A DNA stretch of 64,000 bases, taken from NCBI GenBank assembly GCA_024280835.1, contig JAJRPJ010000012.1, forward strand, positions 124,001 through 188,000. The letters are read 5' to 3'. The position numbers were made by a program, and so were the translations under genes. The notes beneath the pieces were generated by a model. The model saw only the letters and a program-made list of their open reading frames with translations, had not been told where the DNA came from and did no database searches. The stretch's first letter is position 1, and every line of letters starts with the position of its first letter. The stretch comes from Candidatus Zixiibacteriota bacterium (GTDB lineage Bacteria > Zixibacteria > MSB-5A5 > GN15 > JACZUZ01). Shown piece after piece: positions 1-64,000 of this stretch.

Positions 1-756
1 ATCTGTATGCACTGCAGGCGCAGAAACCAAAGACCCATCTGTATCATGGCGATAGAGCTCTTTTCCACTACCAACGTCATAGGCCCCAATCCAACCATAA
101 CTGTTGGCAATCCACAAAACATTTCCATCATCGCGAATCTCCAGCGCTGGAGCTGCAATCATTTTCCCGCCAATCTTTTTCTCCCACAACAAATCACCGC
201 TGAATCTGTCGAAACAATAGGCAACACCGTCACCACCCAAAGCGAACAAACGCTCTTCCTCGATCACTAACGGCGCGACAATATCTAAGATAACACTACG
301 CCAACGTACTTTGCCGTCCGCAACACCGCGGCAATCAAGATAGTTAAACGGTGGTGATGTCGAATTGTACAACAGCGAATCGATTATCACCCCTCCCGAC
401 TGTGGTGAGCTGCGGTTCTTATATTTAGCGATGTCCTCACCGGTTTGTGTATTGAACAGAAAGACTTTTCTCTTGGAGCCTGCAACGACAACGGCGCCAT
501 TAGTCAAGGTCAGTGGCGCTTGCGGTTTTTCTTTGATGCTTCTTTCCCAAATAACATCCAATCGTCCGCCATAGCCACCCGATACCAAAGCGCCAGAACC
601 CCTCACTCCTCCACGAGAGAATCTCCATGGCGAAGCTTCAACACTGATAATTTCGCCTGCGCCTTTACCTGGCCCACCGCAAGCGGAAATTCCACTAATA
701 ACAATAGCGGAGAGCATGAAGACTTTTCTTATTTTAGGAACAGACAGGATGGCCAT
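1..756 (-). CDS. BamB-like PQQ-propeller lipoprotein, 3' part outside the window
   Basis: Reading the minus strand from the ATG at 756-754 gives an open frame of 252 codons that runs off the left edge. The first 26 residues are a lipoprotein signal: basic PKIRK, a hydrophobic stretch, then the lipobox ISAC with Cys26 as lipid anchor. The rest shows repeated beta strands of PQQ/quinoprotein propeller type (VFLFNTQTGED, AYCFDRFSGDLLWEKKIGG, IGAYDVGSGKELYR), as in BamB. The ATG shares one base with the TAA of the upstream metallopeptidase-barrel gene (TAATG), which implies translational coupling. A BamB-like helper of the neighbouring barrel protein is an inference. Other secreted PQQ-propeller proteins remain possible because the C-terminus is missing. 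Confidence 0.8.
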   Translation of the reverse strand, partial: MAILSVPKIRKVFMLSAIVISGISACGGPGKGAGEIISVEASPWRFSRGGVRGSGALVSGGYGGRLDVIWERSIKEKPQAPLTLTNGAVVVAGSKRKVFLFNTQTGEDIAKYKNRSSPQSGGVIIDSLLYNSTSPPFNYLDCRGVADGKVRWRSVILDIVAPLVIEEERLFALGGDGVAYCFDRFSGDLLWEKKIGGKMIAAPALEIRDDGNVLWIANSYGWIGAYDVGSGKELYRHDTDGSLVSAPAVHTD

Positions 757-3700
757 TAGAAGTTCCAGCCAAAGAAGAAATCGTAGAATGGTTGTTTATT
801 GATAGTCTTGAAGTCATGGCGATATGACATATCAAAGCGAAAAGCGAACAACCCACCCAACCCCATACGCAGACCAGCGCCAAGCGACCCAATAAAACCT
901 TGATAGTCATTTTCCCAAGCAGCGCCAGAGTCAAAAAACAACGCTCCTCGAATTGAGTTAAAACCAAGGTTACCAATTGGTAGCCCCAACAAGAGACGAT
1001 TCACTAACGGAAAACGCAATTCGTTTGAGATAAACACTACATTCGGCACATACCATTGACGACGATCAAAACCTCTAAATGACCAACTGCCACCATGATA
1101 TATTCGCCGTGGGTCAACACCACCTGACGTGTATCCGAAAACACGGGTTGCGAAAGCGCTGTGCCGCCCAAGACGTTTGTAATTTCGAAAGTCTGCCATA
1201 GCTACCACATCATTGAACTGTCCCTCATCAACTGCAGCAGTCGCGCCAATAGTAATATTGATGCGATGTCCATCAATCGGACCTGTCGCTTCCCAGAGGG
1301 AATTGTCTGAGATATACGAAACAAAATGCGAAATCAGAAAAGAACGACGACGAATCCTGCGTAAGAATTGATCCTTGTCACGATGTCGCATGAAGAGAGA
1401 AGTCTCTATACGACTATACCTTGAAAGCGGATAACGCAACTGCACAAAACCACCAATTTGCCTTTCAAAATAGTAACCATCAGCCACATTTTGAAATTCA
1501 TTAAAAGTATGAAAACCGCCAAAACCCCAATTTACGCGGCGTTCAAGATTAAAATAACTAACCCCAAGGTTAAAACTAGTAAGAATATCATCTTTGGCTC
1601 GTGCGCTGTTCGAGAGAAAGGCATAGAAAGCATGATTACCAAGCACATCTGTCATTAGCGCCTGAACGCCACCTTGTGTGCCGAACACTGGATCATATGA
1701 AACTGCCGATTGAGCAATATCAATTGAATAATCTGTTTCATAGGCTGCGTCTGATTTGACAGACTCCGCGGCAATCAAACTTGGGCGCCATGACGTTGCA
1801 TCCTTGGCGCCACTAGCAAGATGCATAGAGTTAACGCGGAATTCTTCTGTCGGAACAATTTTGGTAGTGTCATAATTGTCTATTGGTTGACGATATACAT
1901 GAAATCCAAAGTTTTGATAACCAGTGAAGATTAAGTCACCGTTAGCTGGACTAATCCGCGGATCAAACAATCCAGTCAGCAAATTGGTAACCTGTACAAA
2001 TTCTTCAGATGTTGAAGATTCTTCGACTGGCTCTTTGACTTGTTCTTCATCAACTTGAACCGATACTAGCGTTGAACCTGAACCATCTTCAAGTGACGCC
2101 ACATCATTAGAAGCTTCGACAAATAAATCTGGATGGTTGCCAATTTCGTTAGTTCTGCAATAATAGACATTGTTAGAACCATCGCGGTTTGAAACAAAAT
2201 AGTATCCAGAATCAGACGGTTCAGGTGTGCGATCAGCGAATTTATTGGAAGTCAGAGCTAACAACTCACCACTTGATAACTCATAAGAATAAATATCTTT
2301 AGCCCCCTTGTCTCCCCATGGCCCACGGTCCGAGGCAAACAATACAGCAGCTCCGTCTCTCGTAAAGACAGGATCAAGGTCTTGGTAGTAATCATCTGTC
2401 AATCGCTGGTATGAAGTATCACCAACACTCACAACAAAAATATCTGCTCTTCCCGAACGATCTACTGCCGAAAATACAATCTTCTTTCCATCTGGAGAAA
2501 AGCGCGGTGATTGGATTGACACCAAATCAGTAAAACGATATTGATGCTTAACTTTGCGTTCTCTGATGTCCATCAAATAAAGCGCATCAGTCTCTTTAGA
2601 TTTTGACCTAAATACCAGCATCCCATCGTCAGTCGCGTCAATGCCACTACGCAACAAATGCAATGATTCAAAATCTGCAGAACGCCCGCCTTTCAAAATT
2701 GTCTTGACAGCCGCGCCTTCACCATCACCGCCCATCATATACAAACTAGAATATCCGAGCTTGTCGGCTTTGTAAACAATCCATTCTTTGACACCGTTAC
2801 CATCATCAAGCATTATCGGTGCGCCTTTTACCGAAAACCCAGTCTTGGTTAACTTGCGCGCAACCTGATTCGGAACATCACCATCGGTTATCAGTGGATA
2901 ATATTTCTTTTTTAGCGAATAAACCCACTTGTGAGAAACTTCCTCCAGCGACACTCCCAAAGTCAGAGATACTATTTCCCCAAATCGTTTAGACTTCCAC
3001 CAATTCTCCATAATCATGGTTAGCTTGTCTGCGCCGTACTCTTTTTCAATAAATGCGCATACCGACTGACCAAACTTGTACATATAGAACGTGCCCCAAA
3101 CACGGCGGAAATCCGAGATACCCAAAATCTGGCCTGAAACAACCATATCACGCACCAACATATCACCCTGCGTGTTCCAAGGTGTTGACCAATGTTCGGC
3201 AAGACCTTCAACAAACCAAAGTGGCGGCAATGAATGTCCCACAGTGCGTTGATCACGTTGAATAGAAGACAGTTTGGAAAGCATAAAGACATGCACCAAC
3301 TCGTGGCGAATCACATGATCAAAGTCTGCATAAGAACCAATATACGGCACGACCATGCGCCCTTTTAAAAACTCAGTGAATCCACCAGTCGACTCACCAA
3401 TAAACCCTGAAGTAGTATTTGTCTGTGAGAAAAACATTGGGTCGCTGTAGATAATCAGCGGAATTATTCGATGCACTTCATGATTGAATTTCTTGGTCAA
3501 TTGGACGTAGCTATCCTCAGCTATACGAGCCCCCATTTGCGCCAAATACTCTTCTTCTTCGTAGTAGTATATCTTGAAATGCTTGGTGGTCATCACTTTC
3601 CAGTCAAAGTTGGAATACTGAACTTTATTTTGACCGAAAAACTGAGCCCGAGATGGGACTGACCAAGTGAGAACTATTCCTAGAGCTACAATTACGATAG

Positions 3701-3797
3701 CAACAACGCTGCGGACAAAGGAAATCCTTGCACGCAACGACACATGAAAAGCTGCAAACATTTTTGAAATGTAAGTTGTCATAAAATAAGTTGTCAT
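756..3797 (-). CDS. peptidase-MA metallopeptidase / PD40 propeller / Omp85-type barrel fusion
   Basis: This 1013-residue envelope protein has three parts. After a hydrophobic signal segment (about 28-50) comes a gluzincin-like domain with HELVH at 165-169 and the downstream glutamates of WFVEGLAEH (about 194-202), the peptidase-MA zinc pattern. Residues of about 320-560 hold PD40/TolB-like blades (RFSPDGKKIVFSA, VFTRDGAAVLFASD). The last ~350 residues are rich in amphipathic strands and end in Phe (FFFGWNF), as in BamA/TamA surface-antigen barrels. The protease part presumably lies in the periplasm. The start is uncertain: a 15-nt duplication creates two in-frame ATGs (3797 and 3782) and neither has a clear Shine-Dalgarno site. 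The stop overlaps the start of the lipoprotein gene. Confidence 0.85.
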   Translation of the reverse strand: MTTYFMTTYISKMFAAFHVSLRARISFVRSVVAIVIVALGIVLTWSVPSRAQFFGQNKVQYSNFDWKVMTTKHFKIYYYEEEEYLAQMGARIAEDSYVQLTKKFNHEVHRIIPLIIYSDPMFFSQTNTTSGFIGESTGGFTEFLKGRMVVPYIGSYADFDHVIRHELVHVFMLSKLSSIQRDQRTVGHSLPPLWFVEGLAEHWSTPWNTQGDMLVRDMVVSGQILGISDFRRVWGTFYMYKFGQSVCAFIEKEYGADKLTMIMENWWKSKRFGEIVSLTLGVSLEEVSHKWVYSLKKKYYPLITDGDVPNQVARKLTKTGFSVKGAPIMLDDGNGVKEWIVYKADKLGYSSLYMMGGDGEGAAVKTILKGGRSADFESLHLLRSGIDATDDGMLVFRSKSKETDALYLMDIRERKVKHQYRFTDLVSIQSPRFSPDGKKIVFSAVDRSGRADIFVVSVGDTSYQRLTDDYYQDLDPVFTRDGAAVLFASDRGPWGDKGAKDIYSYELSSGELLALTSNKFADRTPEPSDSGYYFVSNRDGSNNVYYCRTNEIGNHPDLFVEASNDVASLEDGSGSTLVSVQVDEEQVKEPVEESSTSEEFVQVTNLLTGLFDPRISPANGDLIFTGYQNFGFHVYRQPIDNYDTTKIVPTEEFRVNSMHLASGAKDATSWRPSLIAAESVKSDAAYETDYSIDIAQSAVSYDPVFGTQGGVQALMTDVLGNHAFYAFLSNSARAKDDILTSFNLGVSYFNLERRVNWGFGGFHTFNEFQNVADGYYFERQIGGFVQLRYPLSRYSRIETSLFMRHRDKDQFLRRIRRRSFLISHFVSYISDNSLWEATGPIDGHRINITIGATAAVDEGQFNDVVAMADFRNYKRLGRHSAFATRVFGYTSGGVDPRRIYHGGSWSFRGFDRRQWYVPNVVFISNELRFPLVNRLLLGLPIGNLGFNSIRGALFFDSGAAWENDYQGFIGSLGAGLRMGLGGLFAFRFDMSYRHDFKTINKQPFYDFFFGWNF

Positions 3798-3801
3798 AAA
3801 A
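3772..3801 (-). repeat. 15-nt perfect tandem duplication over a start codon
   Basis: The unit TAAGTTGTCATAAAA occurs twice back to back (3772-3786 and 3787-3801, plus strand). Read on the minus strand it duplicates a start codon in frame, giving MTTYF then MTTYI at the N-terminus of the metallopeptidase-barrel protein. Confidence 0.9.
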
Positions 3802-4049
3802 CAGGATAGTTTCTCTGACTTGGCTTAAACTTGGGCAAACTCAATAGACCTTTGAAGAGCCTATCCATATGAGCTACAACGATTCTGCGCCCACACTGTT
3901 CCTTACGGCTAAACTTAACTTACCAAAGATATTCTTCACAACAAGAAAAACCACACATAAATAATACAAGCGTGGCTCTTCCTTCTATATCGGAGCATTG
4001 CCGCCAGTTATTCAGCCCCGCGGCAATATTATTTTCAGTAAGAGCTACT

Positions 4050-5651
4050 TCATTCACCCTCAAGGATCGCAGAAATTGCGCCCGCCAAGTCTGGCGCTAC
4101 AATATCTGGCTGAAGAACGCCTCCAGCTATAATCTTCTCATAAGCCTTCTGGCCATAGCCAGTCAAAACCAATGCCCCACCAAGCGCTCCAATAGCCCGC
4201 GCTGAAAGATAATCTGAGGCCCGATCGCCAATTACCCATGAGCGACGCAAGTCAATCCCATGCTCCAAAGAAGCTCGAACAAACATCTCTTCCCCCGGCT
4301 TACGAGAATTATCTGGTGATCGAAAACGTTCTATAACTCCTTCAGGATGGCCAGAAGCAGAATAGACAGCCTCTATTTCAATATCATTCTCGGCCAAAAC
4401 AGAGACAACTCGTCCATTGACTGCCCTCACGTCATCCTCGCTCATCAATCCACGAGCAACTCCTGACTGATTGGTAACTACTACCAATTTGAAGCCATTA
4501 GACTTGGCCGTGCGTAGACTTTCAAAGACCCCTTCATGGAAAACAACTTGTTCTGGATCAGAAAGAAAATGCCGCTCCTCAATTATTGTGCCATCACGGT
4601 CCATAAACAAGGCCGGGCGTAAAGACTTCTGCAGCTCTAGCGTTTCCAGAACCGAAACGCCAATATCAGCCCCCGATAATCTAGTAAAACAATAACGCTT
4701 CTCACGCGAGCATTTCTTTGAGCCATGTAAAGAACAAGGACGACAGTACTCGTCATTTTCTATTACTCTATCGTAAACACCTCGCGGTGAAAACCCTAAT
4801 GCGCTATGTGTCGGGCCGAACAAAGCCAAGACAGGCGTCCCAACCGCCGACGACAAATGCGCCACAGCGGAATCATTGGAAACGGCCACTTTGGAACGAC
4901 TCAACAGAAACGCTAATTCATCCAAAGGCAAATCCACAAGTTCAGTAAATCTATCAGACGCCAGTTCTGACTTGAGAGAAAGTCCACCTTCCGAACTTTG
5001 GAAAGCAGAAACGATTTTCACTGCTGACTCGGCCAATAACTTATCGCAAATAGTCTTGAACAATTCCAATGGAGCGCGTTTGGTTTCATGTCTAGCGCCT
5101 GGAGCAATCAAGATAATATCATCTCCCCTATTCAACCATCTACCAACTTCTGTAGAGAGCTCTCTGCCTCTCCCCATGTAAAACTTCTTGTCAATTGTAG
5201 GTCGCTTAACTGAGAGCGGGAAATTCAAATCTATCTTGCGCAATACGTTGTTATAGGAATCAATCGTATGTGGCGCTGACTTTGATGTTGTCTTATAGCG
5301 AACAATTCTCTCCCGTCGAGAGCGATGTTTAGAATAAGTTGTTTTCTCAGTAGCGCTAACCAATGCAGTTAACATCCGACTACGAAAATTACCGCGTAAA
5401 TCGACAATCAAATCAAATTGTTCATCATCGAGTTTCAAGGCAAGCTTAACTAACTCACTAAGCTTCGCCTGATTTGAGATCGTCAAAACTCGCGCGATTC
5501 CACTAAGAGCGCCAGCAATATTTGCATATTGCTCTTTAGTCAAAAAACAAATCTCAGCGTTGGGATATTTGAATTGAAGATTAAGAACAGTAGGTGAGGT
5601 GAGAATAATATCGCCTAGCGAACTCAGCCGTATGACAAGGATTTTTCGCAT
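4050..5651 (-). CDS. Heptosyltransferase-like GT9 fused to HAD (GmhB-like) phosphatase
   Basis: This is a two-domain protein of 533 residues. Residues 1-345 match glycosyltransferase family 9 (ADP-heptose:LPS heptosyltransferases): N-terminal RLSSLGDIILTSP, then SNDSAVAHLSSAVGTP and LFGPT (258-281) in the nucleotide-binding half, and a Cys-rich loop at 303-321. Residues of about 346-533 match HAD histidinol/heptose-bisphosphate phosphatases: DRDGT with nucleophile Asp351, TNQSG, and GDRASD. GmhB removes the 1-phosphate of heptose 1,7-bisphosphate, so the fusion would join two steps of inner-core LPS synthesis. The three zinc Cys of the E. coli GmhB loop are absent (the region reads SGHPEG...NSRKP). 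It lies 40 nt downstream of uppP, probably in the same operon. Confidence 0.85.
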   Translation of the reverse strand: MRKILVIRLSSLGDIILTSPTVLNLQFKYPNAEICFLTKEQYANIAGALSGIARVLTISNQAKLSELVKLALKLDDEQFDLIVDLRGNFRSRMLTALVSATEKTTYSKHRSRRERIVRYKTTSKSAPHTIDSYNNVLRKIDLNFPLSVKRPTIDKKFYMGRGRELSTEVGRWLNRGDDIILIAPGARHETKRAPLELFKTICDKLLAESAVKIVSAFQSSEGGLSLKSELASDRFTELVDLPLDELAFLLSRSKVAVSNDSAVAHLSSAVGTPVLALFGPTHSALGFSPRGVYDRVIENDEYCRPCSLHGSKKCSREKRYCFTRLSGADIGVSVLETLELQKSLRPALFMDRDGTIIEERHFLSDPEQVVFHEGVFESLRTAKSNGFKLVVVTNQSGVARGLMSEDDVRAVNGRVVSVLAENDIEIEAVYSASGHPEGVIERFRSPDNSRKPGEEMFVRASLEHGIDLRRSWVIGDRASDYLSARAIGALGGALVLTGYGQKAYEKIIAGGVLQPDIVAPDLAGAISAILEGE

Positions 5652-5691
5652 AGGGATCCTAGATTAAGCAGTATATCGCATAACTATATGA

Positions 5692-6477
5692 CTAAACAAA
5701 AATCAAAGAAACGGCTCCAAGCGCCACACAGTAAACACCAAAATATTTGAATTTACCTTTGCCAATCAGTTTCATCAGCCAACCCACAGCCGCCAGTCCT
5801 GATATAAAAGCTACAGCTGCCCCAACCAAAAACACACCTAGGTTTTCAGTGGAAACACTGCTAAGGTCTTTCAATTCCAATACCGCGGCGCCAAGAATTG
5901 CTGGTATAGCCAAAAGAAAGGAATATTCAGCGGCCTTCTCTGGAGTAATTCCCAGAAACATGCCCATACTGATTGTCGTTCCCGAACGACTAATCCCTGG
6001 CAAAATTGCACATGCCTGAGCCACACCTATCCAAAGGGCGCTCTTCTTGCCAACGCTACCAACACCAGTTTTGAACCACCCCGTTGAAAGCAAAATTGCT
6101 CCAGTCACCAAGAGCATCAAGGAGGCGAAAGTCGCCGAGTGATACAGCCCACCCAGTTGAGATTTGATAAACAAACCAGCTGCAACCGCGGGCAAAGTTC
6201 CGATGATGACAAACAATAACATCTTGCGGTCTTCAACCAGAGTAGTATCAAAAAGACAACGCGCCAGAGAAAATACTCGAGCGCGAAAGTAAACCAAGAC
6301 AGCCAACAATGTCCCTAGATGGAGCACTATATCGAAGGTCAGCGAATTGAGCATCGCATTCTTCTCACCCAGCCCAAGCACATGCTGAGCGATAACCAGA
6401 TGCCCAGATGAGGAAACAGGCAGGAACTCAGTCAAGCCCTGAACAAGCCCCAAGAGGGCAGCATACAAATAATCCAT
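5692..6477 (-). CDS. uppP: undecaprenyl-diphosphatase
   Basis: This integral membrane enzyme of the BacA/UppP family dephosphorylates undecaprenyl pyrophosphate to recycle the lipid carrier for peptidoglycan and surface polysaccharides. Both signature motifs are present: the N-terminal GLTEFLPVSSSGH (Glu17, His26) and the second PGISRSGTT segment with its catalytic Arg. The length of 261 residues and about eight hydrophobic segments fit the family. It sits between a small outer-membrane barrel gene and the GT9-HAD gene, which fits an envelope-biogenesis operon on the minus strand. Confidence 0.95.
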   Translation of the reverse strand: MDYLYAALLGLVQGLTEFLPVSSSGHLVIAQHVLGLGEKNAMLNSLTFDIVLHLGTLLAVLVYFRARVFSLARCLFDTTLVEDRKMLLFVIIGTLPAVAAGLFIKSQLGGLYHSATFASLMLLVTGAILLSTGWFKTGVGSVGKKSALWIGVAQACAILPGISRSGTTISMGMFLGITPEKAAEYSFLLAIPAILGAAVLELKDLSSVSTENLGVFLVGAAVAFISGLAAVGWLMKLIGKGKFKYFGVYCVALGAVSLIFV

Positions 6478-6526
6478 GTCTTATGAGAGTCCCTGCATCA
6501 GAAATTCGTTTAGCAACAACGAATGC

Positions 6527-7252
6527 CTAGAATCCGCCAAATTGAACACCGAAACTAATTCCTGTATTGTCGTCTAGATTGATTTCTGCGAAGGCACGCG
6601 CCTGCTTGGTCATTTGTAACATAAAACCTGGCGTTAACGAAAATTTGATGTCTGTATTTGAAGTGGCCATATCTGGATTAACCGTCGACAGACGAACATT
6701 GAAGCGACCATAGGGGCCGAAAACCCGACCGCTCTTGCTCAAGAACGGCAGTGAACCAAGCACATTGATACCCAGAGCCGTTGTTGAGACTCTATCGAAA
6801 CTCGCATATTCAAACATAGCGGAAAATGCCAAATCAAATGGGTCGCTTGTAGCGCCGCTGGTATTGCCAGAACCCTGACCGCGAAACTTCCAGAATTGAT
6901 ATTTCAGCTCTCCACCAACTGACAACGTCGGGTCGTTGTTCGGTCCATCAATATCTGAAACTCCCAAGCGAACACGCGCCTCGGTAAACATACCAAACCC
7001 ATAGGCGAAATCACCCTGCACTGTCGTCACATTATCACCCGCAGTAGCCGCAACTCCAAATGAGTACAACCCATCACCGACAGTTGTCGCAGGCTGTAAA
7101 TTTCCAAACACCAAACCAACATTATTGGCGTTGGCTTGTTGTGCCATAGCCGACAAAAACATCAGGGACATAACCACTCCCAATGTTACTGTTCCCAATG
7201 TTGTTGTCATCAACCATCTTCTGGCGCTTAGCTTATTTATCTTTGTCCTCAT
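6527..7252 (-). CDS. Outer-membrane beta-barrel protein, unknown role
   Basis: The predicted protein has 241 residues, with a signal peptide (basic start, hydrophobic TLGVVMSLMFLSAM, cleavage near AMA-QQ). Alternating strands rich in Gly and aromatics follow (YGFGMFTEARVRLG, FGPYGRFNVRL), and the C-terminal Phe (FGVQFGGF) is typical of barrels inserted by the BAM complex. The frame stays open up to 7348, but the ATG at 7252 is preferred because AGGAG lies 13 nt upstream and the signal peptide then has normal length. No specific family is recognised. It is the first gene of the likely operon with uppP. Confidence 0.7.
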   Translation of the reverse strand: MRTKINKLSARRWLMTTTLGTVTLGVVMSLMFLSAMAQQANANNVGLVFGNLQPATTVGDGLYSFGVAATAGDNVTTVQGDFAYGFGMFTEARVRLGVSDIDGPNNDPTLSVGGELKYQFWKFRGQGSGNTSGATSDPFDLAFSAMFEYASFDRVSTTALGINVLGSLPFLSKSGRVFGPYGRFNVRLSTVNPDMATSNTDIKFSLTPGFMLQMTKQARAFAEINLDDNTGISFGVQFGGF

Positions 7253-7681
7253 AGCCTTGGCATCACTCCTGTTTTGCTGCATTTTCTTGGCTCGGATTCC
7301 TTTCCGAAGGAATCTCACAGAAAGCCATCTGGCGCTGACTCCTCTCATTGGTAGGAGCCATTATTTTTACTGTATACGCACAAAGTCCTTGCGTAGTTGT
7401 CGAGAAATTCACGTAGTCGGTAATCCCACCATGATTCCCCTCACTGTGACTCTCGCGTCTCTGCGCTATCAGCGCTAAGAGCCTTTAACATCGTTCCTCC
7501 GTGGCCCAAGAGTCAACCAAAACATACCTCTAACAACCGAACAATTGCCCAACCGCCGCTGAGCGCCTTAGGGCGCCCAACTGCAAGATTCGCCTTATGC
7601 CTTGACCTACAGTAGGATACGCCCTTATACTCTCTTGCGAGTGAGATATTTTTCTTCAACCATTGGAAACAAGGAGTAAGA

Positions 7682-9070
7682 ATGGCCAAGATCAGAGAAC
7701 ATTGGGGATCACGAATGGGCTTTGTGTTGGCCGCCGCTGGCAGCGCTATCGGACTCGGCAATCTTTGGAAGTTTCCTTATATCACTTGGCACAACAATGG
7801 CGGAGCTTTCGTGCTAGTCTACCTCATTTGTATTCTCGTGGTTGGCTTACCTATCATGATGGCTGAAATCCTAATTGGCCGCCGCGCTCAAAAGAGCGCC
7901 GTTCCAGCCTTTGAGGAAATAGGTCATAAGAAGTGGAATTGGATAGGAGTAGTCGGCGTTCTAGCTGGTTTTGTAATTCTTGGCTACTACTCAGTCATCG
8001 CTGGCTGGTCTATCACAACCTTCATTGACTGCGTTGGCTGGAGTATCAACGGCTACACTCCCCATCCTGACGGCGCCTTCGGAGCTTTCATCTCCGATGG
8101 TAAAACCCAGTTGGGCCTTTCTGCGGTTTTCTCTGTAGCAACTTTGGGCGTGGTTTGGTTTGGAATCAGTGGCGGTATCGAAAAAGTAACTAAATTCCTA
8201 ATGCCCACCCTGTTTTTGATTTTGATTTACTTTGTCATCTCAAGCTTCTCAATGTCGGGCTTCAAAGAAGCCATGACCTTCCTCTTCAAACCCAACTTCA
8301 GCGAACTACCAGCCACAGGTGTCCTAGAGGCCCTAGGGCATGCCTTCTTCACACTTTCGCTGGGCATGGGCCTCATGATTACCTATGGCTCATACCTCAC
8401 CAAGGAAATGTCCGTCACCAGAGTTTCAGCCATGGTGGTCATTATGGACACAGTCGTAGCCCTGATTGCCTGTGTCATCATGTTCACCATCATCTACTCT
8501 ACCCCAGGGCTCTCAGAAACTATCGGAAAATCAACAGTCGGGATGCTCTTCGTTACCCTGCCAACTCTCTTCTATAGCGGCTCTATGCCAGGTGGCTCAA
8601 TTCTTGGACCGTTATTCTATCTCCTAGTCGCCTTTGCTGCGTTAACCTCGACCATTTCACTACTAGAAGTTATGGTCTCGTACTTCATCGACGCCCGCGG
8701 CTGGACTCGCGCTAAATCTTCTTTGGTTTGCGCTGGTGGAACATTCGTTAACACCATCTTCTGCGCTCTCTCACTGGGAGCGGTCGGCTTCCTCTCAACA
8801 TTCTCACTAGTCGGCAGTAAAGCTGGCGTGCTCGACCATTTGGATTACCTAGCCTCAAATTGGATGCTTCCAATAGGAGGATTCGGCATCGCCCTTTTTG
8901 CAGGCTGGATACTCGACAAGAAAGTTTCAATGGAAGAGTTAGGCATGATGGACAGCGCTGGTCAGCCAAATCTCCAATACAAAATATGGCGACTGTTTAT
9001 TCGCTATGTAGCGCCTGTGGCTATCGCCGCAGTGATTGTAGCCGTGATGTTCGGCAAGGATTTCAGTTGA
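7682..9070 (+). CDS. sodium-dependent transporter, NSS/SNF family
   Basis: This is a 462-residue multi-pass inner-membrane transporter of the neurotransmitter:sodium symporter family (LeuT/MhsT-like), which uses the Na+ gradient to import amino acids or related small molecules. The N-terminal motif GSAIGLGNLWKFPY of helix 1, with the unwound region that binds Na+ and substrate, is clear, followed by NNGGAF and about ten further hydrophobic segments. AAGGAG lies directly upstream of the ATG. It stands alone on the plus strand, converging with the response-regulator gene. The substrate cannot be told from sequence. Confidence 0.93.
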   Translation: MAKIREHWGSRMGFVLAAAGSAIGLGNLWKFPYITWHNNGGAFVLVYLICILVVGLPIMMAEILIGRRAQKSAVPAFEEIGHKKWNWIGVVGVLAGFVILGYYSVIAGWSITTFIDCVGWSINGYTPHPDGAFGAFISDGKTQLGLSAVFSVATLGVVWFGISGGIEKVTKFLMPTLFLILIYFVISSFSMSGFKEAMTFLFKPNFSELPATGVLEALGHAFFTLSLGMGLMITYGSYLTKEMSVTRVSAMVVIMDTVVALIACVIMFTIIYSTPGLSETIGKSTVGMLFVTLPTLFYSGSMPGGSILGPLFYLLVAFAALTSTISLLEVMVSYFIDARGWTRAKSSLVCAGGTFVNTIFCALSLGAVGFLSTFSLVGSKAGVLDHLDYLASNWMLPIGGFGIALFAGWILDKKVSMEELGMMDSAGQPNLQYKIWRLFIRYVAPVAIAAVIVAVMFGKDFS

Positions 9071-9150
9071 TTAGAAAAACAATTTTGCGCTTACAGTAAG
9101 ACGAGAAGTCTCAAGCGTTGCATGAAACAATTCTTAAATAATAGACTTGG

Positions 9151-9200
9151 TTCTAATACAAGTTGCGTATTAGTACAAATCAATTCTAATACAAATTGTA
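9151..9200 (-). repeat. Three imperfect 16-17-nt tandem repeats over a stop codon
   Basis: Units on the plus strand are TTCTAATACAAGTTGCG (9151-9167), TATTAGTACAAATCAA (9168-9183) and TTCTAATACAAATTGTA (9184-9200). The third contains the stop (9186-9188) and the last codons of the response-regulator gene, so the 3' end of the gene appears copied into the downstream region. Confidence 0.75.
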
Positions 9201-10664
9201 GCGGGCGATTCTGTCACGCAGTGTATTACGGGAAATCCCTAAAGCTTCGGATGTCTTGACTTGGTTAGATCCATAGAGTTTCAAGGCCGAAGAGATAAGC
9301 GATCTCTCCATTGAGGAGTGGATTGAATTATAGATATTACCCTCATTAGCAGCCACCAATTTCGGCAAAAGCTGCCCAATGACACCATTGAACACCTCAA
9401 GCTGATCGGCCTCAAGAACCTCGGGGTCATTCTCAAGCGCCACAGAGCTCTCAGCATTAATCGGCAAGTCCTCGATATGGATTTCATCACCTTTGGCCAT
9501 AACTAGAGCTGTGTGAATATTATTCTCCAACTCACGCACATTCCCTGGCCAACTATAATTATTCAACAACTCTTGAGCCTTGGAATCAATCGTCGGCACA
9601 GGACGATTCATCTCACGGGCAAACTTCGTTAGGAAATGCTCAGTCAATAACTGGACATCACCTTTTCTCTCACGAAGAGGTGGCATGTAAATAGAAACAA
9701 TCTTCAAGCGATAAAATAGGTCAACCCTAAAGGCGCCTTCCTTCATCACCTGCACAAGCGACTTACTTGTAGCCGCAATAATTCTTGCATCAGATGTAAT
9801 CTTTTCAGCGCCACCGACACGCTCAAAACTAGACTGTTCAATTGAACGCAATAATTTCGCCTGTAACATTAGCGAAAGATCGGCCACTTCATCGAAGAAT
9901 AATGTCCCATGATCCGCCTGCTCTAGCTTTCCTAAGCGTTTGTAATAAGCGCCAGTAAAAGCCCCCTTTTCGTGACCAAATATCTCAGACTCAAGTAGAG
10001 TGTCGGCCAATGAAGAACAGTTCGCTGTCAAAAATGGCCCGACTCTACGGGAGGAGTTACGATGAATCGCCCGAGCGATTAGTTCTTTACCTGTCCCTGG
10101 TTCACCAAATATCAATGTCGGAGCGTCGGTCCGCGCTATATGACCAACTAACTTGGCAATCTCGACAATCTCAGGTGAGCAACCCACAATTTCATCAAAA
10201 CCAGAATCTGCATCCTGATTCTTAGAGCTAGCATTGTCTCTCGGCGGTGTTTTTCTCGCAATTGATGGCGCGCTGACGGTAGCCGTCGAACCGTCACTAC
10301 GAGTAACTCCGCAAGCCCGATTTACAGCTCCAATCAAACGATCTATTTCGAAAGGCTTGGTCAAATATTCAAAAGCGCCTTCACGCATAGCTTCAATCGC
10401 ATTCTCTGTGGAAACGTCACCAGAGATAATAATAATCGGTAATTTGTCGTGATCTTTATGAATGCGCTTAAGTAAATCCAAGCCAGACATCGAAGGCAAA
10501 TTGACATCCAACATCAAGACATCAACGTCCTTGCGAACCTTGAGCATAGTCTCAACGCTTGTGCCGTCCTCGACATGGGTGAAACGAAAACGCCCATTGT
10601 CAAAGAGCCCCATTATCGAATGGGAAACTTCACGATCATCATCAACAAGAAGAATGTTTTTCAT
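9186..10664 (-). CDS. sigma-54-dependent response regulator, NtrC type
   Basis: The predicted product has 492 residues. A receiver domain (about 1-120) carries acidic DDD at 8-10, phosphoacceptor Asp53 in MLDVNLPSMSG and Lys in TKPF. A AAA+ domain follows with Walker A GEPGTGKE, the sigma-54 contact loop GAFTGA and Walker B LFFDE. A C-terminal Fis-type helix-turn-helix ends the protein (TSEALGISRNTLRDRI). Phosphorylation would drive ATP-dependent opening of sigma-54 promoters. A GTG five codons upstream keeps the frame open; the ATG at 10664 is preferred because it begins the receiver directly, with GAGTGG about 11 nt upstream. No histidine kinase is adjacent. PEP-CTERM systems often use such regulators (PrsR), but a link to the gene at 52507 is a guess. 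Confidence 0.93.
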   Translation of the reverse strand: MKNILLVDDDREVSHSIMGLFDNGRFRFTHVEDGTSVETMLKVRKDVDVLMLDVNLPSMSGLDLLKRIHKDHDKLPIIIISGDVSTENAIEAMREGAFEYLTKPFEIDRLIGAVNRACGVTRSDGSTATVSAPSIARKTPPRDNASSKNQDADSGFDEIVGCSPEIVEIAKLVGHIARTDAPTLIFGEPGTGKELIARAIHRNSSRRVGPFLTANCSSLADTLLESEIFGHEKGAFTGAYYKRLGKLEQADHGTLFFDEVADLSLMLQAKLLRSIEQSSFERVGGAEKITSDARIIAATSKSLVQVMKEGAFRVDLFYRLKIVSIYMPPLRERKGDVQLLTEHFLTKFAREMNRPVPTIDSKAQELLNNYSWPGNVRELENNIHTALVMAKGDEIHIEDLPINAESSVALENDPEVLEADQLEVFNGVIGQLLPKLVAANEGNIYNSIHSSMERSLISSALKLYGSNQVKTSEALGISRNTLRDRIARYNLY

Positions 10665-10989
10665 CTGGGCGTATTCCACTCAAAGCAACAATTATATGTG
10701 AACTGTCACTACAAACTGTTTATAACAACTATTTCATCTCTCTACTCTCCTCTATCGGCTAACAAGTCAGGAACTCTTAGCTCTTCCTCCTATGAAAAAC
10801 TGTAAAATCACAACTAATCTAAACCCATATGTTGATTATCTAGCTCCATCAGAAACAATAGACAAAGCGCTCGGAATTTCTGTTCCGCATTGAATCAAAC
10901 GTGTCGCCAAGAGCTCAGGCAGACAATTGAAACAATTTTAGATTTTGTGGGAGGAATTTTGCCAATAAACTAGGGTGATTCGCGAAATA
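10665..10989. other. Intergenic region upstream of the response regulator
   Basis: About 325 nt between two minus-strand genes. I see no ORF with coding character, no tRNA and no clear hairpin with a T run. It presumably carries the promoter of the response regulator. Confidence 0.5.
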
Positions 10990-11886
10990 CTAATGATTTT
11001 CGTCGAGAATCAATTTGGCCGCCGCGCCTGCGTAAAACAAATTGACCAGCATATTCCCGACAATCAATCCACCGAGAAGATAGGCCATTAGCTCAGGTTG
11101 CAGTTTGGCGGCAAACCCAGCGCTAGGAGACACTGCCCAAGTCAATGGATAGACCAGCAAGAATGACGGCAAGAGAACAATGAAGACTGAGATAAAAGGA
11201 TACATTCTAAACAGTTGCACCGAGCGCTTTAATGCGCCTGCGATAGATGGTGAATTATGCTTTGAATCTACACCAACACCAAACAATGGAAACGCATAAA
11301 CAAAAGGCGCTATCAGAATATTTGTCATTGTGAATAGTCCAATATCAAAAATCTGTGCTCGTCTTGGTGAAGCGTACAGCCATGTTTCAAATAGACTTGG
11401 CAGGCTATACGCAATAGAAACAATCAACAAATAGATCACAAACCACACAAAGACAATTCTCAGCCAAGTGACAAAATCCAAGTGCGGCAGAAGCGCAACT
11501 TCAGAGCTTCCAGTTCGCGCGAAAGAACGTCTCGCAAAAGCTCGCGCGGCCAGCATAATCGTCAGACCTTCCAAAAGTAAGGTCACAGGCAACTTGGCCC
11601 ACTCAAACTGTATCGCCAATAATCGAAAATGCGCTGGGTAATGAGAAAATTGCTCAGAAAAATCCGGACTGATTCCTAGCCCAGATGTCATAGAACCAAC
11701 CGTTTTCAAGAAAGGATTAAAGATAGCGTACAAAGCAGGCTCGGTATAGTTAACCAGACCAATTAGTACTATGACACTACAGCCTGCCAGCAGTAGTAAT
11801 GGCCACCAAACGCCAAGTGAAAAAATATTCTTGAAAATGAACCGATACAAATCGGCAAACTTATTGAGTGAACGTAAGAATGGCAT
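10990..11886 (-). CDS. hypothetical polytopic membrane protein
   Basis: I do not recognise the family. The 298-residue product has about six hydrophobic segments: residues of about 22-48, 95-115, 140-165, 180-205, 225-250 and 265-290. It begins with a short amphipathic cytoplasmic stretch (LNKFADLYRFIFKNIFSLG). The layout resembles bacterial DUF-type membrane proteins of the YciC/glycerophosphoryl-diester-phosphodiesterase membrane-domain kind, but no motif settles this. The stop of the FN3 lipoprotein gene lies 65 nt upstream on the same strand, so co-transcription is plausible. Confidence 0.7.
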   Translation of the reverse strand: MPFLRSLNKFADLYRFIFKNIFSLGVWWPLLLLAGCSVIVLIGLVNYTEPALYAIFNPFLKTVGSMTSGLGISPDFSEQFSHYPAHFRLLAIQFEWAKLPVTLLLEGLTIMLAARAFARRSFARTGSSEVALLPHLDFVTWLRIVFVWFVIYLLIVSIAYSLPSLFETWLYASPRRAQIFDIGLFTMTNILIAPFVYAFPLFGVGVDSKHNSPSIAGALKRSVQLFRMYPFISVFIVLLPSFLLVYPLTWAVSPSAGFAAKLQPELMAYLLGGLIVGNMLVNLFYAGAAAKLILDENH

Positions 11887-11951
11887 GTTAGCTCTTCAGT
11901 GTTTATTCGATACTCGAAACAATCAGTTACACAAGATAGTTCGGCCTATCA

Positions 11952-13568
11952 TCAGGGTGACATTTGGACACTATCAGAAACTGCGGTAAGCCCTTGTTTA
12001 TCTGTCACCACAATCCAATAATACCGAGTAGCAACAAGAATTGAAGGGTCCTGATATGACGAAACATTCTGCGAATTGATTACTGCAATACTACTCGAAA
12101 GAGCAAACGAAGAAGAGGCGCCCTTATGAACTTGGTATGATGCGAAATCATCGGCGCTACTAACTTCCCATGTCAATTGCACAGAGCTCAATGTATCAAG
12201 TACACCGCTCAAGAGAACCGAAGCTGGAGCGACATTGACCAATGTCTTGGCGCTAACCGTATTTGATGACGCGGACAAATTGGTCACATCGTAGACAAAA
12301 ATTCTATAGTAATAATTTTGATTATCATCAAGATTGTCATCGGTGAAAACCGTCGAGCCAGATGATGTCACAGTTGTCACCAAATCATCATTCTCAGTAA
12401 CTGCGGCGCCTGTACTGCGAAACAAACGATAACTCGAGAAATCTGCAGCCGACGATTGTGTCCACTCTACTCGAATAGCCGACTGCGAAAGAGCCAAGGC
12501 CGAAACAATCACTGGACTCGGAGGGTTAGCAATAGAAATCAAGGATGTATCAACCACAGAAAGCGCATTGTTACCTGCTGCATCAGTAAAGTTTCCGATT
12601 ATCTGCTGATTGTTGACTTCAACTGTCCCCTGCATGACAAACCGACGAACATAAATCCCGTCATCGGCAGTAGCGTCAGGACTAACACCATCATCCAATA
12701 ACGTCAAAGTTTGTGCGCCAAAACTCACACTTGCAGTACCACCAGACTCTCCTCCATCGATCAGAAAATCAACAGTGTCTCCAGTGGTGAATGTCATTCC
12801 CTCAGGGGAATGACTTAGAGCAGAGATAGCCGCCCGCGTATCAAGAATTATGCTATCGATAAGTATTCTATCAAGGGATGAGCCATCGGCAAGCTCCAAT
12901 TGAGCATAGACAGTCTTGCTACCATCGCCAGCATCTAGAGTAAAGTTCTTTAACCCTGCAAACCCTTCCCATGGAGCATCCGCAAATGTTGAATCTTCAG
13001 AGATTCTAACAGCTGTCGCACCTGCTGGCGTAAAGAAGCTAATTGTTACTGAAGTGGTACGGGTAAACTCATCTCCATTGCGAATCGACATATTGAACAA
13101 TCCGACAACAGCCGAAGAAGCTAGAGATTTCTCACCTTCAAAACCCGACAGACTAATAGAAGCCACTCGCACAGAATATGCTTTACCGTTTACAAGCCCA
13201 CTCAAAGTATCAACCATATTAGCGCTAAATTCAGCTAAGACATAGTCCCCATTTGGGCCATTATCCGAAAGGTAAATCCGAAAGCCGTTAACTGCGCTAG
13301 TATCTGACACAGTCCAAGTCACAATCATTCCATTATCAACTAACATCAGTGCCACTGATGTCGGCACAGGAGGCGAATCTGGAATTGAATCAGTCGGCGA
13401 CTGACTATCAAAAGTTCTCGAACAAGACATAGCCAACAACGTCAAAACAACTGCGCCCCCAAAGCCAAAACCTCTAGAGAGACGTACAAGCTTGGTGAAC
13501 TTATTTTTTGGCGACACTAAACGCCCATTGAATCGTAGATTCACTTCAAACACTCCATTTGTTTTCAT
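11952..13568 (-). CDS. Lipoprotein with fibronectin type III domains
   Basis: This is a 538-residue surface or periplasmic lipoprotein. A long N-terminus precedes a hydrophobic segment ending in the lipobox LAMSC (Cys near 49). At least three FN3 domains follow, at about 65-155, 345-440 and 445-535, with typical strands such as YYYRIFVYDVTNLSASSN and TRYYWIVVTDKQG. The middle part (about 250-340) holds an Ig/CARDB-like strand-rich segment (FLIDGGESGG, DDGVSPDATADDGIY). Such domains mediate binding of proteins or polysaccharides rather than catalysis. The start is uncertain: the 48-residue signal is long, and an internal start would leave a shorter one. Confidence 0.8.
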   Translation of the reverse strand: MKTNGVFEVNLRFNGRLVSPKNKFTKLVRLSRGFGFGGAVVLTLLAMSCSRTFDSQSPTDSIPDSPPVPTSVALMLVDNGMIVTWTVSDTSAVNGFRIYLSDNGPNGDYVLAEFSANMVDTLSGLVNGKAYSVRVASISLSGFEGEKSLASSAVVGLFNMSIRNGDEFTRTTSVTISFFTPAGATAVRISEDSTFADAPWEGFAGLKNFTLDAGDGSKTVYAQLELADGSSLDRILIDSIILDTRAAISALSHSPEGMTFTTGDTVDFLIDGGESGGTASVSFGAQTLTLLDDGVSPDATADDGIYVRRFVMQGTVEVNNQQIIGNFTDAAGNNALSVVDTSLISIANPPSPVIVSALALSQSAIRVEWTQSSAADFSSYRLFRSTGAAVTENDDLVTTVTSSGSTVFTDDNLDDNQNYYYRIFVYDVTNLSASSNTVSAKTLVNVAPASVLLSGVLDTLSSVQLTWEVSSADDFASYQVHKGASSSFALSSSIAVINSQNVSSYQDPSILVATRYYWIVVTDKQGLTAVSDSVQMSP

Positions 13569-13657
13569 TCTTCTTCAGAACCGAACATCAAAGCTACAAC
13601 AGTCCCGAAATATTGGCATTTTGGCACTCAACTGATAGCAAGCGCCTTCACGCTAAT

Positions 13658-14485
13658 CTAAAAGCTAAAACTGGCCTTCAGCCCTGCATAGCCTTTGATA
13701 AAATCACTCTCAGGCGTAATTACGATCTTTCTTGTTGTAACCTGTCCATTGGAATTCGGGAAAAAGAACAAAGCATCCAAAAAACTAATCGTCCAGACAG
13801 CAATGGCGCCGCCAAACGCCGCACGGCGCGTAGACTCGGCGTCATGTGCATCTGCTTGAGCTAGCTCAACTTGCCTAAACAAAACCGACAGATTCTCTAT
13901 TGACCCACTCCCTACAGCATTCAAGTATGAATCATTGACAATATCAAAATTGTCTCGTTTGTCTTGGTAATCAATTTCTGCGAAGACAACAGCAGCGCCA
14001 GCGCTCAATGCCAAAACTGTCATCACACCACCCTTGGTCTTTTGACCTGAGTAAAACTGCCCCCAGCCTGGCAAGAGTAAAGAACGAATCGCAGCTTTGC
14101 CACGAGTCTTGGGATCAAGTCGCACATCAACCTGCTCTACTCTGTCACCACTGATTACAATAGTTGTACTATAGGTCTCGTATCCAGTCTTTGAGACTTT
14201 AAGCTTATATCTTCCAGGAATACCTTGCGAAAAATAGACTGGAGATAAACCAGCGAGTTCTGCCACGCCTTTCAACTCTACCAAAGCCCCTTCTGGGTTA
14301 CTGGTCACCGTTAAGCCAGGAACTGTCACATTGCTCGTTGACTCACTAGCCTTTTTCGTCGTGTCCTGTCCAATCGCTGGGGCGGAGCCTATAGTCAAGC
14401 CCCAAAACATTATAGCAGCAATCAAAATCACCCTGCCACTAGAGCTTACCTGTAGGTTTCTATTTGGAATAAATCTGAAATCCAT
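13658..14485 (-). CDS. PEGA-domain protein with DUF5683-like membrane region
   Basis: The 275-residue product has an N-terminal signal or anchor helix (VILIAAIMFWGL). A PEGA domain follows (about 55-125): VTSNPEGALVELKG, PGRYKLKVSKTGYETY and a DVRLDP end. PEGA domains are extracytoplasmic binding modules often found with surface proteins and kinases. The C-terminal half (LLPGWGQFYSGQKTKGG and two hydrophobic segments) matches the DUF5683 membrane module. It lies 89 nt upstream of the FN3 lipoprotein gene in the same direction, so the two may be co-expressed envelope proteins. Function is unknown. Confidence 0.8.
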   Translation of the reverse strand: MDFRFIPNRNLQVSSSGRVILIAAIMFWGLTIGSAPAIGQDTTKKASESTSNVTVPGLTVTSNPEGALVELKGVAELAGLSPVYFSQGIPGRYKLKVSKTGYETYSTTIVISGDRVEQVDVRLDPKTRGKAAIRSLLLPGWGQFYSGQKTKGGVMTVLALSAGAAVVFAEIDYQDKRDNFDIVNDSYLNAVGSGSIENLSVLFRQVELAQADAHDAESTRRAAFGGAIAVWTISFLDALFFFPNSNGQVTTRKIVITPESDFIKGYAGLKASFSF

Positions 14486-14819
14486 TCTAGGTTCATCCTC
14501 TGAAATTCATAAGAAAATACGTCTTCTAAATATTAGCGAATAATCCATCCCTGCGTAAGAGTCGGACACCGCCATCTGCTTGGTAACAGTAATCAGGTCA
14601 AGCGCTAAACACAAGATAGAAAATGCGCATCGACCCTACAAAATGTCGTTTCTTCATAAGGAGTTATTCGCACTTATTTAAGGCCGAAAGAATCAGAAAC
14701 AGCACGTTTCAGATTAAGTATATAGTTTAGTTTTGTTCATGGAGCCGCTAAGCGGCGATTTGAGGCAAACAAAAATGCTAACAGGCTTGGGGTTGGTGAT
14801 CCAGACAATCAAGATTCGA
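14486..14819. other. Intergenic region with a 13-bp palindrome
   Basis: 334 nt between two minus-strand genes. The only structure I see is GCCGCTAAGCGGC near 14744-14756, a 5-bp stem with a 3-nt loop and no T run, downstream of nothing obvious. No coding signal. Confidence 0.45.
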
Positions 14820-15797
14820 CTAATTGGCGCCGTCGCCTGTCAATACGACCTTAATGGTGCGTATTAGAATCTTGATATCGGACATCAAAGACCAGTTATC
14901 AATGTAACGTAGGTCAGTCTTAATTTTGTTGACCACCGAATTGACAGAAGTGTCATAGCCGTTTTCAACCTGCGCCAATCCAGTCAGGCCTGGTTTAACT
15001 GTCAAACGTCTGCGGTAATTCGGCACTTCATCGGCCAAACTCTTAACAAACACTGGTCTCTCAGGACGAGGACCGACCAGAGACATTTCTCCTCTGAGAA
15101 CATTAATCAGCTGAGGCACTTCATCGAGACGACACTTCCGCAAAAACCTTCCAAGTCGAGTAATTCTCGGGTCACCCTTTGTCGCCCAAACCGGACCACA
15201 ATCCTTCTCGGCATCCACAACCATGGTTCTAAACTTGATAACCTTGAATGGGCGGCCTAGGACATCCTCGCGACGACGATCGCGACGACGATTAGAGTTA
15301 TCGACAGCCACATTATAGGCTCGACGTGATCTGCTACGTTTGTTCTTCCCTACACGAACCTGCGTATAGAACACTGGCCCACGACTGTTCAGCTTAATGA
15401 GAATCGGTATGATGATGAAAATAGGAGTAGCCAAAACCAATCCGACAACACTTCCGACAATATCCAGAAAACGTTTGAACAGCCTCTCGAACGACAAACG
15501 AATATCCGATGTTGAAGCAATTGAACTCGGAATAACAAATGTGTAAGCATGAGTTACAACCAGAAACAATGGCCCTAAAATAAACTCACTCAAAAACCAA
15601 GCCACTGACGAACTAGAGCGGCGCGCATCGCCGGAGCGTTCGGGCGCGTGATAGACACCAACATCAAGAGAAACATCATTTAAAGACAGTGGATAGGATG
15701 CCTTTTCGCTTGAACTCTTCAAAGTAGTCGCTGGATTTGGAGCGCGCAGATTCAACTTTCGCGCGGTATTGTCTTTTCTATTCATAGATTCTCTCAT
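14820..15797 (-). CDS. Initiating sugar-phosphate transferase for exopolysaccharide
   Basis: This belongs to the bacterial sugar transferase (WcaJ/PglC/EpsE) family, which moves a sugar phosphate from a nucleotide sugar onto undecaprenyl phosphate at the inner membrane, the first step of polysaccharide repeat assembly. Seen are one membrane segment near 100-150, the KRFLDIVGS start of the catalytic part, KFRTM, the DPRITRLGRFLRK segment, DEVPQL and GEMSLVGPRPE, then GLTGLAQV. The catalytic Asp-Glu pair is the DE of LDEVPQL. An Arg/Asn-rich insert (about 160-180) is unusual. The start could be 15797 or the second Met at 15785. It is isolated from other polysaccharide genes. PEP-CTERM/exosortase genomes commonly carry such transferases. 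Confidence 0.92.
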   Translation of the reverse strand: MRESMNRKDNTARKLNLRAPNPATTLKSSSEKASYPLSLNDVSLDVGVYHAPERSGDARRSSSSVAWFLSEFILGPLFLVVTHAYTFVIPSSIASTSDIRLSFERLFKRFLDIVGSVVGLVLATPIFIIIPILIKLNSRGPVFYTQVRVGKNKRSRSRRAYNVAVDNSNRRRDRRREDVLGRPFKVIKFRTMVVDAEKDCGPVWATKGDPRITRLGRFLRKCRLDEVPQLINVLRGEMSLVGPRPERPVFVKSLADEVPNYRRRLTVKPGLTGLAQVENGYDTSVNSVVNKIKTDLRYIDNWSLMSDIKILIRTIKVVLTGDGAN

Positions 15798-16209
15798 AAA
15801 TCAGCTTTGTCGTTGCGTGTCTAAAAAGTTCACTCTCTACTGACATGAAACTGAATTCGTAATTCTTACCCTTCGACAGCTTATCAAGCAAGAGACCTGC
15901 CGAAAAGAGTACTCATTTTAAGAAATTCACCGAAAAAAATACTTTTTAGGCGTACGATCTCTGTCTGGTTCACAAACGAACTACACAAAAGCCGACTCTC
16001 TATCGCAATGCTAAGCTACAATGTAGATTTAGTCAAGGATTATTGTAACTCATTTCGGTTTCTTTTTGAGAAAAAACAGCATATTGAACAAAGCGCCCCC
16101 TTTGGGGGCGCTTTGTCTGCAACCCATTGCACACTTGCAATTTAACAGCAATCAAATATGTCCTATTAAGACGTGAACAAACTAGAAGTAACTTGAATTA
16201 CGACTGGGG
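15798..16209. other. Intergenic region with imperfect 30-nt direct repeat and terminator
   Basis: 412 nt without a gene. It holds the hairpin at 16088-16116. It also holds a loose direct repeat: CCGAAAAGAGTACTCATTTT near 15900 is echoed by CCGAAAAAAATACTTTTTAG near 15930. Otherwise nothing coding is seen. Confidence 0.5.
16088..16116 (-). terminator. Strong hairpin, likely terminator of the PorV-like gene
   Basis: A perfect 13-bp stem (ACAAAGCGCCCCC at 16088-16100 pairing with 16104-16116) with a 3-nt loop lies about 95 nt after the stop of the minus-strand gene at 16210. On the minus strand it is followed, after about 13 nt, by a T-rich stretch. Confidence 0.75.
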
Positions 16210-17208
16210 CTACTTGCCAAAACTAACACTAAAAGAGAACCTGTGAATCGCCTCTGCATTTAGATTTTCAGCTGGTGAGAACGCATAGTCGATTTGATAG
16301 TTATTTAGTCGTATGCCAGCGCCAAATGCGGCTCCTGAACCGAAATCTCTCTCATCCTTTGAAGGGAAAAAGCTGTACCCACCTCGTAAGAAGTACGTAC
16401 CCTGAAAACTATACTCGACTCCACTTCTAACTACCATTTCACCATTGAACGGCATCTCAACATCCACAGCGCCTGTAGCAGAGCTACCAAAAGGAGTGAC
16501 AGCTACACCCAAGCGAGCCGAAGCTGGCAATGCGTCGCTTTCTTGAAGAAAGGTCATCTTCTGGCCAATATTATTCACCGAAGCTCCAAAACGAACAGAA
16601 TTTACATTCAACAAAGCGCCAGCATCAAAAGCCACCGCAGAAGCAGAAACACTCTCACCCAACGATTGGCGAATAATCTTAACTGTACCACCAAAACCCA
16701 AATTGTCAGTCATTTGTAAACCAAGTGAGACTGAACCAGCAAAATCGTAAACACTCAAATCAGCTGTCGCGACATTATCCGATGAATAGCCGGCTATCGT
16801 TCCGTAATTGACATAGGTCAGATTTCCGCCAAAAGTCACACGATCATTGACAGGAGCCAAAATAGCGACATTCTCGATATTCACATCCTGCAACCATGAG
16901 AAGTGAGAAAACATAATCTGAGCTTGGGAGCGTCCTGCCAGTCCAGCAGGATTCCAATGTGCCGCGGAGCCATTGTCTGCAATAGCGGTAAATGCACCAC
17001 CAATACCAGCGCTTCGTGCGTCGGTGCCGACTTTCAAGAAGCTCGCAGCCGTACTCCCACCTGAATACTGGGCCTGAACGCTCTGTGTAGCAGAAAAGAA
17101 GACAACCACTAGCAATGCCAGAATCGGCAAAAATAGTGTCGCTCCTTTCGCCCCACTCATCATATCAGATTTGCTCTTCGTCATATATATCTGGTAAAAT
17201 CTCTTCAT
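16210..17208 (-). CDS. PorV/PorQ-like outer-membrane protein
   Basis: The 332-residue product has a signal peptide (about 1-48, cleavage near VQA-QYSGG) and the PorV/UPF0164 N-terminal pattern: FLKVGTDARSAGIGGAFTAIA and HWNPAGL, then a 14-strand FadL-like barrel (FGGNLTYVNYG, YFLRGGYSFFPS) ending FSFSVSFGK. PorV is an outer-membrane shuttle of type IX secretion in Bacteroidota, and in other FCB phyla the family occurs without the full system. The ATG at 17208 has GGGAGAG six nt upstream, so the 12 extra upstream codons are not used. No other type IX genes are in the window, so a T9SS role is unproven. Confidence 0.85.
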   Translation of the reverse strand: MKRFYQIYMTKSKSDMMSGAKGATLFLPILALLVVVFFSATQSVQAQYSGGSTAASFLKVGTDARSAGIGGAFTAIADNGSAAHWNPAGLAGRSQAQIMFSHFSWLQDVNIENVAILAPVNDRVTFGGNLTYVNYGTIAGYSSDNVATADLSVYDFAGSVSLGLQMTDNLGFGGTVKIIRQSLGESVSASAVAFDAGALLNVNSVRFGASVNNIGQKMTFLQESDALPASARLGVAVTPFGSSATGAVDVEMPFNGEMVVRSGVEYSFQGTYFLRGGYSFFPSKDERDFGSGAAFGAGIRLNNYQIDYAFSPAENLNAEAIHRFSFSVSFGK

Positions 17209-18290
17209 GCTATTCTCTCCCACGTTAGTTGATCCCATTACCACGTTTCATATTGGCAATAGGAGCGCCCGTGTGGGTTGATTGTTAGGTCAAGACAGCC
17301 ACAATTGGCTTGAAGCTAACAACAACAACTCTACCTATCTTGTTATCAATAGGACCTTTAGACTTGTATTTCGACTGTCTTTTCATAATGAATCGCAACA
17401 ATACATTTCTTTCATATCAGGCTGGACATGAGATTTCATCGTTCAACTTTCAGCCAGCTAGCAGAGTCTCTAGACTCTCTCAATCCCATTAACATCAAGC
17501 CAGACAATAGATTGACCCAAACTAGGCGATTCTTGAACAGCTCTTTCCTTCGGCGCCCAAGTTATTAGCAGGTAACCTTCAGAAGTATGGGGACATTCCC
17601 CAGACACATGGAATTGAACCAACATTTGTAACCTACAGTCAAGATTAAAGTTACCCAATCGTCATTTATTACCGCATCCTAAACCCTTATTAGCTCATCA
17701 ATTGTCTGCATGTACTCATTACAACCCTCAATTGGGCGATAATAGGACATCTGACTGCGGTAACATCCTCATACTTCATGCCACAAGAGTATGAGCTGAA
17801 AGACACGACCTAGTCCCGCCAGCCCCTAACATCATTAGCGGACAATTGACCTTCAACCTTTAGGGGATTTGGCCAATAAAGCGCTCACTATTTGAGCAGC
17901 AAAACACCCACAAATAGCCAGACAGCTCCAGATTCGCCTAGGCGAACTTGATGTTACCAGACCCTAGTGCGAATTCACAAACTCAGAGACAGCTACAGAT
18001 TATCTCCAGAAGTCAACTCCCAACACGGTGATATCAAAAAAAACGATTTATTAAATCAATGTAATAAATGGCAAAGAAAGTAATATTAGTAAGTATGGTA
18101 GTTCTTGCGAACCACCTCAAAGCGCTCATGCAGTCAACAATTCAGCAAAACAACCGCAAAACACTTCGGCCAAAAAAATCTTTTTACAGGAGACCACATA
18201 AAGCGAATGGTGAGTAAGTTAGCGAAGAGATTCAGTCATATAACCTATATAACTAAATTCAAAATTCAGCGCTTCAGGTAATCATCTCTG

Positions 18291-18375
18291 TATTTTGGTT
18301 GAAGCAGTATTCAGTTTGAAGCAATATTTTGTTTGAAGCAATATTGCTCATGAACCAATACTGCTCTTAAGGCAA
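18291..18375. repeat. Five imperfect 17-nt tandem repeats
   Basis: Consecutive 17-nt units are TATTTTGGTTGAAGCAG, TATTCAGTTTGAAGCAA, TATTTTGTTTGAAGCAA, TATTGCTCATGAACCAA and TACTGCTCTTAAGGCAA. Each begins TA and ends CAA or CAG. There are no spacers, so this is a minisatellite and not a CRISPR array. Confidence 0.85.
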
Positions 18376-18495
18376 TGATTTCTGCTAAGGTAAAGTTTCC
18401 TTTCAATTGTTGTTTGCTTTGTCCCTTCCTTGATCTAGAGCTAATTAAAGCCCCTTCGCAAATAACTTCAACAAAAAAGTTCCATCTCCATGCTT

Positions 18496-18525
18496 CATTT
18501 CAAGCGATGTCATTTCAAACTATGT
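18496..18525. repeat. 15-nt tandem repeat at the 3' end of the M48 gene
   Basis: CATTTCAAGCGATGT (18496-18510) is followed by CATTTCAAACTATGT (18511-18525). A decayed third copy overlaps the stop of the protease gene at 18529-18531. Confidence 0.7.
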
Positions 18526-18528
18526 CAG

Positions 18529-19410
18529 TCATTTAGCTGGCTTTTCAATCACTTCTGGCAAGCGCGCCTTCATGCGCTGATACACACTTCTATTAAACCG
18601 CAGACCACTCGAAAGTTCCCCCATGGCGGCAATTTGGCTTTCGGCATTATCGATCCTTGCCTGTGTCTCGGGATGTCCAGCGACGAGCTTCTCAAAGGCG
18701 TTGGCGTTCCGACCGCCAGCCTCGGCCAAATGCTCAAACATGCCAACTGCACCCTGCGGATTATAACCTGCAAGAGACATATACTCAATTCCGTACCTAT
18801 CCGCTTCCGCCTCAGCGCTTCGTGAATATCCAGCAAAAACCAGGGATAAACCCACGCCAACTGCGGCATCCCTCACCTGCGAACTTTCAGAATCACCAAA
18901 GACAAATGCGTAACCCAATTGCGCAACTAGTCCTTTTTGCACACGCTTCATACCGTGACGCGCCACAACATGAGAAATCTCATGGCTCATGACTGCCGCT
19001 AATTGGGCTTCATTATCCATAATCCTCAGGAGACCAGTGTAGAAATAGATATATCCACCTGGTAGCGCAAAAGCATTAATCTGGTCAGAATCGATAACTG
19101 CAAAATGATATCCTAAATCACGTCTATCAGAAACCGCCACCAGCTTTTCGCCAACCTCAGTTATATAACTCTGCCAGAGAGAGTCATCCAATATAGTTGA
19201 CTCGAGGCGCACCTGTTCATTGATCTGCTTACCTGTAGCAACTTCATAATCCGTTCCAAAAAGCAGAAATGACTTCTTCCCTCTCGGCCCAGTAGTCACA
19301 CAAGCGGACACTCCCAATGCTCCAACAAGTAAAGCCAGCACAATATTGCGCCAAAGCACATGTTTTTTTTGAATCTGCGAATGTGATTTATTGCTAGTAG
19401 TCTTGAACAT
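18529..19410 (-). CDS. M48-family metalloprotease lipoprotein
   Basis: This is a 293-residue BepA/LoiP-like periplasmic zinc protease anchored by lipid. The lipobox VSAC (Cys37) follows a hydrophobic segment. HEISH at 143-147 provides two zinc ligands, and the downstream Glu in the SRSAEAEADRYG segment (about 200) the third. RFNRSVYQRMKARLP near the C-terminus is the usual family tail. BepA has a TPR domain that is missing here, so LoiP/YcaL-like members are closer. Such proteases check outer-membrane protein and LptD assembly, which fits the many barrel genes nearby. The small Tic20-like membrane protein gene ends 65 nt upstream. Confidence 0.9.
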   Translation of the reverse strand: MFKTTSNKSHSQIQKKHVLWRNIVLALLVGALGVSACVTTGPRGKKSFLLFGTDYEVATGKQINEQVRLESTILDDSLWQSYITEVGEKLVAVSDRRDLGYHFAVIDSDQINAFALPGGYIYFYTGLLRIMDNEAQLAAVMSHEISHVVARHGMKRVQKGLVAQLGYAFVFGDSESSQVRDAAVGVGLSLVFAGYSRSAEAEADRYGIEYMSLAGYNPQGAVGMFEHLAEAGGRNANAFEKLVAGHPETQARIDNAESQIAAMGELSSGLRFNRSVYQRMKARLPEVIEKPAK

Positions 19411-19475
19411 AAATAGAATAAAGTTACGCTGAGTGGAAACAAATAATCGGGATGGACCTAGGCATGGCCTTGGAC

Positions 19476-19841
19476 TTATATCTTGATTTTGTCGGCCAGA
19501 TCTGCAATAAGCGGTAAACGTACTCGTTTGCCTTGTAAGGCAAACAAAATACCAGCAATCGATGAACCAATGCAGGCAATTAATACCGCTCGCCAGACCA
19601 AAGATGAAATTGCGGGGATAAGAAAAACTGAAGCAAAAATTTCTATCAAGAACAAAACCAAACCCTGTTTAGCATGAAAACGCAGGTTCTTGTTTTCAGA
19701 AAGACGCAGAATTGGCAGTAGACAAAGGAACGGAATATATGAAAAAACGATATACAGCGGATTGCTAATACGATCATCATCCCCGCCCGGGAAAAAATCG
19801 TCGCCTATATCTGAAAACGGAGATTCTTTCATGTCATCCAT
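19476..19841 (-). CDS. Small DUF4870/Tic20-like membrane protein
   Basis: The 121-residue product has an acidic N-terminus and three hydrophobic segments (about 30-45, 60-80, 83-103). The RFHAKQGLVLFLIEI stretch is the hallmark of the DUF4870/Tic20-like family of small bacterial membrane proteins of unknown function. Met1 and Met4 are both possible starts. It lies upstream of the M48 protease gene and is probably transcribed with it. Confidence 0.75.
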   Translation of the reverse strand: MDDMKESPFSDIGDDFFPGGDDDRISNPLYIVFSYIPFLCLLPILRLSENKNLRFHAKQGLVLFLIEIFASVFLIPAISSLVWRAVLIACIGSSIAGILFALQGKRVRLPLIADLADKIKI

Positions 19842-20039
19842 AACATTCCCACTTTATTTTCTACGCCAAACCAACCCAACAATGGCTCCTTACTAACTGG
19901 AGCATAGACCCCTGCTGGGAATGAACGCTGATTGATTGCGCATGTCAAGGAAGTTGTCACAGTGAAATCAGCGTTAGGGCCATCTGAGAGAAAATATCAT
20001 ATCAGATAGCATACATCGTTCGCCCAAAATAGACCTACA

Positions 20040-20069
20040 AAACAATACCGTTTGAAACAATACCGTTAC
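20040..20069. repeat. 15-nt tandem duplication in an intergenic region
   Basis: AAACAATACCGTTTG (20040-20054) is followed directly by AAACAATACCGTTAC (20055-20069), 13 of 15 identical. It lies 3' of the TPR gene on the minus strand. Confidence 0.8.
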
Positions 20070-20105
20070 AAAACAAATGGGTCCCCAGATTATTCGGGAG
20101 AACAA

Positions 20106-20783
20106 TCAATTGGCTGGTTTGACTTCGGCAAACAAACGTTGGGCGATTCCAGGAAGCGCGGACTGCCAAAAATCTGAGTTTATCATGTCCAAAGTTTTTT
20201 GGGCATTGACCTTATCACCAGCTTGCAGATAATTCCTTAAAGCTCCAAGAGCATTGTCTTCGGCTGTCGGACCTTTGGGGTAGTAATTCAGAGCCTTCAG
20301 GTATTGGCTAGCAGCCTCTGCATAGTCCCCTTTAACCTCTTTACAGGCAGCGACACCAGCTAGAGCAGCTGTATGAGTTATTTTGACATCTGAATATTTA
20401 CTAACATACTCAGAGAACGCAATCTCGGCCTGTTCGTAGTTCTTACTAAGGTAATTGACACTTGCAACCATGTATAAGGCTTCGCCACCAATCGCACTAC
20501 CACTGTACTTGTCGGCCACCGTTTTCATTTCAAGTAAACCAACTTGCAAATTACCACTCAGTAAAAGTGTCTTGGCTTGGGACAATTCAGTGCGAGCATC
20601 CGCCAACTGTCCATCGCGATAATCTTGAAAAAAGTACACTCCCACAACAAGCGAAACAACGATCGCAATACCACCGAGCAAAGTCGTAAAATTATCCGTG
20701 GCCCAAGTACGAACCTCTCCCATGAAGTCCGTAAACTTATCGCGTTTGATTTCTTGTTTGCTGAATGAAACTCTTGTACCCAT
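20106..20783 (-). CDS. Membrane-anchored TPR protein, YfgM-like
   Basis: The 225-residue protein has a cytoplasmic N-terminus (about 1-32), one transmembrane helix (TTLLGGIAIVVSLVVGVYFF, about 33-52) and periplasmic tetratricopeptide repeats (about 58-220; NYEQAEIAFSEYVSKY, GDYAEAASQYLKALNYYPKG). The layout matches the YfgM/TPR_21 family, which in proteobacteria works with the periplasmic chaperone network at the Sec translocon. YfgM function here is inferred from architecture only. It starts directly next to the 17-nt repeats at 20803. Confidence 0.8.
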   Translation of the reverse strand: MGTRVSFSKQEIKRDKFTDFMGEVRTWATDNFTTLLGGIAIVVSLVVGVYFFQDYRDGQLADARTELSQAKTLLLSGNLQVGLLEMKTVADKYSGSAIGGEALYMVASVNYLSKNYEQAEIAFSEYVSKYSDVKITHTAALAGVAACKEVKGDYAEAASQYLKALNYYPKGPTAEDNALGALRNYLQAGDKVNAQKTLDMINSDFWQSALPGIAQRLFAEVKPAN

Positions 20784-20802
20784 CTGCCACTAACTCCTTG
20801 AA

Positions 20803-20852
20803 GAATATTCTTGTTAAAGAGATATTCTTGTTAAATAAATATTCTTACTAAA
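20803..20852. repeat. Three imperfect 16-17-nt tandem repeats upstream of the TPR gene
   Basis: Units are GAATATTCTTGTTAAA, GAGATATTCTTGTTAAA and TAAATATTCTTACTAAA, beginning 20 nt before the start codon of the minus-strand TPR gene, so they lie in its leader or promoter. Confidence 0.85.
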
Positions 20853-20995
20853 TAAACCTATCTAATCGTCATTGGAGTGCATGCTGTGCGAAACACTTTG
20901 CACACAACTTTTGCACACAAACCTACATACTTCCTTTAGAACAGACCAATTAGACCTCTTCACCCTCTGCCCTATGGCAAAAGCCAGACCCAAAT

Positions 20996-21046
20996 GAACT
21001 CATTTCAGAAAAGAACTCACTTTAGAAAAAAATCTCTCTAGAAATA
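20996..21046. repeat. Three imperfect 17-nt tandem repeats over a stop codon
   Basis: Units are GAACTCATTTCAGAAAA (20996), GAACTCACTTTAGAAAA (21013) and AAATCTCTCTAGAAATA (21030-21046). The third covers the TAG of the FadL-like gene (21038-21040). Confidence 0.8.
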
Positions 21047-22624
21047 ACCAGTGAAACTGATTGTAATCCGATGGTCACGAACCGAAGAGATAGAGTTTCT
21101 AGTTCCGTCTACCAAGTAGGGAGCTGCATCTGAAGTCAAACGTGGATCAAATTCATTTGGCGTCAGTGAATTAACTGTTCCTAACTCGCGTGCAACTGTG
21201 GTATTGAAGCTCTGTGAATAGGATGTAAATGAATATGCGATATCAAGCGTTCTCTGTGCGGAGTGCAGACCAAAGCCGAATGAGAAGCTAATCGCTGAAA
21301 CTTGACTACCCAACTGATCATTAAAACGGTTTACGTTCGCATTATCGAGAAATGCCGCCGCTGCGCCAGCATACTCTGGATCATTTGTCGCCTGTAAACT
21401 AAGCGGCAAACGTGGGTCTCTTCGACCATTGTAGGTGAAAGAGTAATTGTCTACGTCACTAAACGGCTGCGGCAAATATCCGAAGCCAGCGCGTACTGGA
21501 ATCTGACCCAACTTTGATTCGAGGGTATACTCACCACCGACACGAATCTGCAAAACATTGTTCCAATTAGTCGGCTCATTGTGGAAGAAAGTTTCTTTTG
21601 TGCCACCTTGACTAATTCTAATTGAATCAAGAAGTAAGAAATCGGAACTGGAAAATCCACGATAATCGAAGTCGATACTGGTCAAGAAACTCTCCGACCA
21701 GTAATGCGACAGACCAAGAACTACATTCAAGGGCATTTGAATCTTTGTTTCGACATCCGGAAACAAGAGCGTATCTGAACTAAGGGGACCTGTTGAAATC
21801 GCTGCGCCATTATTGGTGTTAATTCTGTCCAGTGTTACGTCATCAGAGATTTTAATATTGAAAGGAGTTCGAATATTTAATCCTAGTGTTGTACTCTCAC
21901 TAAGCTCATACATGCCACCAAAATTAAAGTTGAATCCTGAGAGGGTCAAAGAATCCAACTGCCGTAGCGAACGAGAATAATCAACGAACTGACCAAAGTC
22001 GAATGCTTGAGACTCATATGTCTCAGTACGAAATTCGTCAACAATCACTCTCCCAAAGTAAATGTTGGCTGTCAAACCAAATGAAAGCTTCTCTGATAAA
22101 GTTGTTGAGAATCCCATATTGAAGGAACTCAACGACCCATCGCGAGTGGTGACTAAATCAGTCACGCCAGGTGATGACAAATGCGGAAAAATCTTTTCAG
22201 CAAAAACATTATAAGTGTCGAAATGCCTAGTGACACCAGCGCCAAGTACGAAGTGGTGTTTCTTAATCTCCAACGGGGCAACAAGAACTGCATTGCGGAA
22301 GAAATTGCTGTTTGAGCCAGAATGATCCACAGTTCTCGCACTGTTGAAATCATAGTTGCCACGTGAAATGAAATTTGCCCAATCGAACGAAAAGTAAATC
22401 TCGTCAAGGTCTACCAAACCCGCAGGATTCCAAGACAGTGCATATGGACCCTCGGCAACTGCTGTAAAAGCGTTGCCCATACCCACAGAGCGAGCGCCTC
22501 CACCAGTGAAGTTCCAACCGTAGTCAAAGTCCTGCGAAAATCTTTGCTGCGATTGTACAGGGTTGGCGTTGATTAAGGTAAAAAGAGAGATGGCGGTTAC
22601 CGAAGTCAAAAACCTGAAGCGCAT
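21038..22624 (-). CDS. FadL/OmpP1/TodX-like outer-membrane transporter
   Basis: The predicted protein has 528 residues, with a signal peptide ending near VQS-QQRFSQ. The N-terminal hatch motif GGGARSVGMGNAFTAVAEG and WNPAGL is shared with PorV/FadL proteins. A long barrel follows and ends ISFTGYF, with a terminal Phe as for BAM substrates. FadL-type channels move hydrophobic compounds such as long-chain fatty acids or aromatics across the outer membrane. The ATG at 22624 has GGAGG ten nt upstream, so the 13 upstream in-frame codons are not used. It resembles the PorV-like protein at 16210 in its first 40 mature residues. Confidence 0.85.
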   Translation of the reverse strand: MRFRFLTSVTAISLFTLINANPVQSQQRFSQDFDYGWNFTGGGARSVGMGNAFTAVAEGPYALSWNPAGLVDLDEIYFSFDWANFISRGNYDFNSARTVDHSGSNSNFFRNAVLVAPLEIKKHHFVLGAGVTRHFDTYNVFAEKIFPHLSSPGVTDLVTTRDGSLSSFNMGFSTTLSEKLSFGLTANIYFGRVIVDEFRTETYESQAFDFGQFVDYSRSLRQLDSLTLSGFNFNFGGMYELSESTTLGLNIRTPFNIKISDDVTLDRINTNNGAAISTGPLSSDTLLFPDVETKIQMPLNVVLGLSHYWSESFLTSIDFDYRGFSSSDFLLLDSIRISQGGTKETFFHNEPTNWNNVLQIRVGGEYTLESKLGQIPVRAGFGYLPQPFSDVDNYSFTYNGRRDPRLPLSLQATNDPEYAGAAAAFLDNANVNRFNDQLGSQVSAISFSFGFGLHSAQRTLDIAYSFTSYSQSFNTTVARELGTVNSLTPNEFDPRLTSDAAPYLVDGTRNSISSVRDHRITISFTGYF

Positions 22625-22726
22625 TCTCACATATCCTCCGAAGCAAGTAAGTCCTGAAAGCATATTTAGTTACTGTCCAATATTGAGTTCTGGGTTACAT
22701 ACCAACGACGCGTAATTCTTCCACTT

Positions 22727-22747
22727 CATATGAGCGCCGCTCATATG
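22727..22747. promoter_or_regulatory. 21-bp perfect palindrome upstream of the FadL-like gene
   Basis: CATATGAGCG, one spacer base, then CGCTCATATG: two 10-bp arms about 100 nt before the start codon. The symmetry is that of an operator for a dimeric regulator. It has no T run, so it is unlikely to be a terminator. Confidence 0.5.
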
Positions 22748-22914
22748 GCTCGCTAATATAGGTTCCTCTTCTAGCCCTGTCAATACACACCCGAAATGTT
22801 CGCTCATTGCAACTTCATGCCACATGGAAACTTACAATCAGGCCACTTAGTAATGGCTATCTCGATAGATAAGACAGCTCCCTGATTCGCAATCTGAAGC
22901 AAGTTATCAATCCA

Positions 22915-22988
22915 TACCCCCGGCAGGAATTGAACCTGCGGCCCGCAGTTTAGGAAACTGCTGCTCTATCCAACTGAGCTACGGGGGC
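22915..22988 (-). tRNA. tRNA-Arg (CCU anticodon)
   Basis: Minus strand. The 7-bp acceptor stem (GCCCCCG with CGGGGGT) closes with a G-U pair. The D arm reads AGCTCAGTTGGATAGAGC, the anticodon stem GCAGT/ACTGC with loop TTCCTAA gives CCT (reads AGG), and the T arm is GCAGG-TTCAATT-CCTGC. The CCA end is not encoded. Confidence 0.95.
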
Positions 22989-23114
22989 ATTGATTAAGAA
23001 CTTCTTGGAGGAGAATCTACCAATTGAGATAGTATTTATTACGGACTGGATCGATGCGCTCTAACCTATATATTCAACCAATCTCAGACCCTACAACTCT
23101 TCAATCATAGGATA

Positions 23115-23144
23115 TTCAATTGTCATGGCTTCAATTGTCAAAGG
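23115..23144. repeat. 15-nt tandem duplication over the apt stop codon
   Basis: TTCAATTGTCATGGC (23115-23129) is followed by TTCAATTGTCAAAGG (23130-23144), with the first 11 bases identical. The second copy carries the last codons and TGA stop of apt (23131-23133). Confidence 0.75.
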
Positions 23145-23703
23145 TGACAAATGTCTTAACAGCATACCCCGCTAACTTCTTGCGCCAAGGCAAAAAAGCC
23201 AAATCTATTAAGCAAACAATAGATTCAATCTTGGCGCCAGTAGCAAGAACCACCTCACAAGCAGCCAGCGCAGTTCCACCAGTAGCCAGAAGGTCGTCTA
23301 CAATCACGATCTTATCCGAATTATCTAACGCATCCTTGTGCATCTCTACCTTATCGGAGCCATATTCTAGTTCATAGTCAGCTGTATGAACTGCCGCTGG
23401 CAATTTGCCAGGTTTACGGATCGGGACAAAGCCGACTCCCATCTTCGCCGCCACTGCCGCTCCGACAATAAATCCTCTGGCTTCAATACCTACGATTTTG
23501 GTAGGACTATATAGACGACATTCTTCGACCATCAAATCAATAATTATCCCAAAAACTTTTGAATCTGACAAGGCTGGAGTTATGTCGCGAAACAAAATTC
23601 CTGCCTTTGGATAATCAGGCACATCTCGAATTGAGTTTCGTACTGTCTCAATCATTTTGATCTTGGAATCACTCTGGGACTTCGCCATTGTCTCAACTGA
23701 CAT
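23131..23703 (-). CDS. apt: adenine phosphoribosyltransferase
   Basis: This cytosolic purine-salvage enzyme converts adenine and PRPP to AMP and pyrophosphate. The 190-residue product shows the Apt N-terminus (IRDVPDYPKAGILFRDITP), IEARGFI, and the PRPP-binding loop IVIVDDLLATGGT. The ATG at 23703 is chosen because AAGGA lies 9 nt upstream and the 16 extra codons to 23751 are hydrophobic and not conserved. The acylphosphatase gene ends 54 nt upstream on the same strand. Confidence 0.95.
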   Translation of the reverse strand: MSVETMAKSQSDSKIKMIETVRNSIRDVPDYPKAGILFRDITPALSDSKVFGIIIDLMVEECRLYSPTKIVGIEARGFIVGAAVAAKMGVGFVPIRKPGKLPAAVHTADYELEYGSDKVEMHKDALDNSDKIVIVDDLLATGGTALAACEVVLATGAKIESIVCLIDLAFLPWRKKLAGYAVKTFVTFDN

Positions 23704-23757
23704 ATCTAATCCTTCTCTCGGAACAAAGCTAAAACTATAATTGAATAACACTACTAA

Positions 23758-24063
23758 TTATTTAATCGAAAACTCATTGAGAATTGCTGTATTTGTTTCA
23801 GAAATATCCCTAACCAAAACATCGTCTACCCTGCCAAATCTTGGGCCTTTACCAAGATCGACAACGAACTTTTCGACAGCCTCATCAAATCCAAAGGCCC
23901 TCACCTGCACCGTTCCATCTGGGCAATTGCGCGCCCAACCACCAATTCCATACTTATGAGCCTTTCGCTGGCAGAAAAACCGATAGCCAACTCCCTGAAC
24001 GTGGCCCGAGACCACAACTTCAAGCGCTTTTCGTCTGTTTGAGGCTCCGTCTTCTTCACTCAT
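23758..24063 (-). CDS. acyP: acylphosphatase
   Basis: A 101-residue small enzyme hydrolysing carboxyl-phosphate bonds. The signature VSGHVQGVGYRFFCQ holds catalytic Arg28, and GGWARNCPDGTVQV holds catalytic Asn46. Length and motif spacing are those of the family. It lies between the LOG-like gene and apt in the same direction with short gaps, suggesting a housekeeping transcript. Confidence 0.95.
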   Translation of the reverse strand: MSEEDGASNRRKALEVVVSGHVQGVGYRFFCQRKAHKYGIGGWARNCPDGTVQVRAFGFDEAVEKFVVDLGKGPRFGRVDDVLVRDISETNTAILNEFSIK

Positions 24064-24102
24064 AGCAATCGATACTTAAGACTAGAATAAATAGCACCAA
24101 AC

Positions 24103-24603
24103 TTATGAAGCCAACTCAAAAGCCAGCGCCACCGCCTCGGCGGCTTCCTGAACTTCATACAATGTTTCAGACATCTCTTGTGGCAGGTCTCTCTTCCAAT
24201 CCCCAAGTGAAATTACGGGTTTTCGGGCTATCAGGGCAAATGCAATTTCTGAAAGAGTCCCACTTTTCCCTGGAAGAGCAATAACCACTTCAGCGGAGCG
24301 GATTATCAAAGTGTTCCGAGCCTCCCCAAATCCAGTTGGAATGACAACCTCAACATATTCATTGGCTTGCTTAGAATCGCTCCCTGGTATTAAACCGACA
24401 GTTAGGCCGCCAGACGATTTGGCGCCACGGCACACAGCCTCCATCACACCTCCCAGTCCACCACAAACGACAATTCCATCACGCTCAGCAATCAAACGCC
24501 CGACTTCCTTAGCCAATTCAGCGGTTTTCTTATCTGGATCACCTGCGCCTATCACAGCAATCTGTAATTTTCTGGATGTAGTTTTTCTCTCTGTGACGCA
24601 CAC
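24103..24603 (-). CDS. LOG-like Rossmann protein, TIGR00725 family
   Basis: The core begins at QIAVIGAG and shows GIVVCGGLGGVMEAVCRGA, a GLIPG loop and LPGKSGTLSEIAFAL, the nucleotide-binding motifs of the LOG/MoCo-carrier superfamily (TIGR00725 type). Relatives release cytokinin-like nucleobases from nucleotides or carry molybdenum cofactor; which applies here is not clear. The frame is open back to 24846, but that would cross the tRNA-Pro gene and adds unconserved sequence. The GTG at 24603 is a plausible start giving 166 residues, and a TTG further up at about 24657 is an alternative. A molybdopterin-family enzyme is encoded at 61279, far away. Confidence 0.8.
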   Translation of the reverse strand: MCVTERKTTSRKLQIAVIGAGDPDKKTAELAKEVGRLIAERDGIVVCGGLGGVMEAVCRGAKSSGGLTVGLIPGSDSKQANEYVEVVIPTGFGEARNTLIIRSAEVVIALPGKSGTLSEIAFALIARKPVISLGDWKRDLPQEMSETLYEVQEAAEAVALAFELAS

Positions 24604-24748
24604 AGGGGAAGTATGGTCATTCTCGCCAAAATTATCAACAGCCGAAATTGACTTCAAGCAGATGACACTTTTCAAAATGAATTGGCTAAATGATTCGACT
24701 AATTGAATGTGGGAGACTAATCTGATATGACGAAGATGGCAAAAAACA

Positions 24749-24823
<75 letters not shown>

Positions 24824-24924
24824 ATGACGGACACATAATAAAGCAATATCGGCGCCTGTCAAGGTTCGATAAAGCGCCGAAAGCCCCATAAGAGGCGCCA
24901 ACTAGCAACCAAAGTCTAGCCTAT

Positions 24925-25575
24925 TTAGCTAGCAGTGCGATTCTTGTCGACCCAATACGCCCAAAGAACGAATAACCACTGTAGCTGTCCTATCCACGCA
25001 ATGGCTCCCGTATCAGGTGGCGGCGGCCCTAAGACATTTCCCGCATAAATCAACAACAGGAATCCGATTAAAGCCCAAAAACCGATTAGCCCCGAACGAT
25101 TATTGGCTTTAGTCGCTCGAAGATACAGAATAACGCCACTGATAAAGATGCCTCCCTCTAGTAATAGAGTCCCGAAGATTGAATTCCACAATCCAAAACC
25201 AAATAGTGGAGATTCACCAAGATGAAGTGGCAAGTCAGGTCGGTGCACTAGCAAATCCAAAACCCAATGACTAACAACCAAGCCGCCAATTATTATCGCG
25301 GCCTTGACCTCCCTTTTGACAATCCAATGAGCGCCGCCCAAAAGAGTCCCCCAAATGCACACCATTATCAAACTATGGGAATATGGATAACTGACAAAGT
25401 TGAGTGGTGTTAGTTTTGTATTACCAGGATCTATTGCGACATGCTCTACCCCCAACAATAGAAGTGAAGGCCAAAGCAAATCCAAGAATTGCGCCGAGAG
25501 AAACAGCGTACCAAGAGAAACCGCGGGGGTGACTTTCTTGGCCGCCAGTCCAACTCCAAAATGACCTATAAACAT
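24925..25575 (-). CDS. Polytopic membrane protein, YdjM-like hydrolase family
   Basis: The 216-residue product has six or seven hydrophobic segments. GHFGVGLAAKK at the N-terminus, PYSHSLIM and SHWVLDLLVHRPDLPLH resemble the His/Asp pattern of membrane-bound metal-dependent hydrolases (DUF457/YdjM), though these motifs are looser than in typical members. The reaction is unknown. It stands between tRNA-Pro and the kinase cluster, 42 nt after the end of the first kinase gene, so read-through transcription from the kinases is possible. Confidence 0.65.
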   Translation of the reverse strand: MFIGHFGVGLAAKKVTPAVSLGTLFLSAQFLDLLWPSLLLLGVEHVAIDPGNTKLTPLNFVSYPYSHSLIMVCIWGTLLGGAHWIVKREVKAAIIIGGLVVSHWVLDLLVHRPDLPLHLGESPLFGFGLWNSIFGTLLLEGGIFISGVILYLRATKANNRSGLIGFWALIGFLLLIYAGNVLGPPPPDTGAIAWIGQLQWLFVLWAYWVDKNRTAS

Positions 25576-25617
25576 TGCTGTTCCTTCTTACCTTTATTGA
25601 GGCGCTGACAATCTAGG

Positions 25618-27873
25618 CTACTTGAAGCCAATAGATTTCAAAAACTTCGGCCAACGGGGGTCGCTGTACATGGTCTTGAAGGCTGGGTGAGTTTTCACTA
25701 CTGGAATGCCAGCGTCATTTAGGTCCGCTGATCTTTCCAGCCATTCAAAGGCCTTGTCTATATCATTGCGATAGCCACAGACCATCGCAATCTGAATTCC
25801 CCAATCAGTCCCTTCGTCAATCAAGTCTTGTAGCGCCTTGTCTGATTCTTCTAACTTTCCTTGCGCGTGATAGGCCATGGCCAAAGTACAATTCCTGTAC
25901 CCGGCAGTCTTCTCGAGCATCGCCACAGCCATTGCTTCTTCAGGTTTGCCTAGAAATAGCTGCGCAACACCTATCAAGGCGTTCATCCCAGTCATCTCGG
26001 GACTCAGTTCCAGCGCCTGCTGAAAGGCCTGACCTGACTCCTCATATTTTTCGGCGCAGAAGAGCGCCGTACCATACCCCATGTATGCTCCCGCATCTAG
26101 AGGATCTATTTCAAGAGCTTTTTCAAGCAACTGAAGCCCTTCAGCGAATCGGCCAAACATTCCCAACATCCGACCCAAACTACTCAATGCCTGAGTATCA
26201 TTAGGCGCCAATTCAATTGCTCTGCGATACGAGGCTTCTGCCGCAGAATAATCACGGTCCACTATCATTTGGTTCCAGCCCAGAGCAACATGCGCCATGG
26301 GGATAGTGTTGTCTATTTCAAGCGACCGCATCACAGCGCTTTTCGACTTGCGTTGCGTCTCCAGTGCGTCTTGATATCCGAAACCGCTTTGAACTGAGTA
26401 GGTGAACGCCAGTTCCGCATATGCTTGCGCATTGTTGGGATCGAGATTCAACGCCTGCTTGTAAAGATCGACGGCAATATCCGCCGATTCCTTTGTAAAT
26501 CTGCGTACGAAGAAGTTCCCACGCAGAACCAACGCGTGACTTTCTGGATTTGCCGTGTGCTTTTCAGCGGATTTACCCAGCAATGTAACATCCAGCGCTT
26601 TGGAAACCGCCGCTGCGATTTCATCCTGCACTGCAAAGATATCCTCAAGTGTGCGGTCATAGGTTTCTGACCAGAGATGGAATCCATCGGTGACATTAAC
26701 TAATTGCGCAGTGATTCTCACTCGTGCGCCAGACTTGCGCACACTTCCTTCAAGCAATGTCCGAACGCCAAGTTTCCTGCCAATTTCACGCAAATCTTCC
26801 TGAACACCCTTGAACGCAAAAGATGATGTCCGACCAGTTACTTTCAACTCAGGGTTCTTAGCCAAAACATTCAGCAGCTCTTCGGTGAGACCGTCAGAGA
26901 AATATTCATTCTCAGGGTCAGCGCTCATATTGGCAAATGGTAATACTGCAAGTGACGGTTTACTATCTGCTTGTTCTGCTGTGGCAATACTGCTCTGCGA
27001 TACTAGCGTGCCTTTAATCGTTAGCAAGGCAGATGAAATTTCCTTAGCTGTTTGATAACGAGAATCAGGGCTCTTCGCAAGACAAGTTGTCAAAACTTCT
27101 TGAAGTGAATTCTGCAATGACTCTGGAATCTCTGTCTTATGATGTGACAACGCCTCTGGCTCAATGTTGAGAATCATATTTAAAGTGGCAGCGTTGTTAT
27201 CTTTTTGAAATGGAGCGCTGCCAGTTAGCAACTGATAGAACACCACTCCCAATGAAAACAAATCCGAACGATGGTCAACTGTCTTACCCTGCGCCTGCTC
27301 AGGTGACATATAAGCAATCGTACCAAGCGTTGAGCCAGCTTGCGTCAAAGCCTCACCACCGCGAACTGCCGCCAAACCAAAATCCAAAATCTTAGGCCGC
27401 ATCTCAGCGTCAACCACAATGTTAGCAGTCTTAATATCACGATGAATCACACCATTCTCATGCGCCCTTGTAAGTCCATCAGCAACTCCAATAATAAGTT
27501 CAAGCGCTTCCTCAATTGGTAGTCTATCTCTTTGGCAATAATGCTGAAGCGTTTTGCCTTTAATAAATTGCATTGCAATAAACGGCCGACCAGAAAACTC
27601 ACTAACTTCATAAATCGATACAATATTAGGATGCTCCAACCCAGCAGCAGACTGCGCCTCACGAACAAAGCGTCTGCGCGTGTCAGCGTCTTGAGACATG
27701 TTGGTCGGCAGAAACTTCAGCGCCACACGACGATTAAGCTTAGTGTCATCGGCGAGATAAACTTCACCCATACCACCAGCGCCGATTCGCTCGACTATTC
27801 GGTAGTGTGAGACTTCGAGCCCCTCGGTTAGGAGCACATGGGTTACGGTTTTGTCGTCGTCGTTATTTGGCAT
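25618..27873 (-). CDS. Ser/Thr kinase with TolB/FlgO-like domain and TPRs (kinase 1)
   Basis: The 751-residue product opens with a Hanks-type kinase at about 22-290: glycine loop IGAGGMGEVY, VALKFL lysine, catalytic HRDIKTAN, DFGLA and MSPEQ. Residues of about 305-430 (LAVLPFANMSADPENEYFSDGLTEELL, LEGSVRKSGARVRITAQL) are the TolB/FlgO-like domain seen next to adenylate cyclases and kinases. The remainder is TPR (DRDYSAAEASYRRAIELAPND, LLEKALEIDPLDAGAYMGYG). No membrane helix is seen, so it is likely cytosolic. The substrate is unknown; the TPRs should recruit partners. It shares its N-terminal leader (MPNNDD...DKTVTH) with kinase 2, so the two are duplicates. No good ribosome site precedes the start. 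Confidence 0.92.
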   Translation of the reverse strand: MPNNDDDKTVTHVLLTEGLEVSHYRIVERIGAGGMGEVYLADDTKLNRRVALKFLPTNMSQDADTRRRFVREAQSAAGLEHPNIVSIYEVSEFSGRPFIAMQFIKGKTLQHYCQRDRLPIEEALELIIGVADGLTRAHENGVIHRDIKTANIVVDAEMRPKILDFGLAAVRGGEALTQAGSTLGTIAYMSPEQAQGKTVDHRSDLFSLGVVFYQLLTGSAPFQKDNNAATLNMILNIEPEALSHHKTEIPESLQNSLQEVLTTCLAKSPDSRYQTAKEISSALLTIKGTLVSQSSIATAEQADSKPSLAVLPFANMSADPENEYFSDGLTEELLNVLAKNPELKVTGRTSSFAFKGVQEDLREIGRKLGVRTLLEGSVRKSGARVRITAQLVNVTDGFHLWSETYDRTLEDIFAVQDEIAAAVSKALDVTLLGKSAEKHTANPESHALVLRGNFFVRRFTKESADIAVDLYKQALNLDPNNAQAYAELAFTYSVQSGFGYQDALETQRKSKSAVMRSLEIDNTIPMAHVALGWNQMIVDRDYSAAEASYRRAIELAPNDTQALSSLGRMLGMFGRFAEGLQLLEKALEIDPLDAGAYMGYGTALFCAEKYEESGQAFQQALELSPEMTGMNALIGVAQLFLGKPEEAMAVAMLEKTAGYRNCTLAMAYHAQGKLEESDKALQDLIDEGTDWGIQIAMVCGYRNDIDKAFEWLERSADLNDAGIPVVKTHPAFKTMYSDPRWPKFLKSIGFK

Positions 27874-27932
27874 TGTATGTGAATTTGATAGCTGTTATTT
27901 TCTTGTAAATTCTGTCTTGGGACGAAATTGGC

Positions 27933-27966
27933 AAGTCCCGAAAGGGGATTTGACCTACGGGTTCTG
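27933..27966 (-). repeat. Hairpin motif upstream of kinase 1 (copy A)
   Basis: CAAGTCCC, a short loop GAAAG, then GGGATTTG, followed by ACCTACGGGTT, about 60 nt before the kinase 1 start. Related sequence recurs at 30178 and 40995 in front of kinases 2 and 6. Confidence 0.5.
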
Positions 27967-27974
27967 CAAAAACA

Positions 27975-30146
27975 TCAGTCCATGAGTCTGTCTAGGACAG
28001 ACTCATAACTCTGGTGACTTCTGAGATTGACAAGGTCTTCATCATTCTCAATCCACTTTCTATAAGAGAAACCACAACTGATTGCCTGATCCAGCAACTG
28101 TAGGGCTTTCTCAGGCTGTTCGAGTTTTGAGAACATGCAAGCTCCATTATACAGAACAGCCGGATCATTCGGCTCCATTCCTATCGCTCGCTCAATCCAT
28201 TCTATTGATTTTTCAATCTCGCCTAATCTTAATAAGGCGTCTGCCCCCAGATAGACCGCCCGAATGTCATCTGGGTTGAGCTCTAAACGTCTATTAACGA
28301 TTTCCAAACCGCGTTGCAATGTTTCTAACGCTTTATCAGGTCGTCCAAGCTTCTCGTATGAACTTGCTGCAAGGATTGGCGCCTGGAAATCATCGGGCTT
28401 TACACTACCTGCTTGCTCATAGAGCTTACAAGCCCTATCATGCTTCCCTTGCACAAAACAGGCGCGAGCGTAGAAGTAATAGGCCTCAAACAGATTCGGA
28501 TTTAACTCGATAGCCTTCTCAAATTCTTCCTCTGCCTCCTGAAATCGGTTGCCGAGTGAGACTGCGACACCGCGCGAAGCATGACCTTCTGCCAGTTGTG
28601 GATTGAGGTCAAGCGCCTTCTTGCTCGCTTCCATGGCGCGATCCAGATTCGACCTATCATTTCCGTAGTACAAAAACATATTCGAATGACTGTCGGCCAA
28701 TCCTGCATAGGCCCGGGCATACCCTGGGTCTTTTTCTATTGCATGTGAAAATAATTCAATCGCGAATTTGGTATTCTTCTGACCGGACGCATGAAAAAAA
28801 GCGCGCCCGCGGAGATATAGCTCATAGGCCTCCATATTGTCAGTCGGAGCTTTGACTTTTCCGCTCTTAAGTTTCGGGCTGAGTTTGATTCGCAGAGCCC
28901 GCACAATACTCCCTGCGATTTCATCCTGTATCGCAAAGACATCATCAAGCTCCCGGTCATAGCGCTCCGACCACAAGTGATAACCATTCGCGACGTTGAT
29001 CAACTGGGCGGTGATGCGTAGACGATTGCCCGCCTTTCTCACACTTCCCTCAAGTATCGTTCCAGCATTCAATTTACGACCAACATCCCTCAAGTCTTCT
29101 GTCTTGCCCTTGAATGCAAACGAGGAGGTTCGCGAAACTACCCTGAGATTTTCTACTTGAGTTAGGTCATTGAGAATATCCTCAGCTATACCATCACAAA
29201 AATACTCCTGCTCAACATCGGCGCTCATATTGGAAAACGGAAGTACAGCAATTGATGGAGATTCTGACTCGGAGTTCTTTTCTATCGATGAAAGTCGCTT
29301 CAAATCACTCTTGATATCATTAGCGCTTTGGTAGCGAAGCTCTTTGTCTTTTTCAAGCGCTTTGCTAATTATTCGTTGTAATTCCTCTGATACGTCCGCC
29401 TTGTATCGCGACATTGGCTCAGGATTGTCATCGGTGATCGCCAGAAGAGTTGCTGGGGCGTTGTCGCGCTCAAATGGTGTGCGGCCGGTAACCAGCTCAT
29501 AAAGCGCTATCCCCAAAGAAAACAAATCAGACCGATGATCAACCTCTTTGCCCTCGGCCTGCTCTGGTGACATATATCGTGTGGTTCCAATTGTGGAGCC
29601 AACCTTGGTCAATTTGTCTTCACCGTAAACAGTTGCCAATCCAAAGTCCAGCAGACGTGCTCGGTTTGAACTATCAATCATGATGTTGCCCGGCTTTACA
29701 TCCCGATGAACAACTCCGGATTCATGAGCTTTCTGTAGGCCATCACAAACCTGCGCAATCAACTCGATGCTTTCAGCCATCGATAGAATATTCTGCTCTA
29801 TGGCATCGCGTAGTGACTTTCCTTCTACGTGAGCCATAGCAAAGAAAGGGCGGCCCGCAAACTCGTCAACCTCATACACAGGAACGATATTCGGATGATC
29901 CAACTTGGCGGCCGCCTGGGCTTCGCGAGTGAAGCGCAAGCGCATTTCAGCGTCCGTTGCCAGATGAGTCGGCATGAATTTCAGCGCAACACGACGATTG
30001 AGCTTGGTATCGTCTGCTAGATACACTTCTCCCATGCCACCTACGCCGATTCGTTCGACTATTCGGTAGTGTGAGACCTCGACACCTTCAGTGATGAGGA
30101 TGTGAGTTACAGTCTTGTCTTCAGTATTATCGTCGTTGTTTGGCAT
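27975..30146 (-). CDS. Ser/Thr kinase with TolB/FlgO-like domain and TPRs (kinase 2)
   Basis: The 723-residue paralogue of kinase 1 has a kinase domain at about 25-290 with IGVGGMGEVY, VALKFM, HRDVKPGNIM, DFGLA and MSPEQ. A TolB/FlgO-like domain follows (about 300-425; IAVLPFSNMSADVEQEYFCDGIAEDIL, LEGSVRKAGNRLRITAQL), then TPRs to the end (GNRFQEAEEEFEKAIELNPN, CKLYEQAGSVKPDD). Catalytic residues are complete. No membrane helix is evident. Unlike kinase 1, its catalytic loop is the standard HRDVKPGN. The gap before kinase 1 is 101 nt and contains a copy of the hairpin motif. Confidence 0.92.
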   Translation of the reverse strand: MPNNDDNTEDKTVTHILITEGVEVSHYRIVERIGVGGMGEVYLADDTKLNRRVALKFMPTHLATDAEMRLRFTREAQAAAKLDHPNIVPVYEVDEFAGRPFFAMAHVEGKSLRDAIEQNILSMAESIELIAQVCDGLQKAHESGVVHRDVKPGNIMIDSSNRARLLDFGLATVYGEDKLTKVGSTIGTTRYMSPEQAEGKEVDHRSDLFSLGIALYELVTGRTPFERDNAPATLLAITDDNPEPMSRYKADVSEELQRIISKALEKDKELRYQSANDIKSDLKRLSSIEKNSESESPSIAVLPFSNMSADVEQEYFCDGIAEDILNDLTQVENLRVVSRTSSFAFKGKTEDLRDVGRKLNAGTILEGSVRKAGNRLRITAQLINVANGYHLWSERYDRELDDVFAIQDEIAGSIVRALRIKLSPKLKSGKVKAPTDNMEAYELYLRGRAFFHASGQKNTKFAIELFSHAIEKDPGYARAYAGLADSHSNMFLYYGNDRSNLDRAMEASKKALDLNPQLAEGHASRGVAVSLGNRFQEAEEEFEKAIELNPNLFEAYYFYARACFVQGKHDRACKLYEQAGSVKPDDFQAPILAASSYEKLGRPDKALETLQRGLEIVNRRLELNPDDIRAVYLGADALLRLGEIEKSIEWIERAIGMEPNDPAVLYNGACMFSKLEQPEKALQLLDQAISCGFSYRKWIENDEDLVNLRSHQSYESVLDRLMD

Positions 30147-30177
30147 TGTGTCTTTGTATTTTGGTTGGGAGCGTTTC

Positions 30178-30211
30178 AGTCCCTAAGAAGGGGAATTGAG
30201 TTACGAATCTG
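30178..30211 (-). repeat. Hairpin motif upstream of kinase 2 (copy B)
   Basis: AGTCCCTAAGAAGGGGAATTG then AGTTACGAATCTGC, about 32 nt before the start of kinase 2. It aligns with copy A (same AGTCCC-loop-GGGGA core and TTACG/CTACG tail). Confidence 0.45.
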
Positions 30212-30225
30212 CGATTGCTGCTTTC

Positions 30226-32898
30226 TTATTCAGAGAATCCTACGTGCCAGTTGTTGATGAAGGTCATCTGGGTAGACATGTTGACGTTATCAGGAGCTTG
30301 ATTGACAAGGAAGCGTAATGGTGAATCAACCAAATCATAAACTGTCCCTAAAGTAAAACCTCTAATCTGAAAGAGCTGGCGGACTCTTCCAGCTTTGAAG
30401 GTCGAACCACGAGCGCTAACCTCGGCGACATTGATGAAGTCTTCGCCATCAAGACCATCAAGATAGTAGATTCGCTGACCGTCAGCGCTCCAGTGTGGAT
30501 ACTCTCCCTTATTTATGGACACTTGCCATTTCCCATTCATCTCTGGAAACGGAGAGACATATACTTCACTCTTACCGTTTTGGTCCGACGAATAGGCGAT
30601 CCAGTGTCCATCAGGAGAAATCGCAGGACCACCTTCGTTGAACTGTGACTCCAACAAGGGATAGGGCTTCTTATCCTTTTCCAGGGGAATAGCCCAAATG
30701 TCGATTCGTCCTTTGGCTTCATCCGTCGCAATCAGCAACTTTCCATCCGCCGACCAGCAATTAAGGAATAAACCAGCGCTTTCGATCTCCGCCAATAATT
30801 CTGGTTCGCCAGCCCCGGTTGTCGATTTTACCAACACCTGAGTCGTACCATTCATCTGTGCGATGTATGCAATTCTGTCACCAGTAGGTGACCAAATCGG
30901 AGTATACTCTGAGGCGCTGTCGAACGTAAGGCGAGTGCGAATGCCGCGCCTGAGGTCATGAAGCCAGATATCTGTGTTGTTCGAATTCGGATCCATTATA
31001 TCCGAAGCGACATGTTCGCCATCCGGTGAAAATCTGGGTGTGTATTGAGTGGCCGGTTCCCCAACAGTGTCAAGTATGTTCCCACTCGAATCAAAAATAA
31101 GCAAACTCGAACCGACAGACACATCACCGGAACGGAAGAGCAATTTGCCGTCCGACGAAGCGTCAAATCCGCCGTGACTCCAGCCGAGACTAAAAGACAC
31201 TCCCTCAGCTACCGGCGCTGCATCGCCTGTGTACTTCAGTGAACTTGGGTCAAACAGCTGAGCCATCAGGATATCGTTGCGCATGTACAATATGTGCCCT
31301 TGAGAGAACACACCCTGAGACATGGCGTAGGTCAGATGTTTTGCTTTGCCATCAGAGAGTGATGAAACGCGAATGCCGTCCTTGTCCCCCCCCGCGCCAT
31401 CGGCGTTCCTAGCAAAATATATAAAATGGTCACCATCGGGGAGAAACTGCACCCAGCGGTGAGTCTTATCGAAGGTGGTTGAATCTAGAGTTGTCACCTG
31501 AGTAGGTTCGCCGCCGGCGCCAGAGACTTTGAAGATTGGACCTAACATATCCGGCGTGAATAAAATAACATTATCAGCATTCCAACTTCCACCACGTCCC
31601 CGTGGGGCGTCACAAAGCGTCAGCGCCGGGCCACCGGTGGCGAGAATCCTCTTGAGCTTGTGATTCTTGAAGAAGGCCAGATACTTGCTATCGGGTGACC
31701 AAAATGGAAAGTAAGCGTCCATGGTTCCGGCGAGTATGATTGCATCAGGTGAATCCAGCGAACGCACATAGAGGGCCACATCTCCACTAGCAGAGTCCTT
31801 TGCCGTATAGGCAACTTTCAATCCATCTGGGGAAATCGCCAGTGACCCACCACCGCGGTTGTCTAGAATGGCGCCGTTTTCGGTGTTGATTGTGACAGAT
31901 AACTTTTCAGATGGAGCGTTGTTGAAGAAGGCAAGATAACCAAACAACCCAGTAACAATGAATAGCGCCGCGACAACTATCCACGGCACAAGCGCCGAAC
32001 CTCCCACTGCTTTGGCAGACCCCACAGCAATACTCGAACCACCATCACGAATCAATTCCAATGAGCGCTTCAAATCTCCCGCTGACTGCCAACGTTGCTC
32101 TGGGTCTTTGCTAAGACATTGTTTAATAACTTTCTCAAGCGCCAATGGCGTCTTAGTGGTAATTTCAGAAATGTCGCGGGGTTGTTCTTTCAGAACTGAG
32201 GCAATCAAACTAGCGCGACTCTTGCCATCGAACGCATTTTGACCAGTAGCCATTTGGTAAAGCGTGGCGCCGAATGCGAATATGTCACTTCGCGCGTCGG
32301 CCTCTTCGCCTTCAAGCTGCTCTGGGGACATATACTGTAAAGTGCCAATTATTGCGCCTTGGGTCGTCAGCGGAGTGGTGCGAGTCTCAGCGCTTGAAAG
32401 CGCATCGAGAAATCCCGCTTGTGGGGTAAACTTCGCCAAACCAAAATCAAGTAGTTTGGCCCCATCCTTAGTGAGCATCACATTGCCAGGCTTCAAATCA
32501 CGATGCACCAGACCCTGTTTGTGCGCCTTATCTAGAGCATCCGCGATTTGAACGGCAACGGACAAGAGTTCTTCATTCGGCAAGGGACCTTTGGCAAGTC
32601 TATCGGAGAGTGTCTCACCCTCAATGTACTCCATCACCAAATAGTCGATCCCGTCCTCGGAGCCAATATCGAAGAGGGTGCAGATATTAGGATGATTCAA
32701 CCCCGCAATAACTTTAGCTTCACGCTCGAAGCGCTCTTTGATATCTGGGCTGTTGGCAACTTTTGCGTGCAGGACTTTGATAGCCACTTCTCTATCGAGC
32801 CGAGTGTCTGTGGCTTTATATACTTCGCCCATTCCACCAGCTCCAGCAGAGCCGAGAATTTTGTAGTGTCCTAGTTGTTTACCAGCTTCAAGTGTCAT
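30226..32898 (-). CDS. Receptor Ser/Thr kinase with PD40 propeller (kinase 3)
   Basis: The 890-residue product has a kinase domain at about 10-285 (AGAGGMGEVYKATD, VAIKVL, HRDLKPGNVML, DFGLAKF, MSPEQ), a Pro/Ser-poor linker and one transmembrane helix (about 300-323, VPWIVVAALFIVTGLFGYLAFF). About 560 residues of PD40/WD40-like blades follow, each with SPDG or WSPDSKYLAFF-type turns, ending NNWHVGFSE. By topology the kinase is cytosolic and the propeller outside the inner membrane, as in a receptor. Its ligand is unknown. TAGGAAC precedes the ATG by about 7 nt. The C-terminal part is closest to that of kinase 7. Confidence 0.93.
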   Translation of the reverse strand: MTLEAGKQLGHYKILGSAGAGGMGEVYKATDTRLDREVAIKVLHAKVANSPDIKERFEREAKVIAGLNHPNICTLFDIGSEDGIDYLVMEYIEGETLSDRLAKGPLPNEELLSVAVQIADALDKAHKQGLVHRDLKPGNVMLTKDGAKLLDFGLAKFTPQAGFLDALSSAETRTTPLTTQGAIIGTLQYMSPEQLEGEEADARSDIFAFGATLYQMATGQNAFDGKSRASLIASVLKEQPRDISEITTKTPLALEKVIKQCLSKDPEQRWQSAGDLKRSLELIRDGGSSIAVGSAKAVGGSALVPWIVVAALFIVTGLFGYLAFFNNAPSEKLSVTINTENGAILDNRGGGSLAISPDGLKVAYTAKDSASGDVALYVRSLDSPDAIILAGTMDAYFPFWSPDSKYLAFFKNHKLKRILATGGPALTLCDAPRGRGGSWNADNVILFTPDMLGPIFKVSGAGGEPTQVTTLDSTTFDKTHRWVQFLPDGDHFIYFARNADGAGGDKDGIRVSSLSDGKAKHLTYAMSQGVFSQGHILYMRNDILMAQLFDPSSLKYTGDAAPVAEGVSFSLGWSHGGFDASSDGKLLFRSGDVSVGSSLLIFDSSGNILDTVGEPATQYTPRFSPDGEHVASDIMDPNSNNTDIWLHDLRRGIRTRLTFDSASEYTPIWSPTGDRIAYIAQMNGTTQVLVKSTTGAGEPELLAEIESAGLFLNCWSADGKLLIATDEAKGRIDIWAIPLEKDKKPYPLLESQFNEGGPAISPDGHWIAYSSDQNGKSEVYVSPFPEMNGKWQVSINKGEYPHWSADGQRIYYLDGLDGEDFINVAEVSARGSTFKAGRVRQLFQIRGFTLGTVYDLVDSPLRFLVNQAPDNVNMSTQMTFINNWHVGFSE

Positions 32899-32919
32899 AC
32901 TTAATGTTCCTATAATAAA

Positions 32920-35583
32920 CTATTTCTTCTCAGACAACGCCGCATCCCAGTTCTGAATCATCACCAGCGGCTCAACAGTATTTGACCCACTAGGTAGCTG
33001 GTTAACATAGAACTTTGTGCCATCAGAGTTCATGCTATAAACATTGCCAGGTCGTGAGCCAGATATCTTGAAAAGTTTCCGCACAGCTCCAGGCAGGAAA
33101 CTTGAACCTGAGTCATCCACTTCAGCAACATTTATCACATCGTTGTTGTCTAGGTAATACAAACGCTTGCCATCAGCGCTCCATCTGGGTCTATCACCGT
33201 CATTGATAGAAACCTGCCACTTGCCACTTAGTGCGGGAAATGAGGTAACATAAACCTCTGGATTTCCAGACTCTTCGGAAGTAAACGCCAACCATCGTCC
33301 ATCTGCAGAAAGAACTGCGTCACTATTATCGCTTGCCAGATCGAAAATACGCCTAGACTTCTCGATAGAATCCAATGGAATAATCCAAGCCACAGAGAGG
33401 TCAGAGTTCTTGACGGCGAACAGGTATTTCCCGTCTGCCGACCAACTCGAAAGGAACATATTCTCTTTTGATGCAAGTAACCGAGTTGCCTCGCCCATTC
33501 CACTTGAAGACTTCATGTAGACAATAGTTGAATCCCCAGTTTGAGTGACATAAGCAAGTGATTCACCATCAGGTGACCAGACAGGCGTGTAACTATTGAG
33601 GCTATCGAAGGTCATTCGCCGTTTAATACCGCGTATTATATCATGTATCCAAATGTCCGTCGCAGTGCTAGATTGATCAGAGATTTCACACGCAAGGTAT
33701 CGCTCATTAGGAGAAAGGAACATCGTATACATTGTTTCCCATTCACCTATTGAATCCAAAACCAAACCACTTGAATCAAAAACAGTAATCATAGAGCCTA
33801 GTTGAAGTTGACCAGTGCGGAGAATCATTTTCCCATCTGACGAAAGTGTGAACAGACTCCTAGAATAATTATCCACATATGACACATTTTCCGCTATTGG
33901 CTGTCCATCACCTATCAGCTCTAATTTGGCTGGGTCAAATGGATGCGCCATCAAGGTGTTCTCTCTGGCATAGACGATGTGTCCTCGCGCGAAGACAGCA
34001 TTTGATTTTGTGTAAATCAAGTGTTCTTGCTTACCTGTTGAAAGTGACCCGATTCTAATTGCATCCTTTTCGCCTCCAGAGCCAGAGCCCGTTCGCACAT
34101 AGTACAAATAGTGATCCCCGTCAGGTAAAAACCATGGCCAGCGATGTGTCACATCGTTAGTGGTTGAATCCAGCGTGGTTAATCGTTTCGCCTCTCCTCC
34201 AGCGCCAGCAACTTGAAACAGAGGTCCGCTTGGTTCGGGAGTGAAGATTGTGACATCATTCTGATTCCACGAACCCGTTCTCCCAGATTTTGCATCACAG
34301 AGCGTAAGAGCTGGTCCGCCAGTTGCTAGAATCTTCTTGAGTTTGCCTCTTATAAAAAAGGCAATGTAACGGCTATCTGGTGACCAAAACGGCATCCAAG
34401 AGTCGCCGGTGCCAGCCAGTTTGATTGCTGTAGGTGAATCAAGCTTTCTAACCCACATGAATTCTTTGCCGGCAATAGTGTCAGCGGCGTTAAAGGCAAC
34501 CATCTTACCATCAGGAGAAAGAGCTAGCGCCCCGCCAGCAGGTCCAGAAAATCTTGTCCCATCTGGCGAAAGTATATTTGTAGTAATTATTTCGCGAGGA
34601 ATCTCTTTTTGGTTAAATGCCAAATATCCAAAAACTCCAGTGGTAATCATCAAAACCGCCGCAACTATCCAAGGGATAAGTGCCGCCCCCCCAGACTTGA
34701 CCGAGCCAACTGTAGCGCCTGAACCACCATCACGAATCAATTCCAATGAGCGCTTCAAATCACCCGCGGACTGCCAACGTTGCTCTGGGTCTTTGCTAAG
34801 ACATTGCTTAATAACTTTCTCAAGCGCCAATGGCGTCTTAGTGGTAATTTCAGAAATGTCGCGAGGTTGTTCTTTCAGCACAGAAGCAATCAAACTTGCG
34901 CGACTCTTACCTTCAAATGCATTCTGCCCCGTTGCCATTTGATACAACGTAGCCCCAAAAGCAAAAATATCACTTCGTGCATCAGCCTCTTCGCCCTCAA
35001 GCTGCTCTGGAGCCATGTACTGCAAGGTCCCGATGATTGCGCCTTGAGTAGTCAGTGGAGTAGTGCGAGTCTCAGCGCTAGAGAGCGCGTCAAGAAACCC
35101 CGCCTGTGGTGTAAACTTCGCCAAACCAAAATCAAGAAGCTTTGCGCCCTCTTTGGTCAGCATCACATTGCCTGGTTTCAAATCACGATGCACTAACCCC
35201 TGCTTATGCGCTTTGTCCAGCGCATCAGCAATTTGGATGGCAACTGTGAGAAGTTCTTCAGAAGGAAGAGGCCCTTTGGCGAGCCGATCTGAGAGCGTCT
35301 CGCCTTCAATAAACTCCATCACCAAATAGTCAATGCCCTCGGCTTCACCAATATCAAAAAGTGTACAGATATTTGGATGATTCAACCCAGCTATGACTTT
35401 TGCCTCGCGCTCAAACCGCTCTTTTATATCAGCGCTGTTGGCAACTTTCGCGTGCAGGACTTTGATAGCCACTTCTCTATCGAGACGAGTGTCTGTGGCC
35501 TTGTATACTTCGCCCATACCGCCAGCCCCAGCGGAGCCGAGAATTTTGTAGGGTCCTAGTTGCTTGCCTGTTTCTAATGTCAT
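32920..35583 (-). CDS. Receptor Ser/Thr kinase with PD40 propeller (kinase 4)
   Basis: The 887 residues have the same architecture as kinase 3: kinase (about 10-285), transmembrane helix (IPWIVAAVLMITTGVFGYLAF, about 300-320) and PD40 propeller ending MIQNWDAALSEKK. The kinase half is nearly identical to that of kinase 7 (GEAEGIDYLVMEF, PSEELLTVAI in both), while the propeller is distinct. AAGGAAA lies four nt before the ATG. It begins 9 nt after the stop of kinase 5, which suggests one transcript for kinases 6 to 3. Confidence 0.93.
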   Translation of the reverse strand: MTLETGKQLGPYKILGSAGAGGMGEVYKATDTRLDREVAIKVLHAKVANSADIKERFEREAKVIAGLNHPNICTLFDIGEAEGIDYLVMEFIEGETLSDRLAKGPLPSEELLTVAIQIADALDKAHKQGLVHRDLKPGNVMLTKEGAKLLDFGLAKFTPQAGFLDALSSAETRTTPLTTQGAIIGTLQYMAPEQLEGEEADARSDIFAFGATLYQMATGQNAFEGKSRASLIASVLKEQPRDISEITTKTPLALEKVIKQCLSKDPEQRWQSAGDLKRSLELIRDGGSGATVGSVKSGGAALIPWIVAAVLMITTGVFGYLAFNQKEIPREIITTNILSPDGTRFSGPAGGALALSPDGKMVAFNAADTIAGKEFMWVRKLDSPTAIKLAGTGDSWMPFWSPDSRYIAFFIRGKLKKILATGGPALTLCDAKSGRTGSWNQNDVTIFTPEPSGPLFQVAGAGGEAKRLTTLDSTTNDVTHRWPWFLPDGDHYLYYVRTGSGSGGEKDAIRIGSLSTGKQEHLIYTKSNAVFARGHIVYARENTLMAHPFDPAKLELIGDGQPIAENVSYVDNYSRSLFTLSSDGKMILRTGQLQLGSMITVFDSSGLVLDSIGEWETMYTMFLSPNERYLACEISDQSSTATDIWIHDIIRGIKRRMTFDSLNSYTPVWSPDGESLAYVTQTGDSTIVYMKSSSGMGEATRLLASKENMFLSSWSADGKYLFAVKNSDLSVAWIIPLDSIEKSRRIFDLASDNSDAVLSADGRWLAFTSEESGNPEVYVTSFPALSGKWQVSINDGDRPRWSADGKRLYYLDNNDVINVAEVDDSGSSFLPGAVRKLFKISGSRPGNVYSMNSDGTKFYVNQLPSGSNTVEPLVMIQNWDAALSEKK

Positions 35584-35592
35584 GAAGTTTCC

Positions 35593-38259
35593 TTAGCGCC
35601 CAGAGTTTGACGCATTCCAATTTTGAATTAAGACCATCGAGGGAACGTAATTGTCACCCAATCTAGCGTTCACCAGAAAACGCTTACCGTCATTGAAGAC
35701 ATCGTAGGAGCTTCCTGTCCTCTCAGCGCGCAATCGAAATAGCTGTGTGGCCTTGCCAACCCTGAAAGACTTACCCGAGCCATCGACATCGACTGAAACG
35801 ACATTATCTCTACTATCAACATAGAACAACTTGCCGCCGTCGGCGCTCCAGCGTGGTTTCCCACCTCCATTCAGAGAGATTTGCCATTTCCCATCGGGAG
35901 AAGGAAAGTTTGTAACAAAAACCTCCAGTGAATTGGAATTGGCGCTGTAAGCCAGCCAACGCCCATCTGGTGAAAGAGCAGGGTCAAGTTCCCAATCCTC
36001 ACTATTGAGCAAAGCAACAGGATCTGAATCATCGTCAACTTTTTTGGCGTACACGTCACTCCCGGTAATTGGGCTGAGTCGTTCGTATATCAGGTATTTG
36101 CCGTCTTCGGACCAATCAACAGGAGTTATCGCTGCTGTGTCACTCAACAAGAGAGTTGCTTCCCCAGAACCTCCAATATCGCGCAAAAATATCCTAAAGA
36201 CACCCTTCGATGAGATGTAGGCAACTCTATCTCCAGTTGGCGACCACACTGGGCTATACTCTGACGTTTCCTCAAATGTCAAGCGCGTTCTTGTTCCTTG
36301 CTCTAGATGGTACATCCAGATGTCAGCATTCGGAGCCCCAGGTTCGGTCAGGCTGAAAACCACCTTCCTTCCATCGGGCGAAATCCGTGCAAAACGAGAT
36401 TGAGCCGCGCTTCCAATAGTATCGAGAGTTTTTCCACTACCATCGAGGATTCTTAGTTGAGTTTCACGAGTCAATAATCCTGCGCGGTAGAGGATCTTCC
36501 CACCTTCAATGGCGCTGAAGACGCCACGGCTCCAATCCGGCGCATAGGTGACATTTTCGGCTACCGAGAAAACGTCACCACTATTTTCAGTGGAAGAAAC
36601 ATCGAAAGGCTGTGCCATTAGAACATTGTCACGAACAAAAATTATGTGCCCATCACAGAATTCCGCATTGGAACGCGCATTGATAAGACGCTTCCTGTCT
36701 CCCCCTGAGAGTGAGGCCACACAAATCGCATCTTGCTCACCTCCGGCCTCTCCTTCTGTGCGCGCAAAATAGAGGAAGTGATCTCCATCAGGTAGGAATT
36801 TTACCCAGCGATGGGTGTAATCGCTAAATGCAGTATCAAGAGACAGGGCCACTTGAGGTTCGCCACCTCCAGCTCCAACGCGATGTATTGGTCCGTCAGA
36901 CTTAGGAGAAAAGAGGATAACATCGTCACTATTCCAACTACCGCCTCTGCTTTGCGGAGCGTCACACAATGTCAGAGCTGGCCCACCAGTTGCAAGAATT
37001 TTTCTTAGTTTCCCCCCCGAAAAGAAACCTATGCTCTTGCTGTCAGGTGACCAAAATGGGAAAGTGGCCCCTTCAGTCCCTCTCAATGGCTGCGCCTCAA
37101 GTGAATTCAGAGCTCTCACCCAAATCATGCTCTCATCTTCCCTGGCAGCGGTAGCGCTGGCCAAAAACGCCAATGCCAGTCCGTTTGGAGAGAGTACTGC
37201 GTCTCCACCGGCCCAAGAGACAAATTCCGCCCCTATCGGCTCAAGGAAACGACTGCGAATTTCTCCTGCGGGCGCGCCGCCGTTTGAACGCCAAAGTGTT
37301 GCAAAGACGATTGCGGCCACTGCGAGAGTTGCGACCAATACCCACGGAAGCGTACTAGGGCTGGCGCTCTTGACGGCCCTTGACTCTGTGGAGATTGAGC
37401 CACCTTCAGAAATGAGAGTCAAAGAGCGCTTCAAATCTCCAGCAGACTGCCAACGCTGGTCAGGGTCTTTGCTAAGACATTGCTTAATCACTTTCTCAAG
37501 AGCCAATGGCGTCTTAGTGGTAATCTCGGAAATGTCGCGAGGTTGTTCTTTCAGCACAGAAGCAATTAGACTCGCGCGGCTTTTGCCTTCAAACGCATTC
37601 TGACCAGTTGCCATCTGATATAGAGTCGCCCCAAATGCAAATATATCACTACGAGCATCGGCCTCTTCGCCCTCAAGTTGCTCGGGCGACATATACTGCA
37701 AAGTACCGATGATTGCGCCTTGAGTTGTCAGCGGAGTGGTGCGAGTCTCAGCGCTGGAGAGCGCATCAAGAAATCCCGCCTGTGGTGTAAACTTCGCTAA
37801 ACCAAAATCAAGTAGCTTGGCACCCTCTTTAGTGAGCATGACGTTGCCGGGCTTCAAGTCACGATGCACCAACCCTTGCTTGTGCGCTTTGTCGAGCGCA
37901 TCGGCAATTTGGATTGCAACTGTGAGAAGTTCTTCATTCGGCAATGGGCCTTTGGTGAGCCGATCAGAGAGCGTCTCCCCCTCAATATACTCCATCACCA
38001 AATAGTCGATCCCATCCTCTGAGCCGATATCAAACAGCGTACAGATATTAGGATGATTCAACCCAGCGATTACCTTGGCCTCACGCTCAAAGCGCTCTTT
38101 AATATCCGCGCTATTGGCAACTTTTGCATGTAGGACTTTGATAGCCACTTCTCTATCGAGCCGAGTGTCAATCGCCTTATAGACTTCACCCATACCGCCA
38201 GCGCCAGCGGGACTAATGATCTTGTAATGACCGAGTTGTTTACCTGTTTCTATACTCAT
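35593..38259 (-). CDS. Receptor Ser/Thr kinase with PD40 propeller (kinase 5)
   Basis: The 888-residue member has a complete kinase (AGAGGMGEVYKAIDT, HRDLKPGNVML, DFGLAKF), a transmembrane segment (STLPWVLVATLAVAAIVFATLW, about 303-324) and a propeller that is the most different of the five (RSRFLEPIGAEFVSWAGGDAVLSPNG at its start, LIQNWNASNSGR at the end). The insert of the kinase shares SEDGIDYLVMEYIEG with kinase 3. The start has no obvious Shine-Dalgarno site. The gap to kinase 6 is only 18 nt. Confidence 0.93.
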   Translation of the reverse strand: MSIETGKQLGHYKIISPAGAGGMGEVYKAIDTRLDREVAIKVLHAKVANSADIKERFEREAKVIAGLNHPNICTLFDIGSEDGIDYLVMEYIEGETLSDRLTKGPLPNEELLTVAIQIADALDKAHKQGLVHRDLKPGNVMLTKEGAKLLDFGLAKFTPQAGFLDALSSAETRTTPLTTQGAIIGTLQYMSPEQLEGEEADARSDIFAFGATLYQMATGQNAFEGKSRASLIASVLKEQPRDISEITTKTPLALEKVIKQCLSKDPDQRWQSAGDLKRSLTLISEGGSISTESRAVKSASPSTLPWVLVATLAVAAIVFATLWRSNGGAPAGEIRSRFLEPIGAEFVSWAGGDAVLSPNGLALAFLASATAAREDESMIWVRALNSLEAQPLRGTEGATFPFWSPDSKSIGFFSGGKLRKILATGGPALTLCDAPQSRGGSWNSDDVILFSPKSDGPIHRVGAGGGEPQVALSLDTAFSDYTHRWVKFLPDGDHFLYFARTEGEAGGEQDAICVASLSGGDRKRLINARSNAEFCDGHIIFVRDNVLMAQPFDVSSTENSGDVFSVAENVTYAPDWSRGVFSAIEGGKILYRAGLLTRETQLRILDGSGKTLDTIGSAAQSRFARISPDGRKVVFSLTEPGAPNADIWMYHLEQGTRTRLTFEETSEYSPVWSPTGDRVAYISSKGVFRIFLRDIGGSGEATLLLSDTAAITPVDWSEDGKYLIYERLSPITGSDVYAKKVDDDSDPVALLNSEDWELDPALSPDGRWLAYSANSNSLEVFVTNFPSPDGKWQISLNGGGKPRWSADGGKLFYVDSRDNVVSVDVDGSGKSFRVGKATQLFRLRAERTGSSYDVFNDGKRFLVNARLGDNYVPSMVLIQNWNASNSGR

Positions 38260-38277
38260 AGTATATTCGTAATCCTG

Positions 38278-40950
38278 TTACTTATTAATCTCAGCCTGCC
38301 AGTTTTGTATCAAAGTGATAGTAGTAGTAGGCTTTGTGCTTTGTAAGCGCGAGTTAACCAAAAAACGCGTTCCATCACCAGAGACTTCAAATATATCACT
38401 TGGACGTAGCGGGGTAATTCCAAAAAGCTTCTTTATTCTGCCAACTCTAAAACCAGCGCCACTACCGTCAACCTCGGCGACATTGATGGAATCCTGCTTA
38501 TCCACATAGAACAATTTCGCTCCATCAGCGCTCCAATGCGGGAATTCACCAGAATTATTCGACACTTGCCACTTCCCCCCAGAACCAGGGAATGGAGAAA
38601 CATATATTTCTGACTTACCAGATTCGTCAGATGCATAAGCTACCCATTTACCGTCGGGAGAAAATTCGGCGTCGCCTTCACCAAACTCTGAATTAAACAA
38701 TGGGTAAGCGCTTGTGCTATCCTTTAGTTCCAATACCCAAATATCATAGCTATTCTCCTCAACCCATAATAGAATGTATTGGCCATCACTCGACCAGTCC
38801 AAAGGTAATGTCAGAGCTTTATTCGAATAAACTGTCTCTCTTTCCGAGGCCCCACTTACAGGTTTAATACGGATGTCATAGCCACCAGGACGCTGTGAAG
38901 TGAATGCGACTTGTTCACCATCAGGTGACCAAATCGGGTTATAAGCATTGTCATTATCAAAAGTAAACCTGGTCATAATACCTCTCTCGGTATTATGAAT
39001 CCAAATACCCCATTTCGAACTCGACTGGTCAAGAATATCTACCAGGACTTGTTTCTCATCAGGAGACCAAGCTTGCGAGTACTGGCGAGCATTATCTCCA
39101 ATGCTGTCAATGATCTTGCCCGAAGTGTCGTAGATAACGAGCTGTGATCCGATTGAAATCGGCCCCTCGCGAAAAGCCAATTTACCATCAGGTGATGCGC
39201 TAAATACTCCTCGACTCCACTCTCCCAAATACGTAACTCCCTCAGCGATAGGAAATCCATCAGCGCTAAACTCCAATTCAGCAAGATCAAATGGACGAGC
39301 CATCAATGTGTTAGACCTCATATACAGAATGTGTCCTTGGGAATAAGCAACCGATGACTTTGTATGAAGCAGTCTCTTGATTTTGTCAGGTTCAGAGAGA
39401 GAACTAACGGCGATAACATCACTTTCACTGCCAACTCCGCCACGAGTGCGAATAAAAAAGATAAAGTGATCACCATCGGGAAGAAATTTCACCCAACGGT
39501 GGGTGTTGTCTTCCAGTGTGGAATCCAGAGCTGTGACGGGTGATGACTCACCTCCACTGGCAGAGACTCGATGAACGACATCCGTTGCAGTAGGAGTAAA
39601 AATAATCACATCCTCGGCATTCCAATCTCCCGGACGGCCATCAACCGCTTCGCAAATTGTTAACGCCGGACCACCACTGGCGAGTATCTTCTTTAGCTTT
39701 TTATCTGTCCCAGAAAAGAAAGCCACGTAGCGACTGTCATATGACCAAAACGGGAAAAAGGCATTCTTGGTACCCGGCAATTGCAAAGCCACGTCCGAGT
39801 TGAGCGCTCTAACCCAAAGCATTTCATCTCCAGAAATAGTATCGCGAGCCACATATGCAATCTTCAGCCCATCTGGAGACAGACTCAAAGACCCGCCGCC
39901 ATATGAGGTTAATTGATTGTCCTCTGGCAAATGTAAACGCGAAAAAACTTTATTGACTGGAACAGCGTTTGGAAAAAGCGTCATATACGCCAGAACAGCG
40001 CTAAGCGCCACAAACGCACCAGCGACAATCCAACCAGCCATCGAAGTCCGCTTGGCTTTCTTGGCTTCAACTCCAAAAAATCCAGCGACAGACCCGCCTT
40101 CGGCCATCCATTGCAAAGCCCGCTTGAGATCACCTGCAGATTGCCAGCGTTGATCGGGGTCTTTGGTCAAACACTGACTGACAACCTTATCAAGCATCAC
40201 AGGAGCCAATGACTGCGATGCCGAAATCGCCTCTGGTTGTGTTGTCAATACAGATGCAATCAGCGAGGCTTGTGACTCTCCAGAAAACGCCCGTTTACCA
40301 GTAGCCATTTCATAAAGTGTCGCGCCAAAGGCAAAAATATCACTACGAGCGTCTGCCTCTTTGCCCTCTAATTGCTCTGGGGCCATATAGTGCATTGTGC
40401 CAATAATCGTGCCGCGACTAGTCAGCGGAGTGGTCTGGGTTATGCCACTAAAGTCTGGATTAGAAGTTGGCCCGCCGGCAAGTTTCGCCAAACCAAAATC
40501 AAGAAGCTTTGCGCCCCCCTTAGTGAGCATCACATTGCCAGGTTTCAAATCACGATGCACCAACCCCTGCATATGCGCTTTGTCCAGCGCATCAGCAATT
40601 TGGATGGCAACAGCGAGAAGTTCTTCATTCGGCAAGGGACCTTTGGCAAGTCTATCAGAGAGTGTCTCACCCTCAATAAACTCCATCACCAAATAGTCGA
40701 TACCGTCGGCTTCGCCAATATCAAACAGAGTACAGATATTAGGGTGATTCAAGCCAGCAATTATCTTAGCCTCGCGCTCAAAACGTTCTTTGATATCCGC
40801 GCTATTGGCTACTTTAGCGTGCAGGACCTTGATTGCCACTTCCCTATCGAGCCGAGTGTCAATCGCCTTATAGACTTCACCCATACCTCCAGCCCCAGCC
40901 GAGCCGAGAATCTTGTAGGGTCCAAGTTGTTTGCCTGCTTCAAGTGTCAT
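38278..40950 (-). CDS. Receptor Ser/Thr kinase with PD40 propeller, chimeric kinase domain (kinase 6)
   Basis: The 890-residue member keeps the shared N-lobe to the DFG motif (LDFGLAK). From there the kinase C-lobe differs from the other four: activation loop LAGGPTSNPDFSGITQTTPL, GTMHYMAPEQ, ATGKRAFSGESQ, SVLTTQPEAIS, CLTKDPDQRW. Transmembrane helix at about 305-326 (AGWIVAGAFVALSAVLAYMTLF), then the propeller to LIQNWQAEINK. The abrupt change implies recombination or gene conversion. AGGGAAA sits six nt before the ATG. A 217-nt gap with a palindrome precedes it, so this is a likely promoter site for kinases 6 to 3. Confidence 0.93.
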   Translation of the reverse strand: MTLEAGKQLGPYKILGSAGAGGMGEVYKAIDTRLDREVAIKVLHAKVANSADIKERFEREAKIIAGLNHPNICTLFDIGEADGIDYLVMEFIEGETLSDRLAKGPLPNEELLAVAIQIADALDKAHMQGLVHRDLKPGNVMLTKGGAKLLDFGLAKLAGGPTSNPDFSGITQTTPLTSRGTIIGTMHYMAPEQLEGKEADARSDIFAFGATLYEMATGKRAFSGESQASLIASVLTTQPEAISASQSLAPVMLDKVVSQCLTKDPDQRWQSAGDLKRALQWMAEGGSVAGFFGVEAKKAKRTSMAGWIVAGAFVALSAVLAYMTLFPNAVPVNKVFSRLHLPEDNQLTSYGGGSLSLSPDGLKIAYVARDTISGDEMLWVRALNSDVALQLPGTKNAFFPFWSYDSRYVAFFSGTDKKLKKILASGGPALTICEAVDGRPGDWNAEDVIIFTPTATDVVHRVSASGGESSPVTALDSTLEDNTHRWVKFLPDGDHFIFFIRTRGGVGSESDVIAVSSLSEPDKIKRLLHTKSSVAYSQGHILYMRSNTLMARPFDLAELEFSADGFPIAEGVTYLGEWSRGVFSASPDGKLAFREGPISIGSQLVIYDTSGKIIDSIGDNARQYSQAWSPDEKQVLVDILDQSSSKWGIWIHNTERGIMTRFTFDNDNAYNPIWSPDGEQVAFTSQRPGGYDIRIKPVSGASERETVYSNKALTLPLDWSSDGQYILLWVEENSYDIWVLELKDSTSAYPLFNSEFGEGDAEFSPDGKWVAYASDESGKSEIYVSPFPGSGGKWQVSNNSGEFPHWSADGAKLFYVDKQDSINVAEVDGSGAGFRVGRIKKLFGITPLRPSDIFEVSGDGTRFLVNSRLQSTKPTTTITLIQNWQAEINK

Positions 40951-41167
40951 TTTCGTTTTCCCTAATAGACTAATTTTTGTCAGTCAGCGCCGCATCCCTG
41001 TGGGTGCATGATCTACGGGTTGTCATATTTTTCTCGACTTCTCTCTAGCCTAGCATCTGGAGAGGATTTGTCGGGTATTTCTGGCGCCAGAAGCGCCTTT
41101 GAGTCCAGAACTACAATGCAGATAATCGCTGCAACTCAATTCAATGTTCTACATTTTCGTCACTGCG
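40951..41167 (-). promoter_or_regulatory. Gap between kinases 7 and 6 with palindrome and hairpin motif copy C
   Basis: The longest gap inside the kinase cluster. It holds a 14-bp perfect palindrome TTCTGGCGCCAGAA (41079-41092) and, at 40995-41023, a motif related to copies A and B (CCCTGTGGG then GATCTACGGGTTGTC). A promoter for kinases 6 to 3 is inferred; no clear -10/-35 was identified. Confidence 0.4.
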
Positions 41168-43834
41168 TTATTCCGAAAATCCGACCTGCCAGTTACTTAT
41201 GAAACTGATTTGGGTTGTTGCATTGCCAGCGCCGGCTACCTGATTTACAAGAAAACGTAATGGTGAATCATGGACATCATGAACTGAACCGGGACGGAAG
41301 CCTCTGGTTTGAAACAGCTTGCTAACTTTGCCAGCTTTGAACACCGAACCAATGGCGCTGACATGGGCGACATTGATGAAGTCGTCATCATCAAGATAGT
41401 AGATTCTACTACCATCGGCGCTCCACCTAGGTTTGTCTCCGCCATCGATTGCAACCTGCCATTTGCCATTCAATTCAGGAAAGGGTGAGACATAGACCTC
41501 ATTCTGGCCAGTTTCATCAGATACATAAGCCATCCACTGACCATCGCGGGAAAGAACGGCCTCACTTTCATCAAACTGGGCTTCCAACAATGGATACGGT
41601 TGGATACTCGTATCGAGAGGAATCACCCAGGTGTCTGTCTGAACCTTGGAAGAGTTTTCCGCAAACAGCAATTTGCCATCGGCAGACCAACTCAAGAGAA
41701 ACAGACTATTCCCAGTGATTTCGGCCAGCAATTCCGGTTCGCCGACACCGCTTGTTGTCTTGACGAGAACATGAGTCATTGAATCGACTTGAGCAACGTA
41801 GGCAATTCTATCTCCAGTAGGTGACCATATGGGTGTGAATTCATTGGCGCTGTCAAACGTAAAACGCGTGCGGATACCACGCTGGATATTGTGTATCCAG
41901 ATATCGGTTCCGTCGGTATTTTCGCCTCGCACATCGGAGGCCACACTTTCGCCGTCCGGCGAGAATCTCGGCGTGTATTGTTGAATCTGTTCACCTACCG
42001 TATCCAGAATAGTTCCCGTGGAGTCCATCACGAGTAGATTGGAGCCATTAAATATCGCGCCTGAACGAAAGATGAGTTTCCCGTCGGGGGACGCATCAAA
42101 AATGCCGTGACTCCAGTCTCCAAGATAGGAAACCGCCTCTGCCACAGGCGCTCCATCACCGGTATGCTCCAATGCGTCCGTGTCGAACGGTTGAGCCATC
42201 AAGATATTGTTGCGCATATACAAGATATGCCCCTGCGAAAAAACTCCCTGAGACTTTGCATAGGTCAAATGCCTCGTTGTGCCATCAAGCAACGATGAAA
42301 CACGGATAGCATCTTTTTCACCTCCAGCTCCGCTTCTAGTGCGAGCAAAGTATAGGAAGTGGTCACCGTCAGGGAGAAATTGGGCCCAACGATGCGTAAT
42401 GTCACGTGTGGTCGAATCCAACGTGGTAACCTGCTTCGGCTCTCCACCTGCAGATGAAACACGAAATATTGTACCGACATAGCTTGGCGTAAAGATAATG
42501 ACGTTATCGTTATTCCAGCTTCCACCACGACCTTGCACTACATCACAAAGTGTCAGCGCTGGACCGCCTGTTGCCAGAATTTTCTTGAGTTTACCACTGG
42601 TAAAAAAGGCGACATATTTGCTATCTGGAGACCAGAAAGGGAAGTATGCGTCCTTTGTCCCGGGCAAAGCGATAGAAACAGATGAACTGAATGAACGCAC
42701 GAAAAGCAACATATCTCCACTAACCGTGTCCTTGGCTGGGTATGCGATTTTCAATCCGTCCGGCGAGATAGCCATTGAGCCACCACCAATGTCGGACAGC
42801 GTTGCGCCGTTCTCGGTCAGGATGGTTGAAGAAAGTTTCTCTGGTGGAGTTTGGAGCTTCATTAGGAGCGCTCCGGCAAGTCCGACACTGAGCAGAATGA
42901 AAACAGCCGCGACAATCCAAGCGGTTTTCGATGTGCCAACCACTTTGCCGCCTGAAAGCAAGCTAGAGCTCGAACCACCATCACGAATCAATTCCAATGA
43001 GCGTTTCAAATCCCCAGCCGACTGCCAACGCATCTCAGGATCTTTACTAAGACATTGCTTAATAACTTTTTCTAGGGCTAATGGTGTTTTTGAGGAAATC
43101 TCTGAGATGTCACGTGGTTGCTCTTTAAGAACCGAGGCAATCAAACTAGCCCGACTCTTCCCCTCGAAAGCGTTCTGTCCAGTAGCCATCTGATAAAGGG
43201 TAGCTCCAAATGCAAAAATGTCACTACGCGCATCTGCCTCTTCGCCTTCTAGTTGCTCTGGCGCCATGAATTGTAATGTGCCGATGATAGCGCCCTGCGT
43301 AGTCAGCGGAGTAGTGCGAGTCTCAGCGCTAGAGAGCGCATCAAGAAACCCCGCTTGTGGAGTAAACTTCGCCAAACCAAAATCAAGAAGCTTTGCGCCC
43401 TCTTTGGTCAGCATCACATTGCCGGGCTTCAAATCACGATGCACCAATCCCTGCTTATGCGCTTTGTCCAACGCATCGGCAATTTGGATTGCAACTGTGA
43501 GAAGTTCTTCGGAAGGAAGAGGCCCTTTGGCGAGCCGATCCGAGAGCGTCTCACCCTCAATAAACTCCATCACCAAATAGTCAATGCCCTCGGCTTCACC
43601 AATATCGAACAGAGTACAGATATTCGGATGATTAAGACCTGCAATTACCTTAGCCTCACGCTCAAAGCGCTCTTTGATATCCGCGCTATTGGCTACTTTA
43701 GCGTGCAGGACCTTGATTGCCACTTCTCTATCGAGCCGAGTGTCAGTGGCTTTGTATACTTCGCCCATACCACCAGCCCCAGCGGGGCCGAGAATCTTAT
43801 AGGGTCCGAGTTGTTTGCCTGCTTCCAGCGCCAT
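41168..43834 (-). CDS. Receptor Ser/Thr kinase with PD40 propeller (kinase 7)
   Basis: The 888-residue first gene of the cluster in transcription order has kinase residues of about 10-285 with AGAGGMGEVYKATD, VAIKVL, HRDLKPGNVML, DFGLAKF and MAPEQ. The transmembrane helix is at about 303-325 (TAWIVAAVFILLSVGLAGALLM). The propeller starts TENGATLSDIGGGSMAISPDG and ends ISNWQVGFSE, closest to kinase 3. The kinase half is closest to kinase 4. GGAGAG lies upstream of the ATG (start MALEAGKQLG). Gap of 217 nt to kinase 6. Confidence 0.93.
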   Translation of the reverse strand: MALEAGKQLGPYKILGPAGAGGMGEVYKATDTRLDREVAIKVLHAKVANSADIKERFEREAKVIAGLNHPNICTLFDIGEAEGIDYLVMEFIEGETLSDRLAKGPLPSEELLTVAIQIADALDKAHKQGLVHRDLKPGNVMLTKEGAKLLDFGLAKFTPQAGFLDALSSAETRTTPLTTQGAIIGTLQFMAPEQLEGEEADARSDIFAFGATLYQMATGQNAFEGKSRASLIASVLKEQPRDISEISSKTPLALEKVIKQCLSKDPEMRWQSAGDLKRSLELIRDGGSSSSLLSGGKVVGTSKTAWIVAAVFILLSVGLAGALLMKLQTPPEKLSSTILTENGATLSDIGGGSMAISPDGLKIAYPAKDTVSGDMLLFVRSFSSSVSIALPGTKDAYFPFWSPDSKYVAFFTSGKLKKILATGGPALTLCDVVQGRGGSWNNDNVIIFTPSYVGTIFRVSSAGGEPKQVTTLDSTTRDITHRWAQFLPDGDHFLYFARTRSGAGGEKDAIRVSSLLDGTTRHLTYAKSQGVFSQGHILYMRNNILMAQPFDTDALEHTGDGAPVAEAVSYLGDWSHGIFDASPDGKLIFRSGAIFNGSNLLVMDSTGTILDTVGEQIQQYTPRFSPDGESVASDVRGENTDGTDIWIHNIQRGIRTRFTFDSANEFTPIWSPTGDRIAYVAQVDSMTHVLVKTTSGVGEPELLAEITGNSLFLLSWSADGKLLFAENSSKVQTDTWVIPLDTSIQPYPLLEAQFDESEAVLSRDGQWMAYVSDETGQNEVYVSPFPELNGKWQVAIDGGDKPRWSADGSRIYYLDDDDFINVAHVSAIGSVFKAGKVSKLFQTRGFRPGSVHDVHDSPLRFLVNQVAGAGNATTQISFISNWQVGFSE

Positions 43835-44070
43835 GTGGGTTTCTCTCCAAGAACTTGATTCGCGAACATCAATTTGCAGTTACCGACCTATTACTGTCCA
43901 TATAGTCGCTATATTTGGTCAAAAACACAAATCGGACACTCTACGTCCAAGTTGGTTAACTGGAGTGATTGGTCGCTTTAGAAGTAAGTCCGTTTCTATG
44001 TCAGAAGACAAGCGGAAAATTACGATGCGTGGAGAAGAATTGAGACAGGTAGGCGCTGAAAGAGAATACT

Positions 44071-45807
44071 TTAAAGCCCAGTAGTTCCGCAAATAGGCGC
44101 GGGGCCACCTGCGAAAATATGTGTGATCAGATATGTTACATCAGCGATGTTGAATCCAGCGTCTCCATCGGCATTGGCTTCATCTATACAAACTGGCGCC
44201 GCTCCACCTGCAAAGATTCTGGCAATAGAAAAAGTAACATCAGCGATGTTGGAACTACCACTATTATCCGCATCACCAGCGGTATCGCAACATTCCTGAC
44301 AAGCGTCCCCGACTCCGTCACCGTCTGAGTCGACTTGCTCTGGATTCGGACTTCCCTGACAGTTATCACAGTCATTCGGAACAAAATCTCCGTCCGAATC
44401 GGCCAATGAGAACACATAGGCGCTACCACCCTGAAAAGCCCCAGCGTTACTAAACACAGCGCCAGCTATCAAATCTGGCTCGCCATCGCCATTGTGGTCA
44501 CCTCCAAAGGCGAGCGCGCTTCCGAGGTACTCTATCGCGGTATCACCTGAGAACAGATATATCAACTCAAAATCCGATCCTGAATACACATAGACTCGGC
44601 CAGAGCTATTTCCCATCTGGTCAGAGCCAGGCGCTCCGACTGCAAAGTCATTGACACCATCTTGATTCAAATCACCTGTGTTCGCAACTGAGGTTCCAAA
44701 CAAATCACCCTCATGCTCTCCATCCACTGACCCAAGAATTGACCCATCGAATCCAGAGAAAAGGTATGTCCGTCCAACTCCGTTGCTTCCTCCAGCCCCA
44801 ACTGTCAAAGCAGCGCCGACAAGAATATCGTCGAAACCGTCTCCGTTGATGTCACCAACACCCGCGACCGACTCACCCAACCGCGAGGCTTCACCGCCAG
44901 AAGAAAGAGTGTGCAACAACACGCCATCGGCCCCAGAGTAAACATATGCAAGGCCAGCCAGCGAAGCTGCCTGAGGATTGCCAACAGCTATGTCTGTCAC
45001 ACCATCCCCATTGACATCACCCGCGCCGGAGACCGCCCAGCCAAACATTGTTCCAGGAACATCGCCGTCAAAGACATGCATGGCGCTTCCGTCGATTCCT
45101 GAGTAAACAGTAACGCGCCCAGCGTCAATTCCGCCTGAGTCAACTCCAATTGCTCCAACAATGAAGTCATCAAATCCGTCTTGGTTTATATCCACATGCC
45201 CCGCCAAGGACTGACTGAACTGATCAGCCGAGCTTCCGCTGACAATATGGTAAAGCAAGGAGCTATCCAGCCCAGAAAACACATGCACTGCGCCAGCATC
45301 GCTGGCTTGCGGTGAGGAGCCATACAAAGTCCCGATAATAATATCGGAAAAACCATCATTGTTGACATCTCCACCAGCCACTGTGAAACCAAACCTTTCA
45401 ATAGCTCCGCCGCCAGTGAAACGGTATATCTCCGAGCCATCCGCTCCAGAGTAGACATAGGCCTGACCAGGACGCGTGAGCGTATCTCCCGCTTCGTTGG
45501 CGCCAACAATAATGTCATCAATTCCGTCACCATCCACATCGCCTACATTGGCAACACGCAAACCAAAATCAATATTGGCCTGATCGGCTGAGAAACTGTA
45601 GAACGGCTTTATGCACTCGCAAGCGTCCCCAAAACCATCACCGTCAGTATCAAATTGACTAGGATTGTAAACATAGACACAATTGTCTACCGAATCAGCA
45701 ACACCATCGTTGTCATTATCAACAGCTATCGCGGAAACTGTTCCAACCCAACAAACCCTCAACACAACGACAAGACCAACAATCAACCGATCGAGTTTTC
45801 TATTCAT
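44071..45807 (-). CDS. Secreted FG-GAP propeller protein with TSP3 and dockerin-like repeats
   Basis: The 578-residue product has a signal peptide ([13 protein letters not shown]), a calcium-binding thrombospondin type 3 repeat ([14 protein letters not shown] ... [11 protein letters not shown]) and seven FG-GAP/integrin-alpha repeats (for example [16 protein letters not shown]). A second TSP3 stretch follows, with two C-terminal dockerin-like Asp-rich repeats ([43 protein letters not shown]). These domains bind Ca2+ and mediate adhesion or extracellular assembly. A cohesin partner is not in the window. The ATG at 45807 gives a normal signal peptide; the frame is open to 45876 with Cys-rich, non-conserved sequence. 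Confidence 0.88.
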
Positions 45808-46071
45808 AGTTTTGAATTTCCCATAGGGACAGTAAAATTCAGCGCAATCCAATTCGGATAAACCGCATTTTTTCATTCCACAACAAATATATAATAGAAG
45901 AGTGATTTTGTCAGGTATTATTTCTTATAGCCCACAAGTCGCGATAGTTGAACAAAAACTCAACTCAGACATTCGCATCCAGTTTGTAAAGTGGAGCTGA
46001 TTGACGCCTTCAATCGAAGGTGAGCAGTTCACTTGGATTCTACACAATTAATTACGGACCGAATCATGAAA

Positions 46072-46713
46072 TTATCTTCTACTTCGATTCGTCTTCGTCG
46101 AAGAGGTTTTCTTCAATGAGAATATATCTAGAATCTCAGTACGTGAACGATCATGTTTTGCACAAATTGGACATCTACGTCCCCAAGATTTGTGAGCAGG
46201 TTTGACTTTTGTATCTTTCGGATTGAGATAATGCTGTGTCATACATTCCTGCATTGTCAATTCACTGCGACGCTTGACTAGCAGGATTTCGAAACGCGTG
46301 GCTCTATTAAGATAATAGCTCTTCTGGTATGCGCGAATCCTACGGTAAGTTCCAGCCTGCCCAACATAAAGACATTTACGGTTTTGCCAGAAAATGTACA
46401 CAAACGACTTATCGCCCACAAAATCTTTCGTAAAATCAAATATTCTAGAAAATTTCTTCTCGTAACCCCGACCCAATATCTGCGTATAGCGCCTTTCTAG
46501 AACACCCTCATCATACTTGTCACGAATATCACTATCGCGCAAGACTATCTTCGTAGTCACATCCAGAAGGTCTTGCAACAGCTTATCTCTAACCGCCTTG
46601 CTGAAAACCAACTTCTTAACGCGAGGTCTTGCCAACACTTCTCCACAAAGGGAGGCAGTCCTTCTTAGCCAAAGGTCATCAAGAATACTTTCAAAGTCTC
46701 TCTGTAAGCTCAT
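46072..46713 (-). CDS. GIY-YIG domain protein with Cys pair
   Basis: The 213-residue product has a GIY-YIG-like core at 104-165: FVYIFW (GIY position), LYVGQAG (YIG position), Arg124 and Glu156 in LTMQECMTQHYLNPK. Such domains cut one DNA strand with a bound metal. Downstream is a possible small zinc knuckle, CPICAKHDRS (181-190). The N-terminal 100 residues are not recognised. There are no partner genes of a restriction, repair or homing system, so it could be a stand-alone nuclease or a domesticated protein. Transcribed away from the dockerin gene region with a 195-nt gap. Confidence 0.65.
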   Translation of the reverse strand: MSLQRDFESILDDLWLRRTASLCGEVLARPRVKKLVFSKAVRDKLLQDLLDVTTKIVLRDSDIRDKYDEGVLERRYTQILGRGYEKKFSRIFDFTKDFVGDKSFVYIFWQNRKCLYVGQAGTYRRIRAYQKSYYLNRATRFEILLVKRRSELTMQECMTQHYLNPKDTKVKPAHKSWGRRCPICAKHDRSRTEILDIFSLKKTSSTKTNRSRR

Positions 46714-46784
46714 CTATTCTCCACCACTTTCTACTACAGAACCTATCAACGTATGATACACTTGGCATTCATTCCAAACCACTA

Positions 46785-47198
46785 CTATTGTATTGAGCAC
46801 TTCATTAGCATCACACTTCCAATTGTAAGTCCAGAGACCTCCCCTTTGATACTAACAGTTTTCCCTTTGGCGATTCTATCAAATGACGACTGCTGCTCGA
46901 CAGTAAAAGAACAGTGGACATCGCTTTCGAGGACAACATATGCTTGGTCCATAATATCTTTCCCAATGCTTCGTACGATCCCAGATACGATAATGACTTT
47001 ACCTTTATACTTATTGTCTGCGACAACTTCATTGGCTTCATATTCTCGGCTCAATCCATTTGACGTAACCCTAAAGCTTACCGTCTTTGACTGAGTGATT
47101 TTCGTATCCTCTTCACTATCCATACTGCCAACTGCTAAGAGCGCCAGAATAACTAGCGCAAGGAGTGAGAGTGAGTGTTTCTTGACATCAGTAAGCAT
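46785..47198 (-). CDS. Secreted OB-fold protein, tRNA_anti-like family
   Basis: The predicted product has 137 residues, with an N-terminal hydrophobic segment (LSLLALVILALLAVG). The rest matches the tRNA_anti-like OB-fold family (PF12869): SREYEANEVVADNKYKGK, IIVSGIVRSIGKDI, YVVLESDVHCSFTVEQQSSF and GKTVSIKGEVSGL. The family is of unknown function and is usually secreted or membrane-anchored. The ATG at 47198 has AGGAG five nt upstream and overlaps the 3' end of the VanZ-like gene by 11 nt, so the two are translationally coupled. Confidence 0.8.
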   Translation of the reverse strand: MLTDVKKHSLSLLALVILALLAVGSMDSEEDTKITQSKTVSFRVTSNGLSREYEANEVVADNKYKGKVIIVSGIVRSIGKDIMDQAYVVLESDVHCSFTVEQQSSFDRIAKGKTVSIKGEVSGLTIGSVMLMKCSIQ

Positions 47199-47661
47199 GG
47201 CAACTCCTAGCAATAGTTTTCTTTTCAGGTCCTGATCGAAAAAACAACGGAATCATCGATCCAATTACAAGTACAATTAAATCAACCATATCAAACGTAC
47301 CCTGTATAAAATGTAACCACTGGCATAACTCTGAAACGATTGCCATCAGTGGGCCGAGCGACAGCCAAAACAAATGCCAAGGGGATTCGAAGCCCCACCA
47401 AAGAACATTTATCAAGAGCATGTAAGCTATTACCAAGAGCGCGAATGGGAGACTAAACAGAATCCATTCTGGAAACTGATAATTACCTATAACGGATATC
47501 CGAACAAAATTGATACTTGCGCTCATCCCCAGCGAATCTGCCCATTGGAACATCAACAAAGTCGACGACCTTGAAAACAAATATATCCCTAATCCCAAAT
47601 ACAGAGATAGCTGAGCAATCACAATAGTACTCTTCCTGTTGAAGTATATTGCTAACATCAA
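47188..47661 (-). CDS. VanZ-like small membrane protein
   Basis: The 157-residue product has about four hydrophobic segments. The C-terminal segment SELCQWLHFIQGTFDMVDLIVLVIGS resembles the VanZ/phosphotransbutyrylase-like family (E..Q....GTFD..D...N.IG), though weakly, since the Asn is replaced. The family affects teicoplanin susceptibility in some species but is of unknown biochemical role. It overlaps the OB-fold gene. Either Met1 or Met2 may start the protein. Confidence 0.6.
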   Translation of the reverse strand: MMLAIYFNRKSTIVIAQLSLYLGLGIYLFSRSSTLLMFQWADSLGMSASINFVRISVIGNYQFPEWILFSLPFALLVIAYMLLINVLWWGFESPWHLFWLSLGPLMAIVSELCQWLHFIQGTFDMVDLIVLVIGSMIPLFFRSGPEKKTIARSCHAY

Positions 47662-47856
47662 ACTCCCTTAGATCGCCGGGTACATAACCAAAACATACTG
47701 GTCGTAGCATACGAACTCGCGAACAATTCGTCAACACTCTTGCCTAAGGCTCCTATATCCAATTTTCTGCAACCTTGACAGCCAATATTGAAGTCCGCAT
47801 ACTGAGCCGCTGTTGAGAAGGAATCAACCTCCTCACTGACTAAACAGATCCGACCT

Positions 47857-49383
47857 ATGGCTGAGAAAATAAAACGTCCCAAAGCTCGCAATTACAAAGG
47901 TTTCAAAGACACTTTTGCCGAAGATATTATTCTTCGGAGAAAGATGATTGAAACTATTCGAGTAATCTGCGAACGCTATGGTTTCAGTCCGCTGGAAACT
48001 CCCGCAATCGAATATGTCGACTGCCTGGGCAAATTCCTGCCAGAAGAGCACACTCCCGAAGGCGGTATTTTCTCATTCAAGAACCCTGACCTCTCAGAAG
48101 CCACACGAGCTGACCATCCTGACTGGTGGCTAGGTTTGCGATATGACCTAACAGCCCCACTAGCGCGAGTAGTTGCCCAAAACCAAGACTTACCAAAACC
48201 ATTCCGACGCTACCAACTCGGACAGGTTTGGCGCTATGAAAAACCAGGCCCAGGGCGCTACCGCGAATTCTATCAATTTGATTTTGACACAGTCGGCGCA
48301 ACATCAATGATTGCCGATGCTGAGTCATGCGCGATGACCTGTGATATTCTTGAGGCGCTGGGATTTGTGCGAGGTGACTACCTAATTCAAGTCAATGACC
48401 GCAAAGCGCTCCAAGGCGCTCTCGAATGCGCAGGCCTCAGTGAAGTCGACATTACCGACGAAAGCTCTCAAGTCGGAGTCGCTCTGCGAGCCATTGACAA
48501 ACTCGACCGTATCGGCCGAGCAGGTGTCACCGAACTTCTCGGCAAAGGCCGCAAAGACGCCTCAGGGGATTTCACCGAAGGCGCAAATTTCAACACAAAG
48601 CAAATCGACGTCATCCTCGCCTACCTCGATGCGCGAAGCGATTCACGAACGGAAGTCTGTAATCGGCTTGAAGCGCTTGTCGCTGATTCAAAAATCGGCT
48701 GCGAAGGTGTCGAAGAACTACGCCAAATCGACGGTTTCCTAACTGACCTCGGTTATGGTTCAGACAGAGTGCGCTTTGAGCCGACAGTTGTGCGTGGCCT
48801 CGGTTATTACACTGGCCCTGTCTTTGAAGGCGTCATCACCAAAGAAATTGTCGATGAAAAAGGCAAAACCCGTAATTTCGGTTCAGTCTTTGGCGGTGGT
48901 CGCTATGACACACTCGTACAACGCTTCACTGGTCAAAAAACACCAGCTACAGGTGGCTCAGTCGGGGTAGATAGACTACTCGCCGCTATGCGACTCTTAC
49001 AAGCAGACACTGCCCTGCCGACCTGCACAACCGAAGTCCTAATCACCGTCATGGACAAATCGCGACTAACTGACTATTTACAGTTACTCCAAAAAGTCCG
49101 CGCCGCTGGAATCAACTCCGAAGTCTTTGTCGGCAGTGGCTCAATCGGCAAACAATTGCAATACGCTGACAGACGTGGTATTCCTTTGGTCATAATCGCT
49201 GGCAGTGACGAATTCGACAATGGCGAGTATCAAATCAAAGACCTAGAACTCGGCCGACGACTCGCCGCAGACATTTCAGACCGTGACGAATGGCTCAAAG
49301 GCCGCCCCTCACAGCAAACTGTCGCCGCCGATTCTCTAATTGAAAAACTGAACGAATTACTTGCCGATTACCGTAGCAAATAG
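47857..49383 (+). CDS. hisS: histidine--tRNA ligase
   Basis: The 508-residue class II synthetase charges tRNA-His. Seen are KGFKDTFAEDIILRR at the N-terminus, motif 2 FRRYQLGQVWRYEKPGPGRYREFYQFDFD, the histidine-binding RGLGYYTGPVFEG (usual bacterial form is RGLDYYTG), FGGGRYDTL (motif 3) and a C-terminal anticodon-binding domain (about 400-490). It is longer than the usual ~425, with extra sequence between motif 2 and the GLGYYTG segment (about 200-300). Cytosolic. The hutH gene follows 19 nt downstream in the same direction. Confidence 0.95.
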   Translation: MAEKIKRPKARNYKGFKDTFAEDIILRRKMIETIRVICERYGFSPLETPAIEYVDCLGKFLPEEHTPEGGIFSFKNPDLSEATRADHPDWWLGLRYDLTAPLARVVAQNQDLPKPFRRYQLGQVWRYEKPGPGRYREFYQFDFDTVGATSMIADAESCAMTCDILEALGFVRGDYLIQVNDRKALQGALECAGLSEVDITDESSQVGVALRAIDKLDRIGRAGVTELLGKGRKDASGDFTEGANFNTKQIDVILAYLDARSDSRTEVCNRLEALVADSKIGCEGVEELRQIDGFLTDLGYGSDRVRFEPTVVRGLGYYTGPVFEGVITKEIVDEKGKTRNFGSVFGGGRYDTLVQRFTGQKTPATGGSVGVDRLLAAMRLLQADTALPTCTTEVLITVMDKSRLTDYLQLLQKVRAAGINSEVFVGSGSIGKQLQYADRRGIPLVIIAGSDEFDNGEYQIKDLELGRRLAADISDRDEWLKGRPSQQTVAADSLIEKLNELLADYRSK

Positions 49384-49402
49384 AATAGTGACAAATAAGA
49401 CC

Positions 49403-51532
49403 ATGTCTGCTCAACGCCAAACAAATCCATTAGTAACAAACCCATTAGTTTTAGGTGACAAAGACCTAGCAATTAGTGACATCGTGGATGTCTCTAGAAA
49501 CTTCCGCCCTGTCGTTCTAGGTGACAATGCTAGAGTTCGTGTCGAACTCTCACGTTCTGTAGTTGAAGAGATTTTGATTCATGACACCAAGGTCTATGGC
49601 ATAACTACAGGCTTTGCCTCACTACGTGATCAGCGAATTGATGGCGCCGATGCAGGTCAACTTTCAATGAACCTCATCAAAAGCCACTCCACAGGAGTTG
49701 GTGAACCGTTTGCCGAAGATGTTGTCCGTGGCTCAATGCTCGTCCGCGCGCATACATTGGCGCGTGGATGCTCGGGAGTTCGTGTAGAGTTGATTCAAGT
49801 ATTGTTGGATATGCTTAATGCGCATGTCTATCCCTTCGTTCCTCAACAAGGCTCAGTCGGAAGCTCAGGAGACTTAGCGCCACTCTCACACTTGTTTTTG
49901 GTAGCAATTGGTGAACCCGATGCTTTGATTTATCGACGTGACAAACACATCGCTCCCGACAAATATGTTTCGTCTGCTCGCGAATCCGACTTTGTCCAAC
50001 TTAGCGAACTAAGCGCTGATGCGTTGCAATTCTCACCAATCATCTTACAAGCCAAGGAAGGACTAGGCGCCAACAATGGCGCAGTTGTCAGCGCAGTAGT
50101 GACTGCTTTGGCGGCCTACGACTCTCAGAATTTGCTGGCAGTTGAAGAATTGGTTTCAGCGCTAAGTTTCGAAGCCCTGCAAGCAGTCCCAGATTGCCTG
50201 CAGCCAGCCCTAGTAAACACTCGCCCGCACCAAGGACACTGCGACAGCGCTTCAAACATTCGCGCAGCTTTAACTGGCTCACAACTCGTCCCCAGCGTTC
50301 ATCCCGCCTCACTGAACATGGCGCATTACAATTGCGCAATGCTGAAGCTGTTCCGCCTCGCTGGCAATAAAACACAATTGTCACAATTACACCAAATCAT
50401 GGACAACACTCAAACCAGCCTTTGTGACAGCCACAACGACATTGATGCTTGCGCATCATTACTTGAACCAATCATGAACAAGTGGCGTGAAACGCTAGGT
50501 TGGTGTGAGAGTTCTAATTCTACCACTACCCTGCCTATTGCAACTATCGAAGCGCTAGCAAAAATATATTCCATACACATGCGTGCTGTACTCCGACCAC
50601 TTGGCGACCCAGACCTACAAGACAATTACTCTTTCCGCGCCACACCAACTGTCCTCGGCGCCGCACGACAAGCGCTAGAGCATACACTTGAGACTATCAC
50701 GACAGAGATCAACTCAGTAACCGACAATCCAATAATCTTGCTCGACGAGATTTTGGCTTCTTATCGCTCGGACGCTGAAAATGGCGACTTATACAATTCT
50801 CCCGACTTGTCGGATTTCAAAAAATGGCTTAAAAACAATTGGCAAACTACGATAGCTCAAGTCAAGTCAGCGGCTAACTTCCATGGCGAACCAATCGGAC
50901 TTGCCGCTGATTACTTGGCTATTGCCATGGCTGAAGCAGGCAATATCTCTGAGCGCCGCTTGGCAGTCTTGCTCGACAGTGACCATTCCAAAGGCCTGCC
51001 CTCATATCTAATTTGGCATGCGGGGCTAAATAGTGGTTTGATGATGACACAATACACAGCGGCTTCGATTGTCACCGAGAACAAGACACTAGCCACACCC
51101 GCCAGTGTTGATTCGATACCAACTGGTGAGTCATGCGAAGACCACAACAGCATGTCCACACTCGCGTCAAGGAAGCTGGCGCAGATTGTTAAGAATGTAA
51201 AGATTATCGTGGCGCTAGAGGCGCTAGCGGCCTATCAGGCGGTTCAGTTTCGTAAACCGATGCAACTCGGAGAGACTACAAGCAAGTTCGAAGGCTTTAT
51301 TTCAGAAGGAATTTCCAAAGTCGCACTAAAGCAAGGCGCCTTTGAGAACGTTGAAGATATGCAAGAGTTCCTAGCCAGTATCGGCTTTGCAAAATCGGCG
51401 AGAGATAGAGTTCAACCGTGTATCGTACGCGACATCTCAATGCGACCGTTGTTGCAGAAATTTATCAGTCTAATCAACTCTGGACCAGCTATTGCTCTGG
51501 CTAATAGCCATAAGACCGCGCACGATTCCTAA
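49403..51532 (+). CDS. hutH: histidine ammonia-lyase, enlarged, with SSG in place of the MIO ASG
   Basis: The predicted product has 709 residues against about 510 for usual HutH, which deaminates histidine to urocanate. Family motifs: Tyr65 (VYGITTG), LIKSHSTGVG with the HAL-type Ser-His at 94-95, GSVGSSGDLAPL with the MIO tripeptide as Ser154-Ser155-Gly156 instead of Ala-Ser-Gly, Tyr/Arg in DNYSFRATP, NPIILL, and PASVDSIPTGESCEDHNSM. About 100 extra residues lie at 290-390 and about 40 at 450-490. It starts 19 nt after hisS; the ATG at 49403 avoids overlap. The N-terminus carries a 5-codon duplication (TNPLV twice). No hutU or hutI is nearby. Confidence 0.85.
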   Translation: MSAQRQTNPLVTNPLVLGDKDLAISDIVDVSRNFRPVVLGDNARVRVELSRSVVEEILIHDTKVYGITTGFASLRDQRIDGADAGQLSMNLIKSHSTGVGEPFAEDVVRGSMLVRAHTLARGCSGVRVELIQVLLDMLNAHVYPFVPQQGSVGSSGDLAPLSHLFLVAIGEPDALIYRRDKHIAPDKYVSSARESDFVQLSELSADALQFSPIILQAKEGLGANNGAVVSAVVTALAAYDSQNLLAVEELVSALSFEALQAVPDCLQPALVNTRPHQGHCDSASNIRAALTGSQLVPSVHPASLNMAHYNCAMLKLFRLAGNKTQLSQLHQIMDNTQTSLCDSHNDIDACASLLEPIMNKWRETLGWCESSNSTTTLPIATIEALAKIYSIHMRAVLRPLGDPDLQDNYSFRATPTVLGAARQALEHTLETITTEINSVTDNPIILLDEILASYRSDAENGDLYNSPDLSDFKKWLKNNWQTTIAQVKSAANFHGEPIGLAADYLAIAMAEAGNISERRLAVLLDSDHSKGLPSYLIWHAGLNSGLMMTQYTAASIVTENKTLATPASVDSIPTGESCEDHNSMSTLASRKLAQIVKNVKIIVALEALAAYQAVQFRKPMQLGETTSKFEGFISEGISKVALKQGAFENVEDMQEFLASIGFAKSARDRVQPCIVRDISMRPLLQKFISLINSGPAIALANSHKTAHDS
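49421..49450 (+). repeat. 15-nt in-frame tandem duplication at the start of hutH
   Basis: ACAAATCCATTAGTA is followed by ACAAACCCATTAGTT (13 of 15 identical), coding for TNPLV twice near the N-terminus of HutH. Confidence 0.85.
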
Positions 51533-51537
51533 AGGCT

Positions 51538-52311
51538 TCACTCTTCCCGATGCACCTGCACACTCGACGCTTGTGCAGTTGGGAAAATCAACATCTCACT
51601 AATATTCACATGCGCTGGTCTCGATGCCGACCAAACAATCGCATCGGCGATGTCTTCAGCTTTCAAAGCAGTGATTCCTTGGTAAGGAGTTTTAGCTTTC
51701 TCCTCATCGCCTTTGAAACGCACCACACTAAACTCGGTTTCCACCAAACCAGGATCAATCGATGTCACCCGAATCGGAGTTTCATTGAGATCCATCTTCA
51801 GCCCACGCGAAAGCGCCCGAACCGCAAACTTTGTCGCGCAATAAACAGCGCCATTGGGATATGACTCACGTCCAGCGATTGAACCAAGATTTATAATATG
51901 TCCGCTGCCCCGCTTTACCATCCCTGGTACAATTGAATTTGTCACCGCTATCAAGGCCTTGACATTAACATCAATAACTTCATGCCAATCCTCAGAGTCC
52001 ATCGTGTAGACCTTCTGCAAACCACGCACGAGTCCAGCGTTGTTGATAAGGATTTCAACCTCAGACCATTCGGGAGGCAAATTCTTAAGCGTCTTCTCAA
52101 CCTCTTCAAACTCGCGCAGATTCATTGGCAGGACCAACGACTTGGTTTGGTGTTTGTCAATTAGCTCCTTCGCCAGCGCCTCAAGCCGTTCCTTTCGCCT
52201 AGCAACCAGTATGAGCTTGGCGCCCTCTTTTGCAAAAGCCCGCGCAGCGGCTTCGCCAATACCACCTGATGCCCCAGTGATAAGGGTGATTTTGTCTTTC
52301 ATAACGGTCAT
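51538..52311 (-). CDS. SDR-family NAD(P)-dependent oxidoreductase
   Basis: The 257-residue classical short-chain dehydrogenase has the cofactor motif TGASGGIGEAAA, with basic VARRKERLE favouring NADP. NNAG is present, and the catalytic Ser-Tyr-Lys triad appears as SIAG and YCATK. The closest known type is YdfG-like 3-hydroxy acid/serine dehydrogenases (LSRGLKMDLNETPIRVTSIDPGLVETEF). Substrate is unknown. It converges with hutH, the two stops being 5 nt apart, so no terminator separates them. The start at 52311 (Met of MTVMKDK) is chosen over the TTG at 52323; the ATG at 52302 is also possible. Confidence 0.88.
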   Translation of the reverse strand: MTVMKDKITLITGASGGIGEAAARAFAKEGAKLILVARRKERLEALAKELIDKHQTKSLVLPMNLREFEEVEKTLKNLPPEWSEVEILINNAGLVRGLQKVYTMDSEDWHEVIDVNVKALIAVTNSIVPGMVKRGSGHIINLGSIAGRESYPNGAVYCATKFAVRALSRGLKMDLNETPIRVTSIDPGLVETEFSVVRFKGDEEKAKTPYQGITALKAEDIADAIVWSASRPAHVNISEMLIFPTAQASSVQVHREE

Positions 52312-52438
52312 TTGTTTTTCCAATCTCCCATAGTCTTTCTTCGTGTCACGAACAAAATAGCTGGACAGTTTACAAAAGACAAGCTGGAGCGCTCACTCAC
52401 CCAATTCCATTTTTTCACAATTTGCAACTGAAACAAGA

Positions 52439-52468
52439 AACGGCCAGTCAATACTCTGACTGGCCGTT
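52439..52468 (-). terminator. Rho-independent terminator of the PEP-CTERM gene
   Basis: A 12-bp stem (AACGGCCAGTCA with TGACTGGCCGTT) and a 6-nt loop lie about 40 nt after the stop of the minus-strand gene at 52507, followed on that strand by a T-rich stretch (TTCTTGTTT). Confidence 0.8.
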
Positions 52469-52506
52469 GGAGAGCGGAGCGAAAGCTCCAAAATTTGTAG
52501 AGCGAA

Positions 52507-53241
52507 TTAGATATTGAGACCTTTCTTGCGGCGGTATGCGCGAGCGGCGCCAAGGAGTCCCATTCCGAAAAGAGCCAATGTACCTGGCTCTGGAACTGGT
52601 GAAGACTCAAGATCCATCAAGAAATCAGAAGAATAGTAATGTGTGTCCTGACCACCATAGAATCCAGTTGGTGAATTGTGCTCATAATTGACCCATCCAG
52701 AGGCGCCGAAATTACTGTTCTTGCCATTAGCGCCATTGCCTACTTGAAACGGCTTTGAGAAATCAGTTGGGAAAGTCCATAGATTTGCATAGTCACCGTT
52801 TGGATTAGCAACATTTCTCATTTCGACACCTGCATTCGGATCGATAACATAGTAGTCATAGGCCGCATTCGAACCAGCATACGGAACAAAACTCACATCC
52901 AGAAGCCAGTCCGAGGCATATGAACCAGGGCCACCACTATTATTCCACTCCTGAAGCGCCATACTGCCATATAAACGAGCGCTCCCATCATCATAAACAT
53001 CAAATCGAACATCTACAAAATCCCATGTGACTTCGCTACGAGTGTTATCGTCATAGAACCCGTCAAGACGCATTCCATAGTACTCATTCGAATTGGCAGA
53101 AAGCGCTCCCTTGATACTCTTAGCTTTGTATGAGTTTACCAAAGTTAGCGCCTCGACCTTTGAACCGCTTGCAAAGATTGAAGCGGAAAAGGCAATTGCC
53201 AGAATGGCAAAGCAATAATTAGTGAGTTTTGTACTCTTCAT
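52507..53241 (-). CDS. PEP-CTERM sorting-domain protein
   Basis: The 244-residue exported protein has a signal peptide (KLTNYCFAILAIAFSASIFASGS). A central domain of unknown function (about 30-210), rich in Tyr, Asn and Gly, follows. The tail is a classic PEP-CTERM signal: VPEPG, a hydrophobic helix (LALFGMGLLGAARA) and a basic end (YRRKKG). Exosortase (EpsH/XrtA family) removes such tails and the protein joins an extracellular matrix with exopolysaccharide. Exosortase itself is not in the window; the sugar transferase at 14820 fits such a genome. It has a candidate sigma-54 promoter and a clear terminator, so it is a single-gene unit. Confidence 0.92.
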   Translation of the reverse strand: MKSTKLTNYCFAILAIAFSASIFASGSKVEALTLVNSYKAKSIKGALSANSNEYYGMRLDGFYDDNTRSEVTWDFVDVRFDVYDDGSARLYGSMALQEWNNSGGPGSYASDWLLDVSFVPYAGSNAAYDYYVIDPNAGVEMRNVANPNGDYANLWTFPTDFSKPFQVGNGANGKNSNFGASGWVNYEHNSPTGFYGGQDTHYYSSDFLMDLESSPVPEPGTLALFGMGLLGAARAYRRKKGLNI

Positions 53242-53624
53242 CCTAAGGTTCCTATTGTAATGATTGTTGTATTGTATTTGTTTGACGAAGCCAACGGGTT
53301 GCCTGATGTCATATGCAGGCTTACCTCAACACTATGTAAGCAAGTGAAATGCCCAAATTAGTTCAAATGAACAAGGATGGCTCAGAATCGTCGCCATATA
53401 TGACCACATTTAGTTATCACTTTAGGCAGCCATCGCAACACTATGCTTAACATGGACTTCGGCAGTACGTTTTCAATTGCTATGAATGAATAATTAGCAC
53501 ATGACTATGACAATAAATATATCTTTGACCATGAAACCCTGTCCCAAGATTTCAAGGGTCAGCACAGTGCAACAAAGTTGCAATTCGTTGCTACTTCTTG
53601 GCGCAATTCCTAAGGCATGCTTAA
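53242..53624. other. Divergent intergenic region upstream of the PEP-CTERM gene
   Basis: 383 nt between divergent genes. It contains the candidate sigma-54 site below and A/T-rich flanks. No coding signal is seen. Confidence 0.5.
53339..53355 (-). promoter_or_regulatory. Candidate sigma-54 promoter of the PEP-CTERM gene
   Basis: Minus strand: TGGGCAT, five bases, TTGCT, with the required GG (53353-53352), ten bases, GC (53341-53340) spacing. It differs from the TTGGCAC-N5-TTGCA consensus at a few positions. It lies about 98 nt before the start codon. Sigma-54 control of PEP-CTERM genes is known from PrsK/PrsR systems. Confidence 0.4.
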
Positions 53625-54350
53625 ATGATTTCGATTGAGCTCATATCCCTAATTATTGCCGCATTGGTTGGCTCAATAATATCAGGAATCGTCGGTATGG
53701 CTGGAGGTGTGACGCTGCTAGGAATCATGAGCGCCCTATTGCCGCCTGTTCAGGTCGTCCCCTTGCACGGCGTCATCCAACTGATTTCGAATTCAACCCG
53801 TACAGTAGTGTTTCTCAAACAAGTGCGTTGGAGCATTTTCCTCAGTTATGTCTTCCCCTTGACAATCGGAATCTGGCTAGGAACACAACTTTGGACGGGC
53901 CAGTTCGATTGGTTCAAACCTTTCATCGGCGCCTTCATCATTGTCTTTCTGCTCTCAAGACGCTATGTCAAACACCTAAGGAATCTGCCCAACTGGTCAT
54001 TTATTCCGCTAGGTGGAGTTGTCGGAGTCTTGACTATGTACGTCGGAGCAACTGGCCCACTAATAGCCCCGTTTTTTCTGCGAGACGACTTGGATAAAGA
54101 AGAAGTCATCGCCACCAAAGCCGCCTGTCAAAGCTGGGGGCATCTCTTGAAAATACCCGCTTTCTTGTCCTTGGGATTCAACTATCAAGCGCATTGGGAA
54201 TTACTTCTCGGAATGTCGCTGGCTGTAATAGTAGGAACAATAGTCGGCAAGAAAGTCCTGAAGAGATTCTCGAAGCAAGCCTTTGCTGTCGCTTATCAAA
54301 CAGTCCTAGCTGTAATAGCCATTTATTTGATTGTCGGCGCTTGGTTGTAG
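53625..54350 (+). CDS. TauE/SafE-family anion exporter
   Basis: The 241-residue membrane protein of the sulfite exporter TauE/SafE family shows SGIVGMAGGVTLLGIM in the first repeat and YVGATGPLIAPFFLRDD in the second, with about seven or eight hydrophobic segments. Members move sulfoacetate, sulfite or other organic anions across the inner membrane. Substrate cannot be told from sequence. It converges with the thioesterase gene (24-nt gap). Confidence 0.88.
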   Translation: MISIELISLIIAALVGSIISGIVGMAGGVTLLGIMSALLPPVQVVPLHGVIQLISNSTRTVVFLKQVRWSIFLSYVFPLTIGIWLGTQLWTGQFDWFKPFIGAFIIVFLLSRRYVKHLRNLPNWSFIPLGGVVGVLTMYVGATGPLIAPFFLRDDLDKEEVIATKAACQSWGHLLKIPAFLSLGFNYQAHWELLLGMSLAVIVGTIVGKKVLKRFSKQAFAVAYQTVLAVIAIYLIVGAWL

Positions 54351-54373
54351 AAGTAGCGCCAGTAAATTTGTTG

Positions 54374-54826
54374 TCAATTCTGACGATCCAATGGCGCCTT
54401 GATCCGAATATACGTCACCTGTGCAATTGCCAACAGCTTCCCCTCTTCATCCACCAAACTAATCTCACAAGGACAGAGCGTTCTGCCAGCCTTAATAACT
54501 TTGGCTTCGGCAATCACTCTCCCCAAAGCTGGCGCTAAGAAACGGATATTCATATCAGTCGTCGTCAAAGTGTCTTCAACCCCAATAAGAGTCTGAATAG
54601 CAAAACAGGCCGCAGTGTCCGCTAACGCCATCATGATTCCACCATGCAATGAGACAAAGATACCGTCAAGAGTTCCATCACGCACTATACTCATTCGACA
54701 AACACCAGACTCTAGCCCATCGAGATGAATCTTTAGGGATTTCACCAACGGTATCTTGGCGACAATTTGCTCTATCTGGCTTTGTAACTCTGGGTCGATG
54801 ACTTTAGTTGCAGCGGTTTTGGTCAT
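54374..54826 (-). CDS. PaaI-family hotdog thioesterase
   Basis: The 150-residue hotdog-fold protein hydrolyses acyl-CoA thioesters in related members. The catalytic region shows HGGIMMALADTAACFA with the typical Gly-Gly-Asp pattern, then TTTDMNIRFLAPA and the C-terminal strand YIRI. The frame is open to 54961 but the first 45 codons are unconserved, so the ATG at 54826 (MTKTAATK) is used. Natural substrate unknown. Confidence 0.88.
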   Translation of the reverse strand: MTKTAATKVIDPELQSQIEQIVAKIPLVKSLKIHLDGLESGVCRMSIVRDGTLDGIFVSLHGGIMMALADTAACFAIQTLIGVEDTLTTTDMNIRFLAPALGRVIAEAKVIKAGRTLCPCEISLVDEEGKLLAIAQVTYIRIKAPLDRQN

Positions 54827-55118
54827 TTTGTTTTCGCTTTTTGGTATAGACTGAGAAACATTTCTGTACACGCACTGGTTAAGATAATTGCGCCCGATCG
54901 CAAAATAAGGAGGTTTGTCTCCAAAGCAAGACCCAATGATTGCGCTAGGCCAATAAAACACAGATATTGGTCATAGCAAAACGAACGCTGGCTCACTCGG
55001 GTCTTAATATTAGAGCTGAGTTTGCCGAGTTCTCGGGCTAGAAACTAACAACCGCTCAGGCTTACAAGCAACGATGCCAATATAGTCTGTGCGACAAATC
55101 ACAAGGGGTTAAATTAGT

Positions 55119-55532
55119 ATGTATCCACCAGAACTTGTAGCGCCAATGCGCGGAGAATTAACTGATATCGGTTTTGACGAAATGCGCACCGCAGAGGATG
55201 TCGATAAGCTCTTTGCTGACGCGCCAGAGTCGACACTCTTGGTCATCAATTCCGTTTGCGGTTGTAGCGCTGGCGGTTGCCGTCCTGCTGTTAAATTCGC
55301 GCTAGGCGCCGACAAAAAGCCAGTCAGACTAGTCACCGTTTTTGCAGGCCAAGATACCGAAGCCACCGCCAAAATGCGTGAATATATTACTGGCTACGCT
55401 CCATCGTCACCAATGATTGTCCTCTTCAAAGGCAAAGACCCTGTTTTTGCATTAGAGCGTCATCAAATTGAAGGCCGTCACCCACAAGAAATCGGCGCTG
55501 ACTTAGGCGACTCATTCGGACGTTTGCTCTAA
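55119..55532 (+). CDS. Bacilliredoxin, BrxA/BrxB (YphP) family
   Basis: A 137-residue DUF1094 protein. The active site Cys-Gly-Cys at 47-49 (INSVCGCSAGG) is as in BrxA/BrxB, which remove bacillithiol from protein thiols. It ends with the family tail RHQIEGRHPQEIGADL. This suggests the organism uses bacillithiol or a similar thiol. AAGGGG precedes the ATG. The downstream reading frame stays in phase after the stop (see 55773). Confidence 0.93.
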   Translation: MYPPELVAPMRGELTDIGFDEMRTAEDVDKLFADAPESTLLVINSVCGCSAGGCRPAVKFALGADKKPVRLVTVFAGQDTEATAKMREYITGYAPSSPMIVLFKGKDPVFALERHQIEGRHPQEIGADLGDSFGRLL

Positions 55533-55772
55533 AACAGAGCAGAAATACGTGTAGGTGTAATCATCAGTAAATCCAGCGAAACTGGCCGGGAAAAGGGGCG
55601 CAAATCCGACCCACCTAAAATACTTGGGTTCCATATTATTCCTTTTTTCTTAGGAGCTGGCCCTCGCAAGGCCCCCCCCAAGCAATCCGCCAAACAGTCG
55701 AGTGGCTTTGGGGCCTTTCTTGTTCTTTTCGCGTTACTGGGTGTCGGCTACTGGTTTTACACTACCTCACAA

Positions 55773-56033
55773 TTGCGAGCATTGAATCCTGGCGAGATTT
55801 ATGCCACAGGAACTGTTGCTCGTGGCCCTGGCTCTAATTGTTGGATTCTCAATACCAACACTGGAGAAAGATTCAATTTCTTCGGTGTTGGCTTGGGAAA
55901 ACTACGCACTGTAGGTGTCACAGCCAAAGTAGTTGCGCAACCTGAGCTTGATAAAGTCTCACCTTGCAAACAAGGTCGAGTGATTACTATCCTAGACTTC
56001 CGTATTCTCAAGAGACCAAATTATGACCGCTGA
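55773..56033 (+). CDS. small membrane protein, uncertain start
   Basis: No family is recognised. The only canonical start is TTG at 55773, giving 86 residues. The frame is open back to the bacilliredoxin stop at 55532 with coding-like content: a basic stretch (GREKGRKSDPPK), a hydrophobic segment (about 55700-55770; FGAFLVLFALLGVGYWFY) and a K/P linker, but with no ATG, GTG or TTG. The tail after the helix (GEIYATGTVARGPGSNCWILN) looks extracytoplasmic. So the real protein is probably longer and starts at ATT/ATC or CTG, or there is a sequence error near the run of eight C at 55672. It overlaps the tadA start by 11 nt. Confidence 0.45.
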   Translation: MRALNPGEIYATGTVARGPGSNCWILNTNTGERFNFFGVGLGKLRTVGVTAKVVAQPELDKVSPCKQGRVITILDFRILKRPNYDR

Positions 56034-56580
56034 TCAAGACCAATCTAACCAAGAAGAGCAACAAGAACGAAGCACAAAAGGCCATAGCTTGCTCCACGGC
56101 AATCTCTCAGTAGTTAATACCGAAAAGTTTATGATTGAGGCCTTGCGTGAGGCCGAATCCGCTTTCAGAGAAGATGAAACTCCAATCGGCGCAGTAGTCG
56201 TTCACAAAAACAGAATCATAGGCCGTGGCCACAATCGCACAATCTCTCTCTCGGACCCAACAGCACACGCTGAAATGGTTGCTCTGACTTCCGCCTCTGA
56301 AACACTTGGTGAATGGCGTCTGATTGAATGCGATTTGTATTGCACTGTCGAACCCTGTGTCATGTGTGCAGGAGCCTCAGTCTTGGCGCGTGTGCGTAAG
56401 ATTTATTATGGAGCCACAGAACCAAAATTCGGCGGTTGCGGCAGTCTCTTTCAAATCCCTCTCGACACTCGCCTCAATCACCAATGCGAAATTGAAGGTG
56501 GCATCATGGCCCACGAGTCCGCGGAATTGTTACGTGATTTCTTTCAACAGTTACGCCTGAAAAAAGCTAACCGAAACTAG
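56023..56580 (+). CDS. tadA: tRNA-specific adenosine deaminase
   Basis: The 185-residue product deaminates A34 of tRNA-Arg(ACG) to inosine. Zinc ligands: His82 and catalytic Glu84 in AHAEMVAL, Cys112 and Cys115 in EPCVMCAGA. The end GGCGSLFQIPLDTRLNHQCEIEGG matches TadA. About 35 N-terminal residues rich in Gln, Glu and Asn are an extension before the domain; the Met at 37 is an alternative start. It overlaps the small membrane protein by 11 nt, suggesting coupled translation. Confidence 0.93.
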   Translation: MTADQDQSNQEEQQERSTKGHSLLHGNLSVVNTEKFMIEALREAESAFREDETPIGAVVVHKNRIIGRGHNRTISLSDPTAHAEMVALTSASETLGEWRLIECDLYCTVEPCVMCAGASVLARVRKIYYGATEPKFGGCGSLFQIPLDTRLNHQCEIEGGIMAHESAELLRDFFQQLRLKKANRN

Positions 56581-56607
56581 TCGTAAGAGAAACCAAGCGA
56601 GACAATC

Positions 56608-57147
56608 ATGACCACTGATTATGGCCCAAAGTCCGATAGTGTTGCCAATAAATACGGCCTGAACTTAATCAAGATTCAATTCAACGCTATGGTGTTAAGT
56701 ATGCTACTCGGCTTTGTCCTACCCATCGCCTATGTAGCATTTGCTTATAGCCAACAGGACATTTATGCTGGACTTAAAGCAGACTCTACCCTCGAAGTAT
56801 TTTTCTGGTCTCTGATTGCTATCAGCATTCTGGGATTAGGACTAGGACTTTTCCTAAGAAAGAATTTGTTTTCAAAACCACTAATTGCCTCAGAAGCGGC
56901 TTTCGCTCATGACTTCACCGAAGGTGTCAAACGAATCAATACTATCGTTGCCGCGTTTGCCAATGCAATTGGTGTCTATGGCATATTCCAATTTTTCATG
57001 GGAGCTGACTTCGAAGTGGTTATGCTCTTCTCAATCTTCGCAATAATTGCCTCCCAAATATTGCGGCTCCGAGGCCCATTCCTTGAGAAAGCGCTGGTCA
57101 CACAAGACGAACATGTCTCTGCTGGCCGATTTCGTGCATCCAAATAG
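56608..57147 (+). CDS. hypothetical four-helix membrane protein
   Basis: The 179-residue product has four hydrophobic segments (about 25-45, 60-82, 110-130, 134-150), a hydrophilic N-terminus and a basic C-terminal tail. Family is not recognised. It starts 27 nt after tadA in the same direction, so co-transcription is likely. It ends upstream of tRNA-Ser. Confidence 0.65.
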   Translation: MTTDYGPKSDSVANKYGLNLIKIQFNAMVLSMLLGFVLPIAYVAFAYSQQDIYAGLKADSTLEVFFWSLIAISILGLGLGLFLRKNLFSKPLIASEAAFAHDFTEGVKRINTIVAAFANAIGVYGIFQFFMGADFEVVMLFSIFAIIASQILRLRGPFLEKALVTQDEHVSAGRFRASK

Positions 57148-57234
57148 ATTTTCCGCAAAGCAAGTTATTGAGCTTGAAATATTTCACTAAAACTGCGCTT
57201 TACATCAAAATAAGAAACGCCTACATTCGGCCTT

Positions 57235-57322
57235 GGAGAGATGCCGGAGTGGTCGAACGGGATGGTCTCGAAAATCATTGAATCGCAAGATTCCCAGGGT
57301 TCGAATCCCTGTCTCTCCGCCA
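57235..57322 (+). tRNA. tRNA-Ser (CGA anticodon)
   Basis: The acceptor GGAGAGA/TCTCTCC is followed by GCCA. The anticodon loop CTCGAAA gives CGA (reads TCG). The long variable arm GAATC-GCAA-GATTC marks a class II tRNA, and the T arm is CAGGG-TTCGAAT-CCCTG. Here the CCA end is encoded, unlike the other two tRNAs. Confidence 0.97.
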
Positions 57323-57429
57323 TTTATTTTCTAACCAACCTAATTTAATATGTGACAACAAACTACTGGCGTAGTCCTCTCCGCCAACGTGTCTTTCTAA
57401 CCGTACTCTAACGGAGTCGGAGATACACT

Positions 57430-57570
57430 ATGGCCAGCATTCAATCAAAGAAATCCAAAACAGGTAAACTGACCCACTATGTAGTTATTGCCTACGCTGG
57501 CAAACTGTATGTCGTCAAACAAAGTGGACATTTTGTTGTTAGAAGTTATATACTGCTCCCCATTAGTTGA
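57430..57570 (+). pseudogene. N-terminal fragment of an IS1634-type transposase
   Basis: A 46-codon frame starts MASIQSKKSKTGK...YVVIAYAGK, the typical N-terminus of IS1634/IS4-like transposases (a basic start, then a short YVV segment), and stops at 57568. Nothing of the DDE domain follows. It lies about 100 nt after tRNA-Ser. Identity to IS1634 rests on the N-terminal pattern only. Confidence 0.5.
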
Positions 57571-57579
57571 CGCGTTCGG

Positions 57580-57855
57580 TTAAGTAAGTATCTTGTGAAA
57601 AGAATCACAGGATTGTCTAACTATTTCTCCCGATTCATCTGTTGTTGGATTCCAGTCTTTCTTCCCGAAGAGGAAGTGATAGAGCCTCAGTTCGAATTGA
57701 TTATTAAGTTTCTCGTGTAGAAACTTCGCGTCGTCTTTAATGTCTTTCGGACCACTTCGGGAAAGAGGCTCTAGCATTTCGAGAATCCAATTCAGAACGA
57801 ACGGATCTTTGTTGTCCGCAAGTTTGTGAAACGCTGTGAAAATGAATTCTCGCAC
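57580..57855 (-). CDS. hypothetical protein, possible truncated gene
   Basis: The 91-residue frame starts at a GTG directly after an in-frame stop. Content looks protein-like (KDPFVLNWILEMLEPLSR, RLYHFLFGKKDWNP) but I know no family. It lies in the patch between tRNA-Ser, the transposase remnant and the respiratory cluster, so it may be the remnant of a larger gene. Low certainty. Confidence 0.35.
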   Translation of the reverse strand: MREFIFTAFHKLADNKDPFVLNWILEMLEPLSRSGPKDIKDDAKFLHEKLNNQFELRLYHFLFGKKDWNPTTDESGEIVRQSCDSFHKILT

Positions 57856-57997
57856 CTAGCACAGTCGAACAACTTCGAGAGAGGCTTTTCTTGTTTGCCG
57901 ATTATCGCAATTGTATTCTATGGCACGTTTCTACCGTCATTGGTTGAACGGAGAATCGGTGACAAAATTATCTGGTCAGCCCAATACTCTAGAAGAG

Positions 57998-58034
57998 GTA
58001 AGCGTCCGACTGATACAGATTGCCGGACGCTTAC
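57998..58034. terminator. 11-bp inverted repeat, possible terminator
   Basis: GTAAGCGTCCG and CGGACGCTTAC flank a 15-nt loop. It lies about 55 nt after the end of the cytochrome gene on the minus strand, but no T run follows on either side, so a role as terminator is only possible. Confidence 0.4.
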
Positions 58035-58089
58035 CATGATGGGCTCCCACTAGAAGGGAAGAACCTGATGGGTTCTGTTATGGGAAACC

Positions 58090-59235
58090 TTAGTGCTTGG
58101 TTTGCACTAGATACTCGGCGATAGCTGATATTTCTCCATTTTGCATAATCGGCCAATCGATGTCCTGATCGAGGCAGGCCTCGACCATTTCTGGAACATG
58201 GCTCCACATTTGGGCCAGAAGTTCATCTCTCTTTTCCGGAATAACGAGATCATCAGAGCCGACTTCGTGGCATGAGGCGCAGGACCTAGTTTCGAACAGC
58301 AATGCCCCCAAAACCGTATCATCTTTGTAACGTTCAAATCTTACGCCATACCAATAAGCCACAAGGTCCGCCAGCGTTTGGGAGTTGACATCCGGTTCGC
58401 TTGTTGACTTTCCAGAAACGCGCCACATTCGCGGACTGTGATTCCAAAACGCAGTTAGGACACTTCCTATCTCAAGCCGCGAATTGCTTTCCATACCGTA
58501 CGATTCACCCTTTCTGTGATTGGCGTTAACGTCATTGTTGTGGCATGAGCTACATTGCAATTCGGCAAACCATTGTTTGCCAAGCCAGGAATCACCAGGA
58601 GCTAGGTAGCGCTCTGGCACTGATTCGCCGTCCTGTGATGCTTGATCAGTAAGGAACGAGAGAAAGTCCTTCACGTCAGCCTTGCGCATCCGTTTCCACG
58701 TGACTTGCGAGCCTTCACCTTTACTGCGTACACTCCTACCATGCTTCCAAAGCGCATCAAGAGCAGCAAGTGGAGAACGGAATGTGCCTTGCATTCGTTT
58801 GCTAATGTGGCAGCTTCCACATCCGTTGCCATGAAATAGAGTTGCTCCATGCTCCACATCGGCGTTTTCGACATAGTCACCAAGCATATTCTGATACACG
58901 CCGATGAAAGAAGCAACGCGAACAAGGTCATCGGATTGCAAGGTCGGGAATTCAATGCCAAGCTCGTTCATTTTGGTCAACATCACAGGGGCCTTATTCC
59001 ACATACGTCCGACAATATCTGAAAAATTCCCACTTAAGGAAGTGCGCGCCAAGTCTGGTCCATAAGCGTCCCAACGAGCATCTATCAAATGACAACGCAC
59101 ACACTGCTTTTTCTCGAACGTTTGCACGGCATTCATTGGTGTGGCAACTTCCCCCCGCTTAGCTGTTGCGGCCAGCAATGAAGTGGAAAACAGAGCCGTT
59201 GCGATTAATCCTATGATAATACGCTGAATGTTCAT
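58090..59235 (-). CDS. Four-haem cytochrome c of the Qrc-like cluster
   Basis: The 381-residue exported cytochrome has a signal peptide (IQRIIIGLIATALFSTSLLA) and four covalent haem sites: CVRCH, CGSCH, CSSCH and CASCH. The first half (YGPDLART...) and second half look like mono- or dihaem cytochrome c domains. It would take electrons from or give them to the membrane complex encoded upstream. The ATG at 59235 shares ATGA with the stop of the NrfD-type gene, so translation is coupled. Upstream codons to 59424 are not used. Confidence 0.88.
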   Translation of the reverse strand: MNIQRIIIGLIATALFSTSLLAATAKRGEVATPMNAVQTFEKKQCVRCHLIDARWDAYGPDLARTSLSGNFSDIVGRMWNKAPVMLTKMNELGIEFPTLQSDDLVRVASFIGVYQNMLGDYVENADVEHGATLFHGNGCGSCHISKRMQGTFRSPLAALDALWKHGRSVRSKGEGSQVTWKRMRKADVKDFLSFLTDQASQDGESVPERYLAPGDSWLGKQWFAELQCSSCHNNDVNANHRKGESYGMESNSRLEIGSVLTAFWNHSPRMWRVSGKSTSEPDVNSQTLADLVAYWYGVRFERYKDDTVLGALLFETRSCASCHEVGSDDLVIPEKRDELLAQMWSHVPEMVEACLDQDIDWPIMQNGEISAIAEYLVQTKH

Positions 59236-60593
59236 GAGCGGTCTTTCGTTTCCTGTACGCTGATACCAAAATATGACATAAATCGTTTTGTAATTATTGA
59301 CACAGAGCTTTCGAGTCCTTCTTTCATTTCCCAAATTGAGACAATCGGGAAAACTTTGGAAAAGAACATATATAGCAGAGCGAAACCAGCAAAACATCCA
59401 GCCATCAAGGACAACTCGACCCACGAGGGTGAATATACTCCAATGGGATACGGCAAACGAGTATGGGAGAGTGACGGTACAACAATAGTGTATCTCTCAA
59501 GCCACATTCCAATATTCACACTTATCGATGCGATGAAGATGCGAGGAATTGTTCTGTTCTTTTTTCTAAAGAGCAGAGAAAACGGAATAACAAAGCAAGT
59601 GACTATCATCCCCCAAAACATGTATGCGAAATGTCCTGAGAACTTTGCGGCGAAGACGGACATTTCTCTTGGTTCATTGCCATAGAAAGTTGTCATGTAT
59701 TCGTTGACAGTAAAATAGAGCCAAAGGACGCTCATTACGACAAGTAGGGAGCTTAACTGCTTAAAGTGGATAGGCAGAAGATATTTTTCCAATCCGAGAA
59801 ACTTGCGAAACAATATCATAGCTGTTAAGAGAGCGCCAATCCCTGAGAAAATCGCTCCGACTACAAAGAAGGGGCCGAAGATAGAGGAATGCCACATTGG
59901 CTGAACAGTCATCGCAAACACCCAGGAGACTACTGTGTGCACCGACACAGCTATCGGGAGGATAATCAGCGCGGCGATAGTGATGATTCTTTCGAGTTTG
60001 AGTCTTTGACGCTCTGAATCATCCCAGCGAAGTATTCGTACAATAAAACGATAGAGCCTGCCGCGCCATCCTCCGATTCTATCTTTGAGGAGGAAAATAT
60101 CAGGTATCAATGGGATGAACAAATAGAACGTGCTTCCCATTAGATACAAGGTGACACTACAGATGTCCCATATCAACGGAGATGTAAAATTGGGGTGCAG
60201 CGCTATACTGAGAATTCTGTCGGGTCTACCTAAATCGAAGAATACGTTCGCGATTCCGAAAAACAGAACCGCCACAGTGATAACTTCGGCCATGCGGGTT
60301 ATTGGCCTGCGCCACTCGGCGTTTGTCATACGCAGGATGGCTGAAATCAATGTTCCGGCATGGGACACGCCGATGAAAAATACGAAGTTTGTAATGTAGA
60401 TGCCCCAGAACACCGAACGGTTAAGACCAGTCACCCCTAAACCGTGACTGACTTGCCAGACCCAGGAAAACGCGGCCCAGCCCACAACAGCAAGAAGCAC
60501 GGTTACCGCAACCTTAAACTCTCTGCTGGTTGTTTGCAGTGGCTCTAGCAGGCGACTATCGTCAAACTCGTGTGTTACCGCATTCGTATCCAT
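59232..60593 (-). CDS. NrfD/PsrC-type quinone-interacting membrane subunit
   Basis: The 453-residue protein has about nine or ten transmembrane helices of the NrfD/PsrC/QrcD family, which bind (mena)quinone and anchor Fe-S/molybdopterin subunits. Helices are hydrophobic with few charges; typical segments are SVFWGIYITNFVFFIGVSHAGT, with the His of the quinone site, and NVFFDLGRPDR. It starts one nt into the stop of the Fe-S gene (TAATG) and ends in the cytochrome start (ATGA), so three cistrons are tightly coupled. Confidence 0.9.
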   Translation of the reverse strand: MDTNAVTHEFDDSRLLEPLQTTSREFKVAVTVLLAVVGWAAFSWVWQVSHGLGVTGLNRSVFWGIYITNFVFFIGVSHAGTLISAILRMTNAEWRRPITRMAEVITVAVLFFGIANVFFDLGRPDRILSIALHPNFTSPLIWDICSVTLYLMGSTFYLFIPLIPDIFLLKDRIGGWRGRLYRFIVRILRWDDSERQRLKLERIITIAALIILPIAVSVHTVVSWVFAMTVQPMWHSSIFGPFFVVGAIFSGIGALLTAMILFRKFLGLEKYLLPIHFKQLSSLLVVMSVLWLYFTVNEYMTTFYGNEPREMSVFAAKFSGHFAYMFWGMIVTCFVIPFSLLFRKKNRTIPRIFIASISVNIGMWLERYTIVVPSLSHTRLPYPIGVYSPSWVELSLMAGCFAGFALLYMFFSKVFPIVSIWEMKEGLESSVSIITKRFMSYFGISVQETKDRS

Positions 60594-61273
60594 TATTCTA
60601 TCGCTCTCAGATAGCGTACCTTCGGTTTAGTTCCTAAATCACCCATCAACTGATATGCTCGTGAATCATTCGCCGCTCTGGATACATCAGATGACGGATT
60701 ATCTAAATCTCCAAATGTAATCGCTTTGGTAGGACAACTCTCGGCGCACGCAGGATTGTAGTCACCCTCTTCAAGCGTTCGCCCTTCGGCGCGAGCCTTT
60801 TCTCTAGCGATAATCAACCGGTGATGGCAAAAGGTGCACTTTTCAATAACACCCACCGGCCGCACTGAGACATCAGGGTTGTGCGCTTGTTCCATTTCCT
60901 CAGGCCATTCCGGAGCGAACCAGTTGAAGTACTTGACTGTGTACGGACAGGCGTTAGCGCAATACCTACACCCGATACAACGCGGGTAAATTTGCGCAAC
61001 TATTCCCTCATTGTTCTTATAGGTCGCAGAAACCGGACAGACTCGCGTGCAAGGCGGTGAGTCGCAGTGTTGACACAATAGAGGTGTCATTGTTTGTTCG
61101 ACTGAATCGCGCTCCTCGCCCATAGGAATAACTTGTATCCATGAGATACTTCGACGTAACTTTGATTGCTCAAAATTTCCAAACGGGATATTATTTTCTT
61201 GAGTGCAAGCCTGTGTGCAGGCCTGACAGCCAATACAACGATCCAAATCTATCACCATTCCCCAACGTGGCAT
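60593..61273 (-). CDS. Four-cluster Fe-S subunit (PsrB/QrcC-like)
   Basis: The 226-residue ferredoxin-like electron-transfer protein has four Cys groups, each for a [4Fe-4S] cluster: Cys13, 16, 19, 23 (CIGCQACTQAC); CQHCDSPPCTRVCP; CIGCRYCANACP; and CTFCHH ... CAESCP. It carries electrons between the molybdopterin-family subunit and the NrfD-type quinone subunit. There is no Tat signal, so it is probably co-exported with the catalytic partner if that is periplasmic. The catalytic gene ends 5 nt upstream. Confidence 0.93.
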   Translation of the reverse strand: MPRWGMVIDLDRCIGCQACTQACTQENNIPFGNFEQSKLRRSISWIQVIPMGEERDSVEQTMTPLLCQHCDSPPCTRVCPVSATYKNNEGIVAQIYPRCIGCRYCANACPYTVKYFNWFAPEWPEEMEQAHNPDVSVRPVGVIEKCTFCHHRLIIAREKARAEGRTLEEGDYNPACAESCPTKAITFGDLDNPSSDVSRAANDSRAYQLMGDLGTKPKVRYLRAIE

Positions 61274-61278
61274 GATAA

Positions 61279-63597
61279 TTATACCTTTCGCACCTTGAGT
61301 TCAAATCCAGTAGTCAACGGCTTGGTTCCAAGCTGTTTGTCATATGCGGTCGCTACAAGTGGTTGCCGCATATTCTCGCGCACCCATCTTCCGTCACCTA
61401 GTCCAAACATTTCAATTGGCAACGCCGCGATATCCGGATGCAACCTCAGATTGAGTGTCACTCGACATTCGCGAGAGCCATCAGAAGTTTTTATTTCTAC
61501 TGTGTCATCTTCTATAACATTTAGCTTTGCGGCTAAATCCGGATGTAACTCAAGCCATGGCGCCCAGCCGTAAATTATACCGGGTTCGACAAATTCGAGC
61601 AGGTGGGGCACATTGCCGTATGGCAATGCAGATAACGCAAGGGCCGAAATTGGCGCCACACGCAGGGAGCTCCATTTCCCGTCTAGAGATGACGGCGAAG
61701 GAACTGGTAGATTCTCGGCTACCAGAGAGTTTGCCGCTAGTTTATTGGAAAGAGGCTGTAGCTTGATACGTCTACCACCACCAAATGTCCGCTTTCTTCT
61801 TGCCGAAACCGGGACGAACGGATCTGTCCAACCACCTTTTTCTGAAAGACGGCTTTCGAAAGATGAAAAGTCTTTGAAGTCTGATGACCACCAGCCGCCG
61901 GACTCCATGTTTTCAACCCAGTCACGAGTAACTTTTGTATCAAATGGCAAACCGCGTTTCAAGGCAAAGAGCTCGCGGTGTAATTCTTTACGGATGCTCT
62001 GAACTTGTGATTCGGAATCACTCCAGGAAATCGTTCCGTTATTGAGGAAATCGTCATTCAACAAATGTAACAATACATCATTAGTGTCTTTGCCGTCGGC
62101 CAAAGGCTCAACAACCGCCTCGGCGACTCCCAGCGAGGGGAATTCGAGAGAGGGAGCGCCTATCACATCATGCTTCCTTTCCAGAAAATCCAAATCGGGC
62201 AAGACGATGTCCGCTAATTGCGCGCCAGCGTCTGGATACGGAGAAAAACTCACTACAAATGGAATCTGTTGAATGAATTCATCCCAACCCGGCACTGTGG
62301 TAGAAAGGAGGCCGCAATTCACTCTGTCAATAAGCAGAACTTGCGGCAACATGGCGTTGTTATGTAGCGCAATTTGGACAACCTCCGCAATCAGACTTTG
62401 TTTGTCAGAGTTGCCAGTGATAGTTGATTTTGCTTTGCGTACAGATGTAAGCGGTAGATTCTCTTGCAGAACCATCCCACCGCGCATACCAATGCTTCCT
62501 AACATTGCGTTCAAAGCAACGTACGTCATTTGCTCTGCGACACCGGAGTTTTGTGGCCGACGCTCACCTAGAGCTAGCGGGCGCTCACTTGAAGCAATTC
62601 TCCGCGCCAGAATGTTGATAGTTTCTATGGGCACACCTGTTTCTGAACTAACGTATTCAGTAGCGTACTTTTCTAGAATCATCTCCCTGAATTCAGAAAA
62701 ACCCTCGCAATGCTCTTTGACATAACTATTATTATACAGACCTTCACGCAAAAGCACATGCACAAGCCCTAAGGCAAGCGTTGCTGAGGTGTAAGGCTTC
62801 ACCTCGATATATTCATCCGCGACACGTCCTTCTTGACCGCGACGACTTCCAATGAATATCATTGAGCCGCGACGCTCCCGGCCTCGGCGGAAATCGCCAT
62901 ACATCTTAGCCAGCGCGGTTGAATTGCCCCACCCGCTAAAAACTGGAGTGTCAAAGACAACAAGCAGATCCGCTCGCTCAATATCATACACGGGCCAATC
63001 TGTATAGCCACACATGCGCTCCAACGCTATGCGGGCTGAATTGTCTCTTTGCGTGTTTATCGGAATTAGACCTTCTAGCGAACCCAGCTTAGAGAGCGTC
63101 CTCGCAAATAGCTCTGTACGCAAGCTTCTCTCATCAGGGCACAAAGCCATTACAGGCATTGTATTTCTCGAAGATGATTTTTGCGCTATTTTGATTTGAG
63201 CGCGCAGTTTTTCCAGCCCAGCGTTCCAAGTTATCGACTTCCAACTCAGTGAATCACCTGAACCGGCGCGCTCGACTGGTCCAGCCAGTCTATCAGGATT
63301 GTAGTGTAGCTCTAATCCCATCTGGCCGCGCGGGCAAAGTCCACCTTCGCCAATTGGACAATCCGGATTCCCTGTGATACGCACCGGAACACCGTCAACC
63401 AGGCGCACCCGAATACCACATCCTGCCGGGCACATTCCGCACACTCCGGTGCGAATGGTTTCTTTTTGCATACGGAAGTTAGCGCCTAGATAGTAATCTT
63501 CGTATGGCAATATCTGACTTTTGAAATACCATCCCCCTAAAGTTCCAACTAGGGTAAAGCCGGTAAAGGCTAGGAAATCTCGGCGTGTAATATTCAT
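61279..63597 (-). CDS. Molybdopterin-oxidoreductase-family subunit (QrcB-like)
   Basis: The 772-residue protein has a Tat-type start (TRRDFLAF then a hydrophobic stretch) and the [4Fe-4S] ligands Cys53, Cys56, Cys60 and Cys88 (CGMCPAGC ... GLCPRG). It belongs to the DMSO-reductase superfamily. The region where the usual Cys/Ser/Sec/Asp metal ligand lies (about 180-215; NSARIALERMCGYTDWPVYDI) does not show the standard pattern, as in QrcB and ActB, which lack molybdenum. With the multihaem cytochrome, Fe-S and NrfD genes it matches the QrcABCD gene order (menaquinone reductase). A true molybdoenzyme is not excluded. Confidence 0.85.
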   Translation of the reverse strand: MNITRRDFLAFTGFTLVGTLGGWYFKSQILPYEDYYLGANFRMQKETIRTGVCGMCPAGCGIRVRLVDGVPVRITGNPDCPIGEGGLCPRGQMGLELHYNPDRLAGPVERAGSGDSLSWKSITWNAGLEKLRAQIKIAQKSSSRNTMPVMALCPDERSLRTELFARTLSKLGSLEGLIPINTQRDNSARIALERMCGYTDWPVYDIERADLLVVFDTPVFSGWGNSTALAKMYGDFRRGRERRGSMIFIGSRRGQEGRVADEYIEVKPYTSATLALGLVHVLLREGLYNNSYVKEHCEGFSEFREMILEKYATEYVSSETGVPIETINILARRIASSERPLALGERRPQNSGVAEQMTYVALNAMLGSIGMRGGMVLQENLPLTSVRKAKSTITGNSDKQSLIAEVVQIALHNNAMLPQVLLIDRVNCGLLSTTVPGWDEFIQQIPFVVSFSPYPDAGAQLADIVLPDLDFLERKHDVIGAPSLEFPSLGVAEAVVEPLADGKDTNDVLLHLLNDDFLNNGTISWSDSESQVQSIRKELHRELFALKRGLPFDTKVTRDWVENMESGGWWSSDFKDFSSFESRLSEKGGWTDPFVPVSARRKRTFGGGRRIKLQPLSNKLAANSLVAENLPVPSPSSLDGKWSSLRVAPISALALSALPYGNVPHLLEFVEPGIIYGWAPWLELHPDLAAKLNVIEDDTVEIKTSDGSRECRVTLNLRLHPDIAALPIEMFGLGDGRWVRENMRQPLVATAYDKQLGTKPLTTGFELKVRKV

Positions 63598-63738
63598 GAT
63601 TGCGTATTAGAGGTTATTGGTTCAATCCCAGTAGTTGTCTTATTGACTTGTTGTTTTGTTGTCTGTATTCGAATCGTTAGTGTTACAGTCTTTTTCAGAA
63701 TCGTTTTCAGCATCTTTTTCTTTTGCCGTGGGTTTCAG

Positions 63739-64000
63739 TTATCGGTGGCAACGCGCGCAATCTGTGCTTTGATGTTTCTCACGGTGACAATCACGGCAAG
63801 CCTTCATACTGACGCGCTTCATTGGTAACATAGGAGGTGATTTACGCGTGGCCATATCTCCATGGCAAGTTTGACATTCCAGCTTTGCGAATTTTGTGTG
63901 ACGGAGATGTGAAAAATATACATGGTCTGGAGTCGAAGCTAGCTTGCGCCAACGAAGCTCTCCGGTGGCCGTGGCCTCCTGCCACACTTTCAGCGCCTCT
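63739..64000 (-). CDS. Multihaem cytochrome c (QrcA-like), 5' part outside the window
   Basis: The frame from the right edge to the TAA at 63741-63739 encodes the last ~86 residues. It contains three CXXCH haem sites (CQTCHGDM, CRDCHREK, CARCHR) with extra axial His (VYFSHLRHTKF). This is the FSHxxH/CxxCH pattern of QrcA/class III-like cytochromes that accept electrons from periplasmic donors. It leads the operon with the molybdopterin-family gene, which starts 141 nt after its stop. Confidence 0.85.
   Translation of the reverse strand, partial: EALKVWQEATATGELRWRKLASTPDHVYFSHLRHTKFAKLECQTCHGDMATRKSPPMLPMKRVSMKACRDCHREKHQSTDCARCHR

Follow-up and report, generated by a model that had tools for sequence, protein, structure and literature searches.

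The locus examined here raises the question of whether a MIO lyase that differs from the histidine ammonia-lyases (HAL, HutH) in both its length and its cofactor triad can still serve as the histidase of its organism. The gene lies in a window of 64,000 nucleotides (the whole stretch of DNA analyzed; positions 124,001 to 188,000 of contig JAJRPJ010000012.1, assembly GCA_024280835.1) from Candidatus Zixiibacteriota bacterium. An earlier note, made from the letters of the window alone, described the product as an enlarged HAL-type MIO enzyme with Ser-Ser-Gly (SSG) instead of Ala-Ser-Gly (ASG), and this description is borne out by the open frame, the PF00221 match, and the catalytic residues. As argued below, the 709-residue protein probably serves its organism as a functional histidine ammonia-lyase (HutH function), in a lineage-specific form elaborated by insertions. 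The features of the locus are listed in Table 1.

Table 1 Features of the long lyase locus (positions are those of the window).
Feature	Position	Strand	Basis or remark
Long HAL-type MIO lyase (P0001), 709 aa	49403..51532	+	Translation; PF00221 and NF006871 matches; ortholog L035:8001-10136
Tyr65 (P. putida HAL Tyr53)	49595..49597	+	phmmer alignment to 1gkm
Ser94-His95 (His95 is HAL His83)	49682..49687	+	Translation, phmmer, family alignment
MIO triad Ser154-Ser155-Gly156 (GSVG-SSG-DLAPLSH)	49862..49870	+	Translation; identical in ortholog
Asn225 (HAL Asn195)	50075..50077	+	phmmer, family alignment
Insert 1, residues 313-404, 92 aa	50339..50614	+	Between SHxxCA and QDxYS motifs; alignments
Gln406, Tyr409, Arg412 (HAL Q277, Y280, R283)	50618..50638	+	phmmer, family alignment
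Insert 2, residues 449-486, 38 aa	50747..50860	+	Just before Phe493; alignments
Phe493 (HAL F329)	50879..50881	+	phmmer alignment
Glu579 (HAL E414)	51137..51139	+	phmmer, family alignment
C-terminal tail, residues 641-709	51323..51529	+	Alignment
hisS, histidyl-tRNA synthetase	47857..49383	+	TIGR00442, 354 bits, above cut-off; 19 bp upstream of lyase
SDR-family oxidoreductase	51538..52323	-	Convergent neighbor, conserved in sister genome; profile matches

The long form is conserved in a sister genome

The reading frame also offers an alternative TTG start at 49361, which would add 14 residues and overlap hisS; we prefer the ATG at 49403 because the first start of the ortholog lies 13 bp past its hisS. 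This ortholog, encoded by a metagenome-assembled genome of the same genus (G001), has 711 residues, is 74-75% identical, and shows the same triad and insert positions, with hisS preceding the gene and an SDR gene following it. A scan of 84,980 species genomes with two exact peptide patterns, by which distant relatives would be missed, matched JAJRPM010000010.1 (Candidatus Zixiibacteriota bacterium isolate Dive100_bin1.56), which carries ortholog L035. The content of this contig is that of the G001 contig, so L004 and L035 are a single piece of DNA and count as one independent ortholog, not two.

Since no convincing resemblance to the inserts was seen in Pfam, the PDB, or plasmids, one might suspect an assembly or frame artefact in which foreign sequence was fused into an ordinary HAL. 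The sister genome refutes this: the open frame and the insert positions are repeated there, inserts 1 and 2 are 54% and 53% identical between the two genomes, respectively, and their pS is well above pN. Because the long form, the SSG triad, and the gene order all recur in a genome of the same genus, chance and assembly error are excluded.

Family assignment and catalytic residues

In profile searches, the protein matched PF00221 over two stretches with 477.2 bits (gathering threshold 27.3) and is thus a member of this family. It scored below the cut-offs of the curated HAL models NF006871 (477 bits versus 524) and TIGR01225 (454 bits versus 539.15), as did the ortholog of G001. These two were still the highest-scoring curated models, the aminomutase/TAL models TIGR03832, TIGR04475, and NF053541 giving 279, 291, and 248 bits against cut-offs of 501, 800, and 700, respectively. 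Among solved structures compared with phmmer, HALs matched best (253 and 245 bits), aminomutases reached at most 193 bits, and ergothionase 146. Plant and yeast phenylalanine ammonia-lyases (PALs, ~700 residues) are of similar total length and belong to the same superfamily but match with 136 bits at most, and their extra mass consists of an N-terminal part and a C-terminal shielding domain, not of a 92-residue insert before the QD motif.

All eight residues examined at the catalytic positions of P. putida HAL (Tyr, His, Asn, Gln, Tyr, Arg, Phe, and Glu) are kept, as read from the phmmer alignment to 1gkm and the family alignment. One of them, His95, belongs to the HAL-type Ser-His that the earlier note placed near residue 95 and that is indeed present as Ser94-His95, presumably a specificity pair; His95 and Glu579 are, we assume, the pair that binds the imidazole. 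For a Geobacillus HAL, excerpts of a mutagenesis study report that, of the equivalent residues, Y52, H82, N194, and E411 are essential and that Q274, R280, and F325 contribute (PMC11432326). An alignment of 17 HutH-type proteins has 78 conserved columns, of which the long lyase retains 65; the other 13 are altered, several of them near catalytic residues: T227A after Asn225, Q416T near Arg412, G491A before Phe493, and V582N after Glu579. By every catalytic residue tested the protein appears HutH-like, whereas the formal equivalog call fails.

Compared with known HutH enzymes (EC 4.3.1.3; P. putida 1GKM, the probable HAL 7TQR, and Geobacillus GkHAL), the protein has in common the PF00221 domain, the Ser-Gly of the MIO triad, the catalytic residues, the Ser-His pair, and the Glu; its genome encodes the hut pathway genes, as expected for HutH. 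It differs from them in having 709 rather than ~510 residues, an SSG triad, two inserts, and the 13 changed columns, and in falling below the curated HAL cut-offs. With the HutH-type HALs of other Zixibacteriota (G006, G012, G015, G018, G024, G042, and G002) it shares the variable first triad residue and the Ser-His pair; an EDH motif is found in the six complete ones. These relatives have no inserts, are 32-41% identical over the N-terminal match, and form a separate clade.

The MIO triad

Histidase is a textbook enzyme, and excerpts of the literature call its Ala-Ser-Gly triad strictly conserved (PMC3903478), a rule from which the Ser-Ser-Gly found here departs. In a survey of 60 genomes of the order, including that of the window, a HAL match was obtained in 52 and the triad was read in 48, the full-length matches of G036 and G052 being omitted along with short matches in G054 and G057 that do not span the triad. 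HutH-type triads were SSG in 2 genomes, TSG in 5, CSG in 1, and ASG in 1, and the second HAL type carried ACG in 36 and ASG in 3. A wide occurrence of SSG, which the earlier note named as counting against its idea if seen in validated HAL enzymes, was not observed: of the 48 genomes read, the two that have it both belong to this genus. ASG was read in each of 13 additional MIO lyases, of which 12 come from plasmids and one is encoded on a viral contig. The contig IMGVR_UViG_3300036790_000609, which encodes an ordinary ASG HAL (L082), is classed as viral and may be host DNA; scans of viral contigs for more HALs yielded few loci (none in two scans, one in a third, and three in a fourth, with one contig common to the last two).

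Because HutH-type relatives start the triad with Thr, Cys, or Ala, the Ala-Ser-Gly rule seems too strict. The MIO group forms when the amide nitrogen of the glycine attacks the carbonyl of the first residue and the middle serine loses water, so the side chain of the first residue is not expected to participate in the cyclization. In the window protein, the backbone around Ser154-Ser155-Gly156 would cyclize to give the MIO electrophile, with Ser155 providing the methylidene carbon and the first serine bringing only the exchange of a methyl for a CH2OH group outside the reaction. SSG is weak evidence of new chemistry, given this expectation and the triad variation among the relatives, and the suggestion of the earlier note that the changed first residue could alter cyclization speed or specificity is not supported by SSG taken alone. 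The open-licence literature yielded nothing on Ser-Ser-Gly, Thr-Ser-Gly, or Ala-Cys-Gly ammonia-lyases, and triad variants and insertions are not mentioned in excerpts of a review on how MIO enzymes evolved (PMC9002059).

The second HAL type with a natural Ala-Cys-Gly (GSVGACGDLAPM; e.g., L011:1507-3030) mostly shows NFQG and EDFVSM motifs; the L011 protein passes NF006871 (544 versus 524 bits) and misses TIGR01225 (519 versus 539 bits). A Cys-derived MIO histidase is plausible in this type, because a urocanase match was obtained in 33 of the 36 genomes carrying it and a second HAL locus was matched in none of them except G047 and G055. Perhaps this type is a better lead than SSG. An engineered S143C variant of P. 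putida HAL is said to be active; no paper on it turned up in the open-licence literature.

The inserts

The estimate of about 200 extra residues in the earlier note is correct, complete HutH-type relatives of the order having 503-521 residues (G002 is cut by a contig end). We located the extra length by alignment with the ordinary HAL L082 and 28 other MIO lyases. The slot of insert 1 contains 92 residues, compared to 3-5 in 26 of the 28 other lyases and 20 in two; that of insert 2 contains 38 residues, compared to 3 in all 28, a net gain of ~35. From residue 640 the C-terminal stretch comprises 70 residues, compared to 28-50 in the full-length others aligned, and a smaller expansion at approximately residues 175-210 is visible in the alignments.

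Between the two orthologs, identity is 52-54% in the inserts and the tail, 79-98% in three core stretches, and 33% over the first 18 residues. For the core (residues 19-312, 405-448, and 487-640) pN is 0.02-0.13 and pS 0.68-0.84, and for the inserts pN is 0.28-0.32 and pS 0.74-0.85 (0.74-0.87 with the tail included), all from one ortholog pair with synonymous sites near saturation. These values point to a strongly constrained core and to inserts and a tail that are constrained too, but less so.

Insert 1 gave no convincing relative in the PDB (best E 0.93), only matches below the cut-off in Pfam, and nothing at E 0.1 in plasmids; with short flanks, it matched only the two genomes of this genus among 132 genomes of the phylum. 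Within these limited searches, the inserts seem to be absent from other lineages. An origin of insert 1 by internal duplication was rejected (best blastp E 0.28). The full-length AlphaFold2 prediction from three sequences was unusable (pLDDT 34), whereas residues 297-420 alone, from two sequences, were predicted to be mostly helical with a mean pLDDT of 53.5, a hint only that insert 1 is probably helical. The positions of the inserts just before Gln406 and Phe493 suggest a lid; the inserts probably form such a lid, cap the surface of the tetramer, or stabilize the protein. Judged by these comparisons, they are a rarer feature than the SSG triad, and the focus of the earlier note on the latter is weakened.

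Phylogenetic position

In a tree of 30 proteins (quick method with SH-aLRT support only; nine second-type HALs included, a Pseudoalteromonas row not included), the window protein and its ortholog form a clade with support of 100, and the branch leading to it is 2.09 changes per column long. The pair is placed within the HutH group and outside the TSG/CSG/ASG clade of the order; its exact position is unsure owing to long-branch effects. The gene may have diverged rapidly within the lineage or may have been acquired from another source. In this genus the enzyme would have diverged strongly and gained the probably helical 92-residue insert and the insert of ~35 residues.

The histidine degradation pathway

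A search of the genome (3.3 Mb) for PF00221 turned up the long lyase gene and no other; as the genome is 96% complete, a second HAL may have been missed. All downstream hut steps looked for are encoded, on contigs other than that of the window (C14): urocanase (hutU, C12:353620) and hutI (C12:355173, 469 bits) are adjacent to each other, and FTCD lies at C10:60819 in a 513-residue reading frame. The 709-residue protein appears to be the only candidate found for the conversion of histidine to urocanate and, if it is the histidase, no step between histidine and glutamate is missing, since hutU, hutI, and FTCD are present. Tyr65, His95, Asn225, Gln406, Tyr409, Arg412, Phe493, and Glu579 would then bind and deaminate L-histidine, the likely substrate, and the urocanate formed would pass to HutU, HutI, and FTCD, encoded elsewhere in the genome.

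The observation in the earlier note that hutU and hutI are not adjacent to the lyase is true within the window, but does not indicate a different pathway. Of the 60 genomes of the order, 53 gave a urocanase match. In 5 relatives (G005, G007, G029, G044, and G055) urocanase shares a contig with HAL, always at least 39 kb away; because the two genes lie so far apart in relatives, a HAL distant from hutUI is usual in this order. No hutU or hutI was recognized around the HAL genes of ten relatives, as judged from the first residues of each reading frame rather than by profile. On several named plasmids, hutH is beside hutI or hutU.

A former histidase that has shifted to a new substrate, be it a derivative of histidine or a different aromatic amino acid, and whose inserts reshape the pocket, would fit the 13 altered columns, some beside catalytic residues, the very long branch, and the location of the inserts directly before the Gln406 and Phe493 motifs. 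We nevertheless consider such a change of substrate unlikely: His95 and Glu579 are retained, and with hutU, hutI, and FTCD present and no other PF00221 gene found, the loss of histidase activity would strand the pathway.

Genomic neighborhood

The hisS gene upstream, the only histidyl-tRNA synthetase gene found in the genome (single PF13393 match), is co-directional with the lyase gene and separated from it by 19 bp, as compared to 13 bp in G001. This pairing in two genomes, together with the weaker family scores, might be taken to indicate that the MIO-fold protein has little or no catalytic activity and serves in regulation, e.g., tied to histidine status via hisS. This possibility is highly improbable given that neither the Ser-Gly of the triad nor any of the catalytic residues checked has been lost, and that the genome would be left without a known histidase. 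Moreover, the adjacency was not seen in 10 other genomes of the order in which both genes were located, although in 7 of these they lie on different contigs of fragmented assemblies, where adjacency is possible; the distances in the others are ~8.5 kb (G009), ~103 kb (G012), and ~391 kb (G005). The HisS protein is at most 51% identical to alphaproteobacterial plasmid and chromid copies (the best plasmid-record match being from Ruegeria, 51%) and ~41-44% identical to those of order relatives, and no donor carrying both genes turned up for a possible transfer of hisS and HAL as a cassette.

Three tRNA-His genes of the phylum (L099, L100, and L101, from G012, G007, and G001, respectively) all carry T or C instead of G at position -1 and an A discriminator, according to an acceptor stem reading; alphaproteobacterial tRNA-His likewise lacks G at -1 and has an A discriminator. 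The pattern search gave no match for the tRNA-His gene of the window genome itself. Elsewhere in the window, positions 30226-43834 contain a local expansion of five tandem, near-paralogous kinase-like genes (887-890 residues) with a WD40-like/TolB-like C-terminal half, as read from the reading frames and not by profile, and positions 52507-53241 encode a small secreted protein with a tail judged by eye to be PEP-CTERM-like (VPEPGTLALFGMGLLGAARAYRRKK).

Implications

The protein, probably a working histidase, shows that the MIO-lyase fold can accommodate large additions in the stretches that run up to its active site. The natural first residues Ser, Thr, and Cys, together with the Cys in the methylidene position of the second HAL type, provide variants for testing MIO formation. 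A further, unlikely possibility is that inserts 1 and 2 together make up a lineage-specific lid domain, which would control access to the MIO active site or detect a ligand, and that co-transcription with hisS balances the charging and degradation of histidine. We know of no precedent for a histidase regulated in this way; if this possibility were true, the enzyme would be a histidase carrying built-in regulation.
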